Origin: Myxococcota bacterium
Lineage (GTDB): Bacteria; Myxococcota; B64-G9
NCBI GenBank assembly: GCA_022710975.1
Contig: JAKLGA010000013.1
Location: forward strand, 1 to 64,000
Direction of reading: 5' to 3'
DNA: 64,000 nt
In this document: positions 1-64,000 of the stretch, in pieces
How the letters are laid out: each line of letters opens with the position of its first letter
Position numbering within the stretch: position 1 is the first letter of the stretch
Made by a program: the position numbers and the translations under genes
The notes under the pieces: generated by a model
What the model was told of the DNA's origin: nothing
The model's input: only the letters and a program-made list of their open reading frames with translations
Database searches by the model: none

Positions 1-79
1 CGCTTTCGCCCCGCCGGAGCATCGGCACCGCAAGCATCCGGCGAGCCTCGAGTTCTTGCTTGGTTCCTCGTTTTGGCAT
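1..79 (-). CDS. IS630-type transposase, N-terminal fragment
   Basis: An ATG at 79 on the minus strand opens a frame that stays open to the window edge. It encodes 26 residues beginning MPKRGTKQELEARRMLAVPM. This resembles the basic start of the helix-turn-helix region of IS630/Tc1-type transposases, which precedes a DDE nuclease domain. A weak ribosome site (TGAGG) lies just before the ATG. Only the first residues are visible, so the catalytic part, the inverted repeats and whether the copy is intact cannot be judged. The 170 bp between this start and the next gene hold nothing else I recognise. The family call rests on the short N-terminus alone. Confidence 0.5.
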   Translation of the reverse strand, partial: MPKRGTKQELEARRMLAVPMLRRGES

Positions 80-249
80 ACCTCAGGCATTAAGCACAGT
101 TAGACCGTAGAAACAAGGGTCAATAGGGTCCCATTCTCGATGCGTCAGCCACTCCAGCAGAGCTGGCCTTGAATCCACCCCGCCAGCCTGCGAAGATCTC
201 ATCCAGCATTCCCAGATCTCAGACCCGAGGGATGGACAGGGAGAGGGCA

Positions 250-2379
250 ATGATCAGGCACACGATCCCCACGGCGATGCTCGGCGTCCTTCTCGGCCTC
301 GCTTGCTCCGCCTGCGGTCGGACCGGACCTGAGAACCCGGGCGGCGGGAGCCTGCTGCGGATCGAGTCCGAGCCGGCCGGTACGAACTGTCCCGAGGGCG
401 GTCTGGCCGTGCTCACGGGCCTCGACCAGGACGAGGACGGCGTCCTCGACGACTGGGAGGTCGCCTCGACCGACTACGTCTGCAACGGCCAGAGCGGCGA
501 GAACGGGCAAGACGGCCAGGACGGCCACTCCACCCTGATCGACACGGCCGACGAGCCACCCGGTGCGAACTGCCCCACCGGAGGTCTCCTCATCTCCACC
601 GGCCTGGATCTCGACGACGACGGAGTGCTCGAACCCGAGGAGGCCACGGCCACCGAGTACGTCTGCAACGGGGAGGATGGCGAGGACGGGCTGGCGAGCT
701 TGGTCTCGGTGATGGACGAGGCCGCGGGCGCGAACTGCACCGAGGGGGGGCAGGCGGTGCGTTCTGGCGTGGACTCGAACCGGGACGGGCTGCTCCAGCC
801 CGAGGAGGTCACCGCGACCGACTACGTGTGCAACGGAGCCACGGGGGCCGACGGCCAGCCCGGGCTCACCTCGCTCGTCCGCCAGGAAGACGCAGCTCCC
901 GGCGACTGTCCCTTCGAGGGACGGGTGGTGATGACCGGGCTCGACGAGGACGGGGATGGGTACCTGGACGACGAGGAGGTCAGGGCCACGAGCTACGTCT
1001 GCAACGGGGAGCCTGGGGCACCCGGCCACGCCAGCCTGTTCGAGCTCCTGGACGAGCCGGCGGGCGCGAACTGCCCTTCCGGCGGAACCCAGGTACAGAC
1101 GGGCCTGGACACGAATGACGACGGAGTCCTCGACCCGGGCGAGGTGATGGCGACGAACTACGTCTGCGACGGTGGGAATCTGGCCCTACGTGTGAGCAAT
1201 GCGGAGTGGGGTGGGGTGTGCCAGCGCGGTGGAGTGAAGGTCGAGACTGGGGTGGACGACAATGGGAACTGCGTCCTCGACGAACCCGAGGTGGACCAGA
1301 CGCAGTACGTGTGCAACTTGTTCCCGGTGCAAATCGATAGCGGCTCATACCACACCTGCGCCATTGTCTCGGACGGCACAGCCTGGTGTTGGGGAAGAAA
1401 TGTCAGCGGCCAGGTCGGCGACGGCACCACGATCCATTGTCCCCTCCCTGTGACCGTCAGCGGCCTCGCCCATGCGGTCGAAATCTCGGCAGGTTACGGG
1501 CACTCATGCGCCTTGCTCACGGATGGGACCGTGCAGTGTTGGGGGCTAAATCAAGCTGGCCAGCTTGGCGATGGGACCCCCATGAGCAGCCTCACACCTG
1601 TAGCTGTCAGCGGACTCGCCCTGGCAACCTCCATCTCGGCAGGCCAGTACCACACTTGCTCCGTGCTTTCGGATGGTACCGCGCGTTGCTGGGGCGCAAA
1701 CTGGGCCGGCCAGATCGGCGATGGAGCCAATATCAACCGCTATACACCTGCTGTGGTCACTGGCTTGTCCCAGGTCGCCGGAATCTCGGCAGGTTGGGAG
1801 AACACCTGCGCCTTCCTCGTCGGCGGCTCAGCGCTGTGCTGGGGAACGAACACATACGGCCAGCTCGGCGATGGGACGACGATCTCCAGCTTGGTGCCAG
1901 TATGGGTCAGCGGCCTCACCCAGGCGTCTGGAGTCTCGGCGAGCCTCCACCACGCCTGTGCCGTGCTTGCGGATGGGACAGCACGCTGCTGGGGGCGCAA
2001 TCAAGAGGGTCAGCTTGGTGACGGCACCTACAGCGAACACTGGACGCCAGTGGTGGTTGCTGGCCTGTCCCAAGCATCCAGGATCTCGACGGGCGAAAGA
2101 CATTCCTGTGCCCTGCTCATGGACGGCACCGCGCGCTGCTGGGGTGGTAATTCGGGGGGTCAACTCGGTGACGGAACGAGCACAGATAGGCCTATCCCTG
2201 TGGCAGTCGGAATACTCACTCAGACTTCCGCGATCTCAGCGGGTGAGTCTCATACCTGCGCCTTGGTATCTGATGGAACCGCTTATTGCTGGGGGCGGAA
2301 CGATTTTGGCCAGCTCGGCGACGGGACCATTTTAGGCCATCGAGATCCGACCCTGGTCCAATGGGCCTTCGCGCCATAG
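250..2379 (+). CDS. Lipoprotein with six EF-hand-like DUF7151 repeats and a seven-blade RCC1 propeller
   Basis: A predicted exported lipoprotein of 709 aa. A hydrophobic signal ends at a Cys pair near residues 19-22. Residues about 35-355 carry six repeats of the DUF7151 type (GxNC...GG...YVCNG), with short collagen-like GxxGxxG linkers. Each repeat holds a 12-residue loop laid out like a calcium EF-hand, for example DQDEDGVLDDWE and DEDGDGYLDDEE; the sixth (DDNGNCVLDEPE) is degenerate. Residues about 360-705 hold seven RCC1-type units, each with a CA...DGT..CWG core, enough for one closed seven-bladed propeller. The start at 250 follows GGGAGAGGGCA; an in-frame ATG at 232 is an alternative. 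The propeller half looks less GC-rich than the repeat half, suggesting a domain fusion. Its ligand is unknown. Confidence 0.85.
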   Translation: MIRHTIPTAMLGVLLGLACSACGRTGPENPGGGSLLRIESEPAGTNCPEGGLAVLTGLDQDEDGVLDDWEVASTDYVCNGQSGENGQDGQDGHSTLIDTADEPPGANCPTGGLLISTGLDLDDDGVLEPEEATATEYVCNGEDGEDGLASLVSVMDEAAGANCTEGGQAVRSGVDSNRDGLLQPEEVTATDYVCNGATGADGQPGLTSLVRQEDAAPGDCPFEGRVVMTGLDEDGDGYLDDEEVRATSYVCNGEPGAPGHASLFELLDEPAGANCPSGGTQVQTGLDTNDDGVLDPGEVMATNYVCDGGNLALRVSNAEWGGVCQRGGVKVETGVDDNGNCVLDEPEVDQTQYVCNLFPVQIDSGSYHTCAIVSDGTAWCWGRNVSGQVGDGTTIHCPLPVTVSGLAHAVEISAGYGHSCALLTDGTVQCWGLNQAGQLGDGTPMSSLTPVAVSGLALATSISAGQYHTCSVLSDGTARCWGANWAGQIGDGANINRYTPAVVTGLSQVAGISAGWENTCAFLVGGSALCWGTNTYGQLGDGTTISSLVPVWVSGLTQASGVSASLHHACAVLADGTARCWGRNQEGQLGDGTYSEHWTPVVVAGLSQASRISTGERHSCALLMDGTARCWGGNSGGQLGDGTSTDRPIPVAVGILTQTSAISAGESHTCALVSDGTAYCWGRNDFGQLGDGTILGHRDPTLVQWAFAP

Positions 2380-2427
2380 CGTCCTGATTGTCTGGGAACC
2401 GTCCCGATTATCACACTAGCAACTCGC

Positions 2428-2466
2428 GATCTCACCCGGGTGGGCGAAGCCCACCCGGATGAGATC
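2428..2466. terminator. Strong GAA-loop hairpin after the RCC1 gene
   Basis: An 18-bp stem with one mismatch closes on a GAA loop (arms GATCTCA-CCCGGGTGGGC and GCCCACCCGGA-TGAGATC). It lies about 50 bp after the stop of the RCC1 lipoprotein gene. No T-run follows, so a classical intrinsic terminator is not proven. It could instead be an mRNA-stabilising hairpin. Confidence 0.4.
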
Positions 2467-2509
2467 GCCGCCCGTGGATGTCCCCATGACAGGAGGGCGA
2501 CCCGGTCAC

Positions 2510-2575
2510 AGGCAACTTCACCATCAGAGAAACTCCTGAGAGAGCCAGGCACGGAAGGTCAGCAAGCGAGAAGCG
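2510..2575 (+). repeat. Dispersed intergenic element, right half (copy A)
   Basis: This stretch matches the right arm of the dispersed palindromic element (core GAGAGCCAGGCACGGAAGGT). It sits in the 313-bp gap before the next lipoprotein gene. Just upstream, 2488-2515 is identical over 28 bp to 8848-8875, which covers the 3' end of another lipoprotein gene. This gap therefore holds a relic of such a gene end plus half an element, and no gene. Confidence 0.6.
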
Positions 2576-2599
2576 TGGCTGATGTGGAGAGGTCATCGC

Positions 2600-2692
2600 C
2601 TGGCGCTGGCCGGGACCTTCTCACGTGGGCCATTTCCAGCTAGCATGAGGTGGACTGCTGAATGGCCTGGGACCTGGGTTCGGGAGGTGATC
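2600..2692 (+). promoter_or_regulatory. Leader cassette B upstream of a Cys-rich lipoprotein gene
   Basis: This leader closely matches the leader at 9838-9930. Shared blocks include GGCGCTGGCCGGG, CGTGGGCC, TTTCC and ATGAGGTGGA, ending in GGGAGGTG as ribosome site. A TAGCAT at 2641 sits where the other copy has TATGAT, so it may hold a -10 element. No clear -35 is visible. Confidence 0.4.
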
Positions 2693-4228
2693 ATGCGCGG
2701 GCGCTGGCTCGAAACCGTTCGGCTGGGGATCGGGCTCGCCATGCTGTGCCCGGCGGCGGCCTGCGACCGGGCGGACTCCTCCCCAGGCTGCCCGCCCACG
2801 CCCGTCTGCACGCCCAACGAGGTCGAGGAGTGCGCCTGCCTCCAGGATCACGTGGGCACCCGCGTGTGCGATTCGGACGGGTGCGGCTTCTCGGAGTGCG
2901 CCTGCTGCGCGCCGGACTGCTCCGGCCGGGAGTGCGGTCCGGACCCGGTCTGCGGCGTGTCCTGCGGGGAGTGCGCAGAGCACGAGGACTGCGGCGCCGA
3001 CGGGACGTGCGCCTGCCGCTGGCCGTGCGAGGAGGCCTGCTGCGGCCCGCACGAGCGCTGCGTGCGCGGCATGTGCGTGTTCGAGGAGGACTTTTGCCAC
3101 GGCCAGGACGAGTGTCCTTCGAACCTGGTCTGCTCCGCGGGTCGTTGCAGACCGGACTGCGTGCAGGATGCGGATTGCCCTGCGGATCAGGTGTGCAGTG
3201 GTGGCCGCTGCCAACCCGCGGCCTGCACCAGCCGCGAGGACTGTGCCGTCTTCGAGGGCTGCCGGGTGTGCGTGGATCAGGTCTGCCGTGCCGAACCACC
3301 TGTGTGCTCCGGCGACCGGGACTGCTGCGTGGGGCACCGCTGCAACTTCGGCGCCTGTGTCGAGGTCACTCCAGCCTGCGAACACGACTCGGACTGCCTG
3401 GACCCGGAGCTGCCGAGGTGCGTGGCTGGCTCCTGCAGGCCCGAGTGCGACCTGGACATCGGCTGCCCGCCCTGCGAGCACTGCGTCCTCGGCCACTGTG
3501 AGCGCTTCGGCTGCTACTCCCAGCCCTGCGACCCGGGCTTCTACTGCGACGCGACGACGTGCGGCTGCGTGCCCGGCTGCGACTCGGATGACGACTGCAC
3601 CCCGCCAGAGATCTGCAGGCTTCCCTCCCACGGATGCGGGTCCGACATCGACGATTGCTGCGGCAACGCCTGCCAGGCGCCCGCCACCTGCGACTCCCTG
3701 AGCTGCGCCTGCGCCGAGCCCTGCGTGCGGGGCGACTGCGTGTCCGGCGCCTGCAGCCTGTACCCCAACACCACCTGCGACGCGGCCTCCGGCAAGTGCG
3801 TGGCCTGCCCGGCGGGCTTCACCTGCGACGCGGCCACCGGCCAGTGCGTGTGCGCGGGGCCCTCCTGTCCGGCCAGCTCGACCTGCAACGCCACGACCGG
3901 CATGTGCGAGCCGGACCAGGGCATCTGCGACCCGACCTGCGAGACGCCGGAGGCCTGCAGCTTCTACGACGTGTGCGTGACCCCGGGCAGCGGCCAGGAC
4001 GGCACGCCATGCTTCTCCGACGCGGAATGCGATTCATCCCAGGGCCTCCTGTGCGACGGTTCCCTGTTCTGCATCGGCTGCATGACTGTGGACCCGACCT
4101 TCGCGCCCGGGTTCGTCTGCCGCGAGGAGTGCTCGCTGCTGATGGGCGGCTGCACGAACCCGGCCTACACCTGCAAGTACCGCCACACGGACCTGAAGGG
4201 CCTGTGCGTCCCCGAGGATGTGCCGTGA
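2693..4228 (+). CDS. Extremely cysteine-rich lipoprotein (about 92 Cys in 511 aa)
   Basis: A predicted lipoprotein with signal MRGRWLETVRLGIGLAMLC and a lipid-attachment Cys close to residue 24. The mature chain is an almost unbroken series of short loops such as DxDCPxxxxCxxGRC. My hand count gives about 92 cysteines, near 18 percent of residues. This implies a heavily disulfide-bonded or metal-binding extracellular protein. No enzyme domain is recognisable. The ATG at 2693 is preferred over an upstream in-frame start because GGGAGGTG precedes it and the signal peptide begins exactly there. Its signal peptide matches those of the genes at 4896 and 9931. The function is unknown; an adhesive or structural surface role is only a guess. 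Confidence 0.8.
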   Translation: MRGRWLETVRLGIGLAMLCPAAACDRADSSPGCPPTPVCTPNEVEECACLQDHVGTRVCDSDGCGFSECACCAPDCSGRECGPDPVCGVSCGECAEHEDCGADGTCACRWPCEEACCGPHERCVRGMCVFEEDFCHGQDECPSNLVCSAGRCRPDCVQDADCPADQVCSGGRCQPAACTSREDCAVFEGCRVCVDQVCRAEPPVCSGDRDCCVGHRCNFGACVEVTPACEHDSDCLDPELPRCVAGSCRPECDLDIGCPPCEHCVLGHCERFGCYSQPCDPGFYCDATTCGCVPGCDSDDDCTPPEICRLPSHGCGSDIDDCCGNACQAPATCDSLSCACAEPCVRGDCVSGACSLYPNTTCDAASGKCVACPAGFTCDAATGQCVCAGPSCPASSTCNATTGMCEPDQGICDPTCETPEACSFYDVCVTPGSGQDGTPCFSDAECDSSQGLLCDGSLFCIGCMTVDPTFAPGFVCREECSLLMGGCTNPAYTCKYRHTDLKGLCVPEDVP

Positions 4229-4269
4229 GCTCCGTCCGCGGATGACCGACAGGTGCGAAGAGTAAGTTG

Positions 4270-4440
4270 TGCGTTTGCCGATCGTCCGTGTGCTTCCACT
4301 CCGGACAGTTCCTCGAGGGCAGAAGCCGAAGGGCCCCGAAACGAAACCCGGCGGCCCGCCTGGGCAACCTCCCCTCCTGCATTCACCCTCAAAGAAACTC
4401 CGAAGAGAGCCAGGCACGAAAGGTCTGCCAGCGAACGGTA
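4270..4440 (+). repeat. Dispersed intergenic palindromic element (copy B)
   Basis: A full-length copy. The left arm contains TTTGCCGATCGTCCGTGTGC and the right arm GAAACTCCGAAGAGAGCC. The two arms are imperfect inverted repeats of each other around a variable centre. It fills most of the 304-bp gap between two plus-strand genes, in which I see no gene. Confidence 0.65.
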
Positions 4441-4532
4441 TGGGTGGGTGCGGGCTCAGCGCCGCGCCAGTCCAGGACCGGTCCTTGCGCTTCGGGCCGC
4501 TCCGTAGGAAACTCTGTCGCAGGGGTCGTACC

Positions 4533-4844
4533 ATGCACTGGCTGAAGCACTTCGCGGGGATGCTGTTCGTCACGGCGCTGGTCGCGGCCTCGCCGGGGTG
4601 CGGCCAGGAGCCCGACTGCACTGCCGCCGCCGAGAAGCTCGAGGGCTGCGGCCTGGGCTCGTTCGCCGACCACTACGAGCTCAGGGGCGGCGCCTGCGAG
4701 GAGACCAGCGCCTGCATCGCCGACTGCGTGTGCGAACGGAGCTGCGCCGAGATCGAGGGAACCATCACGACGGCCGACTGGAACCAGCACCTGTTGTGCG
4801 GCCACGAGTGTCCGCAGATCACGCTGTGCTCCGGTCCGCTCTGA
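4533..4844 (+). CDS. Small Cys-containing lipoprotein, unknown function
   Basis: A 103-residue predicted lipoprotein. The signal MHWLKHFAGMLFVTALVAA runs into SPGC, the likely lipidated Cys. The mature part of about 80 residues has regularly placed cysteines (CERSC, CGHEC, CxADC), so a compact disulfide fold is likely. The ATG at 4533 is chosen because the signal peptide starts there and AGGGG lies upstream. The next gene begins 51 bp downstream on the same strand, so co-transcription is possible. No family is recognised. Confidence 0.7.
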   Translation: MHWLKHFAGMLFVTALVAASPGCGQEPDCTAAAEKLEGCGLGSFADHYELRGGACEETSACIADCVCERSCAEIEGTITTADWNQHLLCGHECPQITLCSGPL

Positions 4845-4895
4845 GGCTGGGGGCTACTCGATCGACGGCCTGTCGATGGAATCTGAGGGGTGGTC

Positions 4896-5954
4896 GTGCG
4901 CGGGCGCTGGCTCGACACCGTTCGGCGGGGAGTCCTGGTCGGCCTAGCCTGCCTCGGCGCAGGCTGCGGCGGAGGCGGGGGACCATGCTGGCAGGAAGGC
5001 GCCCTCTGCTTTCCCGTTCCGCCGACGGGTCAGTCAGCGTGCTACGACAACGAAGGGTCCATCGCTTGCCCCGGAGAAGCGGGCGACCCGACCTGTGGAT
5101 CGACGCCCTTCTGCGGGCAAGACGCCCAGCAGGGGCGCGCACCCAGGACGTTCACCGTCCAGGCCGTCGGCGATGAACGCGTGGTCATGGACTCCCTGAC
5201 CGGGCTCATCTGGCAGCAGGCATTTGTCGGCGAAAAGACGGTGCAGGAGGCGCTCGACCTCTGCAGCGACCTCGTCTACGCCGGCGAAGACGACTGGAGG
5301 CTACCGGACTACCACGAGATCGCTGGCATCGCTGACTACGGTCGCCACTCGCCAGCCATCGACACGGCGGCCTTCCCTGGGACACCCGGCGATTGGTTCT
5401 GGTCCTCTTCCCCCTACCACTACCAGGCGATCGACTGGAGCGTCGAAGGTGTCTTCGACGTGGACTTCGTGGATGGCTCCGTGGAATTTGGCGACGAGGT
5501 CGACAGCCTCGAGCACGTTCGCTGCGTGCGGGGCGAACAGATCGTCGTCCAGGGATCGGATCGCTTCGTCGTGTCTGGTTCTGCAAACGATGAGGTGGTG
5601 CGGGACAGGGCCACCGGGCTCAGGTGGCAGAAAGAAGAAGTCCCCCTGAAGACCTGGGAGCAGGCGCTCGTCACATGCGAGGGCCTTTCCCTCGGAGGTC
5701 ATGACGACTGGAGGCTTCCCGACATCAACGAGCTCCGGAGCCTGGTCAATCCGAAGACGGTCGTGCCGGCCTCGGATTTTCCGGGTATGTCCTCGGACTG
5801 GTTCTGGTCATCTTCCTCCAGCGTAGCACTCGCCAGCGAAGCTTGGGGCATCGCCTTCGGCGTGGGCAATGTGACCACGCTGGACAAGACCATCGATTGC
5901 CAGGAGGGCTGTGCCTACCCTGTGAGCGTGCGGTGTGTTCGGGGCGTTCCGTGA
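4896..5954 (+). CDS. DUF1566 (Lcl C-terminal-like) lipoprotein
   Basis: A predicted lipoprotein of 352 aa with signal VRGRWLDTVRRGVLVGLACL. Two tandem units follow, each with the pattern DxxTGLxWQ...W...DDWRLPxxxE...WFWSSS...VRCVRG. This is the signature of the DUF1566/Lcl_C family, found in many exported bacterial proteins of unclear role. The units span about residues 85-210 and 215-350. The GTG at 4896 is preferred to the GTG at 4890 because it aligns with the homologous signal peptides at 2693 and 9931, and GAGGGG precedes it. It shares its signal peptide with Cys-rich proteins although its mature domain is unrelated and Cys-poor. Confidence 0.85.
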   Translation: MRGRWLDTVRRGVLVGLACLGAGCGGGGGPCWQEGALCFPVPPTGQSACYDNEGSIACPGEAGDPTCGSTPFCGQDAQQGRAPRTFTVQAVGDERVVMDSLTGLIWQQAFVGEKTVQEALDLCSDLVYAGEDDWRLPDYHEIAGIADYGRHSPAIDTAAFPGTPGDWFWSSSPYHYQAIDWSVEGVFDVDFVDGSVEFGDEVDSLEHVRCVRGEQIVVQGSDRFVVSGSANDEVVRDRATGLRWQKEEVPLKTWEQALVTCEGLSLGGHDDWRLPDINELRSLVNPKTVVPASDFPGMSSDWFWSSSSSVALASEAWGIAFGVGNVTTLDKTIDCQEGCAYPVSVRCVRGVP

Positions 5955-6007
5955 GACCTCCCGCTGTGTCTGTCTTGCTCCTGCCGCGGAGACCTGGTGC
6001 AGGTGGC

Positions 6008-6175
6008 TGAAGGCCGGGCGTTTGCAGATCGCCCGTGTGCCCCCACTCCAGGCATTTCTTCGAGGGTAGAATCGGGAAAGGCCTTTCTACCGCGTGAGGC
6101 CTGCTCCCCTCCTGCCTTCACCTTACAGGAAACTCCGAAGAGAGCCAGGCACGGAAGGCCTGCCAACGATCGGCG
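6008..6175 (+). repeat. Dispersed intergenic palindromic element (copy C)
   Basis: A full copy between convergent genes. The left arm carries GTTTGCAGATCGCCCGTGTG, the centre is GC-rich (CCTTTCTACCGCGTGAGG), and the right arm carries GAAACTCCGAAGAGAGCC. The arms are imperfect inverted repeats of about 50 bp, so the transcript could fold as a long hairpin. Confidence 0.7.
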
Positions 6176-6189
6176 GACAGGGTGCGGGC

Positions 6190-8571
6190 TCAGCGCCTCG
6201 CGCAGGCCGGCAGGTAGGACACGAAGCCCGGGCGCACGTCCACGCGGATGGCCTGGCAGGAGTAGGTGTCCGTGGGCTCGCAGTCGGCGTCCGTCACGCA
6301 GGCCCGGGTGCAGTACTCGAGGCCCGGACCGCCCTCGCCCTCGATCAGGCAATGCCCGCTCCAGCAGACCTCCTCACCCGCCTCGCAGTTCGCGCCGAGC
6401 TGGCCGGTGCCCGGACCGCCCGCGTCGCACACGTAGACCGCGGCGGTGGCGGTCGAGTTGGCATCCAGCCGACAGGCCTCGCCAGCGCGGCAGTCCGCGT
6501 CGAGGGCGCAAGGGCGTCTCTCCGGCATGCACAGGTTGGTCGTGTCGTACACCGGCTGGCCCGAGGCGTCGTCGCCCAGGTAGAAGGCGTACGTCGTGCA
6601 GCCGAACACCCGCCGGCACAGGCCTGCCTCGCACAGGGTGCCGAGCTCGCAGGTGGCGTCGGCCCCGCAGGCCGTGGCGGTGTCGAAGGTGGGACAGTCG
6701 GCGTCCGAGACGCACACCCCCAGGCAATAGCCCCAGTTCCCGCACCACACGGAAAAGCAATCGGTCGGGCCAGCGCACGCCTCGCCCGTGTTGTCGTGTC
6801 CGGGGCCGGACCCGTACTGGCACTCTGTGACGAGCGACAAACCGTCCGCGTCGAGGAACACCTGGCAGGAGCGGCCAGCCGGGCAGTCGGCGTTCCGTCC
6901 ACAGGCGTCCGGATCCGGATCGCGCACGCAGGCGGTCAACTCGTGCGCGCCGCCGCCGAGGTCCTGGACCATCACCAGCCCGCACTCCGAGCCCTGCACG
7001 CAGTCGAGGGAGTCCAGGCAGAGCTCCGAGCAGCGGCCTTCGTTCCCGCCGGTGCAGAGCTCTGCGCCGCACAGGCACAGGCCGGTCTCGCACTCGGAGC
7101 CCTGCGTGCAGGCCAGACCGGCCGGGGCACCATCGGGGTTGGGCTGGAGGCAGACCGCGAGCACGTCGTCGAGGGTCGGGCGGAAGGAGCAGACCCTCGA
7201 TGGCGCGCAGTCGGGGGTGCGGCGGCAGGCGGTCTCCCCGGCGTTCACCGGGGTGCAGCTCCGGATGGAACCGGTCACCCCTTCCAGGGTGTAGGGCACG
7301 TCCTGGCACGAGGTCCCCAGGTAGCCCGCGCAGTCCAGGTCGTCCACGCACACGGCGCCGCAGGCGTGGTCCACGCACAGGGAGTTCGCGCACAGCAGGC
7401 CCGCCTCCTCGTCGCAGTAGGCCCCGGGCTCACGGCCCCCGGGGAGGATCCGGACGCAGCGAGTCGCCAGCACTACATCGTCCACCACCACGCCGCACAG
7501 CTCGCCCGTGGCCACGCAGACCGGATCCCGGTGGTAGGTGCAGGCCGCGCCCAGTTCCAGGCGCTCCAGGATGAAGGAGCACTGGGGCGAGCACACGATC
7601 CAGAAGGGGGTCGTCAGGCTGGCCTTCCCGTGGCAAGGGAAGCCCAGGCCGCCGCACTCCACGTACAGGTTGAGCCGCGCGTCGAGCCGGCCCGTGCAGA
7701 TCGCGTACAGGGAGAAGGTGATCGCGCAGCCGGCCTGGTCGATCACGACGGCCCCGATGTTTTCGCCAAGGCAGTAGGGGGTGATGTCGTAGGTGCCCGA
7801 GAGGTCGGGGCAGGTCTCGATCGGCTCGCACAGGCCCTGCGGGCTGCAGCGCGCGGCGTGCCCGCAGGTCCCGCAGCTCCTGCCGAGGCAAGGATCCGGC
7901 CCGCACTCCAGGCCCTCACAGCAAGGCGCCTCGACGCAGTGGCCCGATTCACTGCACTGCTCACCCTCCGCGCAGGTGCCGCAACTCCCCCCACAGCCGT
8001 CGTACCCGCACTCCTGCCCCGTGCAGTCCGGGCAGCACTGCCACTCGCACCAGCCCCGGTCGACGATGCAGCGCTCCGGGGCGGGCTCTCCGGCGCAGTC
8101 CAGGCAGTCGCCGCAGCTCCCACCGCAGCCGTCGTCTCCGCACTCCTTGTTCGTGCAATCAGGCGCGCACATGCACTGGCCGTTCGCCTGGCACAGCTCG
8201 CCCACGCCGCACTCCCCGCAGCTCCCCTGGCAGCCGTCGTCCCCGCACTCCCTGGCGTCGCAGGCTGGTGCACAGCCTGGCTGACACTGACCCCCTGGAT
8301 CGCAGCTCTCGCCCGGCGGGCACGCGCCGCAGGTCTGCCCGCAGCCGTTGTCCCCGCACTCCTTGCCCGCGCAGTCCGGGGCGCACACGCAGTAGTGGTT
8401 CGCGTCGCAGAGCTGATCCGGCTGGCATCCGCCGCAGCTCCCCCCGCAGCCGTCGTCGCCGCACTGCTTACCGGTACAGGTAGGGACGCAGGGATCGGGC
8501 TGCGACTTCGAATCACAGCCGGCGAGGACTCCAGCGACGACCAGCCCGAGGATGGCGATCCTGATCTGCAT
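6190..8571 (-). CDS. Large Cys-rich lipoprotein with CGDDGCGG repeats (paralogue of 10823-13225)
   Basis: A predicted lipoprotein of 793 aa with signal MQIRIAILGLVVAGVLAGC. Roughly the first 250 mature residues are repeats of about 20-35 aa built on CGDDGCGGSCGxC. A segment starting CPDLSGTYDITPYC and a long Cys-rich C-terminal part follow. From about CPDLSGTYDI to the end it is collinear with the 800-aa protein at 10823-13225, and both end PACARR. The ATG at 8571 is chosen over the ATG six bases upstream because GGGAGGGATGGGA gives good spacing and the signal peptide begins MQ. The function is unknown. A 140-bp internal block is identical to the paralogue at DNA level. Confidence 0.8.
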   Translation of the reverse strand: MQIRIAILGLVVAGVLAGCDSKSQPDPCVPTCTGKQCGDDGCGGSCGGCQPDQLCDANHYCVCAPDCAGKECGDNGCGQTCGACPPGESCDPGGQCQPGCAPACDARECGDDGCQGSCGECGVGELCQANGQCMCAPDCTNKECGDDGCGGSCGDCLDCAGEPAPERCIVDRGWCEWQCCPDCTGQECGYDGCGGSCGTCAEGEQCSESGHCVEAPCCEGLECGPDPCLGRSCGTCGHAARCSPQGLCEPIETCPDLSGTYDITPYCLGENIGAVVIDQAGCAITFSLYAICTGRLDARLNLYVECGGLGFPCHGKASLTTPFWIVCSPQCSFILERLELGAACTYHRDPVCVATGELCGVVVDDVVLATRCVRILPGGREPGAYCDEEAGLLCANSLCVDHACGAVCVDDLDCAGYLGTSCQDVPYTLEGVTGSIRSCTPVNAGETACRRTPDCAPSRVCSFRPTLDDVLAVCLQPNPDGAPAGLACTQGSECETGLCLCGAELCTGGNEGRCSELCLDSLDCVQGSECGLVMVQDLGGGAHELTACVRDPDPDACGRNADCPAGRSCQVFLDADGLSLVTECQYGSGPGHDNTGEACAGPTDCFSVWCGNWGYCLGVCVSDADCPTFDTATACGADATCELGTLCEAGLCRRVFGCTTYAFYLGDDASGQPVYDTTNLCMPERRPCALDADCRAGEACRLDANSTATAAVYVCDAGGPGTGQLGANCEAGEEVCWSGHCLIEGEGGPGLEYCTRACVTDADCEPTDTYSCQAIRVDVRPGFVSYLPACARR

Positions 8572-8640
8572 TCCCATCCCTCCCGTAGGATCCGTCTCCA
8601 GCTTCCACCCACCGGTGCCCACCGCGCAAGGCCCCGAGGC
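8572..8640 (-). promoter_or_regulatory. Leader cassette A (copy 1)
   Basis: Read on the minus strand, this leader contains GGTGGGTGGAAGCTGGAGAC and ends GGGAGGGATGGGA before the ATG. It matches the leaders of five other genes in the window. No clear -10/-35 pair is visible. Confidence 0.45.
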
Positions 8641-8659
8641 TGAAGTGTGGCCACTGCGA

Positions 8660-8822
8660 ACCAGGGCCGGGCGTTTCCCGATCGTCCGTGTGCCACCACT
8701 CAGGGCAGTTCCTGGAGGGTCGAAGCAGAGGGCCTTTCTACCGCGTGGGGCTTGCTCCCTCCTGCCTTCACCTTAATAGAAACTCCGAAGAGAGCCAGGC
8801 ACGGAAGGTCACCGAACGATCC
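8660..8822 (+). repeat. Dispersed intergenic palindromic element (copy D)
   Basis: A full copy with left arm GATCGTCCGTGTGCCACC and right arm GAAACTCCGAAGAGAGCC. It lies between two minus-strand lipoprotein genes and fills most of the 294-bp gap. Confidence 0.65.
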
Positions 8823-8865
8823 CCGGCGGAAGCTGCTGGCCCCGCGAGACAGGAGGGCGACCCGG

Positions 8866-9555
8866 TCACAGGCAAGCGCAGTCCAGGCAGGGGGTGCAGC
8901 AAGCGCGCACAGGGTCGCAGGTGAGGTACACGCCGCAGGCGGCGCAGTCCGCATCGCTCGCGCAGCTCTCGACCCCGCAGCCCTGGCACTCTCCGAGCGC
9001 GCACAGGCCATCCTCCGGACCGAGGTACAAGCCCACACCGCAGGGGCGGCCGTCACAGTCGGCCCGGTCCTCGCAGTCGGTGTTCCCGTCGCCGTCGTCG
9101 TCCCGGTGATCCCCGCAGTCCACCTCGACGCCGCCCTGTGCGCAGCCCTCCGCGGTGCAGGCCTGCCCCGCGGCGCAGTCGGCGTCGGTGACGCACGAGC
9201 ACCAGCGCGGATCTCCGGGCTCGGTGCAGGCGTGGTTGGTGGTCCGGTGAGGACACTCGCACGGGCCGCAGTGGCCGCAGAAGTTAATTGGGAAACCCCA
9301 GGCGCAGCGCCCACCCGGGCAGTCCTGGTTCCTGCCGCAGTGGCCGCTCGGCGGGTAGCAGCCCAGCACGCAGGTGTCCGGGTCGCGGGCGTCGATGCAG
9401 GCGTAGTCGCAGTAGTCCTGGCAGGACTGATCCGGCGGGCAGTCGGCGTCGGTCCGGCACGTGTCGCCCGACTCCTCGTCGCAGCCAGGAAGGTGAGCGA
9501 GCGAGAAGAAGAGCAGCGTGAGCAAGCCCGCTATGAGAATCCCGAGCCCCCGCAT
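8866..9555 (-). CDS. Cys-rich lipoprotein (paralogue of 56090-56794)
   Basis: A predicted lipoprotein of 229 aa. The signal MRGLGILIAGLLTLLFFSLA ends at HLPGC. The mature protein shares its full layout with the protein at 56090-56794: TDADCPxxQSCQxYC, then PSGHCGxNxDC, a GDxRxCxCxxxADCAxGQxC segment, CxxDxxxDxxxDCxDRAxC, and the C-terminus CCTPCLDCACL. The acidic stretch with regularly spaced Asp could bind a cation. The start follows GGAGGTCGGGGAC. Divergent from the gene at 9931. The biochemical role is unknown. Confidence 0.8.
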   Translation of the reverse strand: MRGLGILIAGLLTLLFFSLAHLPGCDEESGDTCRTDADCPPDQSCQDYCDYACIDARDPDTCVLGCYPPSGHCGRNQDCPGGRCAWGFPINFCGHCGPCECPHRTTNHACTEPGDPRWCSCVTDADCAAGQACTAEGCAQGGVEVDCGDHRDDDGDGNTDCEDRADCDGRPCGVGLYLGPEDGLCALGECQGCGVESCASDADCAACGVYLTCDPVRACCTPCLDCACL

Positions 9556-9647
9556 GTCCCCGACCTCCGTATGGTGGAGCCGCCTGCAACTCCCAGACTA
9601 CCAGCGCCTACCGCAGCCGACAAGGCTGGCCTCCTCGAGCGCTGGGC

Positions 9648-9822
9648 CGGACGTTTGCCGATCGTCCGTGTGCATCCACCCCGGGCAGTTCCTCGAGGGT
9701 AGAAGAAGAAGGACCTCGATGCGAGGCAGCCTGGAGGTGCAAGCTCCCCTCCTGCCTTCACCTTAAAAGAAATTCCTGAGCGCTCAGGCACGGAAGGTCT
9801 GCCAACGAACGGTTTGGGTTGG
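9648..9822 (+). repeat. Dispersed intergenic palindromic element (copy E)
   Basis: A full copy in the divergent gap (9556-9930). Left arm TTTGCCGATCGTCCGTGTGC; the right arm contains a perfect 14-bp palindrome CCTGAGCGCTCAGG (9775-9788) followed by CACGGAAGGTCTGCCAACG. No gene is visible in this 375-bp gap. Confidence 0.65.
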
Positions 9823-9837
9823 TGCGAGCTCAACGCC

Positions 9838-9930
9838 CGGCGCTGGCCGGGTTCTTCTTCCGTGGGCCCTTTCCGGCTATGATGAGGTGGATTGCTCGAT
9901 GTCCCTGGGACGTGGGTCCGGGAGGTGGTC
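9838..9930 (+). promoter_or_regulatory. Leader cassette B (second copy) with possible -10
   Basis: Near-match to 2600-2692. TATGAT at 9878-9883 fits a -10 box and TTCTTC 17 bp upstream is a weak -35. It ends in GGGAGGTGGTC just before the GTG start. Confidence 0.4.
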
Positions 9931-10731
9931 GTGCACGGTCGCTGGCTCGACACCGTTCGGCTGGGAGTCCTGGTCGGCCTAGCCTGCCTCGCCGCGGCCT
10001 GCGGCGGAGGCGAAGGAGGAACCGACGGCGGAGAGGACGGAGTTGGGGACGGAGATGGCGGGGAGTGTCCGACCACCTGCTCGCTCGTCCAAGACTGCTG
10101 CGTTGGCGAGGAGTGCCATCAGGGCACCTGCGCGCCCGTGGGCTCCTGCCCGACCGGCTGCAACGAGCTGTGCGACAGGACCGCCGATGAGGTCTGCGAT
10201 CAGGGCACCATGCGCTGCGTCCAGGGCTCCCCCCCAGCGACCTGCCAGTCCGGATGCGATTGCTACGCAGGGGAGTCATGTGCCCTCGGTGTGTGCGCGC
10301 CGACCTGCGAGGACCACGCGGACTGCCCCGCTGGCCAGTACTGCCTGCAACACGGCTGCCGGGTGGTCTCTTGCCAGACGCTCCTCGACTGCCGGGTAGG
10401 GGGCCCGTGCCTGGTGTGCAAGGACCAGGTGTGTGTACCCCAACCGTCCCGCTGCGCGGGCCCGGAAGACTGCTGCCTGGGGACGGACTGCTATGGCGAC
10501 ACGTGCCAGCATCGAGATGGCTGCATGGTCGACGGCGATTGTGTGGAGCAGGACCTCCCTTACTGCGTCGGCGGCTACTGCGTGCCCGCAGCCTGCACTC
10601 TCGAGACCTGTCCACTGCTCTACTGGTGCAACCCTGAGACAGGGCGCTGTCTCGAGGGGTGCGACGAGGACCTGGACTGCCTGGTCGACCGGCGCTGCGA
10701 TCTCGACACCCACGACTGCGTCCCGAGGTGA
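9931..10731 (+). CDS. Cys-rich lipoprotein (signal-peptide cassette B)
   Basis: A predicted lipoprotein of 266 aa starting at a GTG. Its signal VHGRWLDTVRLGVLVGLACL parallels those at 2693 and 4896. After a Gly/Asp-rich spacer (GGGEGGTDGGEDG) come about 200 residues of Cys loops, including DCCVGEECHQGTC, CEDHADCPAGQYC and CxVCKDQVC. The last two patterns also occur in the protein at 2693-4228, so the mature parts are homologous over part of their length. The start is fixed by GGGAGGTGGTC and by alignment with the two relatives. The role is unknown. Confidence 0.8.
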   Translation: MHGRWLDTVRLGVLVGLACLAAACGGGEGGTDGGEDGVGDGDGGECPTTCSLVQDCCVGEECHQGTCAPVGSCPTGCNELCDRTADEVCDQGTMRCVQGSPPATCQSGCDCYAGESCALGVCAPTCEDHADCPAGQYCLQHGCRVVSCQTLLDCRVGGPCLVCKDQVCVPQPSRCAGPEDCCLGTDCYGDTCQHRDGCMVDGDCVEQDLPYCVGGYCVPAACTLETCPLLYWCNPETGRCLEGCDEDLDCLVDRRCDLDTHDCVPR

Positions 10732-10732
10732 A

Positions 10733-10800
10733 ACTCCCCTCCTGCCCTCACCCCAAAGAAATTCCGAAGTGAGCCAGGCATGGAAGGTCATCAAACGAAT
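10733..10800 (+). repeat. Dispersed intergenic element, right half (copy F)
   Basis: Only the right half is present (CCTCCTGCCCTCACC, then GAGCCAGGCATGGAAGGTCA). It occupies the short gap between convergent lipoprotein genes. Confidence 0.6.
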
Positions 10801-10822
10801 AGCGTAGCTGCCTGAGTATAGT

Positions 10823-13225
10823 TCATCGTCTTGCGCAGGCCGGGACGAAGGACACGAAGCCGGGCCGTACGTCGACCCGGATGGCCTGGCAGGAGTAGGT
10901 GTCCAGGGGCACGCAATCGACGTCCGTCACGCAGGCCTTCGAGCAGTAGGATCCACCGCCGGCCGCGTCGGGGAGGCACACACCGGTCCAGCAGGCGCTG
11001 GCGCCGATGGAGCAGTCCGCGCCGAGCGTACCCGAGCCCGGGCCGCCCGCGCTGCACTCGAGCACCACCCCGCTGGCCGCACGGTCGAGCTCCTGCCGGC
11101 AGGCCTCGCCCGTGCGGCAGTCCACGTCGCGGGAGCAGGGGCGCTGCTCCGGCTCGCAAAGTTGGATGGTGTCGACCAGGGGCTGGCCTGGTTCGCAGAA
11201 CTCCAGCTCGAACACCTCGGTCCCGCACCGGAAGCGGCGCTCGCAGGCGCCTGACTGGCACAGGAACCCGGGCTCGCAGCCGACGTCGTGCTCGCAGGCC
11301 GTGCCGGCCTCGAAGGTCGGGCAGTCGGCGTCCTCGACGCACCCGCCCAGACAGTAGCGCTCCGGGCTGCACCAAGAGGAAAAACAGTCGGAGGGGACGA
11401 CGCACGGGGTGCCGTCATCGGGAAAACCGGGGCCGGAGCTTATCTGGCATTCCCCCACCAGGGAACATCCACCCGCGTCGAGGAACACCTGGCAGGAGTA
11501 GCCGGCCGGGCAGTCCACGTGGCGCTGACAGTCGAACCAGGGGGGGCCGAAGACACAGGCCGTCACCTCGCGGGGGGTTCCGCCGAGATCCTCCACGACG
11601 ACCGGCCCGCACTCCGCGGCCAGCCCGCAGTCGAGGGAGTCCAGGCAAGGCTCCGAGCAGCGGCCTTCGTCCCCACCAGTGCAGGGCTCCGCGCCGCACA
11701 GGCACAGGGCCGTCTCGCACTGGCCGCCCTGCGTGCAGTGACCTCCGGCCGGCAAGCCACCCGGATTGGGCAGCAGGCAGACCGAGAGCACGCCGTCGTC
11801 GGTCGCGCGGAAGGAGCAGACCCTCGATGGCGCGCAGTCGGGGATGCGGCGGCAGGCGGTCTCCCCGGCGTTCACCGGGGTGCAGCTCTGGACAGATCCA
11901 TGGATGGTAACGAAGCCCGCATCCAGGGCGTAGGGCACGCTCTGGCAGGCGGTTCCCTGGTAGCCCACGCAGTCCAGGTCGTCCACGCACACGGCGCCGC
12001 AGGCGTGGTCCACGCACAGGGAGTTCGCGCACAGCAGGCCCGCCTCCTCGTCGCAGTAGGCCCCGGGCTCACGGCCCCCGGGGAGGATCCGGACGCAGCG
12101 AGTCGCCAGCCCTCCATCGTCCAACACCACGCCGCACAGCTCGCCCTCGGCCGTGCAGACCGGATCCCTGTGGGAGGTGCAGGCCGCGCCCAGCTCCAGG
12201 CGCTCGAAGATGAAGGAGCACTGGGGCGAGCACACGATCACGAAGGAGGTCGTCAGGCTGACCTCGCCGTAGCAGGGGAAGCCCAGGCCGCCGCACTCCA
12301 CGTACAGGTTGAGCTGCGCGTCGAGCCGGCCCGTGCAGTAGATCGCGTCCAAGGTGAAGGCGATCGCGCAGCCGGTCTGGTCGATCACGATGTCGCCGAT
12401 GTCCCCCCCAAGGCAGTAGGGGGTGATGTCGTAGGTGCCCGAGAGGTCGGGGCAGGCCGCCGGCACCTCGCACAGCCCCTGGGCCGTGCAGGCCTCGGGC
12501 GGGAGGCAGGTGCCGCAGGAGGCGCCGCACACGGGGTCGAGGCCGCACTCCTGGAGCCCGCAGACCGGGCAGCAGGCCTCCAGGCAGGTCCCCTCGTCGC
12601 ACAGGATGGGGTGCGCGTTGCCCAGGCAGTCGAGGCACTCGCCGCAGCTCCCGTTGCAGCCGTCGGGTCCGCACGTCTTGCCCGCGCAGTCCGGGACGCA
12701 CTCGCACAGGCCCTGCGCGCCGCAGGTCGTGGGCGCAGCGCAGGTCCCGCAGGAGGTGCCGCACACGGGATCCGGCCCGCACGCACGCCCCAGGCAGTCC
12801 GGACAGCACTGCTCCTGGCATTGGCCCGATCCGGGCTGGCAGAGCCACGGGGCCGGCTCTCCGAAGCAGTCCAGGCAGTCGCCGCAGCTCCCCACGCAGC
12901 CGTCGCTGCCGCAGTCCTTCCCCGTGCAGTCCGGGACGCACTCGCACCGCCCCCGGAAGTTGCAGAACTCGGACGCGGCGCACGTCCCGCAGCTCCCCCC
13001 GCAGCCGTCGTCGCCGCACATCCTGCGGAAGCAGCTGGGATAGCAGCACTGGCATGGGCGCCAACCGCTCCCGTCGGACAGGCAGGTCATCTCGCCAGAA
13101 GCTGCCCCGGCGCAGGTGCAGCTCGCACGCTGCCCCGGGTCGCACACCTTCCTTGCCTCGTCGCAGCCTGCGAGCAGACCGGCCAGGAGGAGCGCAGAAG
13201 TCAACGCCCGTCGCTTCAATCTCAT
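10823..13225 (-). CDS. Large Cys-rich lipoprotein, last gene of a four-gene operon
   Basis: A predicted lipoprotein of 800 aa. The signal MRLKRRALTSALLLAGLLAG precedes the lipid Cys. An N-terminal third of CxPxC...CGxDGCxGSCGxC and DPVCGxSCGTC repeats is followed by the CPDLSGTYDITPYC segment and a Cys-rich C-terminal region. It is collinear with the 793-aa protein at 6190-8571 from that segment to the shared C-terminus PACARR. It starts 9 bp after the stop of the preceding minus-strand gene, so it is the fourth cistron of a run that begins at 17834. The function is unknown. Confidence 0.8.
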   Translation of the reverse strand: MRLKRRALTSALLLAGLLAGCDEARKVCDPGQRASCTCAGAASGEMTCLSDGSGWRPCQCCYPSCFRRMCGDDGCGGSCGTCAASEFCNFRGRCECVPDCTGKDCGSDGCVGSCGDCLDCFGEPAPWLCQPGSGQCQEQCCPDCLGRACGPDPVCGTSCGTCAAPTTCGAQGLCECVPDCAGKTCGPDGCNGSCGECLDCLGNAHPILCDEGTCLEACCPVCGLQECGLDPVCGASCGTCLPPEACTAQGLCEVPAACPDLSGTYDITPYCLGGDIGDIVIDQTGCAIAFTLDAIYCTGRLDAQLNLYVECGGLGFPCYGEVSLTTSFVIVCSPQCSFIFERLELGAACTSHRDPVCTAEGELCGVVLDDGGLATRCVRILPGGREPGAYCDEEAGLLCANSLCVDHACGAVCVDDLDCVGYQGTACQSVPYALDAGFVTIHGSVQSCTPVNAGETACRRIPDCAPSRVCSFRATDDGVLSVCLLPNPGGLPAGGHCTQGGQCETALCLCGAEPCTGGDEGRCSEPCLDSLDCGLAAECGPVVVEDLGGTPREVTACVFGPPWFDCQRHVDCPAGYSCQVFLDAGGCSLVGECQISSGPGFPDDGTPCVVPSDCFSSWCSPERYCLGGCVEDADCPTFEAGTACEHDVGCEPGFLCQSGACERRFRCGTEVFELEFCEPGQPLVDTIQLCEPEQRPCSRDVDCRTGEACRQELDRAASGVVLECSAGGPGSGTLGADCSIGASACWTGVCLPDAAGGGSYCSKACVTDVDCVPLDTYSCQAIRVDVRPGFVSFVPACARR

Positions 13226-13234
13226 CCTCCGCTG

Positions 13235-14686
13235 CTACTGCCTCGGCACGCAGAAACAGCCGCCGTGGATCGCGGATGGCTCGAAGCCCGACCTGCATGC
13301 GCCCTCGTCGCAGGGGGCCGCGCAGTACGAGTAGCCGCAGTGGCCGTCCAGGCAGACCGGGTTCAGGAGCGGGTCAAGTCCCAGCGCGCAGAACGAGTCG
13401 TCGGAGCAGGACGGTCCCTGGGGGTTGGGGAGCGCGCCCAGGCAGGTGAAGCCGCAGGGGCAGTCCCCGGCCTCCGGGTGGACCGCGCCCTCGAAGGCGC
13501 ACGGGCCGCCGGGGAGTACGGAGTCGCAAGCGGTGGGCCCGGGCAGGCACAGGCAGGCCAGGCCGAACCCGCTGAAGTCGAAGAGGGCCATCCCATCCGG
13601 ACAGGCGCCGTCCCTGCAGATCTCCACGCACACGGACCAGCCGCAGAGGCCACCTGCGCAGGTGGGATTCCAGCCTGCCTCGCTGCTCCAGCGGCACTCG
13701 CCGTCTCCCTGGGGACAGGAGAGACCCCCGGCGCCAGGCCGTTCCCCGACGCAGAGCAGACCCGGCAGGCAGCCGCCGGAGATCGCGTGGATCGCACCGA
13801 GCGCGCAAGGCTCACCAGGGACTCGCGGCCCCACCTGCGAACCCCCGCACATACAGGGCAGCGATTCGGAGAGCTGCCATGCCAGGCACTCGCTGTCGCA
13901 CGGCGACGCACAGAAGGCCCACGTGCAGCGCCCTGCCACGCAGTCGGCCCCGACGCCGCCCGGGAGCCAGCTCCGGCACTCCTCGCGCGAGGAGCACGCG
14001 TAGAGCTCGGGCCCGAGCGAGCCCAGGCACCACGTGCCTTGCTGGCACGCGCCCGCCGTGGGGTTGATGGGACCCAGACGGCAGGCCGAGCCGGGCGGTT
14101 GCTCCCCGGGGGATTCAACTGGCACGCACAGGCAGGGGTAGTCCGGCCCGAGATCGGACCGCAGAGGATCGAGCCCGCCCGGGCACCAGTCCGTGCCGTT
14201 CTCGCGGCTGCACTCCCAGGCGCACAGCGAGGCCAGGCAGTCTCCGTGCAGGCAGATCGGGTTCCAGTCGGGCGGGTAGAAGGCCAGGCAGTCTCCGTCC
14301 GCGCTGCAGGGCAGGGCGCCGGTCTCGAAGGAGACCTCCAGGCACCTGAGCCAGTCAGCGCACAGCGAAGGCGCGCCCTCGGCCGCGCCCGCGCCGCAGG
14401 CCTCGCCCACACCCGCCGGCCACTCGCACTGGCCCGTGGGGTTGCACACTTCCGGGGTCGGGCACGTCCCGCAGCTCCCGCCGCAGGCATCCTGGCCGCA
14501 CGCCTTCTCCTCGCAGATGGGCCGGCAGCCTGTCCGGCAGTGGTTGGTCAGCGGGTGGCAGAAGTATGTCGGCCCCAGCCTCTGCTCGCACTCGAGGTCG
14601 GTCGCGCAGTTCAGATCCGCCGGCGTGCTCTCGGAGCAGCCGGAGAGCATGCTGGCGAGGAGCATCCCGAGGAGAGCACGCTTCAT
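13235..14686 (-). CDS. Lipoprotein with four Cys-rich ~90-residue repeats
   Basis: A predicted lipoprotein of 483 aa. The signal MKRALLGMLLASMLSGC is short and clean. Residues about 25-100 are a Cys-loop region (CGQDACGGSCGTCPTPEVC). Four copies of a roughly 90-residue repeat follow, each containing CxxDxxC, WNPxCxxGxCxxSxC and a final C[FLM]C. The same repeat occurs in the proteins at 16497, 54841, 57079, 61650 and 63220. The ATG at 14686 is preferred to the ATG at 14698 because AAGGATGGG then sits at a workable distance and the signal peptide begins MKR. Third cistron of the operon, 20 bp after the upstream stop. Confidence 0.8.
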   Translation of the reverse strand: MKRALLGMLLASMLSGCSESTPADLNCATDLECEQRLGPTYFCHPLTNHCRTGCRPICEEKACGQDACGGSCGTCPTPEVCNPTGQCEWPAGVGEACGAGAAEGAPSLCADWLRCLEVSFETGALPCSADGDCLAFYPPDWNPICLHGDCLASLCAWECSRENGTDWCPGGLDPLRSDLGPDYPCLCVPVESPGEQPPGSACRLGPINPTAGACQQGTWCLGSLGPELYACSSREECRSWLPGGVGADCVAGRCTWAFCASPCDSECLAWQLSESLPCMCGGSQVGPRVPGEPCALGAIHAISGGCLPGLLCVGERPGAGGLSCPQGDGECRWSSEAGWNPTCAGGLCGWSVCVEICRDGACPDGMALFDFSGFGLACLCLPGPTACDSVLPGGPCAFEGAVHPEAGDCPCGFTCLGALPNPQGPSCSDDSFCALGLDPLLNPVCLDGHCGYSYCAAPCDEGACRSGFEPSAIHGGCFCVPRQ

Positions 14687-14706
14687 CTTCTGTCCCATCC
14701 TTCGTC

Positions 14707-16482
14707 TCAGTCCGGAAGGCAGATCAATCCCAGGGAGCCGTGCGGCCCCGGAGCGTGCCAGCCAGGAGGGCACGTTCCCTCTCGTGTGCATCTCACGAAG
14801 TTGCAGGCTCCGCTGGCATCGCAGGTCCCGTCCCCGCAGTCCAGATCGTCCTGGCAGGCGAGCTCGCACCGGCCGTCCCGGCAAGCCTGGAAGTTCGCGC
14901 AGCCCGAGCCCTCGGGGTCTGCGCAGTCGTGGAACGGCTCGCAGTGGCCCCATCGGTCGCAGTACTCCCCGGCCGGGCAGTCGACGTCCTCGATGCAGCG
15001 CACGCACTCCTGGCTCAACCCACAGACCCCCGGCATGATCTCCGGCCTCCAGTAGCACGGCCGGTACTCGCAGAGGAGGCTCCCCGCCACGGGCTGCCAG
15101 CCCCACCGGCCGCACCAGCCGTAGGCATCGCAGCGGACCGGCACGCACGCTCCCTCCGCGCCGTCGCACACCTCGCCCGGCCCGCAACCCTCGTCGCCCA
15201 CGCAGGCCAGGCGGCAGCGCCGCTCGACGCAGCGCTGGTCGGCAGGGCAGTCCAGGTCCTCGGCGCAGGCGCCGGCCTGGCAGCGCCCGAGCTCGTCGCA
15301 GATCCCCTGCCCGCACTCCGCATCGACGTTGCACTCCACGCACTCCCCGGAGAGCCCGCAGGCGCCGGTCAGCAGCCCGAGGCCGGAGCAGGGATCGAGG
15401 ATGCAGTGCAGCGTGCCGGCCTCAGGAGACCACCCGTCCGGACAGACGCCGTCCTGCCCGCAGGCGCGCGTCCCGCAGTACCCGTAGCTGCACTCCGAGC
15501 CGTAGGGGCACTCGATGATGCTCTGGCACGGGATCTCGCAGTGCGAGTCGTGGCACAGGGCGCGCTCGAGGGGCCAAAAGTCGCACTCCGAGTCGGTGCC
15601 GCAGTAGTCCTCGATGAGATCGCATTCCGCCTTGTACTCGGCGCACCCCAGGCCCCCCTGGCAGTCCCGGTCCGAGACGCAGCCCACGCAGCGGTCCGCC
15701 AGCCCGCAGACGCCGGCGCGGAACCCGAAGTCACCGCAGTCCTCGATGGCGCAGGCCAGCGTGCCGGGCACGGGAACCCAGCCCTCCGGGCAGGCGCCGT
15801 GCGCGTCGCACCTCTCCGCGAAGCAGTAGCCCCCCTCGACGAGGAGCGACCGGTTCTCGCACCACGCCTGGTAGAGGCTGCCGGGCCGGCACAGGCCGCC
15901 CTCGGTGCACACGTCGCCCGGCGAACAACGGTTTTCGGCTCCACATGGCTCGAAGGCGGCGCACTCCCCCAGCTCGGTGCAGCGCTCGCCCTCACCGCAG
16001 TCGCCATCCGTGTTGCAGGCGACGCACTCGCCGACGAGCCCGCACTGCCCCTCGACCTGTCCCTCCGGGCAGGCGCCAGCGGGCCAGCACCGGAGGGTCC
16101 CGGCGACCGGCTCCCAGCCCGCCGGGCAAGCGCCGTCGAGGCCACAGGCCACGTGCTCGCACGCGGACTGGACACACAGGTGGCCGACCGGGCAGCCCGC
16201 GTCGCCGCTGCAGCGACGGGCGCAGTCGCCCCGCACCGAGCAGATCTCTCCTGGCCGGCACTCCGCGTTCTCCTGGCAGCCCGCGACCTGTCCGCACATG
16301 CCGGTGTCGAGGCAGCGCTCGCCCTGGCAGCACTGCCCGTCCTCCAGGCACTCCACCTGCGCGCCCGAGAGCCCGCACACGCCCGGGAGCGTCCCGTGCT
16401 CGCACGTCCTCCCGCCGTCGGAGCACCCGCCTCCGGCCCAGCAGGACAATAGGAGCATAGGGATCGCGGCCTGGAGCCTCAT
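14707..16482 (-). CDS. Cys-rich lipoprotein with a ~115-residue repeat
   Basis: A predicted lipoprotein of 591 aa. The signal MRLQAAIPMLLLSCWAGGGC ends at the lipid Cys. The mature chain has about four and a half repeats of roughly 115 residues. Each begins CPxGWxPxxGTLxC, continues GxCGLxxECVxCxxDxDC and ends in loops such as DCPADQRCVERRC. This repeat differs from the ~90-residue repeat of its operon neighbours. The start at 16482 follows GGGGGAGGATGC. It lies 14 bp after the previous gene's stop, so it is the second cistron. No known domain is recognised. Confidence 0.8.
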   Translation of the reverse strand: MRLQAAIPMLLLSCWAGGGCSDGGRTCEHGTLPGVCGLSGAQVECLEDGQCCQGERCLDTGMCGQVAGCQENAECRPGEICSVRGDCARRCSGDAGCPVGHLCVQSACEHVACGLDGACPAGWEPVAGTLRCWPAGACPEGQVEGQCGLVGECVACNTDGDCGEGERCTELGECAAFEPCGAENRCSPGDVCTEGGLCRPGSLYQAWCENRSLLVEGGYCFAERCDAHGACPEGWVPVPGTLACAIEDCGDFGFRAGVCGLADRCVGCVSDRDCQGGLGCAEYKAECDLIEDYCGTDSECDFWPLERALCHDSHCEIPCQSIIECPYGSECSYGYCGTRACGQDGVCPDGWSPEAGTLHCILDPCSGLGLLTGACGLSGECVECNVDAECGQGICDELGRCQAGACAEDLDCPADQRCVERRCRLACVGDEGCGPGEVCDGAEGACVPVRCDAYGWCGRWGWQPVAGSLLCEYRPCYWRPEIMPGVCGLSQECVRCIEDVDCPAGEYCDRWGHCEPFHDCADPEGSGCANFQACRDGRCELACQDDLDCGDGTCDASGACNFVRCTREGTCPPGWHAPGPHGSLGLICLPD

Positions 16483-16496
16483 GCATCCTCCCCCGG

Positions 16497-17834
16497 CTAC
16501 GGCACCGGCCGGCAGTAGCAGTTTCCGCTCTCGGTGATGGGTTCGAAGCCGGTCGCACAGGCGTCGTCGATGCACTGCGCGGCGCAATAGGAAGCCCCGC
16601 AGCCGCCGTTCACGCAGTCAGGATTCCGACTCCCGGGCAAGAAGGCCGAGCAATCGGCATCGGAAGCGCACGGCATGTTCACCGGATCCTCCGACTCGCC
16701 GAGGCAGGCCAGGCCTGAATCGCACTCCATCGGGCAGCCCGGGTTGTTGATGTCTTCGAAAGTGCATGGTTCGCCGGAAGACTGTGCTCCGGTAATGAAG
16801 AACATTGGAATGCAATAACAGGTACCGGACACATCTGCTGGGGTGAAGAGCCCCTCACACCCCCCATCAGTGCATGGTACCGAGCAGAAGGAGTAGCCAC
16901 AGCTTCCACCCACGCAGTCGAGGTTGAAGTTCCAGGGACCAAGAACACAGCAGTCGACGGCATCCGAGCAAGACGAGACCTCGGGATTGGGCGCCATGCC
17001 GAGGCAAGTCAGCCCTGCGAGGCATTCGCCAGCACCGAGGTTCACCTCGCCGAAGGCGCAGGGTTCGCCGGGCTGCAGCTCCGTGGAGACGCAGCGGCCC
17101 ACGTAGTCGCAGACGGTGCCTTCCGGGCAGGTGCCGCACACGTCGGTGCCACAGACCGGATCCACGCCGCACTCCAGGTCGCCGCAGTCGCCGCAGCACT
17201 CACGCATGCAGACATGCCCGTTGCACATGTCCGGGGCCGGCTCGCCGTGGCACGTCTCGCACTCGCCGCAACTGCCGCCGCAGTCATCCGTGCCACATTC
17301 CCTCCCCGCGCAGTTCGGGACGCACACGCACTGGCCGCTCGCGTCGCACTGCCCGCCCTCCAGGCAGGTGCCGCAAGAAGTCCCGAAACACGGATCCGGG
17401 CCACAGATCCGACCCTCGCAGCAGGGCACCTCGAGGGTCTCGCACAGGCCCTGGGCGGTGCACTGCTCGCCCACCCCGCAATCCCCGCAGCTCCCCAGGC
17501 AGCCGTCCTCCCCGCACTCCTTGTTCGTGCAATCGGGCGCGCAAACGCACTGGCCGTTCGCCTGGCACAGCTCGCCTGCGCCGCAGGTGCCGCAGCTCCG
17601 GCCGCAGCCGTCGTCCCCGCACCATCTGCCGGCGCAGCTCGGGACGCACGTGCAGCTCCCGGTCTCCTCGTCGCACACCTCGTCCGAGGGGCAGGCGCCG
17701 CAGCTCTGGCCGCACAAGGAGTCGATCCCGCACTGCCTGCCTTCGCAGGCCGGGATGCAGAGGTCGGACTTCGAGTCGCAGCCGGCGACCAAGGCGGCGA
17801 GGAGAATCCCGAGGATGGCGGTCTTGACCTGCAT
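16497..17834 (-). CDS. Cys-rich lipoprotein, first gene of the four-gene operon
   Basis: A predicted lipoprotein of 445 aa with signal MQVKTAILGILLAALVAGC. The first 240 mature residues are CGDDGCGRSCGTCG-type repeats, including DPVCGTDVCGTC. Two copies of the ~90-residue repeat follow (GEPCAFGEVN...CYCIP and GEPCTFEDIN...CYCRP). Its signal and leader match those at 8571, 54841, 57079, 61170 and 63220. The start at 17834 follows GGGAGGGATGGGT; the ATG six bases upstream is the less likely choice. It probably carries the promoter for the next three genes, which follow at 14, 20 and 9 bp. Confidence 0.8.
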   Translation of the reverse strand: MQVKTAILGILLAALVAGCDSKSDLCIPACEGRQCGIDSLCGQSCGACPSDEVCDEETGSCTCVPSCAGRWCGDDGCGRSCGTCGAGELCQANGQCVCAPDCTNKECGEDGCLGSCGDCGVGEQCTAQGLCETLEVPCCEGRICGPDPCFGTSCGTCLEGGQCDASGQCVCVPNCAGRECGTDDCGGSCGECETCHGEPAPDMCNGHVCMRECCGDCGDLECGVDPVCGTDVCGTCPEGTVCDYVGRCVSTELQPGEPCAFGEVNLGAGECLAGLTCLGMAPNPEVSSCSDAVDCCVLGPWNFNLDCVGGSCGYSFCSVPCTDGGCEGLFTPADVSGTCYCIPMFFITGAQSSGEPCTFEDINNPGCPMECDSGLACLGESEDPVNMPCASDADCSAFLPGSRNPDCVNGGCGASYCAAQCIDDACATGFEPITESGNCYCRPVP

Positions 17835-17905
17835 ACCCATCCCTCCCGGAGGATCTGTTCCTAGCTTCCACCCATTGGAACCCGTGGGGCAAGGGAGGGG
17901 GCAGG
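17835..17905 (-). promoter_or_regulatory. Leader cassette A (copy 2), probable operon leader
   Basis: On the minus strand this reads TTGCCCCACGGGTTCCAATG, then GGGTGGAAGCTAGG, then GGGAGGGATGGGT and the ATG. It is nearly identical to the leader at 63148-63219 and likely carries the 5' end of the four-gene operon transcript. The remaining bases up to the ORF6N gene at 18128 hold nothing further I can name. Confidence 0.45.
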
Positions 17906-18127
17906 TCGGCGAACTTCCTGGACGCCCCCTCGGGAAGCGCCGTGCCGGCAGGGTGACCGAAATCCGGACACGGGGTGAGTCGTCCTCTCGGTCCAGTCGG
18001 ACGAGCGATCCTCCCGGGCATCACCCAACCCTCTTTCGATTCGACCTGTTGGACGCCACGGCCCGACCGCCAGACGAACCTCGTCTCGCTGGCCCGCGTC
18101 TTGCTTCGCCGCGGGAGGGAGGCGGCG

Positions 18128-18664
18128 ATGCCAGTCACACGTCTCGTTCCGGAAGAGGCCATCATCCACGCCATCCATTGGATCCGGGGAGAGAAGGTCC
18201 TGCTCGACCAGGATCTGGCCGACCTCTACGGAGTCGACACGCGCGCCCTGGTCCAGGCGGTCAAGCGGAACCCGGACAGGTTCCCGGACGACTTCGCGAT
18301 TGTCCTTGCGCCCCAAGAGGTTGCGATCTTGAGATCACAGAACGTGATCTCAAGATCCTGGGGAGGAAGACGGGGCGCGCCGCTCGCCTTCACCGAGCAG
18401 GGGGTGGCGATGCTGTCCAGCGTCCTGCGCAGCCCGCGTGCCGTGAAGATCAACGTCGAGATCATCCGCGTGTTCGTACGGCTGCGGAGGCTGCTGTCTA
18501 CCAACGTCGAGCTGGCCAAGAAGCTAGAAGCCCTCGAGGCCAGGTACGACCGGCAGTTCAGGGTGGTCTTCCAGGCGATCCGGGAGTTGATGGCGCCGGC
18601 GATCTCCCCGTCGACGCAGATCGGCTTCAGGGTGGAGGAGCCGGACATCGACCGCGACAGGTGA
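18128..18664 (+). CDS. ORF6N-domain DNA-binding protein
   Basis: A 178-residue cytoplasmic protein. Residues 1-90 match the ORF6N domain: [40 protein letters not shown], then [20 protein letters not shown]. This domain is common in phage antirepressor-like proteins and in chromosomal copies thought to bind DNA. The C-terminal half (about 95-150) is a probable coiled coil. The ATG at 18128 is preceded by GGGAGGGAGGCGGCG. It sits alone between two lipoprotein regions and may be a remnant of a mobile or phage-derived segment. Its target is unknown. Confidence 0.85.
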
Positions 18665-18735
18665 CCTTTCCTCCTGGTTTCACCCCACAAGAAACTCCTG
18701 AGCGCTCAGGCACGGAAGGTCGGCCAACGAATCGT
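18664..18735 (+). repeat. Dispersed intergenic element, right half (copy G)
   Basis: The right half only, directly abutting the stop of the ORF6N gene. It contains the perfect palindrome CCTGAGCGCTCAGG (18697-18710), as in copy E, then CACGGAAGGTCGGCCAACG. Confidence 0.6.
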
Positions 18736-18752
18736 CCACCCCTCCAAGCCCC

Positions 18753-20270
18753 TCAGGGCTCGAACCAGATGGGTGCGGAGATGAGCACGTCGCCGTCGGT
18801 CTGGACTGCCTGCGCCACCCAGAATCTGGCGTCGGTCGGGTGGCGGGTGAACGTCGCCCGGCACGGGTTCTCGCCATGACAGGCCTTCGACTCGAGCACC
18901 TGGCCCTCGGCGCCGAGCAGGTCGACGCGCCGGAAGCCGTCGCCGGACTGGCGGTCGTGCGCGACCACCGAGAGGTCGAGCGGGCCGCCCCCGCGGAGCC
19001 GTGAGCCCATCCAGCAGACGCCGTCCGCCTTGAACGCGATGCGGGCCGTGTCGTCCTGGGTGGCGAAGGTGCGGTTGGCGCGCACCGCGTCGCGCAGCCC
19101 GGCGCGGGTGAGCTCGGCCGCCCACACCCCCGTGGCCCGGGGGGAGTCGCCCCAGTTCTCCTGGTGGTTGTCCTCGTTCATGGCGGGCGAGACCTGCCAT
19201 CCGTTCCTCAGCGCCTGGAAGTAGGCGTGTATCTTGTCGCTCCAGTCTCCGCGCCCGCTGAACTCGATGAGCCGCATGGCGGGGCGACCTGCCGCCGCGT
19301 AGCGGTAGTTGCGGAAGGTGCCGGGCCAGGGCGGGTGGTTCCACTGGCCGACGCAGGGCGCGCACCCCGCCACCGTCTGGTAGAGCTCGTCCAGGCCGAC
19401 GGGCGTCGGGATGCGCGTGCCCACGAACAGGGTGTTGAAGTGCCCGAGGGCGTCTCCGTCCGCGCCCAGGATGACGATCTCGTAGCCGCAGCCGGCGACG
19501 AAGCTCCCGGCGTGGCGGCCCTGGACCAGATCCGCCTCGGCCTTGCAGTTCGCGAACCTCTCGAGCATCTGCCCCTTGTGGTCGGTGACCCACAGGAAGT
19601 CGAGTCCCTCCTGGTAGGCGTGCTCGAAGGCGACCCGAGGCGTCCGCTCGCCGTCCGAGTAGCTCGTGTGGGCGTGGAGGTTGCCGAAGTAGACCGAGAA
19701 GTCCCCCTGGACGCAGCCGGGCCGGGCGCCGCAGTCGCCGCAGTCGGCCGGGCAGGCGGCGCAGTCCTCGTGGGCCCCGTCGCACACGCCGTCGCCGCAG
19801 GGATCGCAGCGGCCGCAGTCCTCGGGGCAGGAGGCACAGGTCTCTCCGGCCGCGCACACCTCGTCGCCGCACGGGTCGCAGCCACCGCAGTCGGCCGGGC
19901 AGGCGGCGCAGTCCTCGAGCGCCTCCGGGTCGCAGCGCCCGTCGCCGCAGGCCGGGCAGGAGCCGCAGTCCGGCGGGCAGGTCGCGCAGGACTCGCCCTC
20001 CTGCTCGGCGCAGGCGCCGTCGCCGCACTCGCCGTGCAGCGGGCACGCACCGCAGTCCTCGGGGCACTCCGCGCAGGTCTCCTCGAGGCCCGGGTCGCAG
20101 GCGCCGTCCCCGCAGGACCCGCACGCGCCGCAGTCCTCGGGGCACCCCTCGCAGGCCTCCTGACCGTCGCATGCCCCGTCGCCACAGGCGGGCAGGCGCT
20201 CGAAATCGTCCGGCGCCTCGCAGGCGACGAGCGCCAGGACGAGGGCGAGCGGCAGGCCGAGTCGGTTCAC
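18753..20270 (-). CDS. PHP-type metallohydrolase lipoprotein with six Cys repeats
   Basis: A predicted lipoprotein of 505 aa. The signal MNRLGLPLALVLALVAC ends at the lipid Cys. Residues about 25-175 are six repeats of CGDGxCD...C..CPxDCG. The rest resembles PHP-superfamily phosphoesterases of the CehA/McbA type. It has the metal-binding NLHAHTSYSDG near the domain start, VTDHKG, then QWNHPP and NEDNHQEN. The substrate of the family is varied, so only hydrolase is claimed. The GTG start has GGAAGGAACGATC upstream. The Cys-repeat front suggests display outside the cell, unusual for a PHP enzyme. Confidence 0.8.
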   Translation of the reverse strand: MNRLGLPLALVLALVACEAPDDFERLPACGDGACDGQEACEGCPEDCGACGSCGDGACDPGLEETCAECPEDCGACPLHGECGDGACAEQEGESCATCPPDCGSCPACGDGRCDPEALEDCAACPADCGGCDPCGDEVCAAGETCASCPEDCGRCDPCGDGVCDGAHEDCAACPADCGDCGARPGCVQGDFSVYFGNLHAHTSYSDGERTPRVAFEHAYQEGLDFLWVTDHKGQMLERFANCKAEADLVQGRHAGSFVAGCGYEIVILGADGDALGHFNTLFVGTRIPTPVGLDELYQTVAGCAPCVGQWNHPPWPGTFRNYRYAAAGRPAMRLIEFSGRGDWSDKIHAYFQALRNGWQVSPAMNEDNHQENWGDSPRATGVWAAELTRAGLRDAVRANRTFATQDDTARIAFKADGVCWMGSRLRGGGPLDLSVVAHDRQSGDGFRRVDLLGAEGQVLESKACHGENPCRATFTRHPTDARFWVAQAVQTDGDVLISAPIWFEP

Positions 20271-20640
20271 GATCGTTCCTTCCTGCCCGCGATCGCTGTG
20301 GGGGGCTCAGCGCGGACGGGCGAAACTCTGCAAGACGTGCGCCAGGTCCGCGACCGGCAAGAAGCATGGTAGGAATCGACCCGTTGCGCTCCAGGCGGTG
20401 GCCGGAGCGCCGGGTCCACCGTGACAGCGTGGCGCAGGCCTGGCCAACGGGCTGGACACTCGGGCGACAGGTACGCTTGCCGGGAGGATGGTCCCGCGAG
20501 GTGCTCACGAATCCGCGCCTTGGTATTCCGCGTCCGGGCCGAGGCTCGCGTCAAGCTGGCCTGCGGCCCTCTCTTGCCTTCAGCCAGGGCTCCTCCTGTG
20601 CTAGCTTCGACCCGTCGGGTTTCTCCGAGAGGAGGCGAGG
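20271..20640. other. 370-bp divergent intergenic region
   Basis: This gap separates the divergent PHP and oxidoreductase genes. It should hold both promoters. TGTGCTAGCTT near 20598 resembles an extended -10 box for the rightward gene, but no matching -35 is evident. Short reading frames here have no ribosome sites or protein-like composition, so I call no gene. Confidence 0.3.
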
Positions 20641-21657
20641 GTGGCGTCGGGAGCGTTCCGCTGGGGCATCCTGGGCACGGCCGGCATCGCCAGCGCCTTC
20701 GCGCGCGGGGTGGCCCTCGGCGGCTCGGGCCGGATCGAGGCCGTGGCCAGCCGCGACCTCCCCCGCGCCGAGGTCTGGGCCGAGGCCCACGGGGTGCCGC
20801 GCGCCTTCGGCTCCTACCAGGAGCTCCTGGCCGCGCGCGCCGTGGACGCCATCTACCTGCCGCTGCCCAACAGCCTGCACGCGGACTGGACCGTGGCCGC
20901 CCTGGAGGCGGGCTACCCGGTGCTGTGCGAGAAGCCGCTCTGCCCGACCCTCGGCGAGGCCCGGCGCGTCCTCGCCGCGGCCCGCAGGACCGGCCTGCAC
21001 GTGGCCGAGGGCTTCATGTACCGCCACCACCCGCTGCACGCGCGGCTGATCGAGCTGGTGCGCGGCGGGGCCGTGGGCCGGCTGACCCACGTCGCCGCGC
21101 GCTTCACCTTCCGCCTGGACGACGGCGCGGCCACCCCGGCCTCGGCCGTGCTGGGCGGGGGGGCGCTGCTCGACGTGGGCTGCTACGCCGTGCACCTGGC
21201 CCGCGCGGTGGTGGGCGCCGAGCCGTCCTGGGCCGTGGCGCTCGCCCGAGGCGAGCTGGTGGACGAGGTGCTCGCCGGCGTGCTCGAGTTCCCCGGCGGG
21301 GCGCTGGCCATGGTGGAGGCGGGCATCGCCACGGCCGAGCGGCACGGGGCCGAGATCTGCGGCGAGGAGGCCAGCCTGATCGTCGAGTCGCCCTGGTTCC
21401 CCGGGCTCGAGCGGGGCCGCCTCCTGCGCCGGCGCTTCGGCGCGCCCGACGAGGAGATCCTCACCCCGGGCGGGGACTGCTACGCGCTGGAGGCCGAGGA
21501 GTTCGCCGCGGTCTGCCGCGGGGCGCGGCCGGCGCGCTGGGGGCTCGCGGACGCGCTTGCCAACCTGGCCGCGTGCGAGGCCCTGGCCCGCGCCGCGCGC
21601 GAGGGCCGCGCCATCGCGGTCGACCAGGACCCCGGGCGGGAGAGGAGCGGATCATGA
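20641..21657 (+). CDS. Gfo/Idh/MocA-family oxidoreductase
   Basis: A 338-residue cytoplasmic NAD(P)-dependent sugar-type dehydrogenase. The N-terminal Rossmann fold carries GILGTAGIASAF. The family EKP motif (CEKPLC, Lys98) is present, and MYRHHPLH marks the start of the C-terminal substrate domain. Length and layout fit the family, whose members oxidise or isomerise sugars and inositols; the substrate cannot be inferred. The GTG start follows GAGAGGAGGCGAG. Its TGA overlaps the next gene's ATG (ATGA), so the two are probably translationally coupled. Confidence 0.9.
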   Translation: MASGAFRWGILGTAGIASAFARGVALGGSGRIEAVASRDLPRAEVWAEAHGVPRAFGSYQELLAARAVDAIYLPLPNSLHADWTVAALEAGYPVLCEKPLCPTLGEARRVLAAARRTGLHVAEGFMYRHHPLHARLIELVRGGAVGRLTHVAARFTFRLDDGAATPASAVLGGGALLDVGCYAVHLARAVVGAEPSWAVALARGELVDEVLAGVLEFPGGALAMVEAGIATAERHGAEICGEEASLIVESPWFPGLERGRLLRRRFGAPDEEILTPGGDCYALEAEEFAAVCRGARPARWGLADALANLAACEALARAAREGRAIAVDQDPGRERSGS

Positions 21658-22424
21658 GCCCGCGGCTCGCCCCCGTCGCGCTGTGCGCCCTGCTGTGCGC
21701 CTGGCCGGCCCGCGCCGCGGACCCGCCCCACACCGGGCGGGTGTGGCTGTACGCGGCCACCACCCTCAGGCTCTCGCCGGGCCTGAGCCTGACGCTCATG
21801 CCCGGGATGCGGGCCGAGTTCGCCCGGGACACCGGCGCCGCCGCCGGCCACACCCTGGACGAGGTGTTCGTGGGGCCGAACCTGCACTGGCGCTTCGACG
21901 ACCTCAGCCTGCAGCTCTCCCTGTGGTACTACTTCACCGGCATCCCCGTGGCCGGCGCGCCCGACTACGTCCAGACCCACAGCCTCGAGGTGATCCCCAC
22001 CCTGGCGTACAGGCTCGGGGACCTCACCCTGGTCAGCCGCACCATCTTCCACAGCACGGTGTACGCCACGACCTACGACGAGACCCGGCTGCGCTCGGGC
22101 TACGGGCTGGTGATCCGCGAGATGCTGCTGGCCCGCTACCAGGCCCTGCCGTGGATGGCCGTGCTGGTGGCCGACGAGCCCTTCTTCGGGGTGGTCGAGG
22201 ACGCCGAGGCCGAGCCCAGCCTGGCCGGGTTCTGGCCGCGGGGGGTGCGGTTGAACCGGGTGTACGCCGGCTTCGACTTCAAGCCCCGGCCGTCCTTCTC
22301 GGTCTCGCCCCAGTACGTGTACGAGAGCGTGTTCGACGACGGCGGGGCGGTGGTCTCCCACAACCACTACCTGTTCGTGACCGCGGCCTGGACGCTCGAC
22401 CTCATGGCCGAGAACAAGAAGTAG
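21654..22424 (+). CDS. Outer-membrane beta-barrel-like protein (DUF2490-like)
   Basis: A 256-residue exported protein with signal MSPRLAPVALCALLCAWPARAA. The mature chain alternates polar and aromatic residues, as in beta strands: YAATTLRLSPGLSLTLMPGM, FVGPNLHWRFDDLSLQLSLW, RLNRVYAGFDFKP, and a final HYLFVTAAWTLDL strand. This fits an outer-membrane barrel of the DUF2490 type. Translation is coupled to the oxidoreductase through a 4-bp ATGA overlap. I see no specific function. The family name is tentative; the barrel character is clearer. Confidence 0.7.
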   Translation: MSPRLAPVALCALLCAWPARAADPPHTGRVWLYAATTLRLSPGLSLTLMPGMRAEFARDTGAAAGHTLDEVFVGPNLHWRFDDLSLQLSLWYYFTGIPVAGAPDYVQTHSLEVIPTLAYRLGDLTLVSRTIFHSTVYATTYDETRLRSGYGLVIREMLLARYQALPWMAVLVADEPFFGVVEDAEAEPSLAGFWPRGVRLNRVYAGFDFKPRPSFSVSPQYVYESVFDDGGAVVSHNHYLFVTAAWTLDLMAENKK

Positions 22425-22509
22425 CGTGCGGCGTGCGGCGTGCGGAGTGCGAAGTGTGGCGAGTTCGCGATGCCTACGGAAGCCCGTCATGCCACAGGCC
22501 GTTGGCGGA

Positions 22510-22568
22510 GCGGTCCTCCGCCGGAGAGGGCGCCATTTCCTCTGGCGCCCTCGACGGAGGAGGGCCGC
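22510..22568. repeat. Large intergenic hairpin
   Basis: A stem of about 25 bp (GCGGTCCTCCGCC...GGCGCC paired with GGCGCC...GGAGGAGGGCCGC) closes on ATTTCCTCT. It lies between 22424 and 22623. Just upstream, 22425-22460 is a run of the heptamer-like GTGCGGC direct repeats. Confidence 0.6.
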
Positions 22569-22622
22569 GTAGCGAAGGCAGTGCGTGGTACACAAGGCGT
22601 GGTGAAAGGGAAGGGGACTGCC

Positions 22623-25478
22623 ATGAGATGGCTGGTCGCGGTTGTGCTCTCGGCGGGACTTTCGGTGTTCGGCTGCGAAGGCTCCGTGTCCGCGCCGGAC
22701 GCCGGCGAGGACGGACTGGACGGTCAGGAGCAGGACGGCGCGGATCAGGCCGCGGACGACGGCGCGGCCGCGGACGACGACGGCGTGGCCGCGGACGATG
22801 ATGGCGCGGCCGCGGATGACGACGGCGCGAGCGTGGATGACGACGGCGGGGTCGGGGAGGACGACGGCGGGCCGATCGTGCCGCGTACCTGGCCGACCGT
22901 GGCCGTGCAGCCGGGCGGGCTGGCCTACTGGGACACGCCCTACTTCGCCGACGCGTTCGCCATGGGCGGCGGCTGGATGCGCTACGCCGAGGGGGAGTGG
23001 GGCGAGTCGCTCGGCCTGTGGCAGAACCCGCAGTTCGACGGGCGCGGCCTGCCGCAGTACCTCGAGGGCGGCTACCTGCTGCGGGCCATCGTGTTCGGCC
23101 TGCACGTCCTGGACAACCGCCTGGCGCTGGCCCGCGGCCACGTGGTGCTGACCTGGCGAGGCGAGGGGGACGTGCGCCTGAACGGCGGGTACGAGTACCT
23201 CCCGGCCGAGAGCTCGGGCGCCGAGACCGGCAGCCTGGTGGACGGCCGGCGGGTGTACCGCTACACGGGCGGCCAGCTCCAGTGGGTCGAGGTGCACGCC
23301 CTGGCCGGGCCGCTGGCCGAGCTGCACGTGTGGCTGGCCGATCCGGCCGACCCGCAGAACCGCTCGCTCGAGGGCCAGCGCTTCCACCCCACCTTCCTGG
23401 CCCGGCTGGCCGATCGCCCCTGGGGCTTCGCCCGCTTCATGGACTGGCTGGAGACCAACGCCAGCCCGCAGCAGGACTGGGCGGACCGGCGCCTCCCGGA
23501 CCACCTGTTCCAGAACGGGGTGTTGAACCCGCGCGCGCCCGCCGACGGCTACCCGGGCAACCGCGGTACGGGCGCGGCCTACGAGCACCTGGTGGCGCTC
23601 TGCAACCAGACCGGGCTCGACCTGTGGCTCAACGTGCCCCACCTGGCGACCGACGACTACGTGCGGAAGCTCGCCCAGCTCCTGCGCTACGGCTCCGACG
23701 GGCGCGAGCCCTACACCCAGCCGACGGCGGATCCCGTGCACCCGCCGCTCGCCCCGGAGCGCCGCGTGTTCGTGGAGTACTCGAACGAGATCTGGTCCTG
23801 GGGCGACAGCTTCTGCCAGGGCGAGTGGGCCTACGTCCAGGCCCAGGCGCAGGGCATCGAGAAGCCGGCCTTCAACGCGCGCCGGGCCAGCCAGATCTGG
23901 AGCCTCTTCCAGGAGGTGTTCGGCGGCAGCCAGCGCGTGGTGCGGGTGGCCGCGGTGCAGGCCGGCAACGACGGCTACACCACGCCGTTCCTCGAGGAGC
24001 TGCGCGACTACGGCCCGACCCTCGACCCGCCGGTGGAGCCGGATCTGGTCGCGCCGACCACGTACTTCGGGAACGGCATCCAGGACTTCGTGTACGCCCA
24101 GCCCTGGCTCGACGGCCGCGAGGGGGACGAGGGCTACTGGACGGGCGCGGAGCACGCCGCCCAGGTGGAGGCCGCCTTCGACGAGTGGATGCGGCGGCTG
24201 CTCTCGGGCGCCGCCCAGGAGGGGGCCGGGCCGGACGCCACGGGCATCGGGGGCGGCTTCCCGGAGTCGCTGCACGTCGAGGCCCGCACGCTCTTCCCGA
24301 CGCCGAAACCGCTCGTGGCCTACGAGGGCGGGCCGTCCATCTACACCAACCAGCTCGAGGACGCGGACCCGGTCAAGGGCCCGCTCACCACGCGCTTCAT
24401 GGGCGCGCTCAATCGCCACGACCGCATGGTCGAGGTGTACCGCGCCCACCTGGAGATGGCGCTGTCCCACGGCCTGACCACCCACAACCCCTTCGTGCTG
24501 GTGAGCTCCTGGGGCAGGTACGGCCAGTGGGGCCACCTGGAGCACCTGGACCAGGACCCGCAGGACTCCGCCAAGTACCGCTTCCTGCTGTCGTTCGCCG
24601 CCGAGGCCGGGGGGCTGCGGCCGATCGACGAGCCGCTGGGCGCCTCGCCCTCGTTCGTCACCCCCAACGCGCTCCCGCCCGTGGAGCTGGGGGCCGCCTG
24701 CGACGTGGAGCTCGCCACCCAGGGCGGGGACGGGGCCCGCGCGGTGACGATCGCGGGCCAAGCGCTCGCGCCGGGGCTGACCGCCGAGGTGGTGGCGGGC
24801 TCGCCCGATCGCGCCCGCATCGCCGGCGCGCCCCAGACGGACGCGGTGAGCTACCTGTTCCTGCGGGTGGCCGACGCGGACGGCGATCCGGCCTGGCGCA
24901 CCTTCACCCTGCGGACGTACGGCGGCCCGGGCACCCTGGTGGAGAGCGACCTCACCGGGGTGAACCCGGCCCGCGCCCTGCCCTGGAGCGCGACCTACGC
25001 GCTGGCCGCGGGCTGCGGCTGGTCGGGCTGGCAGGCGGGCGCGGGCATCGTGCCCGCGGACGGGGACAACGCGCTCTTCTTCTCGGTGAACGCGCCGGCC
25101 GACGAGGCCGAGGCCACGCTGGCCCAGGCCCTGGCCGAGGGGGAGTACTGGAGCGCGACCCTCACCCCGCCCGCCGGCCAGCCCCTCGATCTGCGCGGGG
25201 CCGAGCTGCGCTTCACCGTGCGGCGGGTGGACTACCACGCCCCGCGGCGCTTCGCGGCGCTGACCAGCGCGGGCGGGCTCCAGGCCGGGGACGAGATCTT
25301 CACCAGCGAGCGGAACGCGGAGACCGACGACACCGAGTACCGGGTGACGCTGCCCGCCACGGCCGCCTACCAGGCCGTCGCGGCCCCGCTCGAGATCCGC
25401 CTGGTGCCCTTCTCCGCCCAGTACGGCGGCCACCGGGCCGCGCTCACCGCGTTCAAGCTGCGGCTCGCCCAGCCCTAG
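22623..25478 (+). CDS. Clan GH-A glycoside-hydrolase-like lipoprotein
   Basis: A predicted lipoprotein of 951 aa. Signal MRWLVAVVLSAGLSVFGC, then a low-complexity acidic linker of repeated DDDGAAA-type units (about residues 25-85). The core looks like a TIM-barrel glycosidase of clan GH-A. FVEYSNEIWSW places an Asn-Glu pair with Glu389 as likely acid/base, and KPLVAYEGGPSIYT gives Glu568 as likely nucleophile. Tryptophans and a FARFMDWL segment precede them. The last 300 residues look like beta-rich accessory domains. The start is set by the signal peptide. The substrate, probably a plant or cell-wall polysaccharide, is inference. Confidence 0.7.
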   Translation: MRWLVAVVLSAGLSVFGCEGSVSAPDAGEDGLDGQEQDGADQAADDGAAADDDGVAADDDGAAADDDGASVDDDGGVGEDDGGPIVPRTWPTVAVQPGGLAYWDTPYFADAFAMGGGWMRYAEGEWGESLGLWQNPQFDGRGLPQYLEGGYLLRAIVFGLHVLDNRLALARGHVVLTWRGEGDVRLNGGYEYLPAESSGAETGSLVDGRRVYRYTGGQLQWVEVHALAGPLAELHVWLADPADPQNRSLEGQRFHPTFLARLADRPWGFARFMDWLETNASPQQDWADRRLPDHLFQNGVLNPRAPADGYPGNRGTGAAYEHLVALCNQTGLDLWLNVPHLATDDYVRKLAQLLRYGSDGREPYTQPTADPVHPPLAPERRVFVEYSNEIWSWGDSFCQGEWAYVQAQAQGIEKPAFNARRASQIWSLFQEVFGGSQRVVRVAAVQAGNDGYTTPFLEELRDYGPTLDPPVEPDLVAPTTYFGNGIQDFVYAQPWLDGREGDEGYWTGAEHAAQVEAAFDEWMRRLLSGAAQEGAGPDATGIGGGFPESLHVEARTLFPTPKPLVAYEGGPSIYTNQLEDADPVKGPLTTRFMGALNRHDRMVEVYRAHLEMALSHGLTTHNPFVLVSSWGRYGQWGHLEHLDQDPQDSAKYRFLLSFAAEAGGLRPIDEPLGASPSFVTPNALPPVELGAACDVELATQGGDGARAVTIAGQALAPGLTAEVVAGSPDRARIAGAPQTDAVSYLFLRVADADGDPAWRTFTLRTYGGPGTLVESDLTGVNPARALPWSATYALAAGCGWSGWQAGAGIVPADGDNALFFSVNAPADEAEATLAQALAEGEYWSATLTPPAGQPLDLRGAELRFTVRRVDYHAPRRFAALTSAGGLQAGDEIFTSERNAETDDTEYRVTLPATAAYQAVAAPLEIRLVPFSAQYGGHRAALTAFKLRLAQP

Positions 25479-25600
25479 TACCGCTGATCGTGCATCGTGC
25501 ATCGTGCATGGTGCATGGTGCGGAGTGCGGCGTGCGGCGTGCGGCGTGCGACGTGCGGGGTCGAAGATCGTTCCACGTTCCAGGTTCCACGTTCATTGTT
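25479..25600. repeat. Simple direct repeats
   Basis: Tandem imperfect copies of CATCGTG/CATGGTG (25491-25518), GTGCGGC (25519-25557) and CACGTTC (25570-25590). Related GTGCGGC runs lie at 22425-22460 and, inverted, near 27993 and 28110. Confidence 0.55.
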
Positions 25601-25695
25601 CCTGCTTTCACCCCTTTAAGCATGCCTGAGTGATTCACACACGAAGGGCTTCCTAACGCTCCCGTTCCTAACCGCGCGAAGCGCGGCCAACTCCT
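25600..25695 (+). repeat. Inverted repeat flanking the DUF1846 segment, left copy (H)
   Basis: Contains CACCCCTTTAAGCATGCCTG, ACACACGAAGGG, CCTAACG and a CCGCGC-GAA-GCGCGG hairpin. It matches 27858-27950 in inverse orientation. The core is a divergent member of the dispersed element family (compare CACCTTAAAAGAAATTCCTG at 9760). Confidence 0.6.
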
Positions 25696-25758
25696 CCCTC
25701 GTTTGACTCCCGTTCCCCGCGGGGCTATTCCAGGGTGGCGACCAACCCGGAGGACCTC

Positions 25759-27279
25759 ATGCGCATCGGCTTCGACAACGAGCGTTACCTGGCACGGCAG
25801 AGCGAGGCCATCCTGCAGCGGGTGGGCGAGTTCGGCGACAAGCTCTACCTCGAGTTCGGCGGCAAGCTGGTGTTCGACTACCACGCCGCGCGGGTGCTGC
25901 CCGGGTACGACCCGAACGTGAAGATGCGCCTGCTGAAGCTGCTCAAGGACAAGATCGAGATCGTCTTCTGCGTCAGCGCCCGGGACATCGAGCGCGGGCG
26001 CATCCGCGGCGACTTCGGCATGACCTACGACATGGCCACGCTGAAGACGCTCGACGATCTGCGCGACGAGGGGCTGCCGGTGGCGGCCGTGACCATCAAC
26101 CGCTTCTCCGGCGAGACGGCCGCGCTCAAGCTCAAGACCAAGGTGGAGCGGCGCGGGGTGCGCGTGTACACCCAGGGCGAGATCGAGGGCTACCCCAACG
26201 ACCTCGATCTGATCGTGTCCGACGAGGGCTACGGCAAGAACGCCTACATCGAGACCGCCAAGCCCGTGGTGGTGATCACCGGGGCCGGCCCGGGCAGCGG
26301 CAAGATGGCCACCGGGCTATCGCAGCTCTACCACGACCAGCGCGCCGGGCGGCAGGCGGGCTTCGCCAAGTTCGAGACCTTCCCCATCTGGTGCCTGGCC
26401 GTGGACCACCCGGTCAACCTCGCCTACGAGGCGGCCACCGCGGATCTGGGCGACTTCAACATGGTCGATCCCTTCCACCTGACGGCCTACGGGGTGACCG
26501 CGGTCAACTACAACCGCGACGTGGAGAACTTCCCGATCCTGCAGTCCATCGTCGGCCGCATCCTGGGCGGGGGCGGGCGCATGCCACACTACCAGTCGCC
26601 CACCGACATGGGGGTCAACCGGGCCGCCGACGGCATCGTCGACGACGGGGTGGTGCGCGAGGCCGCCCGCCAGGAGATCATCCGGCGCTACTACCGCCAC
26701 CACTGGGAGCACACCGTGGGGGTGGAGGAGAAGAGCTCCCTGGAGCGGGTCAAGCGGCTGCTGGGGCGGGTGGGGGCGAAGCCCGAGGACCGCAGGGTGG
26801 TGCCGCCGGCCCGCGACGCGGCCCGCCAGGCCGAGGCGCACGGCAAGGGCCACCTGGGGGTCTACTGCGGCGCGGCCATCGAGCTGCCCACGGGGGCCGT
26901 GGTCAGCGGCAAGAACTCGCCGCTCATGCACTCGGGCTCGGCCGCGGTGCTGAACGCCATCAAGACGCTGGCCGGCATCCCCGACAGCATCGATCTCCTG
27001 CCCCCGGCCATCGTGCGGGATCTCGCCCACCTCAAGCAGGAGGCGCTCGGCCAGGTGGCCTAGAGCCTGGACGTGAGCGAGCTGCTGATCGCGCTGGCGG
27101 TGTCCGCCAACAGCAACCCGGCCGCCGGGGCCGGGCTGAAGGCCCTGCGCAGCCTGCGCGGCTGCGAGATGCACATGACCCACATCCCCACCCAGGGCGA
27201 CCAGGTCGGCATCCGCCGCCTCGGGTTGAACCTCACCACCGACGCCGAACAGACCCCTGGCGGCTACTTCCTGCGCTGA
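25759..27279 (+). pseudogene. DUF1846 family protein interrupted by an in-frame TAG
   Basis: The reading frame matches DUF1846 from IGFDNERYLARQSE through LYLEFGGKLVFDYHAARVLP, GPGSGKMATGLSQLYHDQ, FETFPIWCLAVDHPVNLAYE and SPTDMGVN. It stops at TAG (27061-27063) after 434 codons. The same frame continues after the stop as SLDVSELLIALAVSANSNP...GCEMHMTHI...RRLGLNLTTDA and ends at 27279. That tail is the expected C-terminus of the family, and the joined product would be 506 aa, the usual family length. The ATG at 25759 has GGAGGACCTC ahead of it. Possible causes are a nonsense mutation, stop readthrough or a base error. TAG ends other genes here normally. Confidence 0.8.
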
Positions 27280-27292
27280 GCGCCCCGGCAGG

Positions 27293-27808
27293 TCAGGGCC
27301 GGACCTCGAGCTCGACGCTGGCCGCGCGGCAGCCGGGCGGCGGGCGGTCCGGGGCGGCCACGGCCAGGCCGAGCGCGGCCTGGTCCGGGCAGGCCACGAG
27401 CTCCAGGCGGTTGTCGCCCGCCAGGAGCTGCGCCTGCGAGCTCACCCAGGCGGCCGGACCCGGGGTCGGCCCGTGCAGCAGGGGCTCGCAGCGCGCGCCG
27501 GTCGCGCCCGGGGAGCACAGGCGCATGGACAGGAAGGGCAGGTCCACGCCCGTCACCTGGAAGGCGGGCACGTCGCCGGCCAGGGCCAGCTCCGCGCCGA
27601 GCGGGCCGCCCGGGGACAGGAGGCGCCCGCCCCGGTTCAGGCGCAGCCCCACGCTCGCCCCGAGCCCGCCGGTGGCGCCCTCGAACATGGGCCGCAGGTG
27701 CGGCCAGGCGAAGCGCGCCCCGGCCCCGATGCCGATCACCAGCAGGATGGCGACCAGCCAGGTGGTGAGGCTCCAGGAGCCGGCGTCGCGCTTCGGGTTC
27801 TTCGCCAT
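27293..27808 (-). CDS. Single-pass membrane protein, unknown function
   Basis: A 171-residue protein. A short basic N-terminus (MAKNPKRDAGSW) is followed by one membrane segment, about residues 15-35 (TWLVAILLVIGIGAGARFAW). The remainder is a predicted periplasmic beta-rich domain with three cysteines. Its stop is 14 bp from the end of the convergent DUF1846 gene. The start is chosen at the ATG preceded by GGGCGGC; an upstream start would add a Pro/Gly-rich extension. Function unknown. Confidence 0.55.
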   Translation of the reverse strand: MAKNPKRDAGSWSLTTWLVAILLVIGIGAGARFAWPHLRPMFEGATGGLGASVGLRLNRGGRLLSPGGPLGAELALAGDVPAFQVTGVDLPFLSMRLCSPGATGARCEPLLHGPTPGPAAWVSSQAQLLAGDNRLELVACPDQAALGLAVAAPDRPPPGCRAASVELEVRP

Positions 27809-27857
27809 GCCGCCCAGGCTAGCCGAACCCGGCCCCCACGTCGAGGACAAGGAGAAG

Positions 27858-27950
27858 AGGAGTTGGCCGCGCTCCGCGCGGTGAGAACGTTAGGTGACCC
27901 TTCGTGTGTGGATCACTCAGGCATGCTTTAAGGGGTGGAGCCAGGAACGA
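27858..27950 (-). repeat. Inverted repeat flanking the DUF1846 segment, right copy (H')
   Basis: The inverse of 25600-25695. It carries GGCCGCGCTCCGCGCGG (hairpin), AACGTTAGGTGACCCTTCG, then CACTCAGGCATGCTTTAAGG and GGGTGG. Between the two copies lie only the broken DUF1846 gene and the single-pass membrane protein. Confidence 0.6.
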
Positions 27951-28130
27951 AAGGGGTGGAACCAGGAACTAGGAACTAGGAACAGTCTTTCACTTCGCAC
28001 GCCGCACCCAGCTTCGCTGGGCTGCTCCGCGTTCCCCTTCGGGGACTGCTCCACTTCGCTCACTTCGTTCGCTCGTTCCGCTGCGCTCGAGAGCCTCGCT
28101 CGCTCCGCTGCGCCGCACGCCGCACGATCT
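27950..28130. other. Repeat-rich intergenic stretch
   Basis: Contains AGGAACTAGGAACTAGGAAC direct repeats, CGCACGCCGCAC units and many short palindromes (TTCGCTCACTTCGTTCGCTC, TCCCCTTCGGGGA). I see no gene here. With the inverted repeat it makes a gap of more than 300 bp. Confidence 0.5.
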
Positions 28131-28655
28131 TCAATCCCGGAGCAGCTTGCGCAGGGCCGTCCACAGCCCGGCCGGGGAGTAGTAGAAGAAGGTCGCGTCG
28201 CCGAAGCTCACCAGGTCGCCGTCGCGCAGCTTCACCACCCGCATGGGGATGATGGTCGCGTCGTTCACCCGGGTGCCGTTGGTGGACTCGATGTCCTGGA
28301 TGGCCGGCCCGCCGCCGGCCGGGCCGGGCAGGAACAGCGCGTGCCGGGTGGAGACCGTCTCGTCCTGGATGACGACGTCGTTCTCCTCCGCGCGGCCGAT
28401 GGAGATCTGCGGGGCGCGCCGGGGCGCCGCCGGCCGCAGCTCGAACACGGTCGAGCGGTGATCGAGGCGCGCGCGGCTGTTGCGGGCGGAGAGCTGGTCC
28501 TCCTCGGCCAGCATGTGGGTGGGCGCGGCCTGGAAGGAGCGCTCCAGCAGCGGCAGCGCGGTGATCAGCACCGGCGCCGGGAGCTGCTGGCAGAAGGCCT
28601 CCTGGCCGAGGGCCGCGGCCGCGTCGATGTAGTCCTGGACGATGGTGGTGATCAT
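28131..28655 (-). CDS. FHA-domain protein
   Basis: A 174-residue cytoplasmic protein. The C-terminal half (about 80-160) is a forkhead-associated domain, which binds phosphothreonine peptides. It shows SIGRAEENDVVI, STRHALF, and IESTNGTRVND with the conserved Arg, Ser, His and Asn-Gly positions. The N-terminal 75 residues are a helical region of unknown role. The ATG overlaps the cyclase stop (ATGA), so the genes are coupled. The Ser/Thr kinases at 42-50 kb are potential partners, but no link is shown. Confidence 0.85.
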   Translation of the reverse strand: MITTIVQDYIDAAAALGQEAFCQQLPAPVLITALPLLERSFQAAPTHMLAEEDQLSARNSRARLDHRSTVFELRPAAPRRAPQISIGRAEENDVVIQDETVSTRHALFLPGPAGGGPAIQDIESTNGTRVNDATIIPMRVVKLRDGDLVSFGDATFFYYSPAGLWTALRKLLRD

Positions 28656-29311
28656 CGGCCGCCCCCGGGGTCGAGCGGGCCGCGCAGCACGGCCCGGGCC
28701 GGCGAGCCGTCGCAGCCCGGCAGGCGCAGCGGCAGGCACCACAGCTCGTGGCGGCCCGGCGTCACCCCCCGCAGATCCAGGCACTCCAGCACGTAGATGG
28801 GCGGCTCCTGGGCCAGCAGCGCGCGGTGCACCGGGTAGTCCGGCGCGCCCCCGGCCTCGATGCTCAGGTAGTCGATGCCCACCAGGCGCACGCGGCTCTC
28901 GGCCCGCAGGAAGGCCGCCCCCTCGGCCGTGAGCGCGGCGTGGTCCTCGGCCCAGGTGGCGGGCAGCAGGTCCTCGTTCAGCGTGCGCAAGAGCAGCCGC
29001 TCCGCCTCGCCCAGCCGGGCCCGGCGCAGGAAGTCCGCGCCGATGCGCTTGCCCGCCGGCCGGGCGTCGAGCACCAGGGCCTGGCCGCACAGCGCCGCGG
29101 GCGGGATCAGGTCCACGCCCGGGCCGCCCGGCACGAAGTGGGCCGGGGCGTCCAGGTGGGTGCCGGTGTGGCTGGAGAGCGACAGGGCCTCCAGCGCGTA
29201 GCCGTCCTGCTCGACCCGCGCCACGCGCGTGCGGGTGAAGGGCGGGTTGCCCGGGTAGGTCAGCAGGCCGGCCGCGAGCGGCCAGGAGATGTCCCGGAGG
29301 GTCGGTGGCAT
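28652..29311 (-). CDS. Cyclase/kynurenine formamidase-like hydrolase
   Basis: A 219-residue member of the metal-dependent cyclase family, which includes arylformamidase KynB. The zinc-binding signature SSHTGTHLDAPAHFV (about residues 47-61) and the later GIDYLSIEAGG motif are present. These enzymes hydrolyse amide or ester bonds. Whether this one acts on N-formylkynurenine cannot be told: no other kynurenine-pathway gene is near. It begins MPPTLRDISWPL and precedes the FHA gene with a 4-bp overlap. Confidence 0.85.
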   Translation of the reverse strand: MPPTLRDISWPLAAGLLTYPGNPPFTRTRVARVEQDGYALEALSLSSHTGTHLDAPAHFVPGGPGVDLIPPAALCGQALVLDARPAGKRIGADFLRRARLGEAERLLLRTLNEDLLPATWAEDHAALTAEGAAFLRAESRVRLVGIDYLSIEAGGAPDYPVHRALLAQEPPIYVLECLDLRGVTPGRHELWCLPLRLPGCDGSPARAVLRGPLDPGGGR

Positions 29312-29351
29312 GGGTGCGGTGCGGCCGAGAGGCTCTCTCCCTGCGCCGGCC

Positions 29352-29783
29352 TCACGGGGCGGTGTAGAAGTTGATCACGTAGCTGCGCACGGTGGGGTTG
29401 CCGCTGGTGTCGTCGATGCCCGAGTCGATGTCCAGCACGTGGTTGAGGCCGCCCGTGAGGGCGCGCTGCGGGGTGGCGGTGACCACCTCCAGGCGGGCGC
29501 CGAGCGTCACCGGCACGCTCTCGCCGGGGTTCTCGCGCACCACGATCTTGTCCGTGGCCGTGTTCAGATCCATGGGCTCGTCGAAGTGGATGCGGAAGAT
29601 CGCGTCCACCGGGACGTCGTCCTGGATGGTGGTCTCCGAGCCGGACTTGGGCTCGATGGTGGAGATCACCACCTCGCCCTGGAGCACCTCGACCGAGCTG
29701 ACGCTGGGGTAGTTGACGTCGCCGCACGCGCCCAGGCCCGCGCCCAGCGCGAGCACCACCGCCGCCATGGCCAAGCTCTTCAT
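29352..29783 (-). CDS. Lipoprotein with an SbsA-type Ig-like (Big_5) domain
   Basis: A 143-residue predicted lipoprotein. The signal MKSLAMAAVVLALGAGLGAC ends at the lipid Cys. The mature domain resembles bacterial Ig-like Big_5: a STIEPKSGSE start, IFRIHFDEPMD strand, TDKIVVRENPGE and a terminal YVINFY strand. Such domains are structural surface modules. The start follows GGAGGTGGGCCC. It is upstream of the cyclase gene on the same strand, 40 bp away, so co-transcription is possible. Confidence 0.75.
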   Translation of the reverse strand: MKSLAMAAVVLALGAGLGACGDVNYPSVSSVEVLQGEVVISTIEPKSGSETTIQDDVPVDAIFRIHFDEPMDLNTATDKIVVRENPGESVPVTLGARLEVVTATPQRALTGGLNHVLDIDSGIDDTSGNPTVRSYVINFYTAP

Positions 29784-31343
29784 GGGCCCACCTCCGTGAG
29801 GGACTTCCCCGTTCGATGCGAGTCGAGCACAGGGCGCGGCCCCGGGTCAAGCCCGGCGACGGCCGGATTTTTGCCGCCCGGTCGGTTCCGGGCGATGATC
29901 CCCCCAGGGCGGGCATCCGCGGGAGGCACGGCGTTGGCCAGGCGTTACCTGATCGTCTCCGATCTCCACCTGTTCGACCCCGAGGATCACCCCGACGGCT
30001 GGATGGCCCACAAGAGCAGCCGCTACACCTTCGACCGCGAGTTCGCCGAGCTGCTGGCCGACTTCGGCGGCCGCGCCGGGGACGGGGACGAGCAGGTGCT
30101 GGTGCTCAACGGCGACGTGCTGGACTTCGACCTGGTGACCGCGGTGCCCGCCGAGCCGCCCTGGCCCGTGTCCCGCAGCGAGCGCAAGCGCGGCCTGCGC
30201 TCGACCGCGGTGAAGTCGGCCTGGAAGGCCGAGCGCATCCTGGCGGCCCACCCGGGCTTCGTCCAGGCCCTGGCCGGCGCGCTCGCGCGCGGCTGGCGGG
30301 TGGTGTACGTGCTGGGGAACCACGACCGGGAGCTGCACTTCGAGCCGGTCCGGGCCGTGCTGTGCCAGGCGCTGCGGGCGGCGGCCGGCGGCGAGCTCGA
30401 CCTCGCGCGGCTGCAGTTCGAGCCCTGGTTCTACTACCAGCCGGGCGAGGTGTACGTCGAGCACGGCGAGCAGTACGACTACTACAGCTCCTTCAAGAAT
30501 CCGCTGTGCCCCACGGTCGAGGGCCGCGAGGGGCCCATGCTGGCGCTGCCCATGGGCAACCTGTCGAACCGCTACCTGATGACCCAGATGGGCTTCTTCA
30601 ACCCCTTCGCCGCGGACTTCATCCTGGACCTGTTCTCCTACTTCTGGCACTGGCTGACGAAGTACGCCTTCTCGCGGCGCTCGCTGTTCTTTCCCTGGCT
30701 GTGGGGCAGCCTCGTGGTCATGGGGAAACTGCTGCACATCAAGAAGCGCCAGCTCGGCCAGCCGCGCACCTGCCCTGACAGCCTGGCCGCGGCCGGCCAG
30801 CGCTCCGGCCTGCCGGTCGAGGTGCTGGAGCGCCTGCTCGCCCTGCAGCAGCCGCCCATCACCAACCGCTTCTTCCGCGTGGCGCGCGAGTTCTGGATCG
30901 ACCGGCTGGTGCTGGCCCTGCTGATGGTGGGCGGCACCGTGGCGCTCGCCCTGGTGCCCATCCCGCTGTGGGTGAAGCTGATGGTGCCGCTGACCTGCTT
31001 CCCGCTCGTGTACCTGCTGTACGAGGCCCTGGCCCACGGCAAGACCATCTTCAGCATCGAGAGCGAGGCGCCCCTGGTGGCGCGCCAGATCTCCGCGCTG
31101 CTGCCGGCCCGCATCGTGAGCATGGGCCACGACCACGTGCCGCGCCTGCTGCCCATCGCCCGGGGCGTGGTGTTCGTGGACACCGGCACCTGGGCCCCGA
31201 TCCTGTCGGGCCGCGAGCCGGGCGGCCTGGCCTCGGGCTTCCGCAACTACCTCCGGGTGACCTTCGAGGGCGCGGACATCCGCGAGCTGGACTTCGGCTC
31301 CTGGATGGAGGCGCGGCCCGAGCCCAGGCGCCGAGGGCGGGGT

Positions 31344-32812
<1,469 letters not shown>

Positions 32813-32816
<4 letters not shown>

Positions 32817-33082
32817 GGCCGGACCGCCCTGTGCCCGCGCCAGACCCACCCGGCCAGGAACACCGCGGCCGCGGCGTAGGTGAGGTGCTCGAGGTGGTTG
32901 AACAGGTCGTGCGCCAGGAAGCCCTCGACGATGGTGGCGATCCAGGCGAGCAGCATCGAGCCGATGGCCGCCGTGAGCCAGCCCCAGCCCGGCAGCCGCC
33001 GCAGCCGGTCCCGGTTGAAGATCAGGAAGGCCGCCAGGGCGAGCCCGAGGATCAGCGTGACCAGCTCGGCGTGGGCGATCAT
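32813..33082 (-). CDS. Small three-helix membrane protein coupled to the histidine kinase
   Basis: An 89-residue protein with about three hydrophobic helices (ELVTLILGLALAAFLIF, LTAAIGSMLLAWIATIV, TYAAAAVFLAGWVW). Its stop overlaps the kinase start in an ATGA, implying co-translation and perhaps a sensor accessory role. The start follows GGAGGGGGAC; an upstream in-frame start would only add an Arg-rich, unlikely extension. Confidence 0.7.
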
Positions 33083-33193
33083 GTCCCCCTCCACCGGCGC
33101 GCGACGCCTGGCACCCATGCGCCGCGGCCGGGCGCGCCTGCGTTCCGCGCGCCGGGACCCATGGTAGCCGGATGGCCCCCGCCTGTACACCCC

Positions 33194-35329
33194 TCAGGTC
33201 GCGCCGAGCCCGAGCGTCACCTGCACCCGAGGCTGGTCGAAGCTGTCGGGCAGGTCCAGGGCCCACAGGGCCTCCTCCACGCAGCGGCGCAGGGGCGCGC
33301 CGGCCTGGTCGGGTTCGGGCAGGAACACGTCCACCAGCTCGTCCAGGGTGACCTCCAGGCTGACCGTCAGCCGGTCCTCCGCGGCCTCCCCCTGGAAGCA
33401 GTCCCGGGTGGCCTGCCGGGCCAGCCGGGTCAGCTCGCCCGTGAGATCGGGCTTCTTGCTGGCGCTGGCCGCGCCGACCGACACGCCGGCGGAGCCCCTG
33501 GCGCCCATGCCGCTCACGCCGCTTCGCTCCCCCCGCTCCAGGCCCTCCAGGGACGGCCGCGCGCCGGGCTCGATGCTCAGGTAGGAGGTCTGCGGCGAGA
33601 CCGCCCCGGCCGCGGTGGCCAGGCGGAGCTGGGCGAGCTCGTCCAGGTCGTCCACGAGCTCGCTGCCGATCACCAGGGCGGGCACCACCCGCTCGCTGAA
33701 GCGCGCCTCCGCGGGCACCACCCGGCTGAACGGCTCGGCCCACAGGCGGCCCTCGACCACCACGAAGTCCGGCGCGGAGCCGCTCAGCTCCATGTAGCGG
33801 AGCTGGGTGCCCTCGTCCAGGGTGGGGGGGACCTCCAGCCCCTCCAGCTCGATCTCTGCCCCGCGCTGCCGGCCGAGCACCCGGAACCCGTCCAGGCGCA
33901 CGGGCCGCACCAGCTCGAGGCTGGCCAGGGCGTAGTCCCTCCGGGTGCAGCCCTGGTCCAGCGTGGCCAGGATGCCACCGCGCGCGAGGGCCAGCGGGGC
34001 CAGCAAGGCGTCATCCTCCCGGCTCAGCTCGGCCTCGTCCCCCTCCTGGCCGGGCACGAGCTCGACCACGTGCAGCAGCGCCCGCTTGCCGAGCGGGGCC
34101 AGGGCCTGGTCCGACCAGGCGTCCTCGTAGCGGGTGCGCATGCGGCCGTCGGTCACGGCCACGATGCGCCTGGGTCCGCGCCGGCCGCGCAGCAGCTCCG
34201 CCGCCAGCCCGAGGCCCGCCTCCAGGTGGCTGCCGTTCTGGACCTCGAGCCGCCCGGGCACCGCGGCCGCCTGCTTCAGCGCGGCCTCCAGGCGCGGCGC
34301 CGGGGTGAAGGCCTGGTCGCCGACGAGCAGGCGCTCGGCCCGGCGGTGGAACAGCACCACCTCGAAGCGGGCGTCCGGCAGGTGCGCGGCGTAGGCCTCG
34401 ACGAGCTGCAGGGCGGCCAGCAGCCCCTCGCGCCGGAAGGATCTCGAGGCGTCCAGCACGAACACCACGCTGGCCCCCCGGGGCGCGGGCCGGAGCGGCA
34501 CCCCGGCGTCGATCTCCAGGCGCACGACCGCCCGCCCGTCGGCCAGACGGGAGAGCCCGTAGCGCGCGCCCAGGACGTCCACCGGAGGGGCCTCGAGCTC
34601 GAGGCGGGCCGCGCCCTCGGTCGGGCAGAGGGCCTCGTCCTCCTCGTCGCAGCCGTCCACGTCCTCCTGGCCGGGCCCATCCCCGGCGAGCTGCCGGCGG
34701 CCCAGCTCGAGGAGCGCGCCGGCGCGAGCCGGACGGCCGTCGACCTCGAGCCTCGCGCCTGGGCGGGCGCCCTCCAGGATCAGGCTGGGCCGCGCGAGCT
34801 CGGCCTGGCGCGCCACGGCCGGGTAGAACAGCACGTGCCGGCCGGCGCGGTAGGGCAGGGGCGCGAGCAGCGTGTACTCCACGACCGCCTCTCCGCCGGG
34901 CGGCACGGGGAACACCGACAGGCCGAGCTCGCCCGGCTCGATCCAGAACAGCAGGGCCGGATCGCGGGTCGGCCAGGGGCCGAAGCCGGTCAGCGACTCG
35001 TACACCACGGCCGCCATGCGGGACTCCATGAGCTGGCCCTCGTACCACTCCCGGGCCCCGCGGATGCGCAGACCCACGGCCGCGGCCCCGCGCGGCAGCT
35101 CGATGCGGAGCTCGGCCTGATCCGCCACGCGCCCGCAGTTCTGGAAGACGCGCTCCACCCGCAGGGTGGCCAGCCCCGGCTCGAACCGGGCGCGCACCAG
35201 GTGGCGCGTCTCCACGACCGGCTCGCCCCGGGTGGAGGTCAGGGTGTCTGCCCGGGCGGCCGGGGCCAGGGGGCCCAGGAACAGCAAGGACAGCAAGGAC
35301 GGGAATCGGAGATCGCCCAGGGATGGCAT
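33194..35329 (-). CDS. VIT and von Willebrand A domain surface protein
   Basis: A 711-residue exported protein. Signal MPSLGDLRFPSLLSLLFLGP. Residues about 35-150 look like a VIT domain (VVETRHLVRARFEPG, VFQNCG, ESRMAAVVYES). A VWA domain at about 285-450 has the metal-site SVVFVLDASRSF and VTDGRMR. The last 100 residues (DLTGELTRLARQATRDCF...) resemble an AgmX/PglI C-terminal module seen in myxobacterial surface proteins; that match is tentative. The ATG at 35329 follows GGAGGGCCGC. Probably cell-surface, adhesive or scaffolding. Confidence 0.8.
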   Translation of the reverse strand: MPSLGDLRFPSLLSLLFLGPLAPAARADTLTSTRGEPVVETRHLVRARFEPGLATLRVERVFQNCGRVADQAELRIELPRGAAAVGLRIRGAREWYEGQLMESRMAAVVYESLTGFGPWPTRDPALLFWIEPGELGLSVFPVPPGGEAVVEYTLLAPLPYRAGRHVLFYPAVARQAELARPSLILEGARPGARLEVDGRPARAGALLELGRRQLAGDGPGQEDVDGCDEEDEALCPTEGAARLELEAPPVDVLGARYGLSRLADGRAVVRLEIDAGVPLRPAPRGASVVFVLDASRSFRREGLLAALQLVEAYAAHLPDARFEVVLFHRRAERLLVGDQAFTPAPRLEAALKQAAAVPGRLEVQNGSHLEAGLGLAAELLRGRRGPRRIVAVTDGRMRTRYEDAWSDQALAPLGKRALLHVVELVPGQEGDEAELSREDDALLAPLALARGGILATLDQGCTRRDYALASLELVRPVRLDGFRVLGRQRGAEIELEGLEVPPTLDEGTQLRYMELSGSAPDFVVVEGRLWAEPFSRVVPAEARFSERVVPALVIGSELVDDLDELAQLRLATAAGAVSPQTSYLSIEPGARPSLEGLERGERSGVSGMGARGSAGVSVGAASASKKPDLTGELTRLARQATRDCFQGEAAEDRLTVSLEVTLDELVDVFLPEPDQAGAPLRRCVEEALWALDLPDSFDQPRVQVTLGLGAT

Positions 35330-35411
35330 GCGGCCCTCCAGGAGCAAGTGGATCACGCCGGTCGACGGAAGGCTTGGATGTCTTCGGGGCAGACAGGTTC
35401 CGGGCAGAGGC

Positions 35412-36323
35412 TCAGCGCCGGAGCATCCGGGTGAGCTCGGCCACCACCTGCGCCACGGGCGAGCGGCCCCAGGCGTAGCCGGCGATGCAGTCCAGGCCGC
35501 GGAGCTGGCCGAGGTCGAGCCCGTCCGCGTCCTCGTCGCGGAAGGTGCCGACCGAGATCCAGCCCGGCTCGCTCACCACCCCCACCCTGGCGCGGGCCTC
35601 CAGCTCGCACATGACCAGCTTGCGGTGGACCGGGTGCAGGGCGCGGGCGCTCTCGAGCAGCAGCAGGTCGGGGTGGGGGCGGGTGGCCTGGTCGGCGAGC
35701 GCCAGCAGCCGCGGCTCCTCGGCCTCGAGCGCCGCGGCCAGGCCGTCCAGGTCGCGCGTGAGCGCCGGGGGCTCCGCACCCGCGAGCAGCGCCCCGGCCA
35801 GCGCGGTGTACAGCGCCAGGCGCGCGGCCCCCCGCTCCACGCTGGCCTGATCCATGGCCCGGGCCAGACGCTGGCCCCGCGCGGACAGGCGGAAGCCGCG
35901 CCCCGGGGAGTCGACCGCGCGCGCGTCCTCGTCGGCCTCGGGGTAGGGGGGCTGCCCGCCGCCGAGCAGCTTCACCGCGCTCATCAGCCCGTCGAAGTCC
36001 GCGTGGGCCAGCAGGTGCTCGAAGGGGCCGAGCCGCGCGACCACGGGCGGGGTGATGAGCTCAGGGCAGGCGCGGGCCCGCCGCCGCGGCGCCAGCACGA
36101 AGCGCGGGTCGCGCTCGAAGGCCGTCCAGGCCGGGTGCTCGTGGTGATCGATCCAGGCCACCAGCCGCGCGCCGGCCCGCTCGATGAACGGGCGGGTGTG
36201 CAGCTCGTAGTTGTCCTTGTTGGCGAAGGCCACATCCACCAGCGCCAGGCGCCCTTCGGCGGGCACGGCGGGCAGCTCCCGCGGCGCCACCACCCAGCTC
36301 AGCCTGTCCACACCCTGACCCAT
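35412..36323 (-). CDS. DHH-family phosphoesterase-like protein
   Basis: A 303-residue cytoplasmic protein. It has the WIDHHEHPAW motif typical of DHH phosphoesterases and HADFDG later, both potential metal ligands. The usual N-terminal DxD is represented only by LALVDVAF, so activity is uncertain. The family cleaves phosphodiesters in nucleotides and inorganic polyphosphate. The ATG at 36323 is preceded by GGAGGGTGC. It lies 31 bp after the minus-strand lipoprotein gene at 36355 and may share its transcript. Confidence 0.7.
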   Translation of the reverse strand: MGQGVDRLSWVVAPRELPAVPAEGRLALVDVAFANKDNYELHTRPFIERAGARLVAWIDHHEHPAWTAFERDPRFVLAPRRRARACPELITPPVVARLGPFEHLLAHADFDGLMSAVKLLGGGQPPYPEADEDARAVDSPGRGFRLSARGQRLARAMDQASVERGAARLALYTALAGALLAGAEPPALTRDLDGLAAALEAEEPRLLALADQATRPHPDLLLLESARALHPVHRKLVMCELEARARVGVVSEPGWISVGTFRDEDADGLDLGQLRGLDCIAGYAWGRSPVAQVVAELTRMLRR

Positions 36324-36354
36324 GCACCCTCCGCGCGGACGGTGAGGAACGATC

Positions 36355-36942
36355 TCAGTCGACGCACAGGCTCGAGAAGGTGGTGCCCTCGAAGGCGATG
36401 CAGTTGCAGCCCATGGGGGCGAAGACGAGGTCCGGCCCGCACCGGCCGATCTGCAGCTCCGGGCAGCCGGCCGAGTTGTCCTCCGCGGCGCAGTAACCCT
36501 GGCAGTGCCAGGGCGCCCAGCAGGCGCAGCCCGCGTCGCCCGAGGGGCACACGCACGCGCACCAGCCCGGATCCAGGCCGGAGCACTGCCATTCGCCGCC
36601 CTGCCGCACGCACGGCTGACGCTCGAGGTCCGAGTCGCAGTCCGGCGCGGGCGGAGCGTCGCCGCAGGGCGGGGGATCGTCGACGCACAGGCCGTCGAGG
36701 CAGCGCTGCTCGGGCCGGCAGTCCTCGTGTCCGGCGCAGGGTCGCCAGCCGCCGTCATCCACCCCGCAGCAGTCGCCCGGATCGTGGTCACCGTCGTCGC
36801 CGGTGACCTCCTCCTCGCCGTCCCGGCCGTCGGGCTCGAGCCCGCCGGGGAGGGCGTTCTCGTACTCCAGGCAGCCCGCGAGGAGCCAGCCGCCGAGCGC
36901 CAGCGCCGCCGCGGCCAGGGTGAGCGTTCGCTGCAGGGTCAT
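36355..36942 (-). CDS. Cys-rich lipoprotein, small
   Basis: A 195-residue predicted lipoprotein. The signal MTLQRTLTLAAAALALGGWL leads to LAGC. An acidic segment (GRDGEEEVTGDDGDHDPGD) is followed by a Cys-rich domain with EDCRPEQRCLDGLC, CACVCPSGDAGCACWAPWHC and CNCIAFEG. The start follows GGGAGGTCTTGCC. Divergent from the DUF2225-like gene at 37042. Function unknown. Confidence 0.75.
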   Translation of the reverse strand: MTLQRTLTLAAAALALGGWLLAGCLEYENALPGGLEPDGRDGEEEVTGDDGDHDPGDCCGVDDGGWRPCAGHEDCRPEQRCLDGLCVDDPPPCGDAPPAPDCDSDLERQPCVRQGGEWQCSGLDPGWCACVCPSGDAGCACWAPWHCQGYCAAEDNSAGCPELQIGRCGPDLVFAPMGCNCIAFEGTTFSSLCVD

Positions 36943-37041
36943 GGCAAGACCTCCCGCGCCTCCCGTGCGCCTCCCACTCTAGCGCATTTCCGGGGGAACC
37001 CGTAAGCTGGCTCCGTCGTCTCTGGCTGGAGGAGGTGATCC

Positions 37042-37800
37042 ATGAAGCGCGCGCTGACCGCCCTGGCGATGACCGCCTGCCTGACCCTGGCCGCCACCGT
37101 GGCCGCCACCACCTGGGGGGACTCCAAGCAGAAGTGCCCGGCCTGCGGGGCCGAGGTGGCGGTCCAGGAGATCGCTTCCTACGGGAGCTACGTGTACCAG
37201 TGGCCCTCCAAGCTGCAGCTCCTCTACTGGCCCATGACCGATCCGCGGGTGCTCTACTTCTGCCCGAAGTGCCACCTCAGCCTGCTCATGGGGGACTTCA
37301 AGGCGCTCCCCGCGGACAAGCTCGAGGCGGTGCGCGCCGCCGTGGCCAGGCTGAAGGCGGAGCAGCCGGCCCTGAAGGAGTACTGGGAGGTGCCCATGGC
37401 CTACCGGCTCCCGCTGGCCGAGGCCGCCTACACGGTCCTGGGCAGGGACGACGCCTTCTGGGCCCGCTTCCACCGCATGGCCGGCTACCACCTGGAGCTG
37501 TCGGGGAAGCCGGAGCTGGCCCGCGCGGCCCGCGAGCGGGCGCTGGCCGCCGCCGAACGGCTGATCGCGGCCAAGGCCGAGGCGCCGCCCCTCAAGGAGA
37601 ACCTGATCGCGAAGGGCAGCATGCTCTACCTCCTCGGCAAGAAGGAGGAGGCCCTGGCCGCGCTCCAGCTCGCGAAGGGCACCCCGATCGAGGGCAAGGG
37701 CTTCACGGATGAACAAAAGAAGAACGGGAACAAGTACCTGGACGATCTAGCGGAGGAGCTGACCGCCAAGGTCAAGGCCGGAGAGCCCCTTCCTCCGTAG
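37042..37800 (+). CDS. DUF2225-like exported protein
   Basis: A 252-residue protein with a signal peptide MKRALTALAMTACLTLAATV. Two CxxC pairs (KCPACGAEV and YFCPKCHLSLL, about residues 33-80) are spaced as in the zinc-ribbon-like DUF2225 family. A helical, TPR-like C-terminal part follows (ELARAARERALAAAERL, SMLYLLGKKEEALAALQLA). DUF2225 members are normally cytoplasmic, so the export signal is odd. The start follows GGAGGAGGTGATCC. Its role is unknown. Confidence 0.65.
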   Translation: MKRALTALAMTACLTLAATVAATTWGDSKQKCPACGAEVAVQEIASYGSYVYQWPSKLQLLYWPMTDPRVLYFCPKCHLSLLMGDFKALPADKLEAVRAAVARLKAEQPALKEYWEVPMAYRLPLAEAAYTVLGRDDAFWARFHRMAGYHLELSGKPELARAARERALAAAERLIAAKAEAPPLKENLIAKGSMLYLLGKKEEALAALQLAKGTPIEGKGFTDEQKKNGNKYLDDLAEELTAKVKAGEPLPP

Positions 37801-37830
37801 GCAGTTATCCTACCTCTGACCACTTTCCCC

Positions 37831-37859
37831 TTGTCCGGCCGCGTCAGGCGTGCTAGAAA
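37831..37859 (+). promoter_or_regulatory. Candidate sigma70-type promoter for the GH13 gene
   Basis: TTGTCC (37831-37836) and TAGAAA (37854-37859) are 17 bp apart, about 50 bp upstream of the GH13 start. Each box matches consensus at four of six bases. Confidence 0.35.
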
Positions 37860-37907
37860 ACGCCCTGCCTGGCTGGATTTTCTGGGCCAGAGACGTTGGA
37901 GGTCGGC

Positions 37908-39989
37908 ATGCGGATGCTCCTGGGTGGTGCGGCGGTGGTCGCCCTCGCGTTCCTGGCCGGGTGCGGGACGACCGTGGGCAGCGGTGATCCGGACGGCGGC
38001 TGCGACGGCGGCAAGTGCGACGATCCCTCCCTGTACAACGAGCTGAACCAGGCCGCGGCCAGCATGGTGCTCTACGAGGTGCAGGCCCGCACGGCCAACG
38101 CCTGCGATCCGGCCGTGGGCGCGAGCTGGCAGCGGCAGGCCTGCGCGGCCAAGATCGCCCCCGAGGTGGTCTACCGGGCCGAGGGCGAGACCTGCTCCGA
38201 CCTGCCCGAGCTCGAGGCCATCAAGCTGGGCACCCTGGACGACCTGCTCGAGGACACGGACGACTTCCACGCGGGCATCACGGTCCGCTACATCGACGAG
38301 AAGGTCGGGGCCAACACGATCTGGTTCATGCCGCTGTTCCCCAACAACGACGCCTGGGACCTCCCGGCGGCCTGCGACAACCTGGGCTCGCCCTACGCCG
38401 TGCGCGACTACTTCCACGTGCGGGGCAGCCTGTCGGCCAGCTGCGCGCTGGACGGCCGCGACGAGCACTCGGCCGAGCCCTGCTTCGGCGACGACGCCTT
38501 CCGGGCGGTGCTCGCCGAGGCCCACGGCCGCGGCATGAAGGTGATGCTCGACCTGGCCTTCAACCACTTCGGGCACAACTACGTGATGTACGACACCCTG
38601 GGCCACCGCTCCGTCCGCGCCCGCATCGCGGACGGGGAGGATCTGGACCGGCTGTGGGGCTTCGCCACCACGTTCGACGAGGCGCTGCTCGAGCCCGAGC
38701 TGCTGGACAGCGAGGCCGCGCTCGACGAGCTCGTGTCCCGCGACTTCGAGGCCCGCGACGAGCTGGCGGCCCTCGACGCGCGCTGCCCCGGGCTGGCGGG
38801 CCTGGGGCGGGTGCGGGCCTTCGTCATGTGGCGCGAGGCGCTGGACTGGGAGCGCGAGCGCTTCCCCTGCGACCAGCCCTTCCTGGAGGCGGCCCTGCCC
38901 GGCTTCTACCAGGGGGCCGACAGCTTCAACCCGTCCACGCAGCTCGGGGACAACCTCATGACCGACTGGCGGGACGTGAAGTTCCTGTTCCTGCACGGCG
39001 AGAACGTCGCCCACGAGCACGAGTACGCGCGCAACCGCGAGTACCTGTTCCGGGTGATGAACTACTGGGCCGCGCAGGGCGTGGACGCCTTCCGCCTGGA
39101 CCACACCACGGACTCTCGCAGCGGCATCAGCCCGGACATGTGGGACTACGTCGTCTCCAAGGTGGACTACTACGCCTACCGGCGCGGCCAGGCGCGGCCG
39201 GTGTTCCTGGCCGAGGAGTTCTTTGATCAGCAGGGCATGAACAAGGTCGTGGACATCATGACCGAGGGCTACGTGCACGACATGTGCGGCCGCGGCGGGG
39301 TCACCAAGGACGCCCAGCACGTGCAGGACGTGGTGGCCAACATGAACCGCTTCAACGGCCACACCTTCGTGATGACCGCGCTGGAGACCCACGACGAGCA
39401 CCGCCTGGTGGACGGCACCGGCTTCGACGCGTGGACCGGCGCCGGCTTCTGGGGCGTCGGGCTGACCACCTGGTCCACGCCCATGCTGCTCATGGGCCAG
39501 GAGCTGGGCGAGCCCTACGGGCTGGCCTTCCGCAAGTCGGACTACCTGCGCTCGCGCTTCGAGGGCACCGATCAGCACCGCCTTGACGCCGAGGAGCTCG
39601 TGGCCTTCTACCGCAACTTGATCGTCACCCGGCTGGCGGACGAGAACCGGGCGCTGCGCGCGCCCGGCTACCGTTTCCTGGGCACGCGCGACACGGACGG
39701 CGAGCCCGATCCGCGCATCTTCGCCCAGGTGAAGTGGTCCAGCGACGCCAACGTGGTGTTCGTGTTCCACAACCTGTGGGCCCAGGACGTGGCCCAGTCC
39801 TACTACCTCCCCGCCGACCTGGCCCGGACGCTCTCCATCCGCGACGGCACGCGCTACCAGCTCGTGGACACGCTGACCGGCGAGCCCCAGGGCGGGTGCC
39901 TGAGCGGGTCCGATCTCAAGTGGGACCTGTACGTGGAGATGTCCGCCTGGGAGCGCGCCCAGTGGCTGCGCCTCGAGCAGTGCCCCTGA
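37908..39989 (+). CDS. GH13 alpha-amylase-family lipoprotein
   Basis: A 693-residue predicted lipoprotein. The signal MRMLLGGAAVVALAFLAGC ends at the lipid Cys. The four GH13 regions are visible: DLAFNHFGHN (I), VDAFRLDHTTD with nucleophile Asp398 (II), FLAEEF with acid/base Glu436 (III) and ETHDEH with Asp496 (IV). The triad is therefore complete, and activity on alpha-glucans is likely although the specificity is unknown. A short Cys/Gly/Asp spacer follows the signal. The ATG at 37908 has GGAGGTCGGC before it; an upstream TTG would add a short unlikely extension. Confidence 0.9.
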   Translation: MRMLLGGAAVVALAFLAGCGTTVGSGDPDGGCDGGKCDDPSLYNELNQAAASMVLYEVQARTANACDPAVGASWQRQACAAKIAPEVVYRAEGETCSDLPELEAIKLGTLDDLLEDTDDFHAGITVRYIDEKVGANTIWFMPLFPNNDAWDLPAACDNLGSPYAVRDYFHVRGSLSASCALDGRDEHSAEPCFGDDAFRAVLAEAHGRGMKVMLDLAFNHFGHNYVMYDTLGHRSVRARIADGEDLDRLWGFATTFDEALLEPELLDSEAALDELVSRDFEARDELAALDARCPGLAGLGRVRAFVMWREALDWERERFPCDQPFLEAALPGFYQGADSFNPSTQLGDNLMTDWRDVKFLFLHGENVAHEHEYARNREYLFRVMNYWAAQGVDAFRLDHTTDSRSGISPDMWDYVVSKVDYYAYRRGQARPVFLAEEFFDQQGMNKVVDIMTEGYVHDMCGRGGVTKDAQHVQDVVANMNRFNGHTFVMTALETHDEHRLVDGTGFDAWTGAGFWGVGLTTWSTPMLLMGQELGEPYGLAFRKSDYLRSRFEGTDQHRLDAEELVAFYRNLIVTRLADENRALRAPGYRFLGTRDTDGEPDPRIFAQVKWSSDANVVFVFHNLWAQDVAQSYYLPADLARTLSIRDGTRYQLVDTLTGEPQGGCLSGSDLKWDLYVEMSAWERAQWLRLEQCP

Positions 39990-40073
39990 GCCGGGGCGGC
40001 CGCCCCGCCCGGCCCGGGTAGACCCCCGGGCCGCCTCGTCCGTATCCAGGGGTGGGTCCTCACGCGAGGAGGA

Positions 40074-40937
40074 ATGGACGTGCAAATCCTGACCAAGTCC
40101 TTCGTTTCCGGGGTGTTGATCCTCGGTCTGACGGCCATGGCGGGCTGCGCCTCGGGCGGCAAGAACTGGTGGGGCGGGGCAGGGGACGAGGGCTCCTTCG
40201 GGGTGGACCTCCTGGTCGACGGGGCCGCGCTGCCGGTGTTCGAGCTCGACGGCCGCTCCTGGGTGGAGGGCCGGCCGGGCGAGCGCTACGTGCTCCGGCT
40301 CCACAACCGCACCGCGCGGCGCATCGAGGTGGTGGTCAGCGTGGACGGGCGCGACGCGGTGGACGGCCAGCCCGCCGACGACGGCAAGCGCGGCTACGTG
40401 CTGGCGCCCTGGTCGGTGGCCGACGTCGACGGCTGGCGCCTGTCCATGGCCGAGGTGGCGGCCTTCCGCTTCACCTACCCCGAGGACGCCTACGCGAGCC
40501 GCATGGGCGGGGATCCGGCCGAGCTCGGCGTGGTGAAGGTCGCGGTGTTCGAGGAGGAGCGTCCGCCCGAGGAGCCGCGCCCGCCGCTCGTGTTGCCGGG
40601 CCAGGCCCCGCGCGAGGAGCGCATGCTGGGCCCGGCCGATCGCGCCGCGGCCCGGGGCGACGCCAGGGCCGCGGGCGAGGCCGAGGCCGGGCTGGGCACG
40701 GGCTTCGGCGAGCGGCGGGGCTCGGAGGCCTACGCCACCACCTTCGAGCGCGCCTCGGGCCGGCCGGCGGCGCGCCTGGAGCTGCGCTACGACCGCGCGG
40801 ACGCGCTGTGCCGCAAGGGGCTCACCCACCTGTGCGGGCCGGGCCCCGGCCCCCTGGTGCTGCCCGGCGATCGCCCGCCCCCGCCCCCGCCCCCCGACGA
40901 CGGCTACTCCCAGCCCCCCCCGGGATGGGACCGGTAG
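40074..40937 (+). CDS. Lipoprotein with a conserved exported domain
   Basis: A 287-residue predicted lipoprotein. The signal QILTKSFVSGVLILGLTAM leads to AGC. The mature domain (about residues 40-170) has LRLHNRTARRIEVVVSVDGR, DAVDGQPAD, KRGYVLAPW, VDGWRLS and EVAAFRFT. I recall this pattern from uncharacterised deltaproteobacterial proteins. A low-complexity Pro-rich tail (PPPPPPPDDGY) ends it. GAGGAGGA suits the GTG at 40080 better than the ATG at 40074, so the true start may be six bases downstream. Function unknown. Confidence 0.7.
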   Translation: MDVQILTKSFVSGVLILGLTAMAGCASGGKNWWGGAGDEGSFGVDLLVDGAALPVFELDGRSWVEGRPGERYVLRLHNRTARRIEVVVSVDGRDAVDGQPADDGKRGYVLAPWSVADVDGWRLSMAEVAAFRFTYPEDAYASRMGGDPAELGVVKVAVFEEERPPEEPRPPLVLPGQAPREERMLGPADRAAARGDARAAGEAEAGLGTGFGERRGSEAYATTFERASGRPAARLELRYDRADALCRKGLTHLCGPGPGPLVLPGDRPPPPPPPDDGYSQPPPGWDR

Positions 40938-40952
40938 TCCTCAAAGACAAGA

Positions 40953-41010
40953 AGAGATGTCATTGGCCGCTGCGCGGGGAGGAGGGAGAACTCTCCGAAA
41001 GGACATCTCT
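40953..41010. terminator. Hairpin between convergent genes
   Basis: A perfect 9-bp stem (AGAGATGTC/GACATCTCT) encloses a GC-rich core TTGGCCGCTGCGCGGGGAGG (from 40963) and a smaller GGAGA-ACT-TCTCC-like fold. It lies between a plus gene ending at 40937 and a minus gene ending at 41095. The same 21-base core recurs at 52591. There is no T-run, so it is only terminator-like. Confidence 0.45.
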
Positions 41011-41094
41011 CAGGGGAGATCCAGGAGGACCAGCTCTCACGGAGGGCCACGAGGGGGAAGCTGCGCGCACTCCAGGCCCGGGCCAGGAGGTGCG

Positions 41095-42051
41095 CTAGGT
41101 GCACACGTGGTCGGCGCACACCTGGTGGCCAGGGCAATTGCCGCAATCCAGGACGTCGGCGCAGCCGTCCGAGGCGGGGTCGCATTCATAGCCGAGATCC
41201 GCGCACGAGGCGGGCGTGCACGTCCCCTGGCCGCACACGTTCGGTGTGCCCCCGCCGCCGCACTCGTCCGGGGCGGCGCAGGTCCCGCAGTCCTGGGTGC
41301 CGCCGCAGCCGTCGAGCATCACGCCGCAGTTCCTGGCCACGCTCTCGCAGGTCGCGGGATCGCAGGCGCACACGCCCGGCGTCCCGCCGCCCCCGCAGAT
41401 CTCGGGCGCGGTGCACTCCCCGCACGAACCGTCGCAGCCGTCGTCGCCGCACGCCTTGCCGGCGCAGTCCGGGGTGCAGCACTGACCGGCCCCGTCGCAG
41501 ACGTCGGGGCCGTTGCAGGCGCCGCACGAGCCGCCGCAGCCGTCGTCCCCGCAGGCCTTGCCCGTGCAGTCCACGGTGCAGCCGCAGGCGTCCGGGGTCC
41601 CGCCGCCGCCGCAGGAGTCGGGCGCGGTGCACTCCCCGCACGAGCCGTTGCAGCCGTCGTCGCCGCACGCCTTGCCGGCGCAGTCCGGGGTGCACGGCTC
41701 GCACTGGCCGGAGGCGTTGCAGACCTCGGGGGCGGTGCAGTCGCCGCACGAGCCGTCGCAGCCGTCGCTCCCGCACGCCTTGCCGGCGCAGTCCGGCGTG
41801 CACGTGCCCGCGCAGACGGGCTCGGCGCCGGAGTCGTCGCACTCCTGCCCCTGGTCGGCGCAGAAGGTGGTGTCGCTCCAGTACAGGCAGCCGTCATCGC
41901 CCCGTGCGCAGGTCTGCAGCACCGTGCCCGCGCAGCGTTGCAGGCCCGAGCCCTCGCACCAGTCCTGGCAGCCGCTGGATTCGTCGGGGCAGCCGGTCAG
42001 GGCGAACAGGCAGACCGCCAGGAGCGCCATCAGGGCCGTGGACCTCAGCAT
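41095..42051 (-). CDS. Cys-rich lipoprotein with CGDDGC repeats
   Basis: A 318-residue predicted lipoprotein. The signal MLRSTALMALLAVCLFALTG precedes the lipid Cys. The mature chain contains repeats such as CTPDCAGKACGDDGC, followed by xGSCGxC and CGGGGTP spacers. They belong to the same family as the repeats in the genes at 6190 and 10823. One Cys-poor segment (CESVARNCGVMLDGCGGTQD) interrupts them. The start follows GAGGAGGCTCCAC. No enzyme domain is seen. Confidence 0.8.
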   Translation of the reverse strand: MLRSTALMALLAVCLFALTGCPDESSGCQDWCEGSGLQRCAGTVLQTCARGDDGCLYWSDTTFCADQGQECDDSGAEPVCAGTCTPDCAGKACGSDGCDGSCGDCTAPEVCNASGQCEPCTPDCAGKACGDDGCNGSCGECTAPDSCGGGGTPDACGCTVDCTGKACGDDGCGGSCGACNGPDVCDGAGQCCTPDCAGKACGDDGCDGSCGECTAPEICGGGGTPGVCACDPATCESVARNCGVMLDGCGGTQDCGTCAAPDECGGGGTPNVCGQGTCTPASCADLGYECDPASDGCADVLDCGNCPGHQVCADHVCT

Positions 42052-42292
42052 GTGGAGCCTCCTCTGTTCCCGGTCCAGCGCGGGGGTGCCCCGGGTCCGG
42101 GTCGTGAAGGTCGTCAGCTGCCCCTTCCCACCAGGAGGGAATACGCTGGCAGCCCCGCGGCGAGGACAAAAAATTCCGCTGCCCGGGTGCCGGCCTCTTG
42201 CAGTGGATGGCCTGGTTGACCGGTCCATGACCCCGTGATGTACTCCGCCTGACGCTGGCGCCGGGTTCGGTCGTTCTGGGGAGGGGTTCGCG
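42052..42292 (+). promoter_or_regulatory. Intergenic region with a sigma70-like promoter for the kinase pair
   Basis: TTGACC (42216-42221) and TGTACT (42239-42244) are separated by exactly 17 bp. They lie about 50 bp before the GTG start of the first kinase. The rest of the gap holds no gene; it also separates the divergent Cys-rich lipoprotein gene. Confidence 0.4.
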
Positions 42293-45001
42293 GTGGTCCA
42301 GGAAGACTCGCCATCTCTGGCGGGGGTCACCCTCGACGGGCGCTACCGGATCCTCGAGCCGGTGGGCGACGGCGGGGCAGGGTCCGTCTTTCGCGCCCGG
42401 CAGCTCAATGTGGATCGCGACGTGGCGGTCAAGGTCCTCGACCCGCTGGCCCTGTCGGCCCGGAGCCTGCCAGACGCGATCGCGCGCTTCGAGGCCGAGG
42501 CCAGGATCGTCTCGAAGCTCAGGCACCCGCACACCATCAAGCTGCTCGACTTCGGCCGGCTGCCCGACGGGCGGCTATTCCTGGTGATGGAGTTCCTGCA
42601 CGGGCAGTCGCTGGACAAGGTCCTGGCGCAGGGGCCGCTCTCCGAGCGGCGCACCCTGCGGATCGTGCGCGAAGTGGCCGAGGCGCTGGCCGAGGCGCAC
42701 CAGCAGGGGATCATCCACCGCGACCTCAAGCCGGGGAACCTCTTCCTCGACCAGGTGGGGGAGCAGGAGGAGGTCAAGGTCATCGACTTCGGCATCGCCA
42801 AGGTGGCGGCGAAGCCGTTCCAGACCGAGCACGGGCTGGTGTTCGGGACGCCGGCCTACATGTCGCCGGAGCAGGCGCAGGGGCTCGAGTTGGACGCGCG
42901 CTCGGACCTCTACAGCCTGGGGGTGGTGGCCTACCACTGCCTGACCGGGCGGCTGCCCTTCGAGTCCGACACGCCGGTCGGTCTGCTGCTCAAGACGGTC
43001 AGCGAACCCCCGCCGCCGCTCGCCAGCCTGACCCCGAAGATCGAGGTGGCGCCCGGGCTCGAGCGGCTGCTGCTGCGCCTGCTGGCCAAACGGCCCAGGG
43101 ATCGGCCCGCCTCGGCCATCGAGGTGCGGGACGCGGTGCTGGCCCTCGAGCATCCCTCGGGGCCGACGGCGATTCCGGAGGCCCTGAGCGCGTCCAGCGC
43201 AGCCGGCAAGAAGACCCAGTGGCGGCTGATCCAACTGGCCGGTTTGCTGGCGCTCGTCGCGTTGCTCGCCTTCCTGGTCGTCAGGGGCTCCGGTGCAACA
43301 TCCTCTGAGCAGTCTGAACCAGGACAACCCATCGCCAGCCCGGCTCCTGTGACGGCGACTTTGAAGCAGCTCACCGACACGCCTTCTTTCGAGCACCAGC
43401 CAGCCATTTCCTCGGATGGCGCCTTCATCGCCTACGTCAGCGATGAGTCTGGAAAGTCGGACATCTTCCTGCGACGGGTCGCTGGCGAGCGGGCGATCAA
43501 CCTGACCGGGGACACGAAGGGCGATAACTTCTCCCCCTCGTTCTCTCCCGATGGCACGCAGATCGCTTTCACCTCAACGCGGGACGGCGAGCCCGGACTG
43601 TACCTCATGGGTGTCACGGGAGAGAACGTCCGCCGCGTGGCCGACAAGGCGTTCAACCCGACCTGGATGCCGGATGGGAAGGCGGTGGTCTATGCGACCA
43701 GTTTCAGCGAGGGCACCGAGCACTCAGGAAGATCGGAGCTGTTTCTCCTGGACCTGACCCGCGGTGAAAAGCATCGAGTCACCGAGGGCGATGCCGTCCA
43801 ACCAAATACCTCGCCGCGCGGCTTCAGGATTGCTTTCGGAGCAACGCAAGGAGGGAATCGTGATATCTGGACGATCGATCCGGAGGGCCGGCACCCCGTC
43901 GCCGTGACGCAGGAAACCGCCTCGGACACGAATCCGGTGTGGGCACCTGATGGCGGGTCGCTCTACTTCCTGTCCAATCGAACCGGTGTCGTGAACCTGT
44001 GGAGGGTTCCCATCGACGAGGAGAGCGGCGCGCTGCGCGGGCCGCCTCGAGCGGTCACCACGGGAACGGTCACCATGCAGGAGTTGGCGGTCTCCCGCAA
44101 CGGCCTGGGGATCTCGGCGCTCGTTCCCAAGAGCAAGTTCTTCCTGACGAAGCAGGCTTTCGATCCGGAAGCCGAAGTGCTCGTGGGCCCGTCGGTTTCC
44201 TTCATGGAGAGCGCCCGTGGATTCTGTCACCTCAGTTTGTCCTCAGACGAAGAGTTCCTTGCGTTCGTGAGCGACGCGGACACGAGCGATGAAGATCTTG
44301 CCGTCGTGCGGATCGACGGCACGGGGCGGAGACTGATCACCAGCGATGGCTTCAAGGACAGGCGTCCTGTGTTCTCTCCGGATGGAAGCAAGATCGCTTT
44401 CTACTCGGACCGTGGTGGGCGCTACCAGCTGTGGACCATCCGTCCGGATGGGACCGGGATGAGTCAGGTGACGGACCTCGGTCATGACCTCCTGACTCCA
44501 GCATGGTCTGGTGATGGACTCGCCTTGTTCGCCCTCTCGCAGGAAGAGAAGTCCCTGATGCGCATCGGCCTGACCGGTGGGTTGCCCGTGCGCGAAGCTC
44601 AGAGAGTGGTTTTCGAGAATTCTCCCGCCTTGCCACTCTACCCTGTCGATGTGTCTCCAGACGGAAAGAAGCTGGCTGCGAACTTGTGTCTCGAGTCTTC
44701 CTCCGACTGCTATCTCGTCTTCGTCGACCTGGAGGAGAACTCCCTGCGGCGCACGGGCCTTCCTGGAACCTGGCCGCAGTGGCTTCCCGACAGCAACAGG
44801 GTGCTGTTCCAGGGCCCTAGCACGCTGATGCTGTTCGATGTTGCCACCGGAAGAAGCAGGATCATCATCGAGCTGAAGCCACCGTCCATCCTGGAATCAT
44901 TCACCGTGACAGGGGACGGGAAGGCTATCTTCTACTCAAGCTTCGAGAGAACCTCCGATCTGTGGTTGCTCACGCTTGATGGGCAGGGGCGGGCGCCATG
45001 A
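42293..45001 (+). CDS. Ser/Thr protein kinase with TM segment and PD40 propeller
   Basis: A 902-residue receptor-type kinase. The cytoplasmic kinase domain (about 17-285) has VGDGGAGSVF, Lys47 in AVKVL, HRDLKPGN with catalytic Asp144, VIDFGIAK and GTPAYMSPEQ. A membrane helix follows at about 315-335 (LIQLAGLLALVALLAFLVV). The periplasmic part is a TolB/PD40-like propeller with repeats such as FSPDGTQIAF and FSPDGSKIAFYSD. The propeller half looks less GC-rich than the kinase half. The GTG start follows GGGAGGGG. It ends in an ATGA overlap with the next kinase. Confidence 0.9.
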   Translation: MVQEDSPSLAGVTLDGRYRILEPVGDGGAGSVFRARQLNVDRDVAVKVLDPLALSARSLPDAIARFEAEARIVSKLRHPHTIKLLDFGRLPDGRLFLVMEFLHGQSLDKVLAQGPLSERRTLRIVREVAEALAEAHQQGIIHRDLKPGNLFLDQVGEQEEVKVIDFGIAKVAAKPFQTEHGLVFGTPAYMSPEQAQGLELDARSDLYSLGVVAYHCLTGRLPFESDTPVGLLLKTVSEPPPPLASLTPKIEVAPGLERLLLRLLAKRPRDRPASAIEVRDAVLALEHPSGPTAIPEALSASSAAGKKTQWRLIQLAGLLALVALLAFLVVRGSGATSSEQSEPGQPIASPAPVTATLKQLTDTPSFEHQPAISSDGAFIAYVSDESGKSDIFLRRVAGERAINLTGDTKGDNFSPSFSPDGTQIAFTSTRDGEPGLYLMGVTGENVRRVADKAFNPTWMPDGKAVVYATSFSEGTEHSGRSELFLLDLTRGEKHRVTEGDAVQPNTSPRGFRIAFGATQGGNRDIWTIDPEGRHPVAVTQETASDTNPVWAPDGGSLYFLSNRTGVVNLWRVPIDEESGALRGPPRAVTTGTVTMQELAVSRNGLGISALVPKSKFFLTKQAFDPEAEVLVGPSVSFMESARGFCHLSLSSDEEFLAFVSDADTSDEDLAVVRIDGTGRRLITSDGFKDRRPVFSPDGSKIAFYSDRGGRYQLWTIRPDGTGMSQVTDLGHDLLTPAWSGDGLALFALSQEEKSLMRIGLTGGLPVREAQRVVFENSPALPLYPVDVSPDGKKLAANLCLESSSDCYLVFVDLEENSLRRTGLPGTWPQWLPDSNRVLFQGPSTLMLFDVATGRSRIIIELKPPSILESFTVTGDGKAIFYSSFERTSDLWLLTLDGQGRAP

Positions 45002-48000
45002 AGCAGGAAGCCTGGCTGTTCCCGCCGGACACGCGGGTCGATCACTTCAGCATCATCCGGCTCCTGGGGCGGGGCGGGATGAGCGAGGTGTACCTGGCCC
45101 GGGACACCAAGCTCGGCCGCAAGGTTGCCCTCAAGGTGGTCAAGCCCGAGGCGCTCGGCACCCGCGAGGTGCTCGAGCGCTTCTTGTTCGAGGCCCGCGC
45201 CACCGCGCGCTTCAACCACCCCTCGATCGTGACCATCCACGCCGTGGGCGAGATCGACGGCCGGCCCTACGTGGCACTCGAGTACCTCGAGGGTCAGACC
45301 CTGCGGGAGGCCCTGGAGCAGGAGCGCCCGGGCCAGGCGGAGGCCGTGCGCATCGCCGAGGCCGTGGCCGAGGCGCTCCAGGTGGCCCACGCGGCCGGGG
45401 TGCTGCACCGCGATCTCAAGCCCGAGAACGTGATGCTCGGCCTGGACGGGCGCACCCGGGTGCTGGACTTCGGGCTGGCCAGCGTGGTGCCCCGCAAGGA
45501 CCCCAACACGGACTCCATGCTGGCGCTGACACCTGGCCGGGACAGCGCGGCGATCCAGGGCACCCCGGCCTACATGGCGCCCGAGCTGTGGGCGGAGCGC
45601 GGGGCCAGCGAGGCCACGGACGTGTGGGCGCTGGGGGTGATGCTGTTCGAGCTGCTCGCTGGGCGCCGGCCGTTCGACGAGGACAGCGTGCTGCGGCTGG
45701 GCCTGCGGGTCAGCGGCCCGGAGCCCGCGCCCAGGCTGGAGGGCCCGCCCGAGCTCTCCGGGCTGGTCGGGCAGTGCCTGCAGAAGGATCCCGGCCAGCG
45801 GCCGGCGGCCCGGGAGGTGCTGGCCGAGCTGCGCCGGTTCCTGCGCGGGGCCAGGGAGGTCGCCGGCGACGAGGACAGCCCCTTCCGCGGCATGCTGGCC
45901 TTCGACGAGAGCCACCGGCACTTCTTCTTCGGCCGGGAGGCCGAGGTGGCGGCGGCCGTGGAGCGGCTGCGGCGCCAGCCGGTGCTGCCGATCGTCGGGC
46001 CGTCCGGGGCGGGCAAGAGCAGCTTCGTGCAGGCCGGGTTGATCCCGCGCCTGCGGGAGCGCGGCGCCCTGGTGGTGCTGCAGCTCAGGCCCGGCGGGGA
46101 TCCCTTCCTGGCGCTGGCCCTGCGCGTGGCCTCGGCCCGCCAGCAGGCCACCGGGCCGGCCGCGCACGAGGAGGGCGAGCTGAGCGCTGAGCTGCTGGCC
46201 CGGCAGCTCCGGGCCACGCCGCAGCTCCTCAACGTGGTCCTGCACCGGCTGGCCGACCGGCGCCGCAGCCAGGTGCTGCTGTTCGTCGACCAGCTCGAGG
46301 AGCTGTACACCCTGGTGCCGGACCCGGACGTGCGTCGGGCCTTCATGCAGGCGCTGTGCGCGGCCGCCGACGATCCGCAGCTGCCGGTGCGGGTCGTGTT
46401 CACCATGCGCGAGGAGTTCATCAGCCGGCTGGCCGAGGGCGCGGGCGTGCGCGAGGTGCTGGGGCAGTTCACGGTCATGCACAGCCCGCCGCCGGAGGCG
46501 CTGCGCGAGATCCTGACCCGGCCGCTCGAGGTGGTGGGCTACGCCTACGACGACCCGCGCATGGCGGACGAGATGCTGGCCGAGGTTCGCGGGGAGGTGT
46601 CCGGGCTGCCGCTGCTGCAGTTCGCCGGCAGGCAGCTCTGGGATCGCCGGGACCGGGAGAGGCGGGTCCTGCGGCGGGCGGTGTACGAGGAGATGGGCGG
46701 GGTGGCCGGCGCGCTGGCGCAGCACGCGGACGGGGTGCTGGGCGGCATGACCGCCCAGGAGGTGGGCCTGGCCCGCAGCCTGCTCTTGCGCCTGGTGACC
46801 GGGGAGCGGACCCGCCGGGTGGTGGCCCGCGAGCGCCTGCTGGAGGGGCTGGGGCTGGGCGCGGAGCCGGTGCTCCGGCGGCTGGTGGAGGCGCGCCTGG
46901 TGGCGGCCCGGCAGAGCGAGACCGCGGACGAGGCGGAGCTCGAGCTGGTGCACGAGTCCCTGGTGGTCGCTTGGGGGCGGTACGCGCGCTGGATCGACGA
47001 GAGCCGCGAGGAACTGGTCTTCCTCAGCGAGGTCGGGCAGGCCGCAGAGCTGTGGGTCAAGCGGGGGCAGCGTGAAGAGGAGGTCTGGCAGGGAGACGCG
47101 CTGCGGGAGGCGCTCAAGGCCGCGGCCCACTGCACCACCGAGCTGCCGTCCCGGGTGGCGCGCTTCCTGGAGGCCGGGAAGAAGAAGGCCCGCAGGCGGA
47201 CGTGGCGCGTGCGGGGCGCGCTCCTGGCGGTCATCCTGGGCCTGGCCGCGGTGGCCTTGGTCCTGGGGCTCGAGATGCGGGAGTCCCAGCGCCAGGAGGC
47301 GATCGCGGTCCAGGAGCGGGGCAGGGCCGAGGCCCGCGAGGCGGACGTGCTCCGGGACAGCGCCGGGATCGCGCTCGGCCAGGGCAGCCCGGTCGAGGCG
47401 CGGGCCAAGCTGCGCGCCTCGCTCGAGCTCGCGGACTCGGCCGCGGGCCGGGTGCTGTGGGGCAAGCTGCAGGCGAGCCCGCTCCTCTTGAGCCGAACGT
47501 TCCCGGACATGATCTTTGCATCGGCCTTCGAACCGGACAATCGCCACCTGGTCGCCATCGACTACGTGGGGAACGGCCACCGCCTCGACCTGGCCACGGG
47601 TGAAGAGCGCCAGTTCGAGGCCTTCGAGGGGCGCGATCCTTACCTCCTTTCGCAGGACGGCCGCTGGCTGGCCATTGCCCGGCCGAACGGCGAGATCGTG
47701 CTCCGGGATCTCACGACTCAGACCACACGGGTGCTCGGCTCCCACGGCGGCCCATCCTACGGCGCGAGCTTCAGCGAGGACCTCGCCCTGCTGGCCACGG
47801 GCGGGATGGATGGAAGGGTCCTGGTCTGGGATGTGCGCACGGGCAAGTTGCTCCACACCCTCGCGGGTCATCGCGGCCAGGCGTGGCCCTTTACCTTCAG
47901 TAAAAGCAACCGCTGGTTCATCACCGGAGGAGCCGATCACACGATCCGGCTCTGGGACCTGTCCAGCGGCTCCCTGGTGCGCGAGATCGACGACTGGTTC

Positions 48001-50306
48001 GGGACCATCTTCCCCGAGCGTGACCTGCTGGACACCTACTCGCCTACAGAGGGAATGGCTCGGAAGAACAGGGTAAGGGTCTGGGACCTCGCAGAGAACA
48101 AGCTACTCGAGGAGAGAGAGTTCCCGATGTCTCAGATCCTATCGGGTAACCTTGCGCGTGACGCCAGGTACTGGATCCGCAGCCACCAGGATGGCCAGAT
48201 CGATTACCTCGAGTACCCCGGCTGGAACCGCTTCTCGTTCCCTGCAGGCGCGGTGATCCAGGGACTCTTCCTGACCCGGCGCTCGGACCTGCTCGTCGGC
48301 ACCGACCTCGCGGGCAACCTGAGGGCCTGGAGGTTTCCCTCGGGCTTACCCATCGGCGTGTTCGGGCACCATGCGAACCTGGTCACTGGCTGGTGGGGCA
48401 GCATGGACGACCGTTTCCTCGCCTCCGCGAGCACGGACAAGGACCTCTCGGTCTGGGACCTCGCTGCGCTCCGGCCCGAGCGAGTCCGGACCGGCCACGC
48501 CGGCAAGGTGATCCGTTTGGTCATGAGCCCTGATGGCAAGCAGCTGGCCTCCGGGGGCTTCGACAAGACCGTCCGTCTCTGGGACTTGACGACTGGCCGT
48601 TCCACCATGGTGCTGAGCGGGCACGCCGCTGTAATTCAATGGGGTCTTGCGTTCAGTCCGGACAGTCGCGTGGTGGCCTCGGGCAGCTTCGACAAGACGG
48701 TCCGCCTCTGGGATGCGACGACCGGACAGCAGCTCAAGGTCCTCGAGGGGCATGTCGCGGGAGTCGACTCCGTCGCCTTCAGCCCGGACGGACAGCTCCT
48801 GGCCACGGCCACACAAGGCCTCGAGAGGCCGCTCATCCTCTGGGATGTGGCCAGCGGCAAGCCTATCCATGTCCTCGAACATCGTGTTCCTGGCGTCGGG
48901 ACGGTCGCCTTCAGCCCGGACGGCCGCACCCTCGCGGCAGGTACCTCCGGGAAGAAACCCCTCCTCTTCGACGTCAAGACCTTCACGGAGCTTCCGATCA
49001 GAGGCGAGGGCGTGTATGGCGTTCGCAGTGGGACCTTCAGCCCGGATGGTGGGAAGCTCGCTGCAGGCCTGGATGTCGGGACCATCGAGCTATGGGATCT
49101 CCGGGAAGGTACGGTGCGGGAGCTGGGCCGGCATGAGCGGGGTGCTTTTGGAATTTCCTTCCACCCCGACGGGAAGAGGCTCGGCAGCGCCAGCGCGGAC
49201 GGGACGGCCCGGATCTGGGATCTGGAGACCGGGGAGTATGAGGTGATCGCCCGCCACCGCGGCTACGACGTGAACTCGATCGTGTTCTCGCCCGACGGCA
49301 GGCTCGCGGCCACCTCGGGCGACGACGAGACCGTGCGCCTCTGGGACGTGGAGACCCGCAGGCCCGTCTGGCGGGCGCCTGTGCTGCTACCACGCCAGGG
49401 GGAACCGCCCGAGGTCTTCACCCACGAGGGCTGGCAGGCCGTGGTCGAGCCGCCCCAGCCGCTGGCGCCGCCCCCCTCGGCCTGGCGCAAGGCCGCCGAG
49501 CAGGCGCGCTTCGGCTCGGCCGCGAATGCGGATGGGGTCCTGTGCCTGCAGACCTTCGAAAACGGGCTCGAGCTGTGGGACCGCAGGGGGGACAAAATGA
49601 TCTGGCGCGAGCAGCAGAAAGACCTCGGCCAGGTCCTGGCCCTGCCGCGCGCCTGCGCCTGGATCGCCGGGGGGAAGGCCCACCTGGTGGACGGGCAGGG
49701 CGCCCCGAGGAGCCTGTGCGACCAGGCCACGGCCCTGGGACGCGACGGGGAGGTGCTGCTCGTCGCCTGCGCCGACAGGGTGCGCTCCTTCGACGCCGCG
49801 GGCATGGAGCTGGTCGCCCAGGCCCGGTCCATCCAGGCTGGCGCCACCGCCCTCGCCCGGAATGAATACTGGTTGCTGGTCGGTCAACCGAGCGGCGAGC
49901 TGGAGGCCCTCTCCCTCGCGTCAGGCGCTTCGGCTCTGGCGCGCACGTTCGACCAGCCCCGGCCGAGCCCGATCCGGCACCTCGTTCCTGGACCCATGGA
50001 CACCGTGATCGTGGGCCAGGACGACGGCAGCGTGAGCCTCTGGGACCTCCGGAGCGGCGTCCTGCTGGACCGGTTCTTCCTGCACGGCTGGGTCGAGCAC
50101 CTGCTGCTCGACGACCACAAGCTCCACGCGGTCAGCGATCTCGGCGATCGGCTGGTGTGGGATCTGGACGTCCTCACCCTGGGTCGCTGCGAGCTGCTCC
50201 AGGCCGTGTGGAAGAAGGCGCCCGGTGTGTGGGATGTAGGTCGGGCCGTGGTGCGGGCGCCCGCGCCCGTCGACGGCTGCGTGCCCGCAGGCAACCAGCC
50301 CGCGCC

Positions 50307-50310
<4 letters not shown>
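44998..50310 (+). CDS. Giant kinase-STAND-WD40 protein
   Basis: A 1770-residue multi-domain protein. A Ser/Thr kinase (about 17-285) has LLGRGGMSEVY, Lys46 in ALKVV, HRDLKPENVM with Asp139, DFGLA and GTPAYMAPE. An nSTAND1-like NTPase follows: FFGREAEV at 310, Walker A GPSGAGKSS at 334 and Walker B LLFVDQLEEL at 427. A membrane helix lies near 741-760. The rest, from about residue 800, is a run of WD40 repeats such as FSPDGRLAATSGDDETVRLW. The design resembles STAND switches of signalling or regulated cell death. It is coupled to the upstream kinase by ATGA. Its stop shares CTAG with the convergent regulator's stop. Confidence 0.9.
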
Positions 50311-52115
<1,805 letters not shown>

Positions 52116-52346
52116 GGCGCCTGTCTTTCTGGAGACTGTCCCCACGGTAGCACCGGAGCCTGGCCTCGGCAAGAAGTTGCCGAGTTGGCGGGCCTCCGCC
52201 GGAAAAGGTGGCTGGCACCTGGCTCTCGAACGCGGACCTTTCTCTAACTGAAAGGAATCAAGGGCCATTTTCATGTGGCCCGGGTTGGCCTGCAGCTTGC
52301 TCTACTGGAGAGCGTGCGAACGAACGAAACCAAGAGGGAGGCTGCC

Positions 52347-52565
52347 ATGAAGAACCTGATCAAGTTGACCGCGGTCCTGACGGTGGTGGCGGTGGTGCTC
52401 GGCGTGCTGCTCGGCTGGGGCGGGGAGCGGAGGCCAGTGGTGACCGCACAAGCGCTGCCCTGCGTCGAGATGGGCGAGCAGCTCGTGTGCTTCGACGGCC
52501 AGCCCGCGGGCGATATGCGCTGCGAGAACGTGGACCCCTCGACTGTCCTGTGCACCCGATCCTGA
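52347..52565 (+). CDS. Small exported protein, unknown
   Basis: A 72-residue protein. A hydrophobic N-terminus (MKNLIKLTAVLTVVAVVLGV) is followed by a short domain with four cysteines (LPCVEMGEQLVCFDG, MRCENVD, VLCTRS). The start follows GAGGGAGGCTGCC. It is too short for family assignment. It lies between the divergent FHA-sigma54 gene and the convergent PAS genes. Confidence 0.6.
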   Translation: MKNLIKLTAVLTVVAVVLGVLLGWGGERRPVVTAQALPCVEMGEQLVCFDGQPAGDMRCENVDPSTVLCTRS

Positions 52566-52586
52566 GCCTTCGAACCCCGACAAACG

Positions 52587-52621
52587 GATTTGGCCGCTGC
52601 GCGGGGAGGATTGGAAATCCC
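52587..52621. terminator. Hairpin between convergent genes, shared core
   Basis: GGATTT and AAATCC form the outer stem around TTGGCCGCTGCGCGGGGAGG (52591-52610). This core is identical to 40963-40982, while the outer stem bases differ. It sits at the end of a convergent gene pair, as at 40953. Confidence 0.4.
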
Positions 52622-52697
52622 AGGAGAGGATTCTCTTGGAGTAGGGCAGGAAGGGCAGGCCCGTCCGCCGCCCTCTCGAGGGATCAGTGCCTGGTAT

Positions 52698-53195
52698 TCA
52701 GGAATCCTGGGCGAGAGTCGGCTCGACCACGAGGCGGACCACCGGCCCGGGCAGGCGCTCGGCCGTGAGGCGGAGCGCGACCGGGCCGCCCGGCTTGACG
52801 AGGCTCGCCGGCTCCTCGCGACGCTGGCCGTCGCTGCTGGTGGCCGTGACCAGGCGCCGGATAGCGCAGGCCGCGCAGTGCACCGTGCCGCCGCAGCCCT
52901 CGGGCCGGCGGGCGTACACGCACTCGAGGACCTCCCCCGCCAGCAGCCCGCCCGGGTGCTCCAGACAGACCCCCGCGTGCTCCAGCAGGTCGCGGCTGGC
53001 CGCCAGGACGCGCGCCTGACCGTCGAGGATCAGCACCGGGGGGCCCAGGCGGTTCACCAGATCGCCGAGCCGCTGGCCGCTCTGCCGCGAGTAGAAGTCC
53101 GCGCAATCCTGGCAGATCCCGTGACTGATGCGCTCGTCATCCAGGGGCTGGAGCACGCTGATGTGGACGCCGCAGTAGCTGCACACGAGCTGCAT
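52698..53195 (-). CDS. Zn-ribbon/PAS protein with extra Cys cluster (copy 1)
   Basis: A 165-residue cytoplasmic protein. The N-terminus has a zinc-ribbon-like pair of knuckles (VCSYCGVH and GICQDCADF). A PAS domain follows (about 45-165; PPVLILDGQARVLAASRDLL). Inside it is a Cys cluster (ECVYARRPEGCGG, HCAACAIRR) that could bind iron-sulfur, haem or zinc. A tandem paralogue lies at 53268, 72 bp upstream on the same strand. Such PAS domains usually sense redox or small ligands, but no output domain is present, so the partner is unknown. Confidence 0.75.
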   Translation of the reverse strand: MQLVCSYCGVHISVLQPLDDERISHGICQDCADFYSRQSGQRLGDLVNRLGPPVLILDGQARVLAASRDLLEHAGVCLEHPGGLLAGEVLECVYARRPEGCGGTVHCAACAIRRLVTATSSDGQRREEPASLVKPGGPVALRLTAERLPGPVVRLVVEPTLAQDS

Positions 53196-53267
53196 GACAT
53201 GGGCCTTGATACGGTCCGCGGGACGGATGTCAACCAGCGAGGGCCACCCTGGACCCCCCTGCGGTCC

Positions 53268-53765
53268 TCAGGAGGCCTCGGACAGAACGGGCTCGAACGT
53301 GAGTCGGACGAGCGGCCCGGGCAACCGCTCGGCCGTGAGGCGGAGCGCGACCGGGCCGGCCGCCTGGGTGACGCTCGCCGGCTGCTCGCGCCTGATGCCG
53401 TCCCGCAGGGTGGACAGGACCGTGGACCGTATGGCGCAGGCCGCGCAGCGGCTCGCCTGGCCGCATCCCCCGGGTTGGCGGGCGTGCACGCACCCGAGGA
53501 TGTCACCCGCGAGCAGGCTGCCCGGCCGCTCCAGCCTGAGCCCCGCGCGCTCGAGCAGGTCGCGGCTGGCCGCCTGCACCCTCGTCGGCCCATCCATGAT
53601 CATCGCCGGGAGCTCGAGGTGGTTCACCAGCTCCCCGAGCCGCTGCCCGGACCGCTGCTCGAAGAAGTCCCGGCACGCCTGACAGATGCCATGGCTGGTG
53701 CGCTCGTCCTCGAAGGGCTTGAGCTCTCCGTAGTGATCGCCGCAGTGGGTGCATACGAGTCGCAT
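53268..53765 (-). CDS. Zn-ribbon/PAS protein with extra Cys cluster (copy 2)
   Basis: A 165-residue tandem paralogue of 52698-53195 with identical layout: VCTHCGDH and GICQACRDF knuckles, a PAS core (PAMIMDGPTRVQAASRDLL) and GCVHARQPGGCGQ followed by RCAACAIRS. The conserved spacing of the Cys cluster in both copies argues for a bound cofactor. The ATG at 53765 begins MRLVC, aligning with MQLVC of copy 1. An upstream frame start would add 13 residues without a good ribosome site. Confidence 0.75.
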   Translation of the reverse strand: MRLVCTHCGDHYGELKPFEDERTSHGICQACRDFFEQRSGQRLGELVNHLELPAMIMDGPTRVQAASRDLLERAGLRLERPGSLLAGDILGCVHARQPGGCGQASRCAACAIRSTVLSTLRDGIRREQPASVTQAAGPVALRLTAERLPGPLVRLTFEPVLSEAS

Positions 53766-53976
53766 CGCAAGGAATCTTGGTACGGCCGGCGGGCGACATG
53801 TCAATCCGGTTTGCGGCGTTCGCTGGCGCCTGGCGGCCGCGCCGGGCGTTCGTGTTCATGGGCGGACGCATGGATCCGCTCCTGCTGGAAATCGGGGATA
53901 TCCTGGCAGGTGAAGGGCTGGGTCGGAGAGGGAGACGAGCGGAAGGACGAAGCGCTGTCCGTCTCCAGGGAGAGAC

Positions 53977-54729
53977 ATGCGAGTGATCTCGACAGGTCTC
54001 GTGCTCCTGATCGCCGGACTCGCGGGCTGCGCGGCGACCGCGGCCAGGTCGCCCTCTGCCCGGCCGGCCCAGGCCACGGTCGCGGAGCGCGAAGCGGTCC
54101 CCCTCGAACGGCAGATCCAGCTCCCGCTGAGCGTCCAGGACGAGCGCGACCTGCGCCTGCTGGCGGAGGAGCTGCGGGCCCGGGAGGGGCTGCCTGGCCT
54201 GCGGCGGCTCATCCTTGGCACCAGCGGCTCGCCGCTCGACTTCCCCGTGGCCAAGCTCATGTTCCTGCGCGAGCTGGGCGGTGGGCGCCTCGAGCTCGTC
54301 TGGGCCCGGGCCCGTCACCGATCCTGGTGCGAGCAGGCCAGGGGGGGCAGGTGCCCCGAGGCCGAGGTGGTGCTGGAGCGCGGCGGGTGGCGCCTGCTCC
54401 CGGCCGAGCTCAGCCGGCAGGAGGCCTGCCAGCGCACCCGCCCCCGGCTCGAGCGGCGGCCCGGCTGGCTCCCCGAGGGCTCGACCGCGGCCGATCCCGA
54501 GGCGGACTGGGTGCGGGTGGGGGCGGACGTGAGCTGCGAGGAGGTCGCGGCGCTCGAGAGGTCCCTGGGGCTCGCTGAGGCGAGCGGCGTCAGCAAGGAG
54601 GTGGTCGAAGGTCAGACCTACTACTTGCTGACCATCGACACCGGTTCGCACTCCTGGATGGAGCAGCGATACCGCCTGGAGCCCGACGGGCGGTTCGTGC
54701 TGGTCAGCTCCTCCCGCGCCATCTCCTGA
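53977..54729 (+). CDS. Lipoprotein, unknown function
   Basis: A 250-residue predicted lipoprotein with signal MRVISTGLVLLIAGLAGC. The mature chain is mixed helix and strand with few cysteines (RSWCEQARGGRCPEAE, VSCEEVAAL). A C-terminal YYLLTIDTGSHSWMEQRYRL segment is beta-like. Start after CCAGGGAGAGAC. It is divergent from the PAS gene pair. No family is recognised. Confidence 0.65.
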   Translation: MRVISTGLVLLIAGLAGCAATAARSPSARPAQATVAEREAVPLERQIQLPLSVQDERDLRLLAEELRAREGLPGLRRLILGTSGSPLDFPVAKLMFLRELGGGRLELVWARARHRSWCEQARGGRCPEAEVVLERGGWRLLPAELSRQEACQRTRPRLERRPGWLPEGSTAADPEADWVRVGADVSCEEVAALERSLGLAEASGVSKEVVEGQTYYLLTIDTGSHSWMEQRYRLEPDGRFVLVSSSRAIS

Positions 54730-54768
54730 CCCCGGGCTGCCGGTGGCTGGCACCCACGGGAGGGTAGC

Positions 54769-54840
54769 CCTGCCTCCAGGTCTTGCCCCACGGGTTTCAA
54801 CGGGTGGAAGCTGGAGACAGATCCTCCGGGAGGGATGGGC
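54769..54840 (+). promoter_or_regulatory. Leader cassette A (copy 3)
   Basis: TCTTGCCCCACGGGTTTCAA, then GGGTGGAAGCTGGAG and CCGGGAGGGATGGGC before the ATG. It matches the other leaders almost base for base. Confidence 0.45.
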
Positions 54841-56073
54841 ATGCAGGTCCGATCCGTCGTCCTCGGGATTCTCCTCGCTGGCCTCCTCGGTGGATGCGAC
54901 TCGCAGTCCGAGCGGTGTATCCCCGCCTGCGAGTTCAGGCAATGCGGGGACGACGGCTGCGGGGGGAGCTGCGGGGAGTGCGTATCTCCCGCGTCCTGCA
55001 ACCCCGACGGCCTGTGCCAAGGCCACTGGAACAACAGTTGCATGACGTCCGAGGATTGCGAGAGCGGCTTGTGCTTTCGCTACTCCGACGGCACGGGCTA
55101 CTGCTCCACGCGCGGTTGCCTGGACAACGACGACTGTGTGAACTACGCCGAGGGCGAGACGGCCGAGATGTGCTGCGTGGACGTGGGCGGCGACTTCAAG
55201 GTCTGTCTGAAGATCGACCCCGGCTACGCCTGCGGCAACCAGGACAAGACCTGCGGCCAGTCCTGCCTGGGCCAGGTGGACTCGGCCTGCGATCCCAACC
55301 ACACCTGCCTGAGCGGCGCGGACGTGTACTGCTCGCACACCTGCGTCACCAACACGGACTGCAGCGACTGCCAGGCCGAAGACCCGGACACGACGTTCCA
55401 GTGCTGGTTGATCGGCGGCGGTGACTCCTACTGCATCGCGGCGAACTCCGCCACCTGCACCGCCTCCTCCCACTGCGACGCGGGCGAGGCCTGCTCCCCG
55501 TACATCGACGAGACCGGCCAAGCGTTGAAGGGCTACTGCGTCTCCGGCGGCACGCTGACGGCCGGCGCCGAGTGCGACGAGGACGACGACCAGTGCATGG
55601 GCATGTGCATCGAGGGGCACTGCTCCGAGGTTTGCGCGACCGACGGCGACTGCCCGGTGCAGGGGACCTGCACGGTGGTCAGCTTCTGCAAGACCACTGA
55701 GGGCACCGGCGACTGCGCCTCCTGCGCCGAGTCCTTCCCGGACATCGCGATGTGCCTCTGGCCCCCGTTCGGGACCCTGTCGGCCGGCGCGCCCTGCGCG
55801 GGGGGCGGCGTCCTCTTCCGCGCGGACCCATGCCAGGCGGGCCTGACCTGCCTGGACTTCGATCTCGCCGATCCGCCCTGCGCGACCGTCGAGGACTGCA
55901 CCGCGCTGATCCCCGGGAGCTGGAACGTCGGGTGCGTGCCGGGTGCCTGCGGCGTCCCGAGCCACTGCGCCGCTTCTTTCTGCTCCAGCCGCTGTGACCT
56001 CGCCGGTGGCTGCGAGCAGGGCTTCGTGCCCATCGATCGAGCTGGCGACTGCTACTGCGCTCCGAGCCCGTAG
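54841..56073 (+). CDS. Cys-rich lipoprotein (partial paralogue of 61650-62843)
   Basis: A 410-residue predicted lipoprotein with signal MQVRSVVLGILLAGLLGGC. The N-terminal part has CGDDGCGGSCGECV and a unique CSTRGCLDNDDC loop. From MCCVDVGGDFKVCLKI to the C-terminus it is collinear with the 397-residue protein at 61650-62843, and near-identical in DNA in places. One diverged ~90-residue repeat ends the protein (...WNVGCVPGACGVPSHC...CYCAPSP). The paralogue uses an unrelated signal peptide. The next gene starts 17 bp downstream. Confidence 0.8.
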   Translation: MQVRSVVLGILLAGLLGGCDSQSERCIPACEFRQCGDDGCGGSCGECVSPASCNPDGLCQGHWNNSCMTSEDCESGLCFRYSDGTGYCSTRGCLDNDDCVNYAEGETAEMCCVDVGGDFKVCLKIDPGYACGNQDKTCGQSCLGQVDSACDPNHTCLSGADVYCSHTCVTNTDCSDCQAEDPDTTFQCWLIGGGDSYCIAANSATCTASSHCDAGEACSPYIDETGQALKGYCVSGGTLTAGAECDEDDDQCMGMCIEGHCSEVCATDGDCPVQGTCTVVSFCKTTEGTGDCASCAESFPDIAMCLWPPFGTLSAGAPCAGGGVLFRADPCQAGLTCLDFDLADPPCATVEDCTALIPGSWNVGCVPGACGVPSHCAASFCSSRCDLAGGCEQGFVPIDRAGDCYCAPSP

Positions 56074-56089
56074 GGTTGGAGGGTTATGA

Positions 56090-56794
56090 GTGAAGCTGTG
56101 GGCGATCCTCCTTGCGCCCCTCGTCGCCAGCCTGGCGCTGGGCCTGCAGGCGGGCTGCGAGCAGGCGGGGTACGAATACCCGATCGTGGACAGCTGCCAG
56201 CTCGACGCAGACTGCCCCGAGGGCCAGACTTGCCAGAACTACTGTACCTACTCCTGTCGGAACGGCACTGACTCAGACTTTTGCCACTTCAGCTGCCTCC
56301 CGCCCAACGGCCACTGCGGCCACAACAGCGACTGCGGGGAGGGGGGGCGCTGCCGCTGGGATGTCTCGAGCGACGACTGCGCCCACTGCGAAGCCTGCCT
56401 CTGCCCCTACCGCGCCACCAACCATGTGTGCACCATGCTCGGCGATCTGCGCCCCTGCACCTGTCTCGTCAACGCCGACTGCGCCGAGGGGCAGAGCTGC
56501 ACCCCATGGGGCTGTGCGTTCGGCGAATTCGAGGGGGACTGCGGGGACTTCCAGGACGACAACAGAAACAGCCTCACCGACTGTGGGGACCGCGCCTCCT
56601 GCGAGGGGCGCGCCTGCTCCACGCACGACTGGCTGAACGGACTCGAGGACGGGGTTTGCGTGGACGGGGAGTGCATGGGTTGCGAGGTCGAGAGCTGCGC
56701 GAGCGACCTGGACTGCGCGGCCTGCGGCGCCTACCGGATCTGCGACCCTGTGCGCGCCTGCTGCACCCCCTGCCCGGACTGCGCGTGCCTGTGA
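56090..56794 (+). CDS. Cys-rich lipoprotein (paralogue of 8866-9555)
   Basis: A 234-residue predicted lipoprotein. The GTG start is 17 bp after the preceding stop and has TTGGAGGGTTATGA before it. The signal region is MKLWAILLAPLVASLALGLQ, then AGC. The body matches the protein at 8866-9555: DADCPEGQTCQNYC, PNGHCGHNSDC, CxCPYRATNHVC, DDNRNSLTDCGDRASC and the C-terminus CCTPCPDCACL. The genes lie in opposite clusters of the window, indicating old duplication of whole cassettes. Function unknown. Confidence 0.8.
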   Translation: MKLWAILLAPLVASLALGLQAGCEQAGYEYPIVDSCQLDADCPEGQTCQNYCTYSCRNGTDSDFCHFSCLPPNGHCGHNSDCGEGGRCRWDVSSDDCAHCEACLCPYRATNHVCTMLGDLRPCTCLVNADCAEGQSCTPWGCAFGEFEGDCGDFQDDNRNSLTDCGDRASCEGRACSTHDWLNGLEDGVCVDGECMGCEVESCASDLDCAACGAYRICDPVRACCTPCPDCACL

Positions 56795-56839
56795 CCGGGT
56801 CGTCCTTCTTTCCGCGTGGCCAGCCGCTCCCGCCGAGGG

Positions 56840-57000
56840 CCGTTCTGCGACCTTCCGTGCCTTCCTCTCTTCGGAGTTTCTTCGAAGGTGAAGGCAGGAG
56901 GGGCCAGGCCCCACGCGGTAGAAAAGCCTTTCACCGATTTTGCCCTCGAAGAAATGCCCGGAACGAGAGCACGCGGACGATCGGCAAACGCCCCGCCACA
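56840..57000 (-). repeat. Dispersed intergenic palindromic element (copy I, inverted)
   Basis: A full copy in the opposite orientation: GACCTTCCGTGCCTTCCTC, then TTCGAAGGTGAAGGCAGG, a central CCACGCGGTAGAAAAGCC and the arm GGACGATCGGCAAACGCCC. It fills most of the gap between two plus-strand lipoprotein genes, so element orientation is not tied to transcription. Confidence 0.65.
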
Positions 57001-57007
57001 TGCGGGC

Positions 57008-57078
57008 CTTGCCTCCAGGCCTTGCCCACGGGTTCCAATGGGAGGAAGCTGAAGACAGATCCTCCGGGAGGGATGGGA
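57008..57078 (+). promoter_or_regulatory. Leader cassette A (copy 4)
   Basis: GCCTTGCCTCCAGGCCTTGC, then CACGGGTTCCAATGGGAGG and CCGGGAGGGATGGGA before the ATG. Confidence 0.45.
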
Positions 57079-59154
57079 ATGCAGCTCCGAACCGCCGTCC
57101 TTGGACTCATTCTCGCTGGAGCTCTCGCCGGCTGCGACTCGAAGTCCGATCCCTGTGTCCCTGCCTGCGAGGGCCGTCAGTGCGGAGTCGACTCCCAGTG
57201 CGGTGAGAGCTGCGGCTCGTGCCCCTCGGACGAGCTCTGCGACGAGGAGACCGGGCGCTGCCTGTGCGTGCCCGACTGCGCGGACCGATTCTGCGGCCCG
57301 GACCACTGCGGCGGGAGCTGCGGGGCGTGCCAGGCGCCGCTCGTCTGCAGCCCCAGGGCGCGCTGCGAGGGCGAGGTGGGGCAGGGTGAGGCCTGCGGCA
57401 GGGGGGCGGAGCACTGGACGATCGTGAGCTGCGTCGAAGGGCTCACCTGCCTGGACTTCGTGTTCGAGCCCGACTCCGCCCTCGACCCCGCCGTGATGCC
57501 CTGCAGCGCGGACAGTGACTGCCTGGCCTTCTATCAACCCGACTGGAACCCGGTCTGTGTGGGGGGCGACTGTGTGGCCTCGCTGTGCGCCGCGAGCTGC
57601 TCAGAGGCGAACGGTCCGGACTGGTGCCCGGAGGGGTTCGATCCCTACTACGACCACGCGCGCGAGGAGTGCCTGTGCGTCCCGGTGGGCGCGCCGGGCG
57701 CGTTGCCGCTCGGGGCGGCCTGCTCCCTGGGGCCCGTCAACCCGGGCGCCGGCAACTGCCAGGCCTGGGGCTGGTGCTTCTCTCCGATCCTGGACGCGGG
57801 CCCGAGCTGCGAGACCGACGCGGACTGCGAGGCGCTGACCCCGATGCCGGGGGTCGACTGCGTGGGCGAGCGCTGCGTGTTCGCCTCCTGCGCGGCGCCC
57901 TGCGCCGTGGACTGCCCCGCGGGCTGGGAGGACTTCCAGCCCACGGACTATCCCTGCACCTGCCTCGCCCGCTCCCAGGCCGAGGGTGAGCCTTGCAGGT
58001 TCGGCGAGGTGAACGCCGAGGCGAGCGACTGCCAGGCCGGCCTCGACTGTATCGGTATGGCGCCAGATCCCGTGAACGCACCATGTCCGAATGGGGACGC
58101 CGACTGCATCGTGTTCATGGACGCGCAGTGGAATGCAGACTGCGTGGACGGAGGGTGCGGGGTGTCCTTCTGCGCCAGCCCCTGCGAGGATGGCGATTGC
58201 CCTTGCGGTTCCTCGGCCCAGGCCATCTCGGGAGCCTGTTACTGCATTCCGACCTCGGCGGTGTACGGCTCCCAGGAGGTGGGTGAGCCCTGCTCCTTCG
58301 ATGGCGTGAACGACCCCGGGTGCCCGATCGACTGCTCTTCCGGCTTGACCTGCCTCGGCCAGTCTGCCGATCCGCTGGACATGCCCTGCGCGACCCAGGA
58401 GGACTGCCGGGCGTACTTCCCCGCTGAATGGAACCCCGACTGCGTGGACGGCGGCTGCGGGGCGTCCTTCTGCTCGTCGCAGTGCGTGGACGGCAGGTGC
58501 GACTGCGACTACGAGCCGATGAGCTTGTCAGGTACTTGTTTTTGCGTTCCGGGTTCCACCGGCGGGATCGTCGAGGCCGGCGGAGCTTGCCCGTTCGGAG
58601 GCGTCAACGGCAGCGACGACTGCCGCCAGAGCTGCACTGCGAGTCTGACCTGCCTCGGCCTTGCCTCCGATCCGGTGAACACGCCTTGCGCCGTGGACGC
58701 GGACTGCCTGGCCTTCCTCCCCGAAAGCTGGAACGTGGACTGTGTCGAAGGTGGCTGTGGCTCGTCGTTCTGCTCCGCCCTGTGTGTATCCGGCCAGTGC
58801 CAGCCAGGCTACGGGCCCTACGAGCTATCGGGGGATTGCTACTGCCTCCCGGCTGCCAGTGACACCCCGCGAAGCGCGGGCGAGGCGTGTACCTACGGGA
58901 CAGTGAACCTGCTCGCGGGCCTGTGCGCGGAGGGGCTCGCGTGCGCTGGGGTGCTCAGCGAGGAGGGCGCCGCGCCCTGCCCGAACGGGGACGCGGACTG
59001 CCTGGCGTTCTACGACCCGGGCTGGAACCCGGACTGCGTTCAGGGGAGATGTGGCGCTTCCTTCTGCGCTGTGCCCTGCACGGGCGGCGCGTGCGACGCG
59101 GGCCTCACGCCCGTGGACGTGGGCGGCGACTGCTATTGCCGGGCGGTGAAGTAA
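57079..59154 (+). CDS. Lipoprotein with six ~90-residue Cys-rich repeats
   Basis: A 691-residue predicted lipoprotein with signal MQLRTAVLGLILAGALAGC. After CGVDSQCGESCGSC and CGPDHCGGSCGAC come six tandem repeats of about 90 residues (from about residue 95 to the end). Each has EPC.FG.VN, GLTCLG, DADC, WNxDCVxGGCGxSFC and CYC. By hand count a unit holds about 12-13 cysteines. The repeat number is the highest in the window. The ATG at 57079 is preferred to that at 57073 for spacing from GGGAGG. Function unknown. Confidence 0.8.
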   Translation: MQLRTAVLGLILAGALAGCDSKSDPCVPACEGRQCGVDSQCGESCGSCPSDELCDEETGRCLCVPDCADRFCGPDHCGGSCGACQAPLVCSPRARCEGEVGQGEACGRGAEHWTIVSCVEGLTCLDFVFEPDSALDPAVMPCSADSDCLAFYQPDWNPVCVGGDCVASLCAASCSEANGPDWCPEGFDPYYDHAREECLCVPVGAPGALPLGAACSLGPVNPGAGNCQAWGWCFSPILDAGPSCETDADCEALTPMPGVDCVGERCVFASCAAPCAVDCPAGWEDFQPTDYPCTCLARSQAEGEPCRFGEVNAEASDCQAGLDCIGMAPDPVNAPCPNGDADCIVFMDAQWNADCVDGGCGVSFCASPCEDGDCPCGSSAQAISGACYCIPTSAVYGSQEVGEPCSFDGVNDPGCPIDCSSGLTCLGQSADPLDMPCATQEDCRAYFPAEWNPDCVDGGCGASFCSSQCVDGRCDCDYEPMSLSGTCFCVPGSTGGIVEAGGACPFGGVNGSDDCRQSCTASLTCLGLASDPVNTPCAVDADCLAFLPESWNVDCVEGGCGSSFCSALCVSGQCQPGYGPYELSGDCYCLPAASDTPRSAGEACTYGTVNLLAGLCAEGLACAGVLSEEGAAPCPNGDADCLAFYDPGWNPDCVQGRCGASFCAVPCTGGACDAGLTPVDVGGDCYCRAVK

Positions 59155-59184
59155 CTCCCACCTCGCCAGCTGATCCGTCGCGGC

Positions 59185-59244
59185 GTGGTTCTCCTCCGGC
59201 TCGGGCGGTCGGGGAAAAACCGCCCCTCGCCCGAGGAGACCCAC
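59185..59244. repeat. Large palindromic hairpin (copy 1)
   Basis: A long stem: GTGGTTCTCCTCCGGCTCGG...GGCGG pairs with CCGCC...CTCGCCCGAGGAGACCCAC around a GGGGAAAAA-type loop. The same hairpin recurs at 62905-62965. No T-run follows. Confidence 0.6.
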
Positions 59245-59383
59245 TCCGCCGATGGCGGCGCGGAGGGAGAGGCAGGCAACCTTGGTTTTCCCGGCTGGTC
59301 TTGCTAGGCTCCGCGCCGGCGGAGGCTGGCGCCTGGGGACGGTCTCCAGGCCCAGACCGGCCCGCCTGCAACTGGAGGCAACC

Positions 59384-60901
<1,518 letters not shown>

Positions 60902-61034
60902 GCCAGGCGCCTGCCGCCTGCCGGTCGGGGGTGCCAGGCGCCTTCGAGGCCGGCTACTGCAGGCCGGTGCCGTAGGGATGGTGGCCCTCGTCCCGACCTG
61001 CTCAAGACCTTGACCTGTCGTCTGCTGGCCTTCC

Positions 61035-61080
61035 GTAGGTGAGGCACACGGGCGATCTGCAAACGCCCCGCACGCGCGTG
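61035..61080 (-). repeat. Dispersed intergenic element fragment (copy K)
   Basis: Only CACACGGGCGATCTGCAAAC-type arm sequence remains (61045-61072), in the inverted orientation. The rest of the 268-bp gap is leader cassette A and nothing else I can name. Confidence 0.45.
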
Positions 61081-61096
61081 TGTCAGCCCCTTGCGG

Positions 61097-61169
61097 CCTT
61101 GCCTCCAGCCCTTGCCCCACGGGTTCCAATGGGTGGAAGCTGGAATCAGATCCTCAGGGAGGGATGGGA
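61097..61169 (+). promoter_or_regulatory. Leader cassette A (copy 5)
   Basis: GCCTTGCCTCCAGCCCTTGC, then CCCACGGGTTCCAATGGGTG and CAGGGAGGGATGGGA before the ATG. Confidence 0.45.
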
Positions 61170-61625
61170 ATGCAGGTTCGGATCGCCATCCTCGGACTCT
61201 TCCTGGCTGGTGCTCTCGCCGGCTGCGGCGAGGAGGCGCACGTCATCGGCACGATCGACGTTTCGGAGGTCGGTGGGTGGAGCCCGTCGCCGTCATTCAG
61301 GCTGATCGTCGGGCCGGAGGGCGACAGCCAGGTGTACGCCGTGGACGTCGCCGGCCTCGACGGGCACTACACCGGCACGGTCAGGCCGAACAGGCTGGCT
61401 TCCTTCCGGAGTTTCGTCGCCGGGATCGACTTCGGTGCGTACGAGTTCCCGACCAATTACCAGACCGAGGTGGGAAGCGTCCAGACGACCATCGAGATCG
61501 ACGGGGTGGCTGAGACCGATCTGTTCTTCGAGGACGACTCCTTCCCTTTGGAGATCGGGGAGCTCAGGGACCTGGCGCTAGGCGTCGTCGTGGCGACCGT
61601 GTGGACGCCGATCGAGGGCGGCTAG
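61170..61625 (+). CDS. Cys-poor lipoprotein with cassette A signal peptide
   Basis: A 151-residue predicted lipoprotein. The signal MQVRIAILGLFLAGALAGC is near-identical to those of the Cys-rich proteins at 8571 and 57079. The mature domain (about 130 residues) has no Cys after the lipidation site. It looks like a beta-sandwich (FRLIVGPEGDSQVYAVDVAG, TTIEIDGVAETDLFFED). It is thus an unrelated module behind a shared leader and signal. The next gene starts 25 bp downstream. Function unknown. Confidence 0.75.
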   Translation: MQVRIAILGLFLAGALAGCGEEAHVIGTIDVSEVGGWSPSPSFRLIVGPEGDSQVYAVDVAGLDGHYTGTVRPNRLASFRSFVAGIDFGAYEFPTNYQTEVGSVQTTIEIDGVAETDLFFEDDSFPLEIGELRDLALGVVVATVWTPIEGG

Positions 61626-61649
61626 CCCCGGGTTCCAGGAGATCGTGGG

Positions 61650-62843
61650 ATGCGACAATGTTTGTTCACGCTCCTGCTGCTCGTCCTCGGCCTCCCCGGG
61701 GTCCTGACGCTCGCCTGCTCGCCGACGCCGGACACCCATCCCTGCGTCCCCGACTGCGAGGGGATGGAGTGCGGCGACGACGGCTGCGGGGGGAGCTGCG
61801 GGGGGTGCGGCCCGACGGAGGAGTGCGTGTCCCCCGGCCGATGCCAGTGCGCGCCGGTCTGCGGGCGCCAGGAGTGCGGCCTGGACAGCGTCTGCGGGGT
61901 CTCCTGCGGCGACTGCAGCAATTTCTATTCCGAGCCCATGTGCTGCGTGGACGTGGGCGGCGACTTCAAGGTCTGCCTGAAGATCGACCCCGGTTACGCC
62001 TGCGGCAACCAGGACAAGACCTGCGGCCAGTCCTGCGTGGGCCAGCTCGACTCGGCCTGCGCTCCGGACCACGCCTGCCTGAGCGGCGCGGACGTGTACT
62101 GCTCGCACCCCTGCGTGACGAACGCGGACTGCAATGACTGCCAGGCCGAGGACCCGGACACGACGTTCCAGTGCGCGGTGATCGGAGGCGGAGACTCCTA
62201 CTGCATCGCGGCGAACGACGATACCTGCACTGCTTCCTCCCACTGCGACGCGGGCGAGGCCTGCTCCCCGTACATCGACGAGACCGGCGACGCGCTGCAG
62301 GGCTACTGCGTCTCCGGCGGCACGCTGACGGCCGGCGCCGAGTGCGACGAGGACGACGACCAGTGCCTGGGCATGTGCATCGACGACCACTGCTCCGAGG
62401 TGTGCGAGACCGACGGCGACTGCCCCGAGCAGAACACCTGCATGTCGGTCAGCTTCTGCAAGACCCTGGAGGGCACCGGGGACTGCGCCACCTGCACCGA
62501 GGCCTTCCCCGACATCAAGATGTGCATCTGGTACCCGCTCGGCACCCAGCCTGCCGGCGCGCCCTGCGCCTCCGGCGCGATCCACGCGGACGCGGGCGAC
62601 TGCATAGCAGGCCTGACCTGCCTGGACTTCGATCTCGCCGATCCGCCCTGCGCGACCATCGAGGACTGCACCCCGCTGATCCCCGGGAGCTGGAACGCCG
62701 GGTGCGTGCCGGGTGCCTGCGGCGTCCCGAGCCACTGCGCCGCTTCTTTCTGCTCCAGCCGCTGTGACCTCGCTGGCGCTTGCCAGCCGGGCTTCGTGCC
62801 GATCGATCCCAGCGGGGAGTGCTACTGCGCCCCGAGTCCGTAG
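61650..62843 (+). CDS. Cys-rich lipoprotein (partial paralogue of 54841-56073)
   Basis: A 397-residue predicted lipoprotein. The signal MRQCLFTLLLLVLGLPGVLT ends at LAC and is unlike cassette A. The first 80 mature residues contain CGDDGCGGSCGGCG and DSVCGVSCGDCS. From MCCVDVGGDFKVCLKIDPG onward it is collinear with 54841-56073, ending CYCAPSP. DNA of 62610-62771 and 55840-56001 differs at about three positions. It follows the Cys-poor gene by 25 bp. Confidence 0.8.
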   Translation: MRQCLFTLLLLVLGLPGVLTLACSPTPDTHPCVPDCEGMECGDDGCGGSCGGCGPTEECVSPGRCQCAPVCGRQECGLDSVCGVSCGDCSNFYSEPMCCVDVGGDFKVCLKIDPGYACGNQDKTCGQSCVGQLDSACAPDHACLSGADVYCSHPCVTNADCNDCQAEDPDTTFQCAVIGGGDSYCIAANDDTCTASSHCDAGEACSPYIDETGDALQGYCVSGGTLTAGAECDEDDDQCLGMCIDDHCSEVCETDGDCPEQNTCMSVSFCKTLEGTGDCATCTEAFPDIKMCIWYPLGTQPAGAPCASGAIHADAGDCIAGLTCLDFDLADPPCATIEDCTPLIPGSWNAGCVPGACGVPSHCAASFCSSRCDLAGACQPGFVPIDPSGECYCAPSP

Positions 62844-62904
62844 CCCCCTCGCGGGTGCCACCCGCTGCACCGAGGGCCCATCTCGCCCGCTGACCCGTCG
62901 CTCC

Positions 62905-62965
62905 GTGGGTCTCCTCAGGGCTCGGGCGGTTGAGGAAAAACCGCCCCTCGCCCGAGGAGACCCAC
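62905..62965. repeat. Large palindromic hairpin (copy 2)
   Basis: A near-perfect stem of about 25 bp (GTGGGTCTCCTC...GGGCGG and CCGCCC...GAGGAGACCCAC) around TTGAGGAAAAA. It is closely similar to 59185-59244. Confidence 0.6.
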
Positions 62966-62974
62966 TCCGCTAGG

Positions 62975-63140
62975 TCGCCCCTCCGTGCTTCAGGGCCCTT
63001 CCATTTCTACCCCCGAAGAAATGCCCGGGATGAACCAGGTTTCCAAGCGCCCCGACGATGCCGGGCTTCCAAGCGCGCCGGGCGCGCAGGAAACCTAGCC
63101 CAGAGGGAGCACACGGACGATCGGCAAACGCCCCGCCACA
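62975..63140 (-). repeat. Dispersed intergenic element (copy J) with nested palindromic insertion
   Basis: An inverted copy carrying CGAAGAAATGCCCGGG and CGGACGATCGGCAAACGCC. Relative to copy I, about 60 bp (63037-63096) is inserted, bounded by AGGTTTCC and GGAAACCT, with two CTTCCAAGCGC-like direct repeats inside. With the adjacent hairpin and leader it makes up the 376-bp gap; no gene is seen. Confidence 0.6.
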
Positions 63141-63147
63141 TGCGGGC

Positions 63148-63219
63148 CTTGCCTCCAGGCCTTGCCCCACGGGTTCCAATGGGTGGAAGCTGGAATCAGA
63201 TCCTCCGGGAGGGATGGGC
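63148..63219 (+). promoter_or_regulatory. Leader cassette A (copy 6)
   Basis: GCCTTGCCTCCAGGCCTTGC, then CCCACGGGTTCCAATGGGTG, GAATCAGATCCTCCGG and GGAGGGATGGGC before the ATG. Almost identical to copies 2 and 5. Confidence 0.5.
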
Positions 63220-64000
63220 ATGCAGGTCAAGACCGCCGTCCTCGGGATTCTCCTCGCCGGCCTGGCCGCCGGCTGCGACTCGAAGTCCGATCCGGATCCC
63301 TGCATCCCGGCCTGCGAGGGCAGGCAGTGCGGGATCGACTCCCTGTGCGGTGAGAGCTGCGGCTCGTGCCCCTCTGACGAGCTCTGCGACGAGGAGACCG
63401 GGCGCTGCCAGTGCGTGCCCGACTGCGCGGACAGGTACTGCGGCCCGGACCACTGCGGCGGGAGCTGCGGGGAGTGCCAGGCGCCGCTTTCCTGCAGCCC
63501 CGAGTTCCGCTGCGAGGGCGAGGTGGGGCAGGGCGCGGCTTGCGGCAGGGGGGTGCCCGGGGGTGCGGTCGCGACCTGCGCCGAGGGGCTGACCTGCCTG
63601 GAGGTCGCATTCGAGCCGGGCGCCATGCCCTGCAGCGCGGACAGTGACTGCCTGGCCTTCTACCAACCCGACTGGAACCCGGTCTGTGTGGCGGGCGACT
63701 GCGTGGCCTCCCTGTGCGTCGATGGCTGCGCGGGCGGGTACGGCCCGGACTGGTGCCCGGACGGCTTCGATCCGCTCTGGGACGACGAGCGCGAGGAGTG
63801 CCTGTGCGTGCCGGTGGGCAGCTCGACCGGGCTGCTGCCCGGGTCGCCCTGCACCCTGGGGCCCGTCAACCCCGGCGCCGGGAACTGCCAGGTGGGTACC
63901 TGGTGCTGGGCGTTCATGGACCAGGACCTGCCCACCTGCGCCGCGGAGCAGGACTGCGTGGACGCGGGGTTCGAGTTCCCGGGCCTGGACTGCGTGGCCG
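63220..64000 (+). CDS. Cys-rich lipoprotein, truncated by the window edge
   Basis: A reading frame open to the last base, giving about 260 residues. Signal MQVKTAVLGILLAGLAAGC. The mature chain starts CIPACEGRQCGIDSLCGESC and then CGPDHCGGSCGECQ, almost identical to the gene at 57079. It continues into the ~90-residue repeat (CSADSDCLAFYQPDWNPVC, DWCPDGFDPLWDD). The C-terminus and repeat number lie outside the window. The start follows GGGAGGGATGGGC. Confidence 0.8.
   Translation, partial: MQVKTAVLGILLAGLAAGCDSKSDPDPCIPACEGRQCGIDSLCGESCGSCPSDELCDEETGRCQCVPDCADRYCGPDHCGGSCGECQAPLSCSPEFRCEGEVGQGAACGRGVPGGAVATCAEGLTCLEVAFEPGAMPCSADSDCLAFYQPDWNPVCVAGDCVASLCVDGCAGGYGPDWCPDGFDPLWDDEREECLCVPVGSSTGLLPGSPCTLGPVNPGAGNCQVGTWCWAFMDQDLPTCAAEQDCVDAGFEFPGLDCVA

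Follow-up and report, generated by a model that had tools for sequence, protein, structure and literature searches.

Leaders shared by unrelated bodies of putative lipoprotein genes in a Myxococcota bacterium

A parallel to the Erp lipoproteins of Borrelia

According to PMC10016077, the Erp (OspE/OspF/Elp) lipoproteins of the Borrelia burgdorferi cp32 prophages have a promoter, leader and localisation sequence common to many mature parts, and their genes recombine with one another. Likewise, the same leader was found here on unrelated mature parts in a Myxococcota bacterium (GTDB B64-G9, GCA_022710975.1); the promoter is presumed, and one gene, 4896, carries the ribosome site and signal peptide only (genes are named by their start). 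Whereas the Borrelia genes occupy one allelic site on prophage plasmids under a known repressor system, those described here are spread over several clusters, on large contigs (C5, C8, C14, C24, C28 and C1), carry three leaders, include DUF1566 and methyltransferase-like bodies, and often have a palindromic repeat at their upstream edge. Because these genes are dispersed over contigs with no single allelic location, the present case is a parallel to Erp, not a member of it. As to surface localisation, a further Erp trait, the genes here show a lipobox pattern only. No description of this case was found among the papers listed in literature searches, PMC10016077 and PMC2775950 included, which is a weak negative.

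The window is the whole stretch analysed, i.e., positions 1-64,000 of the forward strand of contig JAKLGA010000013.1 (features are on the + strand unless marked -). The assembly (29 contigs, 98.6% complete, 71% GC) may be a metagenome bin. Genes and lipoproteins were called by simple scripts that looked at the GC content of codon positions and at a lipobox pattern, instead of by a trained predictor, and the lipoprotein status of all genes, being read from the lipobox pattern alone, is putative. The start given by the scripts to C5_16575m is plainly wrong, and genes such as 4533 and 57073 were overlooked.

The second leader and its three genes

An earlier note on this DNA had described a second leader cassette, unrelated to a first one and shared by genes 2693, 4896 and 9931. 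Such a leader (leader-2) does exist, and the coordinates and GRWL[ED]TVR-type signal peptides of the three genes were correct (MRGRWLETVRLGIGLAMLCPAAAC for 2693, VRGRWLDTVRRGVLVGLACLGAGC for 4896 and VHGRWLDTVRLGVLVGLACLAAAC for 9931). Their start-region DNA aligns at 79% identity over 168 bp for 2693 and 9931 (2599-2765 against 9836-10003), 93% over 89 bp for 4896 and 9931 (4889-4977 against 9924-10012, E 3e-29) and 90% over 42 bp for 2693 and 4896. As claimed, two of the genes encode Cys-rich proteins (Cys fractions of 0.17 for 2693 and 0.16 for 9931) and one a Cys-poor DUF1566 protein (0.04 for 4896). The genome-wide search with the signal-peptide profile that had been proposed returned the three genes, one on contig C14 (E 5e-5), a partial match on C29 limited to the lipobox end (E 2e-4) and 20 weaker matches.

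The Cys-rich putative lipoprotein genes 2693 (2693-4228, signal peptide 2693-2764) and 9931 (9931-10731, signal peptide 9931-10002) are each preceded by a leader-2 5' region (2599-2692 and 9836-9930) with a ribosome site and a presumed promoter/5'UTR. The leader of about 90 bp attributed to this pair is real: upstream of the ribosome site the match reaches z 11-22, with 0/500 dinucleotide shuffles as good, and identity extends upstream into the intergenic repeat (2516-2765 against 9756-10003, 76% over 251 bp). Since a scan of 2400-10050 gave no consensus sigma-70 promoter near 2599-2692 or 9836-9930, a promoter in the leader is presumed rather than located. In their mature parts 2693 and 9931 show homology (34%, E 5e-21), which extends to a fourth copy, C14_48006, on contig C14 (mature E 1e-15 to 1e-70 among the three). 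Their relation is thus ordinary paralogy, i.e., duplicated genes in which the bodies drifted apart and the start region was conserved, and because the mature parts are homologous the common leader needs no shuffling.

Gene 4896 (4896-5954) is different in its body, which holds two Lcl_C stretches (PF07603, E 1.4e-51, 174 bits against a gathering cut-off of 34.9) and matches no other leader-2 body (best E 1.2), which refutes paralogy for this gene. The segment common to 4896 and 9931 (4889-4977) begins at the ribosome site and ends just beyond the lipobox Cys codon, the last positions being Gly codons after Cys; downstream of it no homology with 9931 was found. Upstream of its ribosome site, 4896 aligns with neither 2693 nor 9931 (best z 1.25, 63/500 shuffles). 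A leader match of 4896 beyond the ribosome site, picked out by eye, was no better than shuffles. The small putative lipoprotein gene just upstream (4533-4844) has no Pfam match and lies outside all leader families. For a DUF1566/Lcl_C gene this leader is unusual: the GRWL leader occurs in 0/15 related DUF1566 ORFs of this genome and relatives (14 loci inspected among those returned), and the 5 other DUF1566 genes of its own genome and the inspected relatives are without leader-2. A scan with the DUF1566 protein turned up no named relative, and another with a neighbouring protein gave 4 loci (best, a Myxococcales MAG at 63%). Hence 4896 appears to have acquired a ribosome site and signal peptide only, without the leader of about 90 bp; it would be the sole true swap among the three genes, and leader-2 by its own yields one clear swap.

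Signal peptides could also look alike by composition in a 71% GC genome. Indeed, lipobox-coding DNA alone matches at 94% over 34 bp in another genome, and E 1e-10 is reached, through lipobox DNA, by two background leader pairs whose bodies are unrelated. As lipobox DNA matches by composition, the argument rests on the GRWLDTVR part, the rare codons and the noncoding leader. Genes 4896 and 9931 use the same codon at 17/19 shared residues (10.1 expected, P 0.0004) and have in common the rare codons CTA (1.0% of Leu codons in the genome) and GTT. Together with the GRWLDTVR n-region, the noncoding leader of 2693 and 9931 and the strength of the 4896/9931 alignment, this refutes convergence at the DNA level for the three genes and leaves it barely conceivable. 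The likeness, being conserved at the DNA level, therefore goes beyond the generic hydrophobicity that the earlier note had named as refuting its case. When 57 other genomes were queried with the DNA of 9640-10020, neither the repeat nor the upstream leader was found, and lipobox-region matches appeared in 2.

Leader families and their mature bodies

Two things absent from the earlier note strengthen the reading of module shuffling: a third leader family (MRGxGIL), and a repeat between genes that lies at leader edges. At a clustering cut-off of E 1e-5 for mature bodies, leader-1 (GMGMQ), leader-2 and leader-3 (MRGxGIL) comprise 10, 4 and 5 genes on 3, 2 and 4 mature clusters, respectively; a looser cut-off brings leader-3 down to 3 bodies and merges the Cys-rich bodies of leaders 1 and 2, through links such as 2693 to leader-1 bodies and 976m (E 2e-5 to 4e-4) and 976m to 18155p (E 4e-5, 37 aa). 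The C28 body comes from a locus of 3.1 kb and could be incomplete, and the partial leader-2 match and a 22-nt leader-3 match on C29 were left out. Among 12090 leader pairs (156 lipoprotein-like genes, 1.33 Mb), 15 reached E 1e-20, 12 of them within leader-1, 2 within leader-2 and 1 elsewhere; mature parts were non-homologous in 6/15, all in leader-1 or leader-2. No pair joins families 1 and 2 at E 1e-8. Leaders 1 and 3 gave no match in 8 other genomes of the family.

In the window, leader-1 is carried by the Cys-rich lipoprotein genes 6190-8577 (-), 16497-17840 (-, 93% over 117 bp with the 63214 leader) and 54835 (54767-56073 with its leader), by gene 57073 (leader copy at 56980-57135, 85%) and by 63214 (leader at 63120-63276). 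It also precedes the Cys-poor body of 61164 (61086-61625), which is related to MTRTRHL-leader genes on C8. A Cys-rich lipoprotein gene with a leader-3 (MRGLGIL) signal peptide lies at 8866-9555 (-). Conversely, like bodies occur under different leaders. The body of 63214 and that of a C8 gene under a different leader share 72% identity over 573 aa; against C8_10029 the DNA of 63214 is 80-100% identical per 30-nt bin from the Cys codon to about +860, and 47-73% before. The gene 6190-8577 and its paralogue 10823-13225 (-) have homologous bodies (E 0.0) and leaders without a match, and their likeness begins only some 140 nt past the Cys codon, off the lipobox.

These data bear on paralogy as a general explanation. 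It holds for 2693, 9931 and C14_48006 and for most leader-1 Cys-rich genes, whose mature parts are homologous; against it stand 4896, 61164, the C24/C1 methyltransferase-like pair and most leader-3 bodies, which have no match to their leader-mates at E<1e-5, and on balance it is unlikely. A mis-join of the assembly could lie behind a single gene, but is inadequate as a general account because three leader families exist. From sequence comparison we consider it probable, at about three in four, that in this genome recombination has joined a 5' expression-and-export module to unrelated secreted bodies. The module shuffling proposed earlier is thus supported genome-wide, as leader/body reassortment, and for 4896, but not for 2693 and 9931, whose mature parts are homologous.

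The intergenic repeat and the possible route of exchange

REP, ERIC, Correia and MITE elements are mobile palindromic intergenic repeats. The repeat found here resembles them in its imperfect inverted arms, its length of about 160-180 bp and its dispersal between genes, but differs in two respects: no Rfam family reaches its gathering score in the window, and folds are no better than those of shuffles (z -0.81 to 0.71). These results also led to rejection of a known RNA or a structured leader. The palindrome itself is modest: in four elements, 1, 11, 30 and 1 of 500 shuffles equalled the match of the left arm to the reverse complement of the right. Its right block precedes 2693 (2516-2575, nhmmer E 1.1e-12), and profile searches placed further copies at 4266-4441 (left and right blocks, also seen in the arm comparison), 6012-6175 (between convergent gene ends), 8665-8822 (88 nt upstream of the leader-1 gene 6190-8577) and 10737-10805 (right block, between convergent genes). 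Another, at 9645-9815, lies between a leader-3 and a leader-2 gene that point away from each other, their starts being 90 and 116 nt distant.

A repeat block lies within 200 nt upstream of 11/17 leader-family genes against 3/144 others (P 1e-10), and of 11/16 against 1/14 within the same clusters (P 0.0008); it is missing upstream of 6/17, including 4896. This enrichment suggests that the repeat is an upstream crossover site. Its distance to the start codon is near-constant (77-118 nt in 10/11 cases), as would also be expected if leader and repeat formed a regulatory region, rarely joined and then kept alike by selection on a regulon. Given the separateness of leaders 1 and 2, the lack of the upstream part in 4896 and the repeats between convergent gene ends, such a regulon is improbable as the explanation. 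An integron-like cassette array, with the repeats as integrase recombination sites, would fit the palindromic arms and the repeats of C5 1-19 kb, which have one orientation and in many cases are separated by just one or a few genes. Elsewhere the repeats are scattered in both orientations, leader junctions lie inside genes and not only at repeats, and no integron integrase in the genome exceeds the TIGR02249 cut-off (best 82.7 against 265 bits), which makes an integron very improbable; the attC core motif was not visible by eye at the arm ends.

In the preferred reading, recombination of a 5' module, the module would consist of the ribosome site and signal peptide and, in most copies, of upstream DNA likely holding a promoter. 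The downstream junctions, which are abrupt, would fall at the cleavage/lipobox codons or close to them, a stretch in which the genes resemble one another. The upstream junction would lie at the ribosome site in 4896 and otherwise within or beside the palindromic repeat that separates many cluster genes. Exchange would have proceeded by homologous or microhomology-mediated recombination, from repeat to repeat and from one lipobox region to another; the analysis caught neither a recombinase nor a donor/recipient pair. With a promoter inside the leader, a joined body would be expressed and exported at once. That the repeat is a standing recombination platform, from which promoter-plus-signal-peptide modules are moved between unrelated bodies by one crossover in the repeat and another near the lipobox, is a more tentative idea that we hold as possible but doubtful.

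Reassortment of leaders and bodies, for which the pathogen Borrelia is the described case, would here take place in a large genome of Myxococcota-like type that has three separate modules and often a repeat at the module edge. Leader capture as a source of new exported proteins becomes directly testable by strain comparison. If the platform idea is true, it would amount to a combinatorial display of secreted proteins in a Myxococcota-like bacterium, involving lipoprotein signal peptides as well as ordinary ones (leader-3).

Leaders and bodies of the GRWL genes

The start-region DNA that the earlier note had described as common to the genes starting at 2693, 4896 and 9931 was borne out, with 79% identity over 168 bp between 2693 and 9931 and 93% over 89 bp between 4896 and 9931, and rare codons match as well. 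Between 2693 and 9931, the aligned DNA also reaches an intergenic repeat further upstream and then totals 251 bp at 76%. Both encode Cys-rich putative lipoproteins with homologous mature parts, or bodies (34%, E 5e-21), to which a gene on contig C14 is also homologous (45% and 37%, respectively); each homology beat all 300 shuffles in which every Cys was fixed in place. Because these bodies are homologous, the common leader (5' region with the ribosome site, and signal peptide) of 2693 and 9931 is explained by gene duplication. The segment shared by 4896 runs from the ribosome site (4889) into the Gly codons (4977) that follow the lipobox Cys, with no likeness in either flank. Its product carries two DUF1566/Lcl_C stretches, Lcl_C having 12 matches in 6 genes (counted by position) in the genome. 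Since the body is of this type and the GRWL leader was found in none of 15 related DUF1566 ORFs, from relatives as well as this genome, that were inspected, 4896 is, judging from its sequence, a leader capture. Hence, the earlier note's reading, module shuffling, is partly right: it is supported for 4896 and not needed for 2693 and 9931, and the analysis extended it genome-wide.

Probable exchange of leaders and bodies across the genome

The leader capture of 4896 is not an isolated case. The genome (29 contigs, 7.13 Mb in total, GC 71%) has a Myxococcales MAG as closest named match, and the window covers bases 1-64000 of its contig C5; 1.33 Mb of the genome was surveyed, yielding 156 lipoprotein-like genes called by a simple script. 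Among 12090 leader pairs compared, 29 reached E 1e-8: 20 from leader-1 (GMGMQ), 4 from leader-2 (GRWL) and 5 others. Mature parts were non-homologous in 16 of these 29, including 2 outside both families that look like compositional or out-of-register matches. Whole-genome searches placed leader-1 at 10 places, leader-2 at 4 and leader-3, a further family (MRGxGIL), at 5, and the 19 family genes form nine mature clusters at E 1e-5 (three, two and four, respectively). Leader-3 gives a lipoprotein-type signal (LPGC) at 9555 and signals without lipobox at C8 18155 and C14 49314; therefore, the common DNA stops within the signal peptide.

Conversely, like bodies occur under different leaders. The proteins of 63214 and C8_10029 are 72% identical across 573 aa, their binned DNA being 80-100% identical from the Cys codon onward versus 47-73% upstream, and 17834 resembles C8_10029 for about 130 nt from the start of the mature part, but not in the leader. 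The homologous bodies of 8577 and 13225, under unlike leaders, become alike about 140 nt inside the body. Under leader-1, 61164 carries a Cys-poor body with two relatives among the C8 genes (E 1e-11 and 2e-5), and these bear another leader, MTRTRHL. Several bodies per leader and several leaders per like body are what module exchange predicts.

Other genes were observed alongside. Two leader-1 genes of 248 residues each (C24:17408 and C1:829.6k, locus L205) have mature parts 97% identical, methyltransferase-like as judged by eye. In the two proteins encoded at 605-976 and 18155-18772 of C8:1-20000 (L029), a Gly-rich hydrophobic stretch and then an Arg run form the C-terminus, resembling the MYXO-CTERM sorting signal. 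One putative lipoprotein at 235-2379 of the window has DUF7151 repeats, then RCC1 repeats.

An intergenic repeat at the module edge

Many of these genes are separated by a repeat of about 160-180 bp, which is dispersed (22 matches in the genome; 49 block matches in 1.33 Mb at E<0.05). In the four elements compared, its two blocks show weak reverse complementarity (1, 11, 30 and 1 of 500 shuffles were as good); folding against shuffles detected no structure and Rfam gave no family match. An integron was rejected as far as a search for an integron integrase could tell. In the contigs scanned, 11/17 leader-family genes have a block in the 200 nt upstream of them, versus 3/144 other lipoprotein-like genes (P 1e-10), and in 10 of the 11 it is 77-118 nt away; the remaining 6 of 17, including 4896, have none within that distance. 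The block models derive from the window, so the comparison within the same clusters is fairer (11/16 versus 1/14, P 0.0008).

Repeat orientation is uniform along C5 1-19 kb, the contig of the window, and opposite in C8 1-20 kb. As the repeats near both contig starts (C8:1-20000, C5:1-20000) run oppositely, reversed C8 and C5 may form one continuous cluster split by assembly. An identical 28-bp stretch at 2488-2515 and 8848-8875, immediately left of a repeat block at one site and immediately right at the other, points to rearrangement between intergenic regions. An ORF6N-domain gene (PF10543; 18128-18664) has its stop 6 bp ahead of a lone right block.

Proposed mechanism and spread

Most likely, illegitimate or short-homology recombination attaches a leader to a new body. 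The junctions are seen in the sequence; one crossover would fall near the lipobox or cleavage-site codons, which are similar between genes, and the second inside the repeat or at the ribosome site. The fused gene would thereby acquire a ribosome site, a signal and often a promoter region in one step; enzymes, rate and promoter are what we infer. In the Erp lipoproteins of Borrelia burgdorferi, a single promoter/leader/localisation sequence heads many independent mature parts, and the genes recombine with each other (PMC10016077). The leader/body arrangement here works alike; however, Erp genes occupy one cp32 allelic site, and the leader families here, whose genes lack such a common site, are a parallel and not Erp-type members. 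One account associates stem-loop sequences with Borrelia lipoprotein genes (PMC2775950).

The repeat and upstream leader-2 were absent from 57 other genomes searched with the 9640-10020 DNA, and leader-1 and leader-3 had no match in 8 other genomes of the family. With neither the repeat nor the leaders present in the relatives searched, the spread of both was probably recent or lineage-specific.

Follow-up and report, generated by a model that had tools for sequence, protein, structure and literature searches.

A 143-bp block that is identical in two Cys-rich lipoprotein genes of a Myxococcota bacterium, p1 and p2, most probably arose by recent ectopic (non-allelic) gene conversion between these directly oriented genes. 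Within a larger recombinant segment, the block is the patch that looks youngest; the sharing of tracts extends across the gene family. The window that we analyzed is a stretch of 64,000 nucleotides, which with its continuation makes up contig C5 of the source genome; two relatives of p1 and p2 in the same genome, c8 and c29, are found on contigs C8 and C29. The genes, the block and the segment around it are located as follows.

6193-8577, minus strand: p1, Cys-rich lipoprotein gene, 795 aa (open reading frame and translation)
10826-13225, minus strand: p2, paralogue of p1, 800 aa, with its own lipobox and N-terminal part (open reading frame and translation)
7329-7471, minus strand: exact 143-bp tract in p1, coding for about LATRCVRILPGGREPGAYCDEEAGLLCANSLCVDHACGAVCVDDLDC (sequence comparison)
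11968-12110, minus strand: the same 143-bp tract in p2, identical to the p1 copy (sequence comparison)
6990-7814, minus strand: central segment of p1, about 820 bp, in which p1, p2 and c8 are all about 90% identical
11617-12456, minus strand: central segment of p2, the counterpart of the p1 segment, about 820 bp plus small insertions

According to their translations, both proteins have a LAGC lipobox, followed by Cys-rich repeats of the CGDDGC type and then by a Cys-rich C-terminal domain of about 540 aa that opens with CPDLSG and closes with ACARR. The genes p1, p2 and c8 are full-length open reading frames, each with its own start, signal peptide and lipobox, and it is the lipobox that suggests a surface location and role for lipoproteins of this type. 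Searches of Pfam and NCBIfam gave no match for p1 or p2, a PDB profile search gave a single weak match (E 0.37), and the AlphaFold model built from a three-row alignment has a mean pLDDT of 36. In the C-terminal domain, c8 is 86% and c29 is 67% identical to p1 at the amino acid level; contig C12 of the same genome contains two distant copies of the domain, and four further genomes from the same taxonomic family also have it (39-46% aa identity). A scan of a genome collection with the p1 sequence alone as the query returned zero matches, and the same scan with the alignment as the query returned one clear relative (a 'Myxococcales bacterium' MAG) and two weak ones. The relatives in other genomes and c29 have in common a different architecture, in which the N-terminal half is unlike that of p1, p2 and c8; in c29 this half carries the PF11617 (MopE-type) metal-binding motif, which a Pfam search did not find in p1 or p2. 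We infer that the c29-type architecture is the older one, and in p1, p2 and c8 the C-terminal domain may have been placed on a borrowed CGDDGC-type front.

An earlier note on this DNA had reported a 140-bp identity between 7331-7470 and 11970-12109; all 140 positions do match, and the maximal exact match extends to 143 bp with zero mismatches. The two copies occupy equivalent places in genes that share a strand and are 4.6 kb apart. The sharp contrast with the surroundings described in the same note holds for the N-terminal CGDDGC part, where p1 and p2 are 61% identical, but not for the sequence close by. The block sits inside a 417-bp patch (7283-7699) of 93% p1/p2 identity, which is itself part of the central segment, where identity is about 88-91%; only beyond this segment, whose 5' border is the start of the CPDLSG domain, does it drop to about 60-70%. 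The identity profile is therefore uneven across the paralogues and not uniform.

The nearest relative of p1 is c8 outside the central segment and p2 (100%) in the block. Over the N-terminal part and the last third of the gene, identity between p1 and c8 is mostly 0.88-0.98 (less at the extreme 5' end), and that of p2 to either of them is mostly 0.5-0.8. Within the block, c8 differs from the common p1/p2 sequence at seven sites, six of them nonsynonymous. When these sites are polarised by the outgroup c29, which differs from p1 at 25% of the bases in the block, p1 and p2 prove to share a derived state at four of them, and the other three are changes on the c8 branch, which carry no weight for conversion. 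An identity of this kind could also be created during assembly or polishing, if the consensus of one gene were copied onto the other. Two features are in keeping with such an artefact: the tract is about as long as a short read, and the genome is a draft (7.13 Mb in 29 contigs) in which the copies form near-repeats. However, p1 is colinear with c8 on either side of the block, which argues against a mis-joined assembly of p1, and similar tracts elsewhere in the genome keep small differences (97.7-98.2% identity), as would be the case for biological exchange followed by mutation. We regard an artefact as very improbable.

Run statistics of the GENECONV type, which the earlier note had proposed, place the block beyond chance. 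The longest run of agreement between p1 and p2 includes 40 polymorphic sites (7471-7335) and was unmatched in 20,000 permutations with four sequences; the four-sequence test confined to the central segment gave p = 5e-5. The result is weaker when only p1, p2 and c8 are compared in the central segment (p = 0.024), a version of the test that has fewer polymorphic sites and in which the longest run is 7814-7766 and not the block. None of the 37 synonymous sites in the block differs between p1 and p2. A run test on silent sites gave p = 0.0095 with c29; with three sequences it had no signal (p = 0.99), the number of variable silent sites being too small. The divergence between p1 and c8 is 4.9% in the block (7/143) as compared to about 12% alongside, and therefore part of the p1/p2 identity may be due to a low local rate. 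This slower rate and the p value of just 0.024 in the three-sequence test are consistent with a single older exchange of about 820 bp, after which a low local rate, together with chance, would have left the block unchanged. Against this, about 7.8 differences would be expected between p1 and p2 even after scaling to the slower p1-c8 rate and zero are seen (P about 4e-4), the four shared derived sites join p1 and p2 against c8, and there is no slow block in c29 or in the homologues from other genera, in which 55-62% of the residues differ. A single older exchange is, in our estimation, unlikely.

The choice between conversion and strong constraint, both of which had been offered at the outset as explanations of the block, falls to conversion. 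The switch of the nearest relative and the shared derived sites support it, while c8, c29 and the distant homologues speak against a local constraint on protein or DNA (a binding site, an RNA element or an antisense gene) that would preserve the block. Amino acid identity between p1 and the homologues from other genera is 38-45% over the block and 34-46% over the sequence immediately upstream of it, so the equal conservation in distant species that would have told against conversion is absent; because these homologues conserve the block no more than its neighbours, constraint is refuted and conversion favoured. The one observation on the side of constraint is a long antisense ORF facing p1 on the opposite strand. 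Antisense ORFs are usual at a GC3 of about 0.91, the value that we computed here. Changes at codon position 2 are not reduced, contrary to what antisense coding would produce, and this rules it out as the source of the odd codon-position pattern. With the differences in c8 and c29, most of the former nonsynonymous, and zero matches in an Rfam search of the window, we consider the survival of the block through constraint to be extremely improbable.

The central segment also stands out for its rate of amino acid change. Estimated by the method of Nei and Gojobori, for which the strong GC3 bias makes absolute values uncertain, dN/dS between p1 and c8 is 0.23 in each flank and 1.04 in the central segment, and it is about 1 in this segment among p1, p2 and c8. 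In 7472-7814 the p1-c8 value reaches 2.3 (36.5 nonsynonymous vs 5.5 synonymous changes). Region 7329-7814 contrasts strongly with the flanks (Fisher p = 5e-7); neutrality is exceeded by a modest margin (p = 0.02, for a region picked after inspection). Although 83 of the 275 aligned positions in the central segment vary, 0 of the 32 cysteines have changed, and the chance of such sparing is 4e-6. The central segment may be under diversifying selection, or under relaxed constraint with retention of the disulphides.

Tract sharing is not limited to p1 and p2. Using a threshold of at least 90 bp of ungapped sequence with at least about 85% identity, we counted 42 patches in selected regions of contigs C5 and C8, most of them linking lipoprotein genes or their leaders; exact matches were also covered on C29, C24, C1 and C12. 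Three further features of the window belong here.

55840-56003, plus strand: second tract, 164 bp, 98.2% identical to 62610-62773, with 0 synonymous differences in 40 sites
62610-62773, plus strand: partner of the 55840-56003 tract (patch comparison)
63008-64000, plus strand: mosaic lipoprotein gene, starting at about 63058 or later and running past the end of the window (patch matches)

Another block-sized pair is formed by C8:11290-11462 and C8:13728-13900, and both of these further tracts (164-173 bp; 97.7-98.2%) have three to four nonsynonymous and zero synonymous differences each. The mosaic gene (about 63058-64986) begins with a leader like those of the genes at 16497-17840 and about 61140, followed by a segment resembling the gene at about 57058. 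Next come 729 bp at 96% identity to C8:10241-10969, after which identity falls to 51-87%, and at the 3' end the gene at about 57058 and the C8 gene are matched again. From these matches, the gene appears to have at least three parents. The mosaic gene and the recurrence of such tracts within the family also count in favour of conversion as the origin of the block.

Several observations were made in passing. The upstream region and signal peptide (MGMQ..AILGILLAGLLAGCDSKS) are about 77-94% identical among genes with differing downstream parts, with copies at 8490-8640, 17767-17894, 54802-54954, 57011-57146, 61101-61240 and 63151-63301 and more on C8, C1 and C24. In two other small Cys-rich genes, located at 8866-9555 (minus strand) and 56090-56794 (plus strand), the 3' ends share a 117-bp patch of 90% identity (8858-8974 and 56686-56802), which makes them another locally homogenised pair. 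The gene at 169-2379, which by eye has collagen-like Gly repeats followed by RCC1-like repeats, contains an 809-bp patch (523-1331) that is 91% identical to C8:23445-24253 with a pN/pS of 0.11; the two clusters thus share more than lipoprotein genes. Regions C1:822000-841000 (1440-8832) and C24:10000-25000 (895-8647) form a paralogous region of about 7-8 kb, in which tracts of 490 and 335 bp match exactly, and include genes that by eye are DnaN-like (DNA-polymerase-clamp-like) and MoxR-like ATPase genes.

An intergenic repeat is also associated with these clusters, and two of its copies are located on either side of p1.

6012-6173, plus strand: intergenic repeat downstream of p1 (repeat comparison)
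8665-8819, plus strand: intergenic repeat upstream of p1, in the same orientation as at 6012 (repeat comparison)

The repeat is up to about 170 nt long with a conserved core of about 55 nt (TCCTGC-CTTCACC...AGAAACTCC...CAGGCACGGAAGGTC). It has 22 matches in the genome, mostly on C5 and C8 near lipoprotein genes, and an Rfam search with it gave zero matches. The remaining copies in the window are at 2507-2572, 4272-4461, 9645-9835, 10725-10799, 18670-18731 and 56849-56997. The gene c8 likewise lies between direct copies (C8:15056-15183 and C8:17720-17854), and the direct repeats around p1 and c8 could have aided duplication of the unit.

These data are best accounted for by ectopic conversion of short patches, between neighbouring genes as well as across clusters; the conversion step is read from the pattern of matches. 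The agent would be ordinary homologous recombination (RecA-type). An earlier event would have made a larger piece of the central segment, about 820 bp, common to p2 and the p1/c8 lineage. Exchange would later have started in this segment, already about 90% identical, with about 150 bp copied one way between p1 and p2, in either direction. The likely effect of such exchange would be to bring segments into new combinations within a group of Cys-scaffold lipoproteins that are anchored at the surface and change rapidly at residues other than cysteine. That these dispersed lipoproteins constitute a dedicated diversification system, in which conversion across two clusters and selection for amino acid change between fixed cysteines yield a surface repertoire that varies and might serve to recognise other cells or to avoid phages, seems doubtful to us.

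Taken alone, the block represents ordinary gene conversion, a process known from other bacteria; the mosaic, fast-changing lipoprotein family is of more interest than the single tract, and we found no report in the open-access literature of gene conversion in this family. In the antigenic-variation systems pilE/pilS, vlsE and TprK, gene conversion exchanges segments between surface-protein paralogues on a conserved scaffold. The p1-type genes resemble these systems in exchanging segments among surface-protein paralogues with a conserved scaffold, but no promoterless silent cassettes were seen for p1, p2 and c8, and the lineage is not a known pathogen. All three genes are complete, with a signal peptide and lipobox, and hence give no sign of a cassette system fed by silent donors. 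Two findings rule out a diversity-generating retroelement: a search of the genome for a reverse transcriptase gave zero RVT_1 matches, and the substitution spectrum of the central segment is mixed and not adenine-specific.

Among myxobacteria, the SitA proteins of Myxococcus are modular lipoproteins with a shared N-terminal part and varying C-terminal parts (PMC8546572). The p1 and p2 proteins are likewise modular lipoproteins in Myxococcota, but their C-terminal part is the 540-aa Cys-rich domain, and searches of Pfam and NCBIfam found no SitA-type C-terminal toxin domain in either. The kin-recognition receptor TraA is a polymorphic myxobacterial cell-surface protein with Cys-rich repeats (PMC6372800), and its likeness to p1 and p2 is only one of general type. 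Ectopic conversion is known between the rRNA operons of E. coli (PMC8022953), and concerted evolution has been described in prokaryotes (PMC6053082). The genes analyzed here share with such cases the short identical patches between paralogues, the sharp borders and the discordant relationships. They differ in that the exchange is limited to patches of lipoprotein genes that change fast, so the outcome is mosaics and not whole copies that stay alike. The exchange of segments between paralogues for surface proteins is best known from pathogens, and a mosaic, Cys-conserving lipoprotein family in Myxococcota would offer another setting in which conversion and selection diversify the cell surface.
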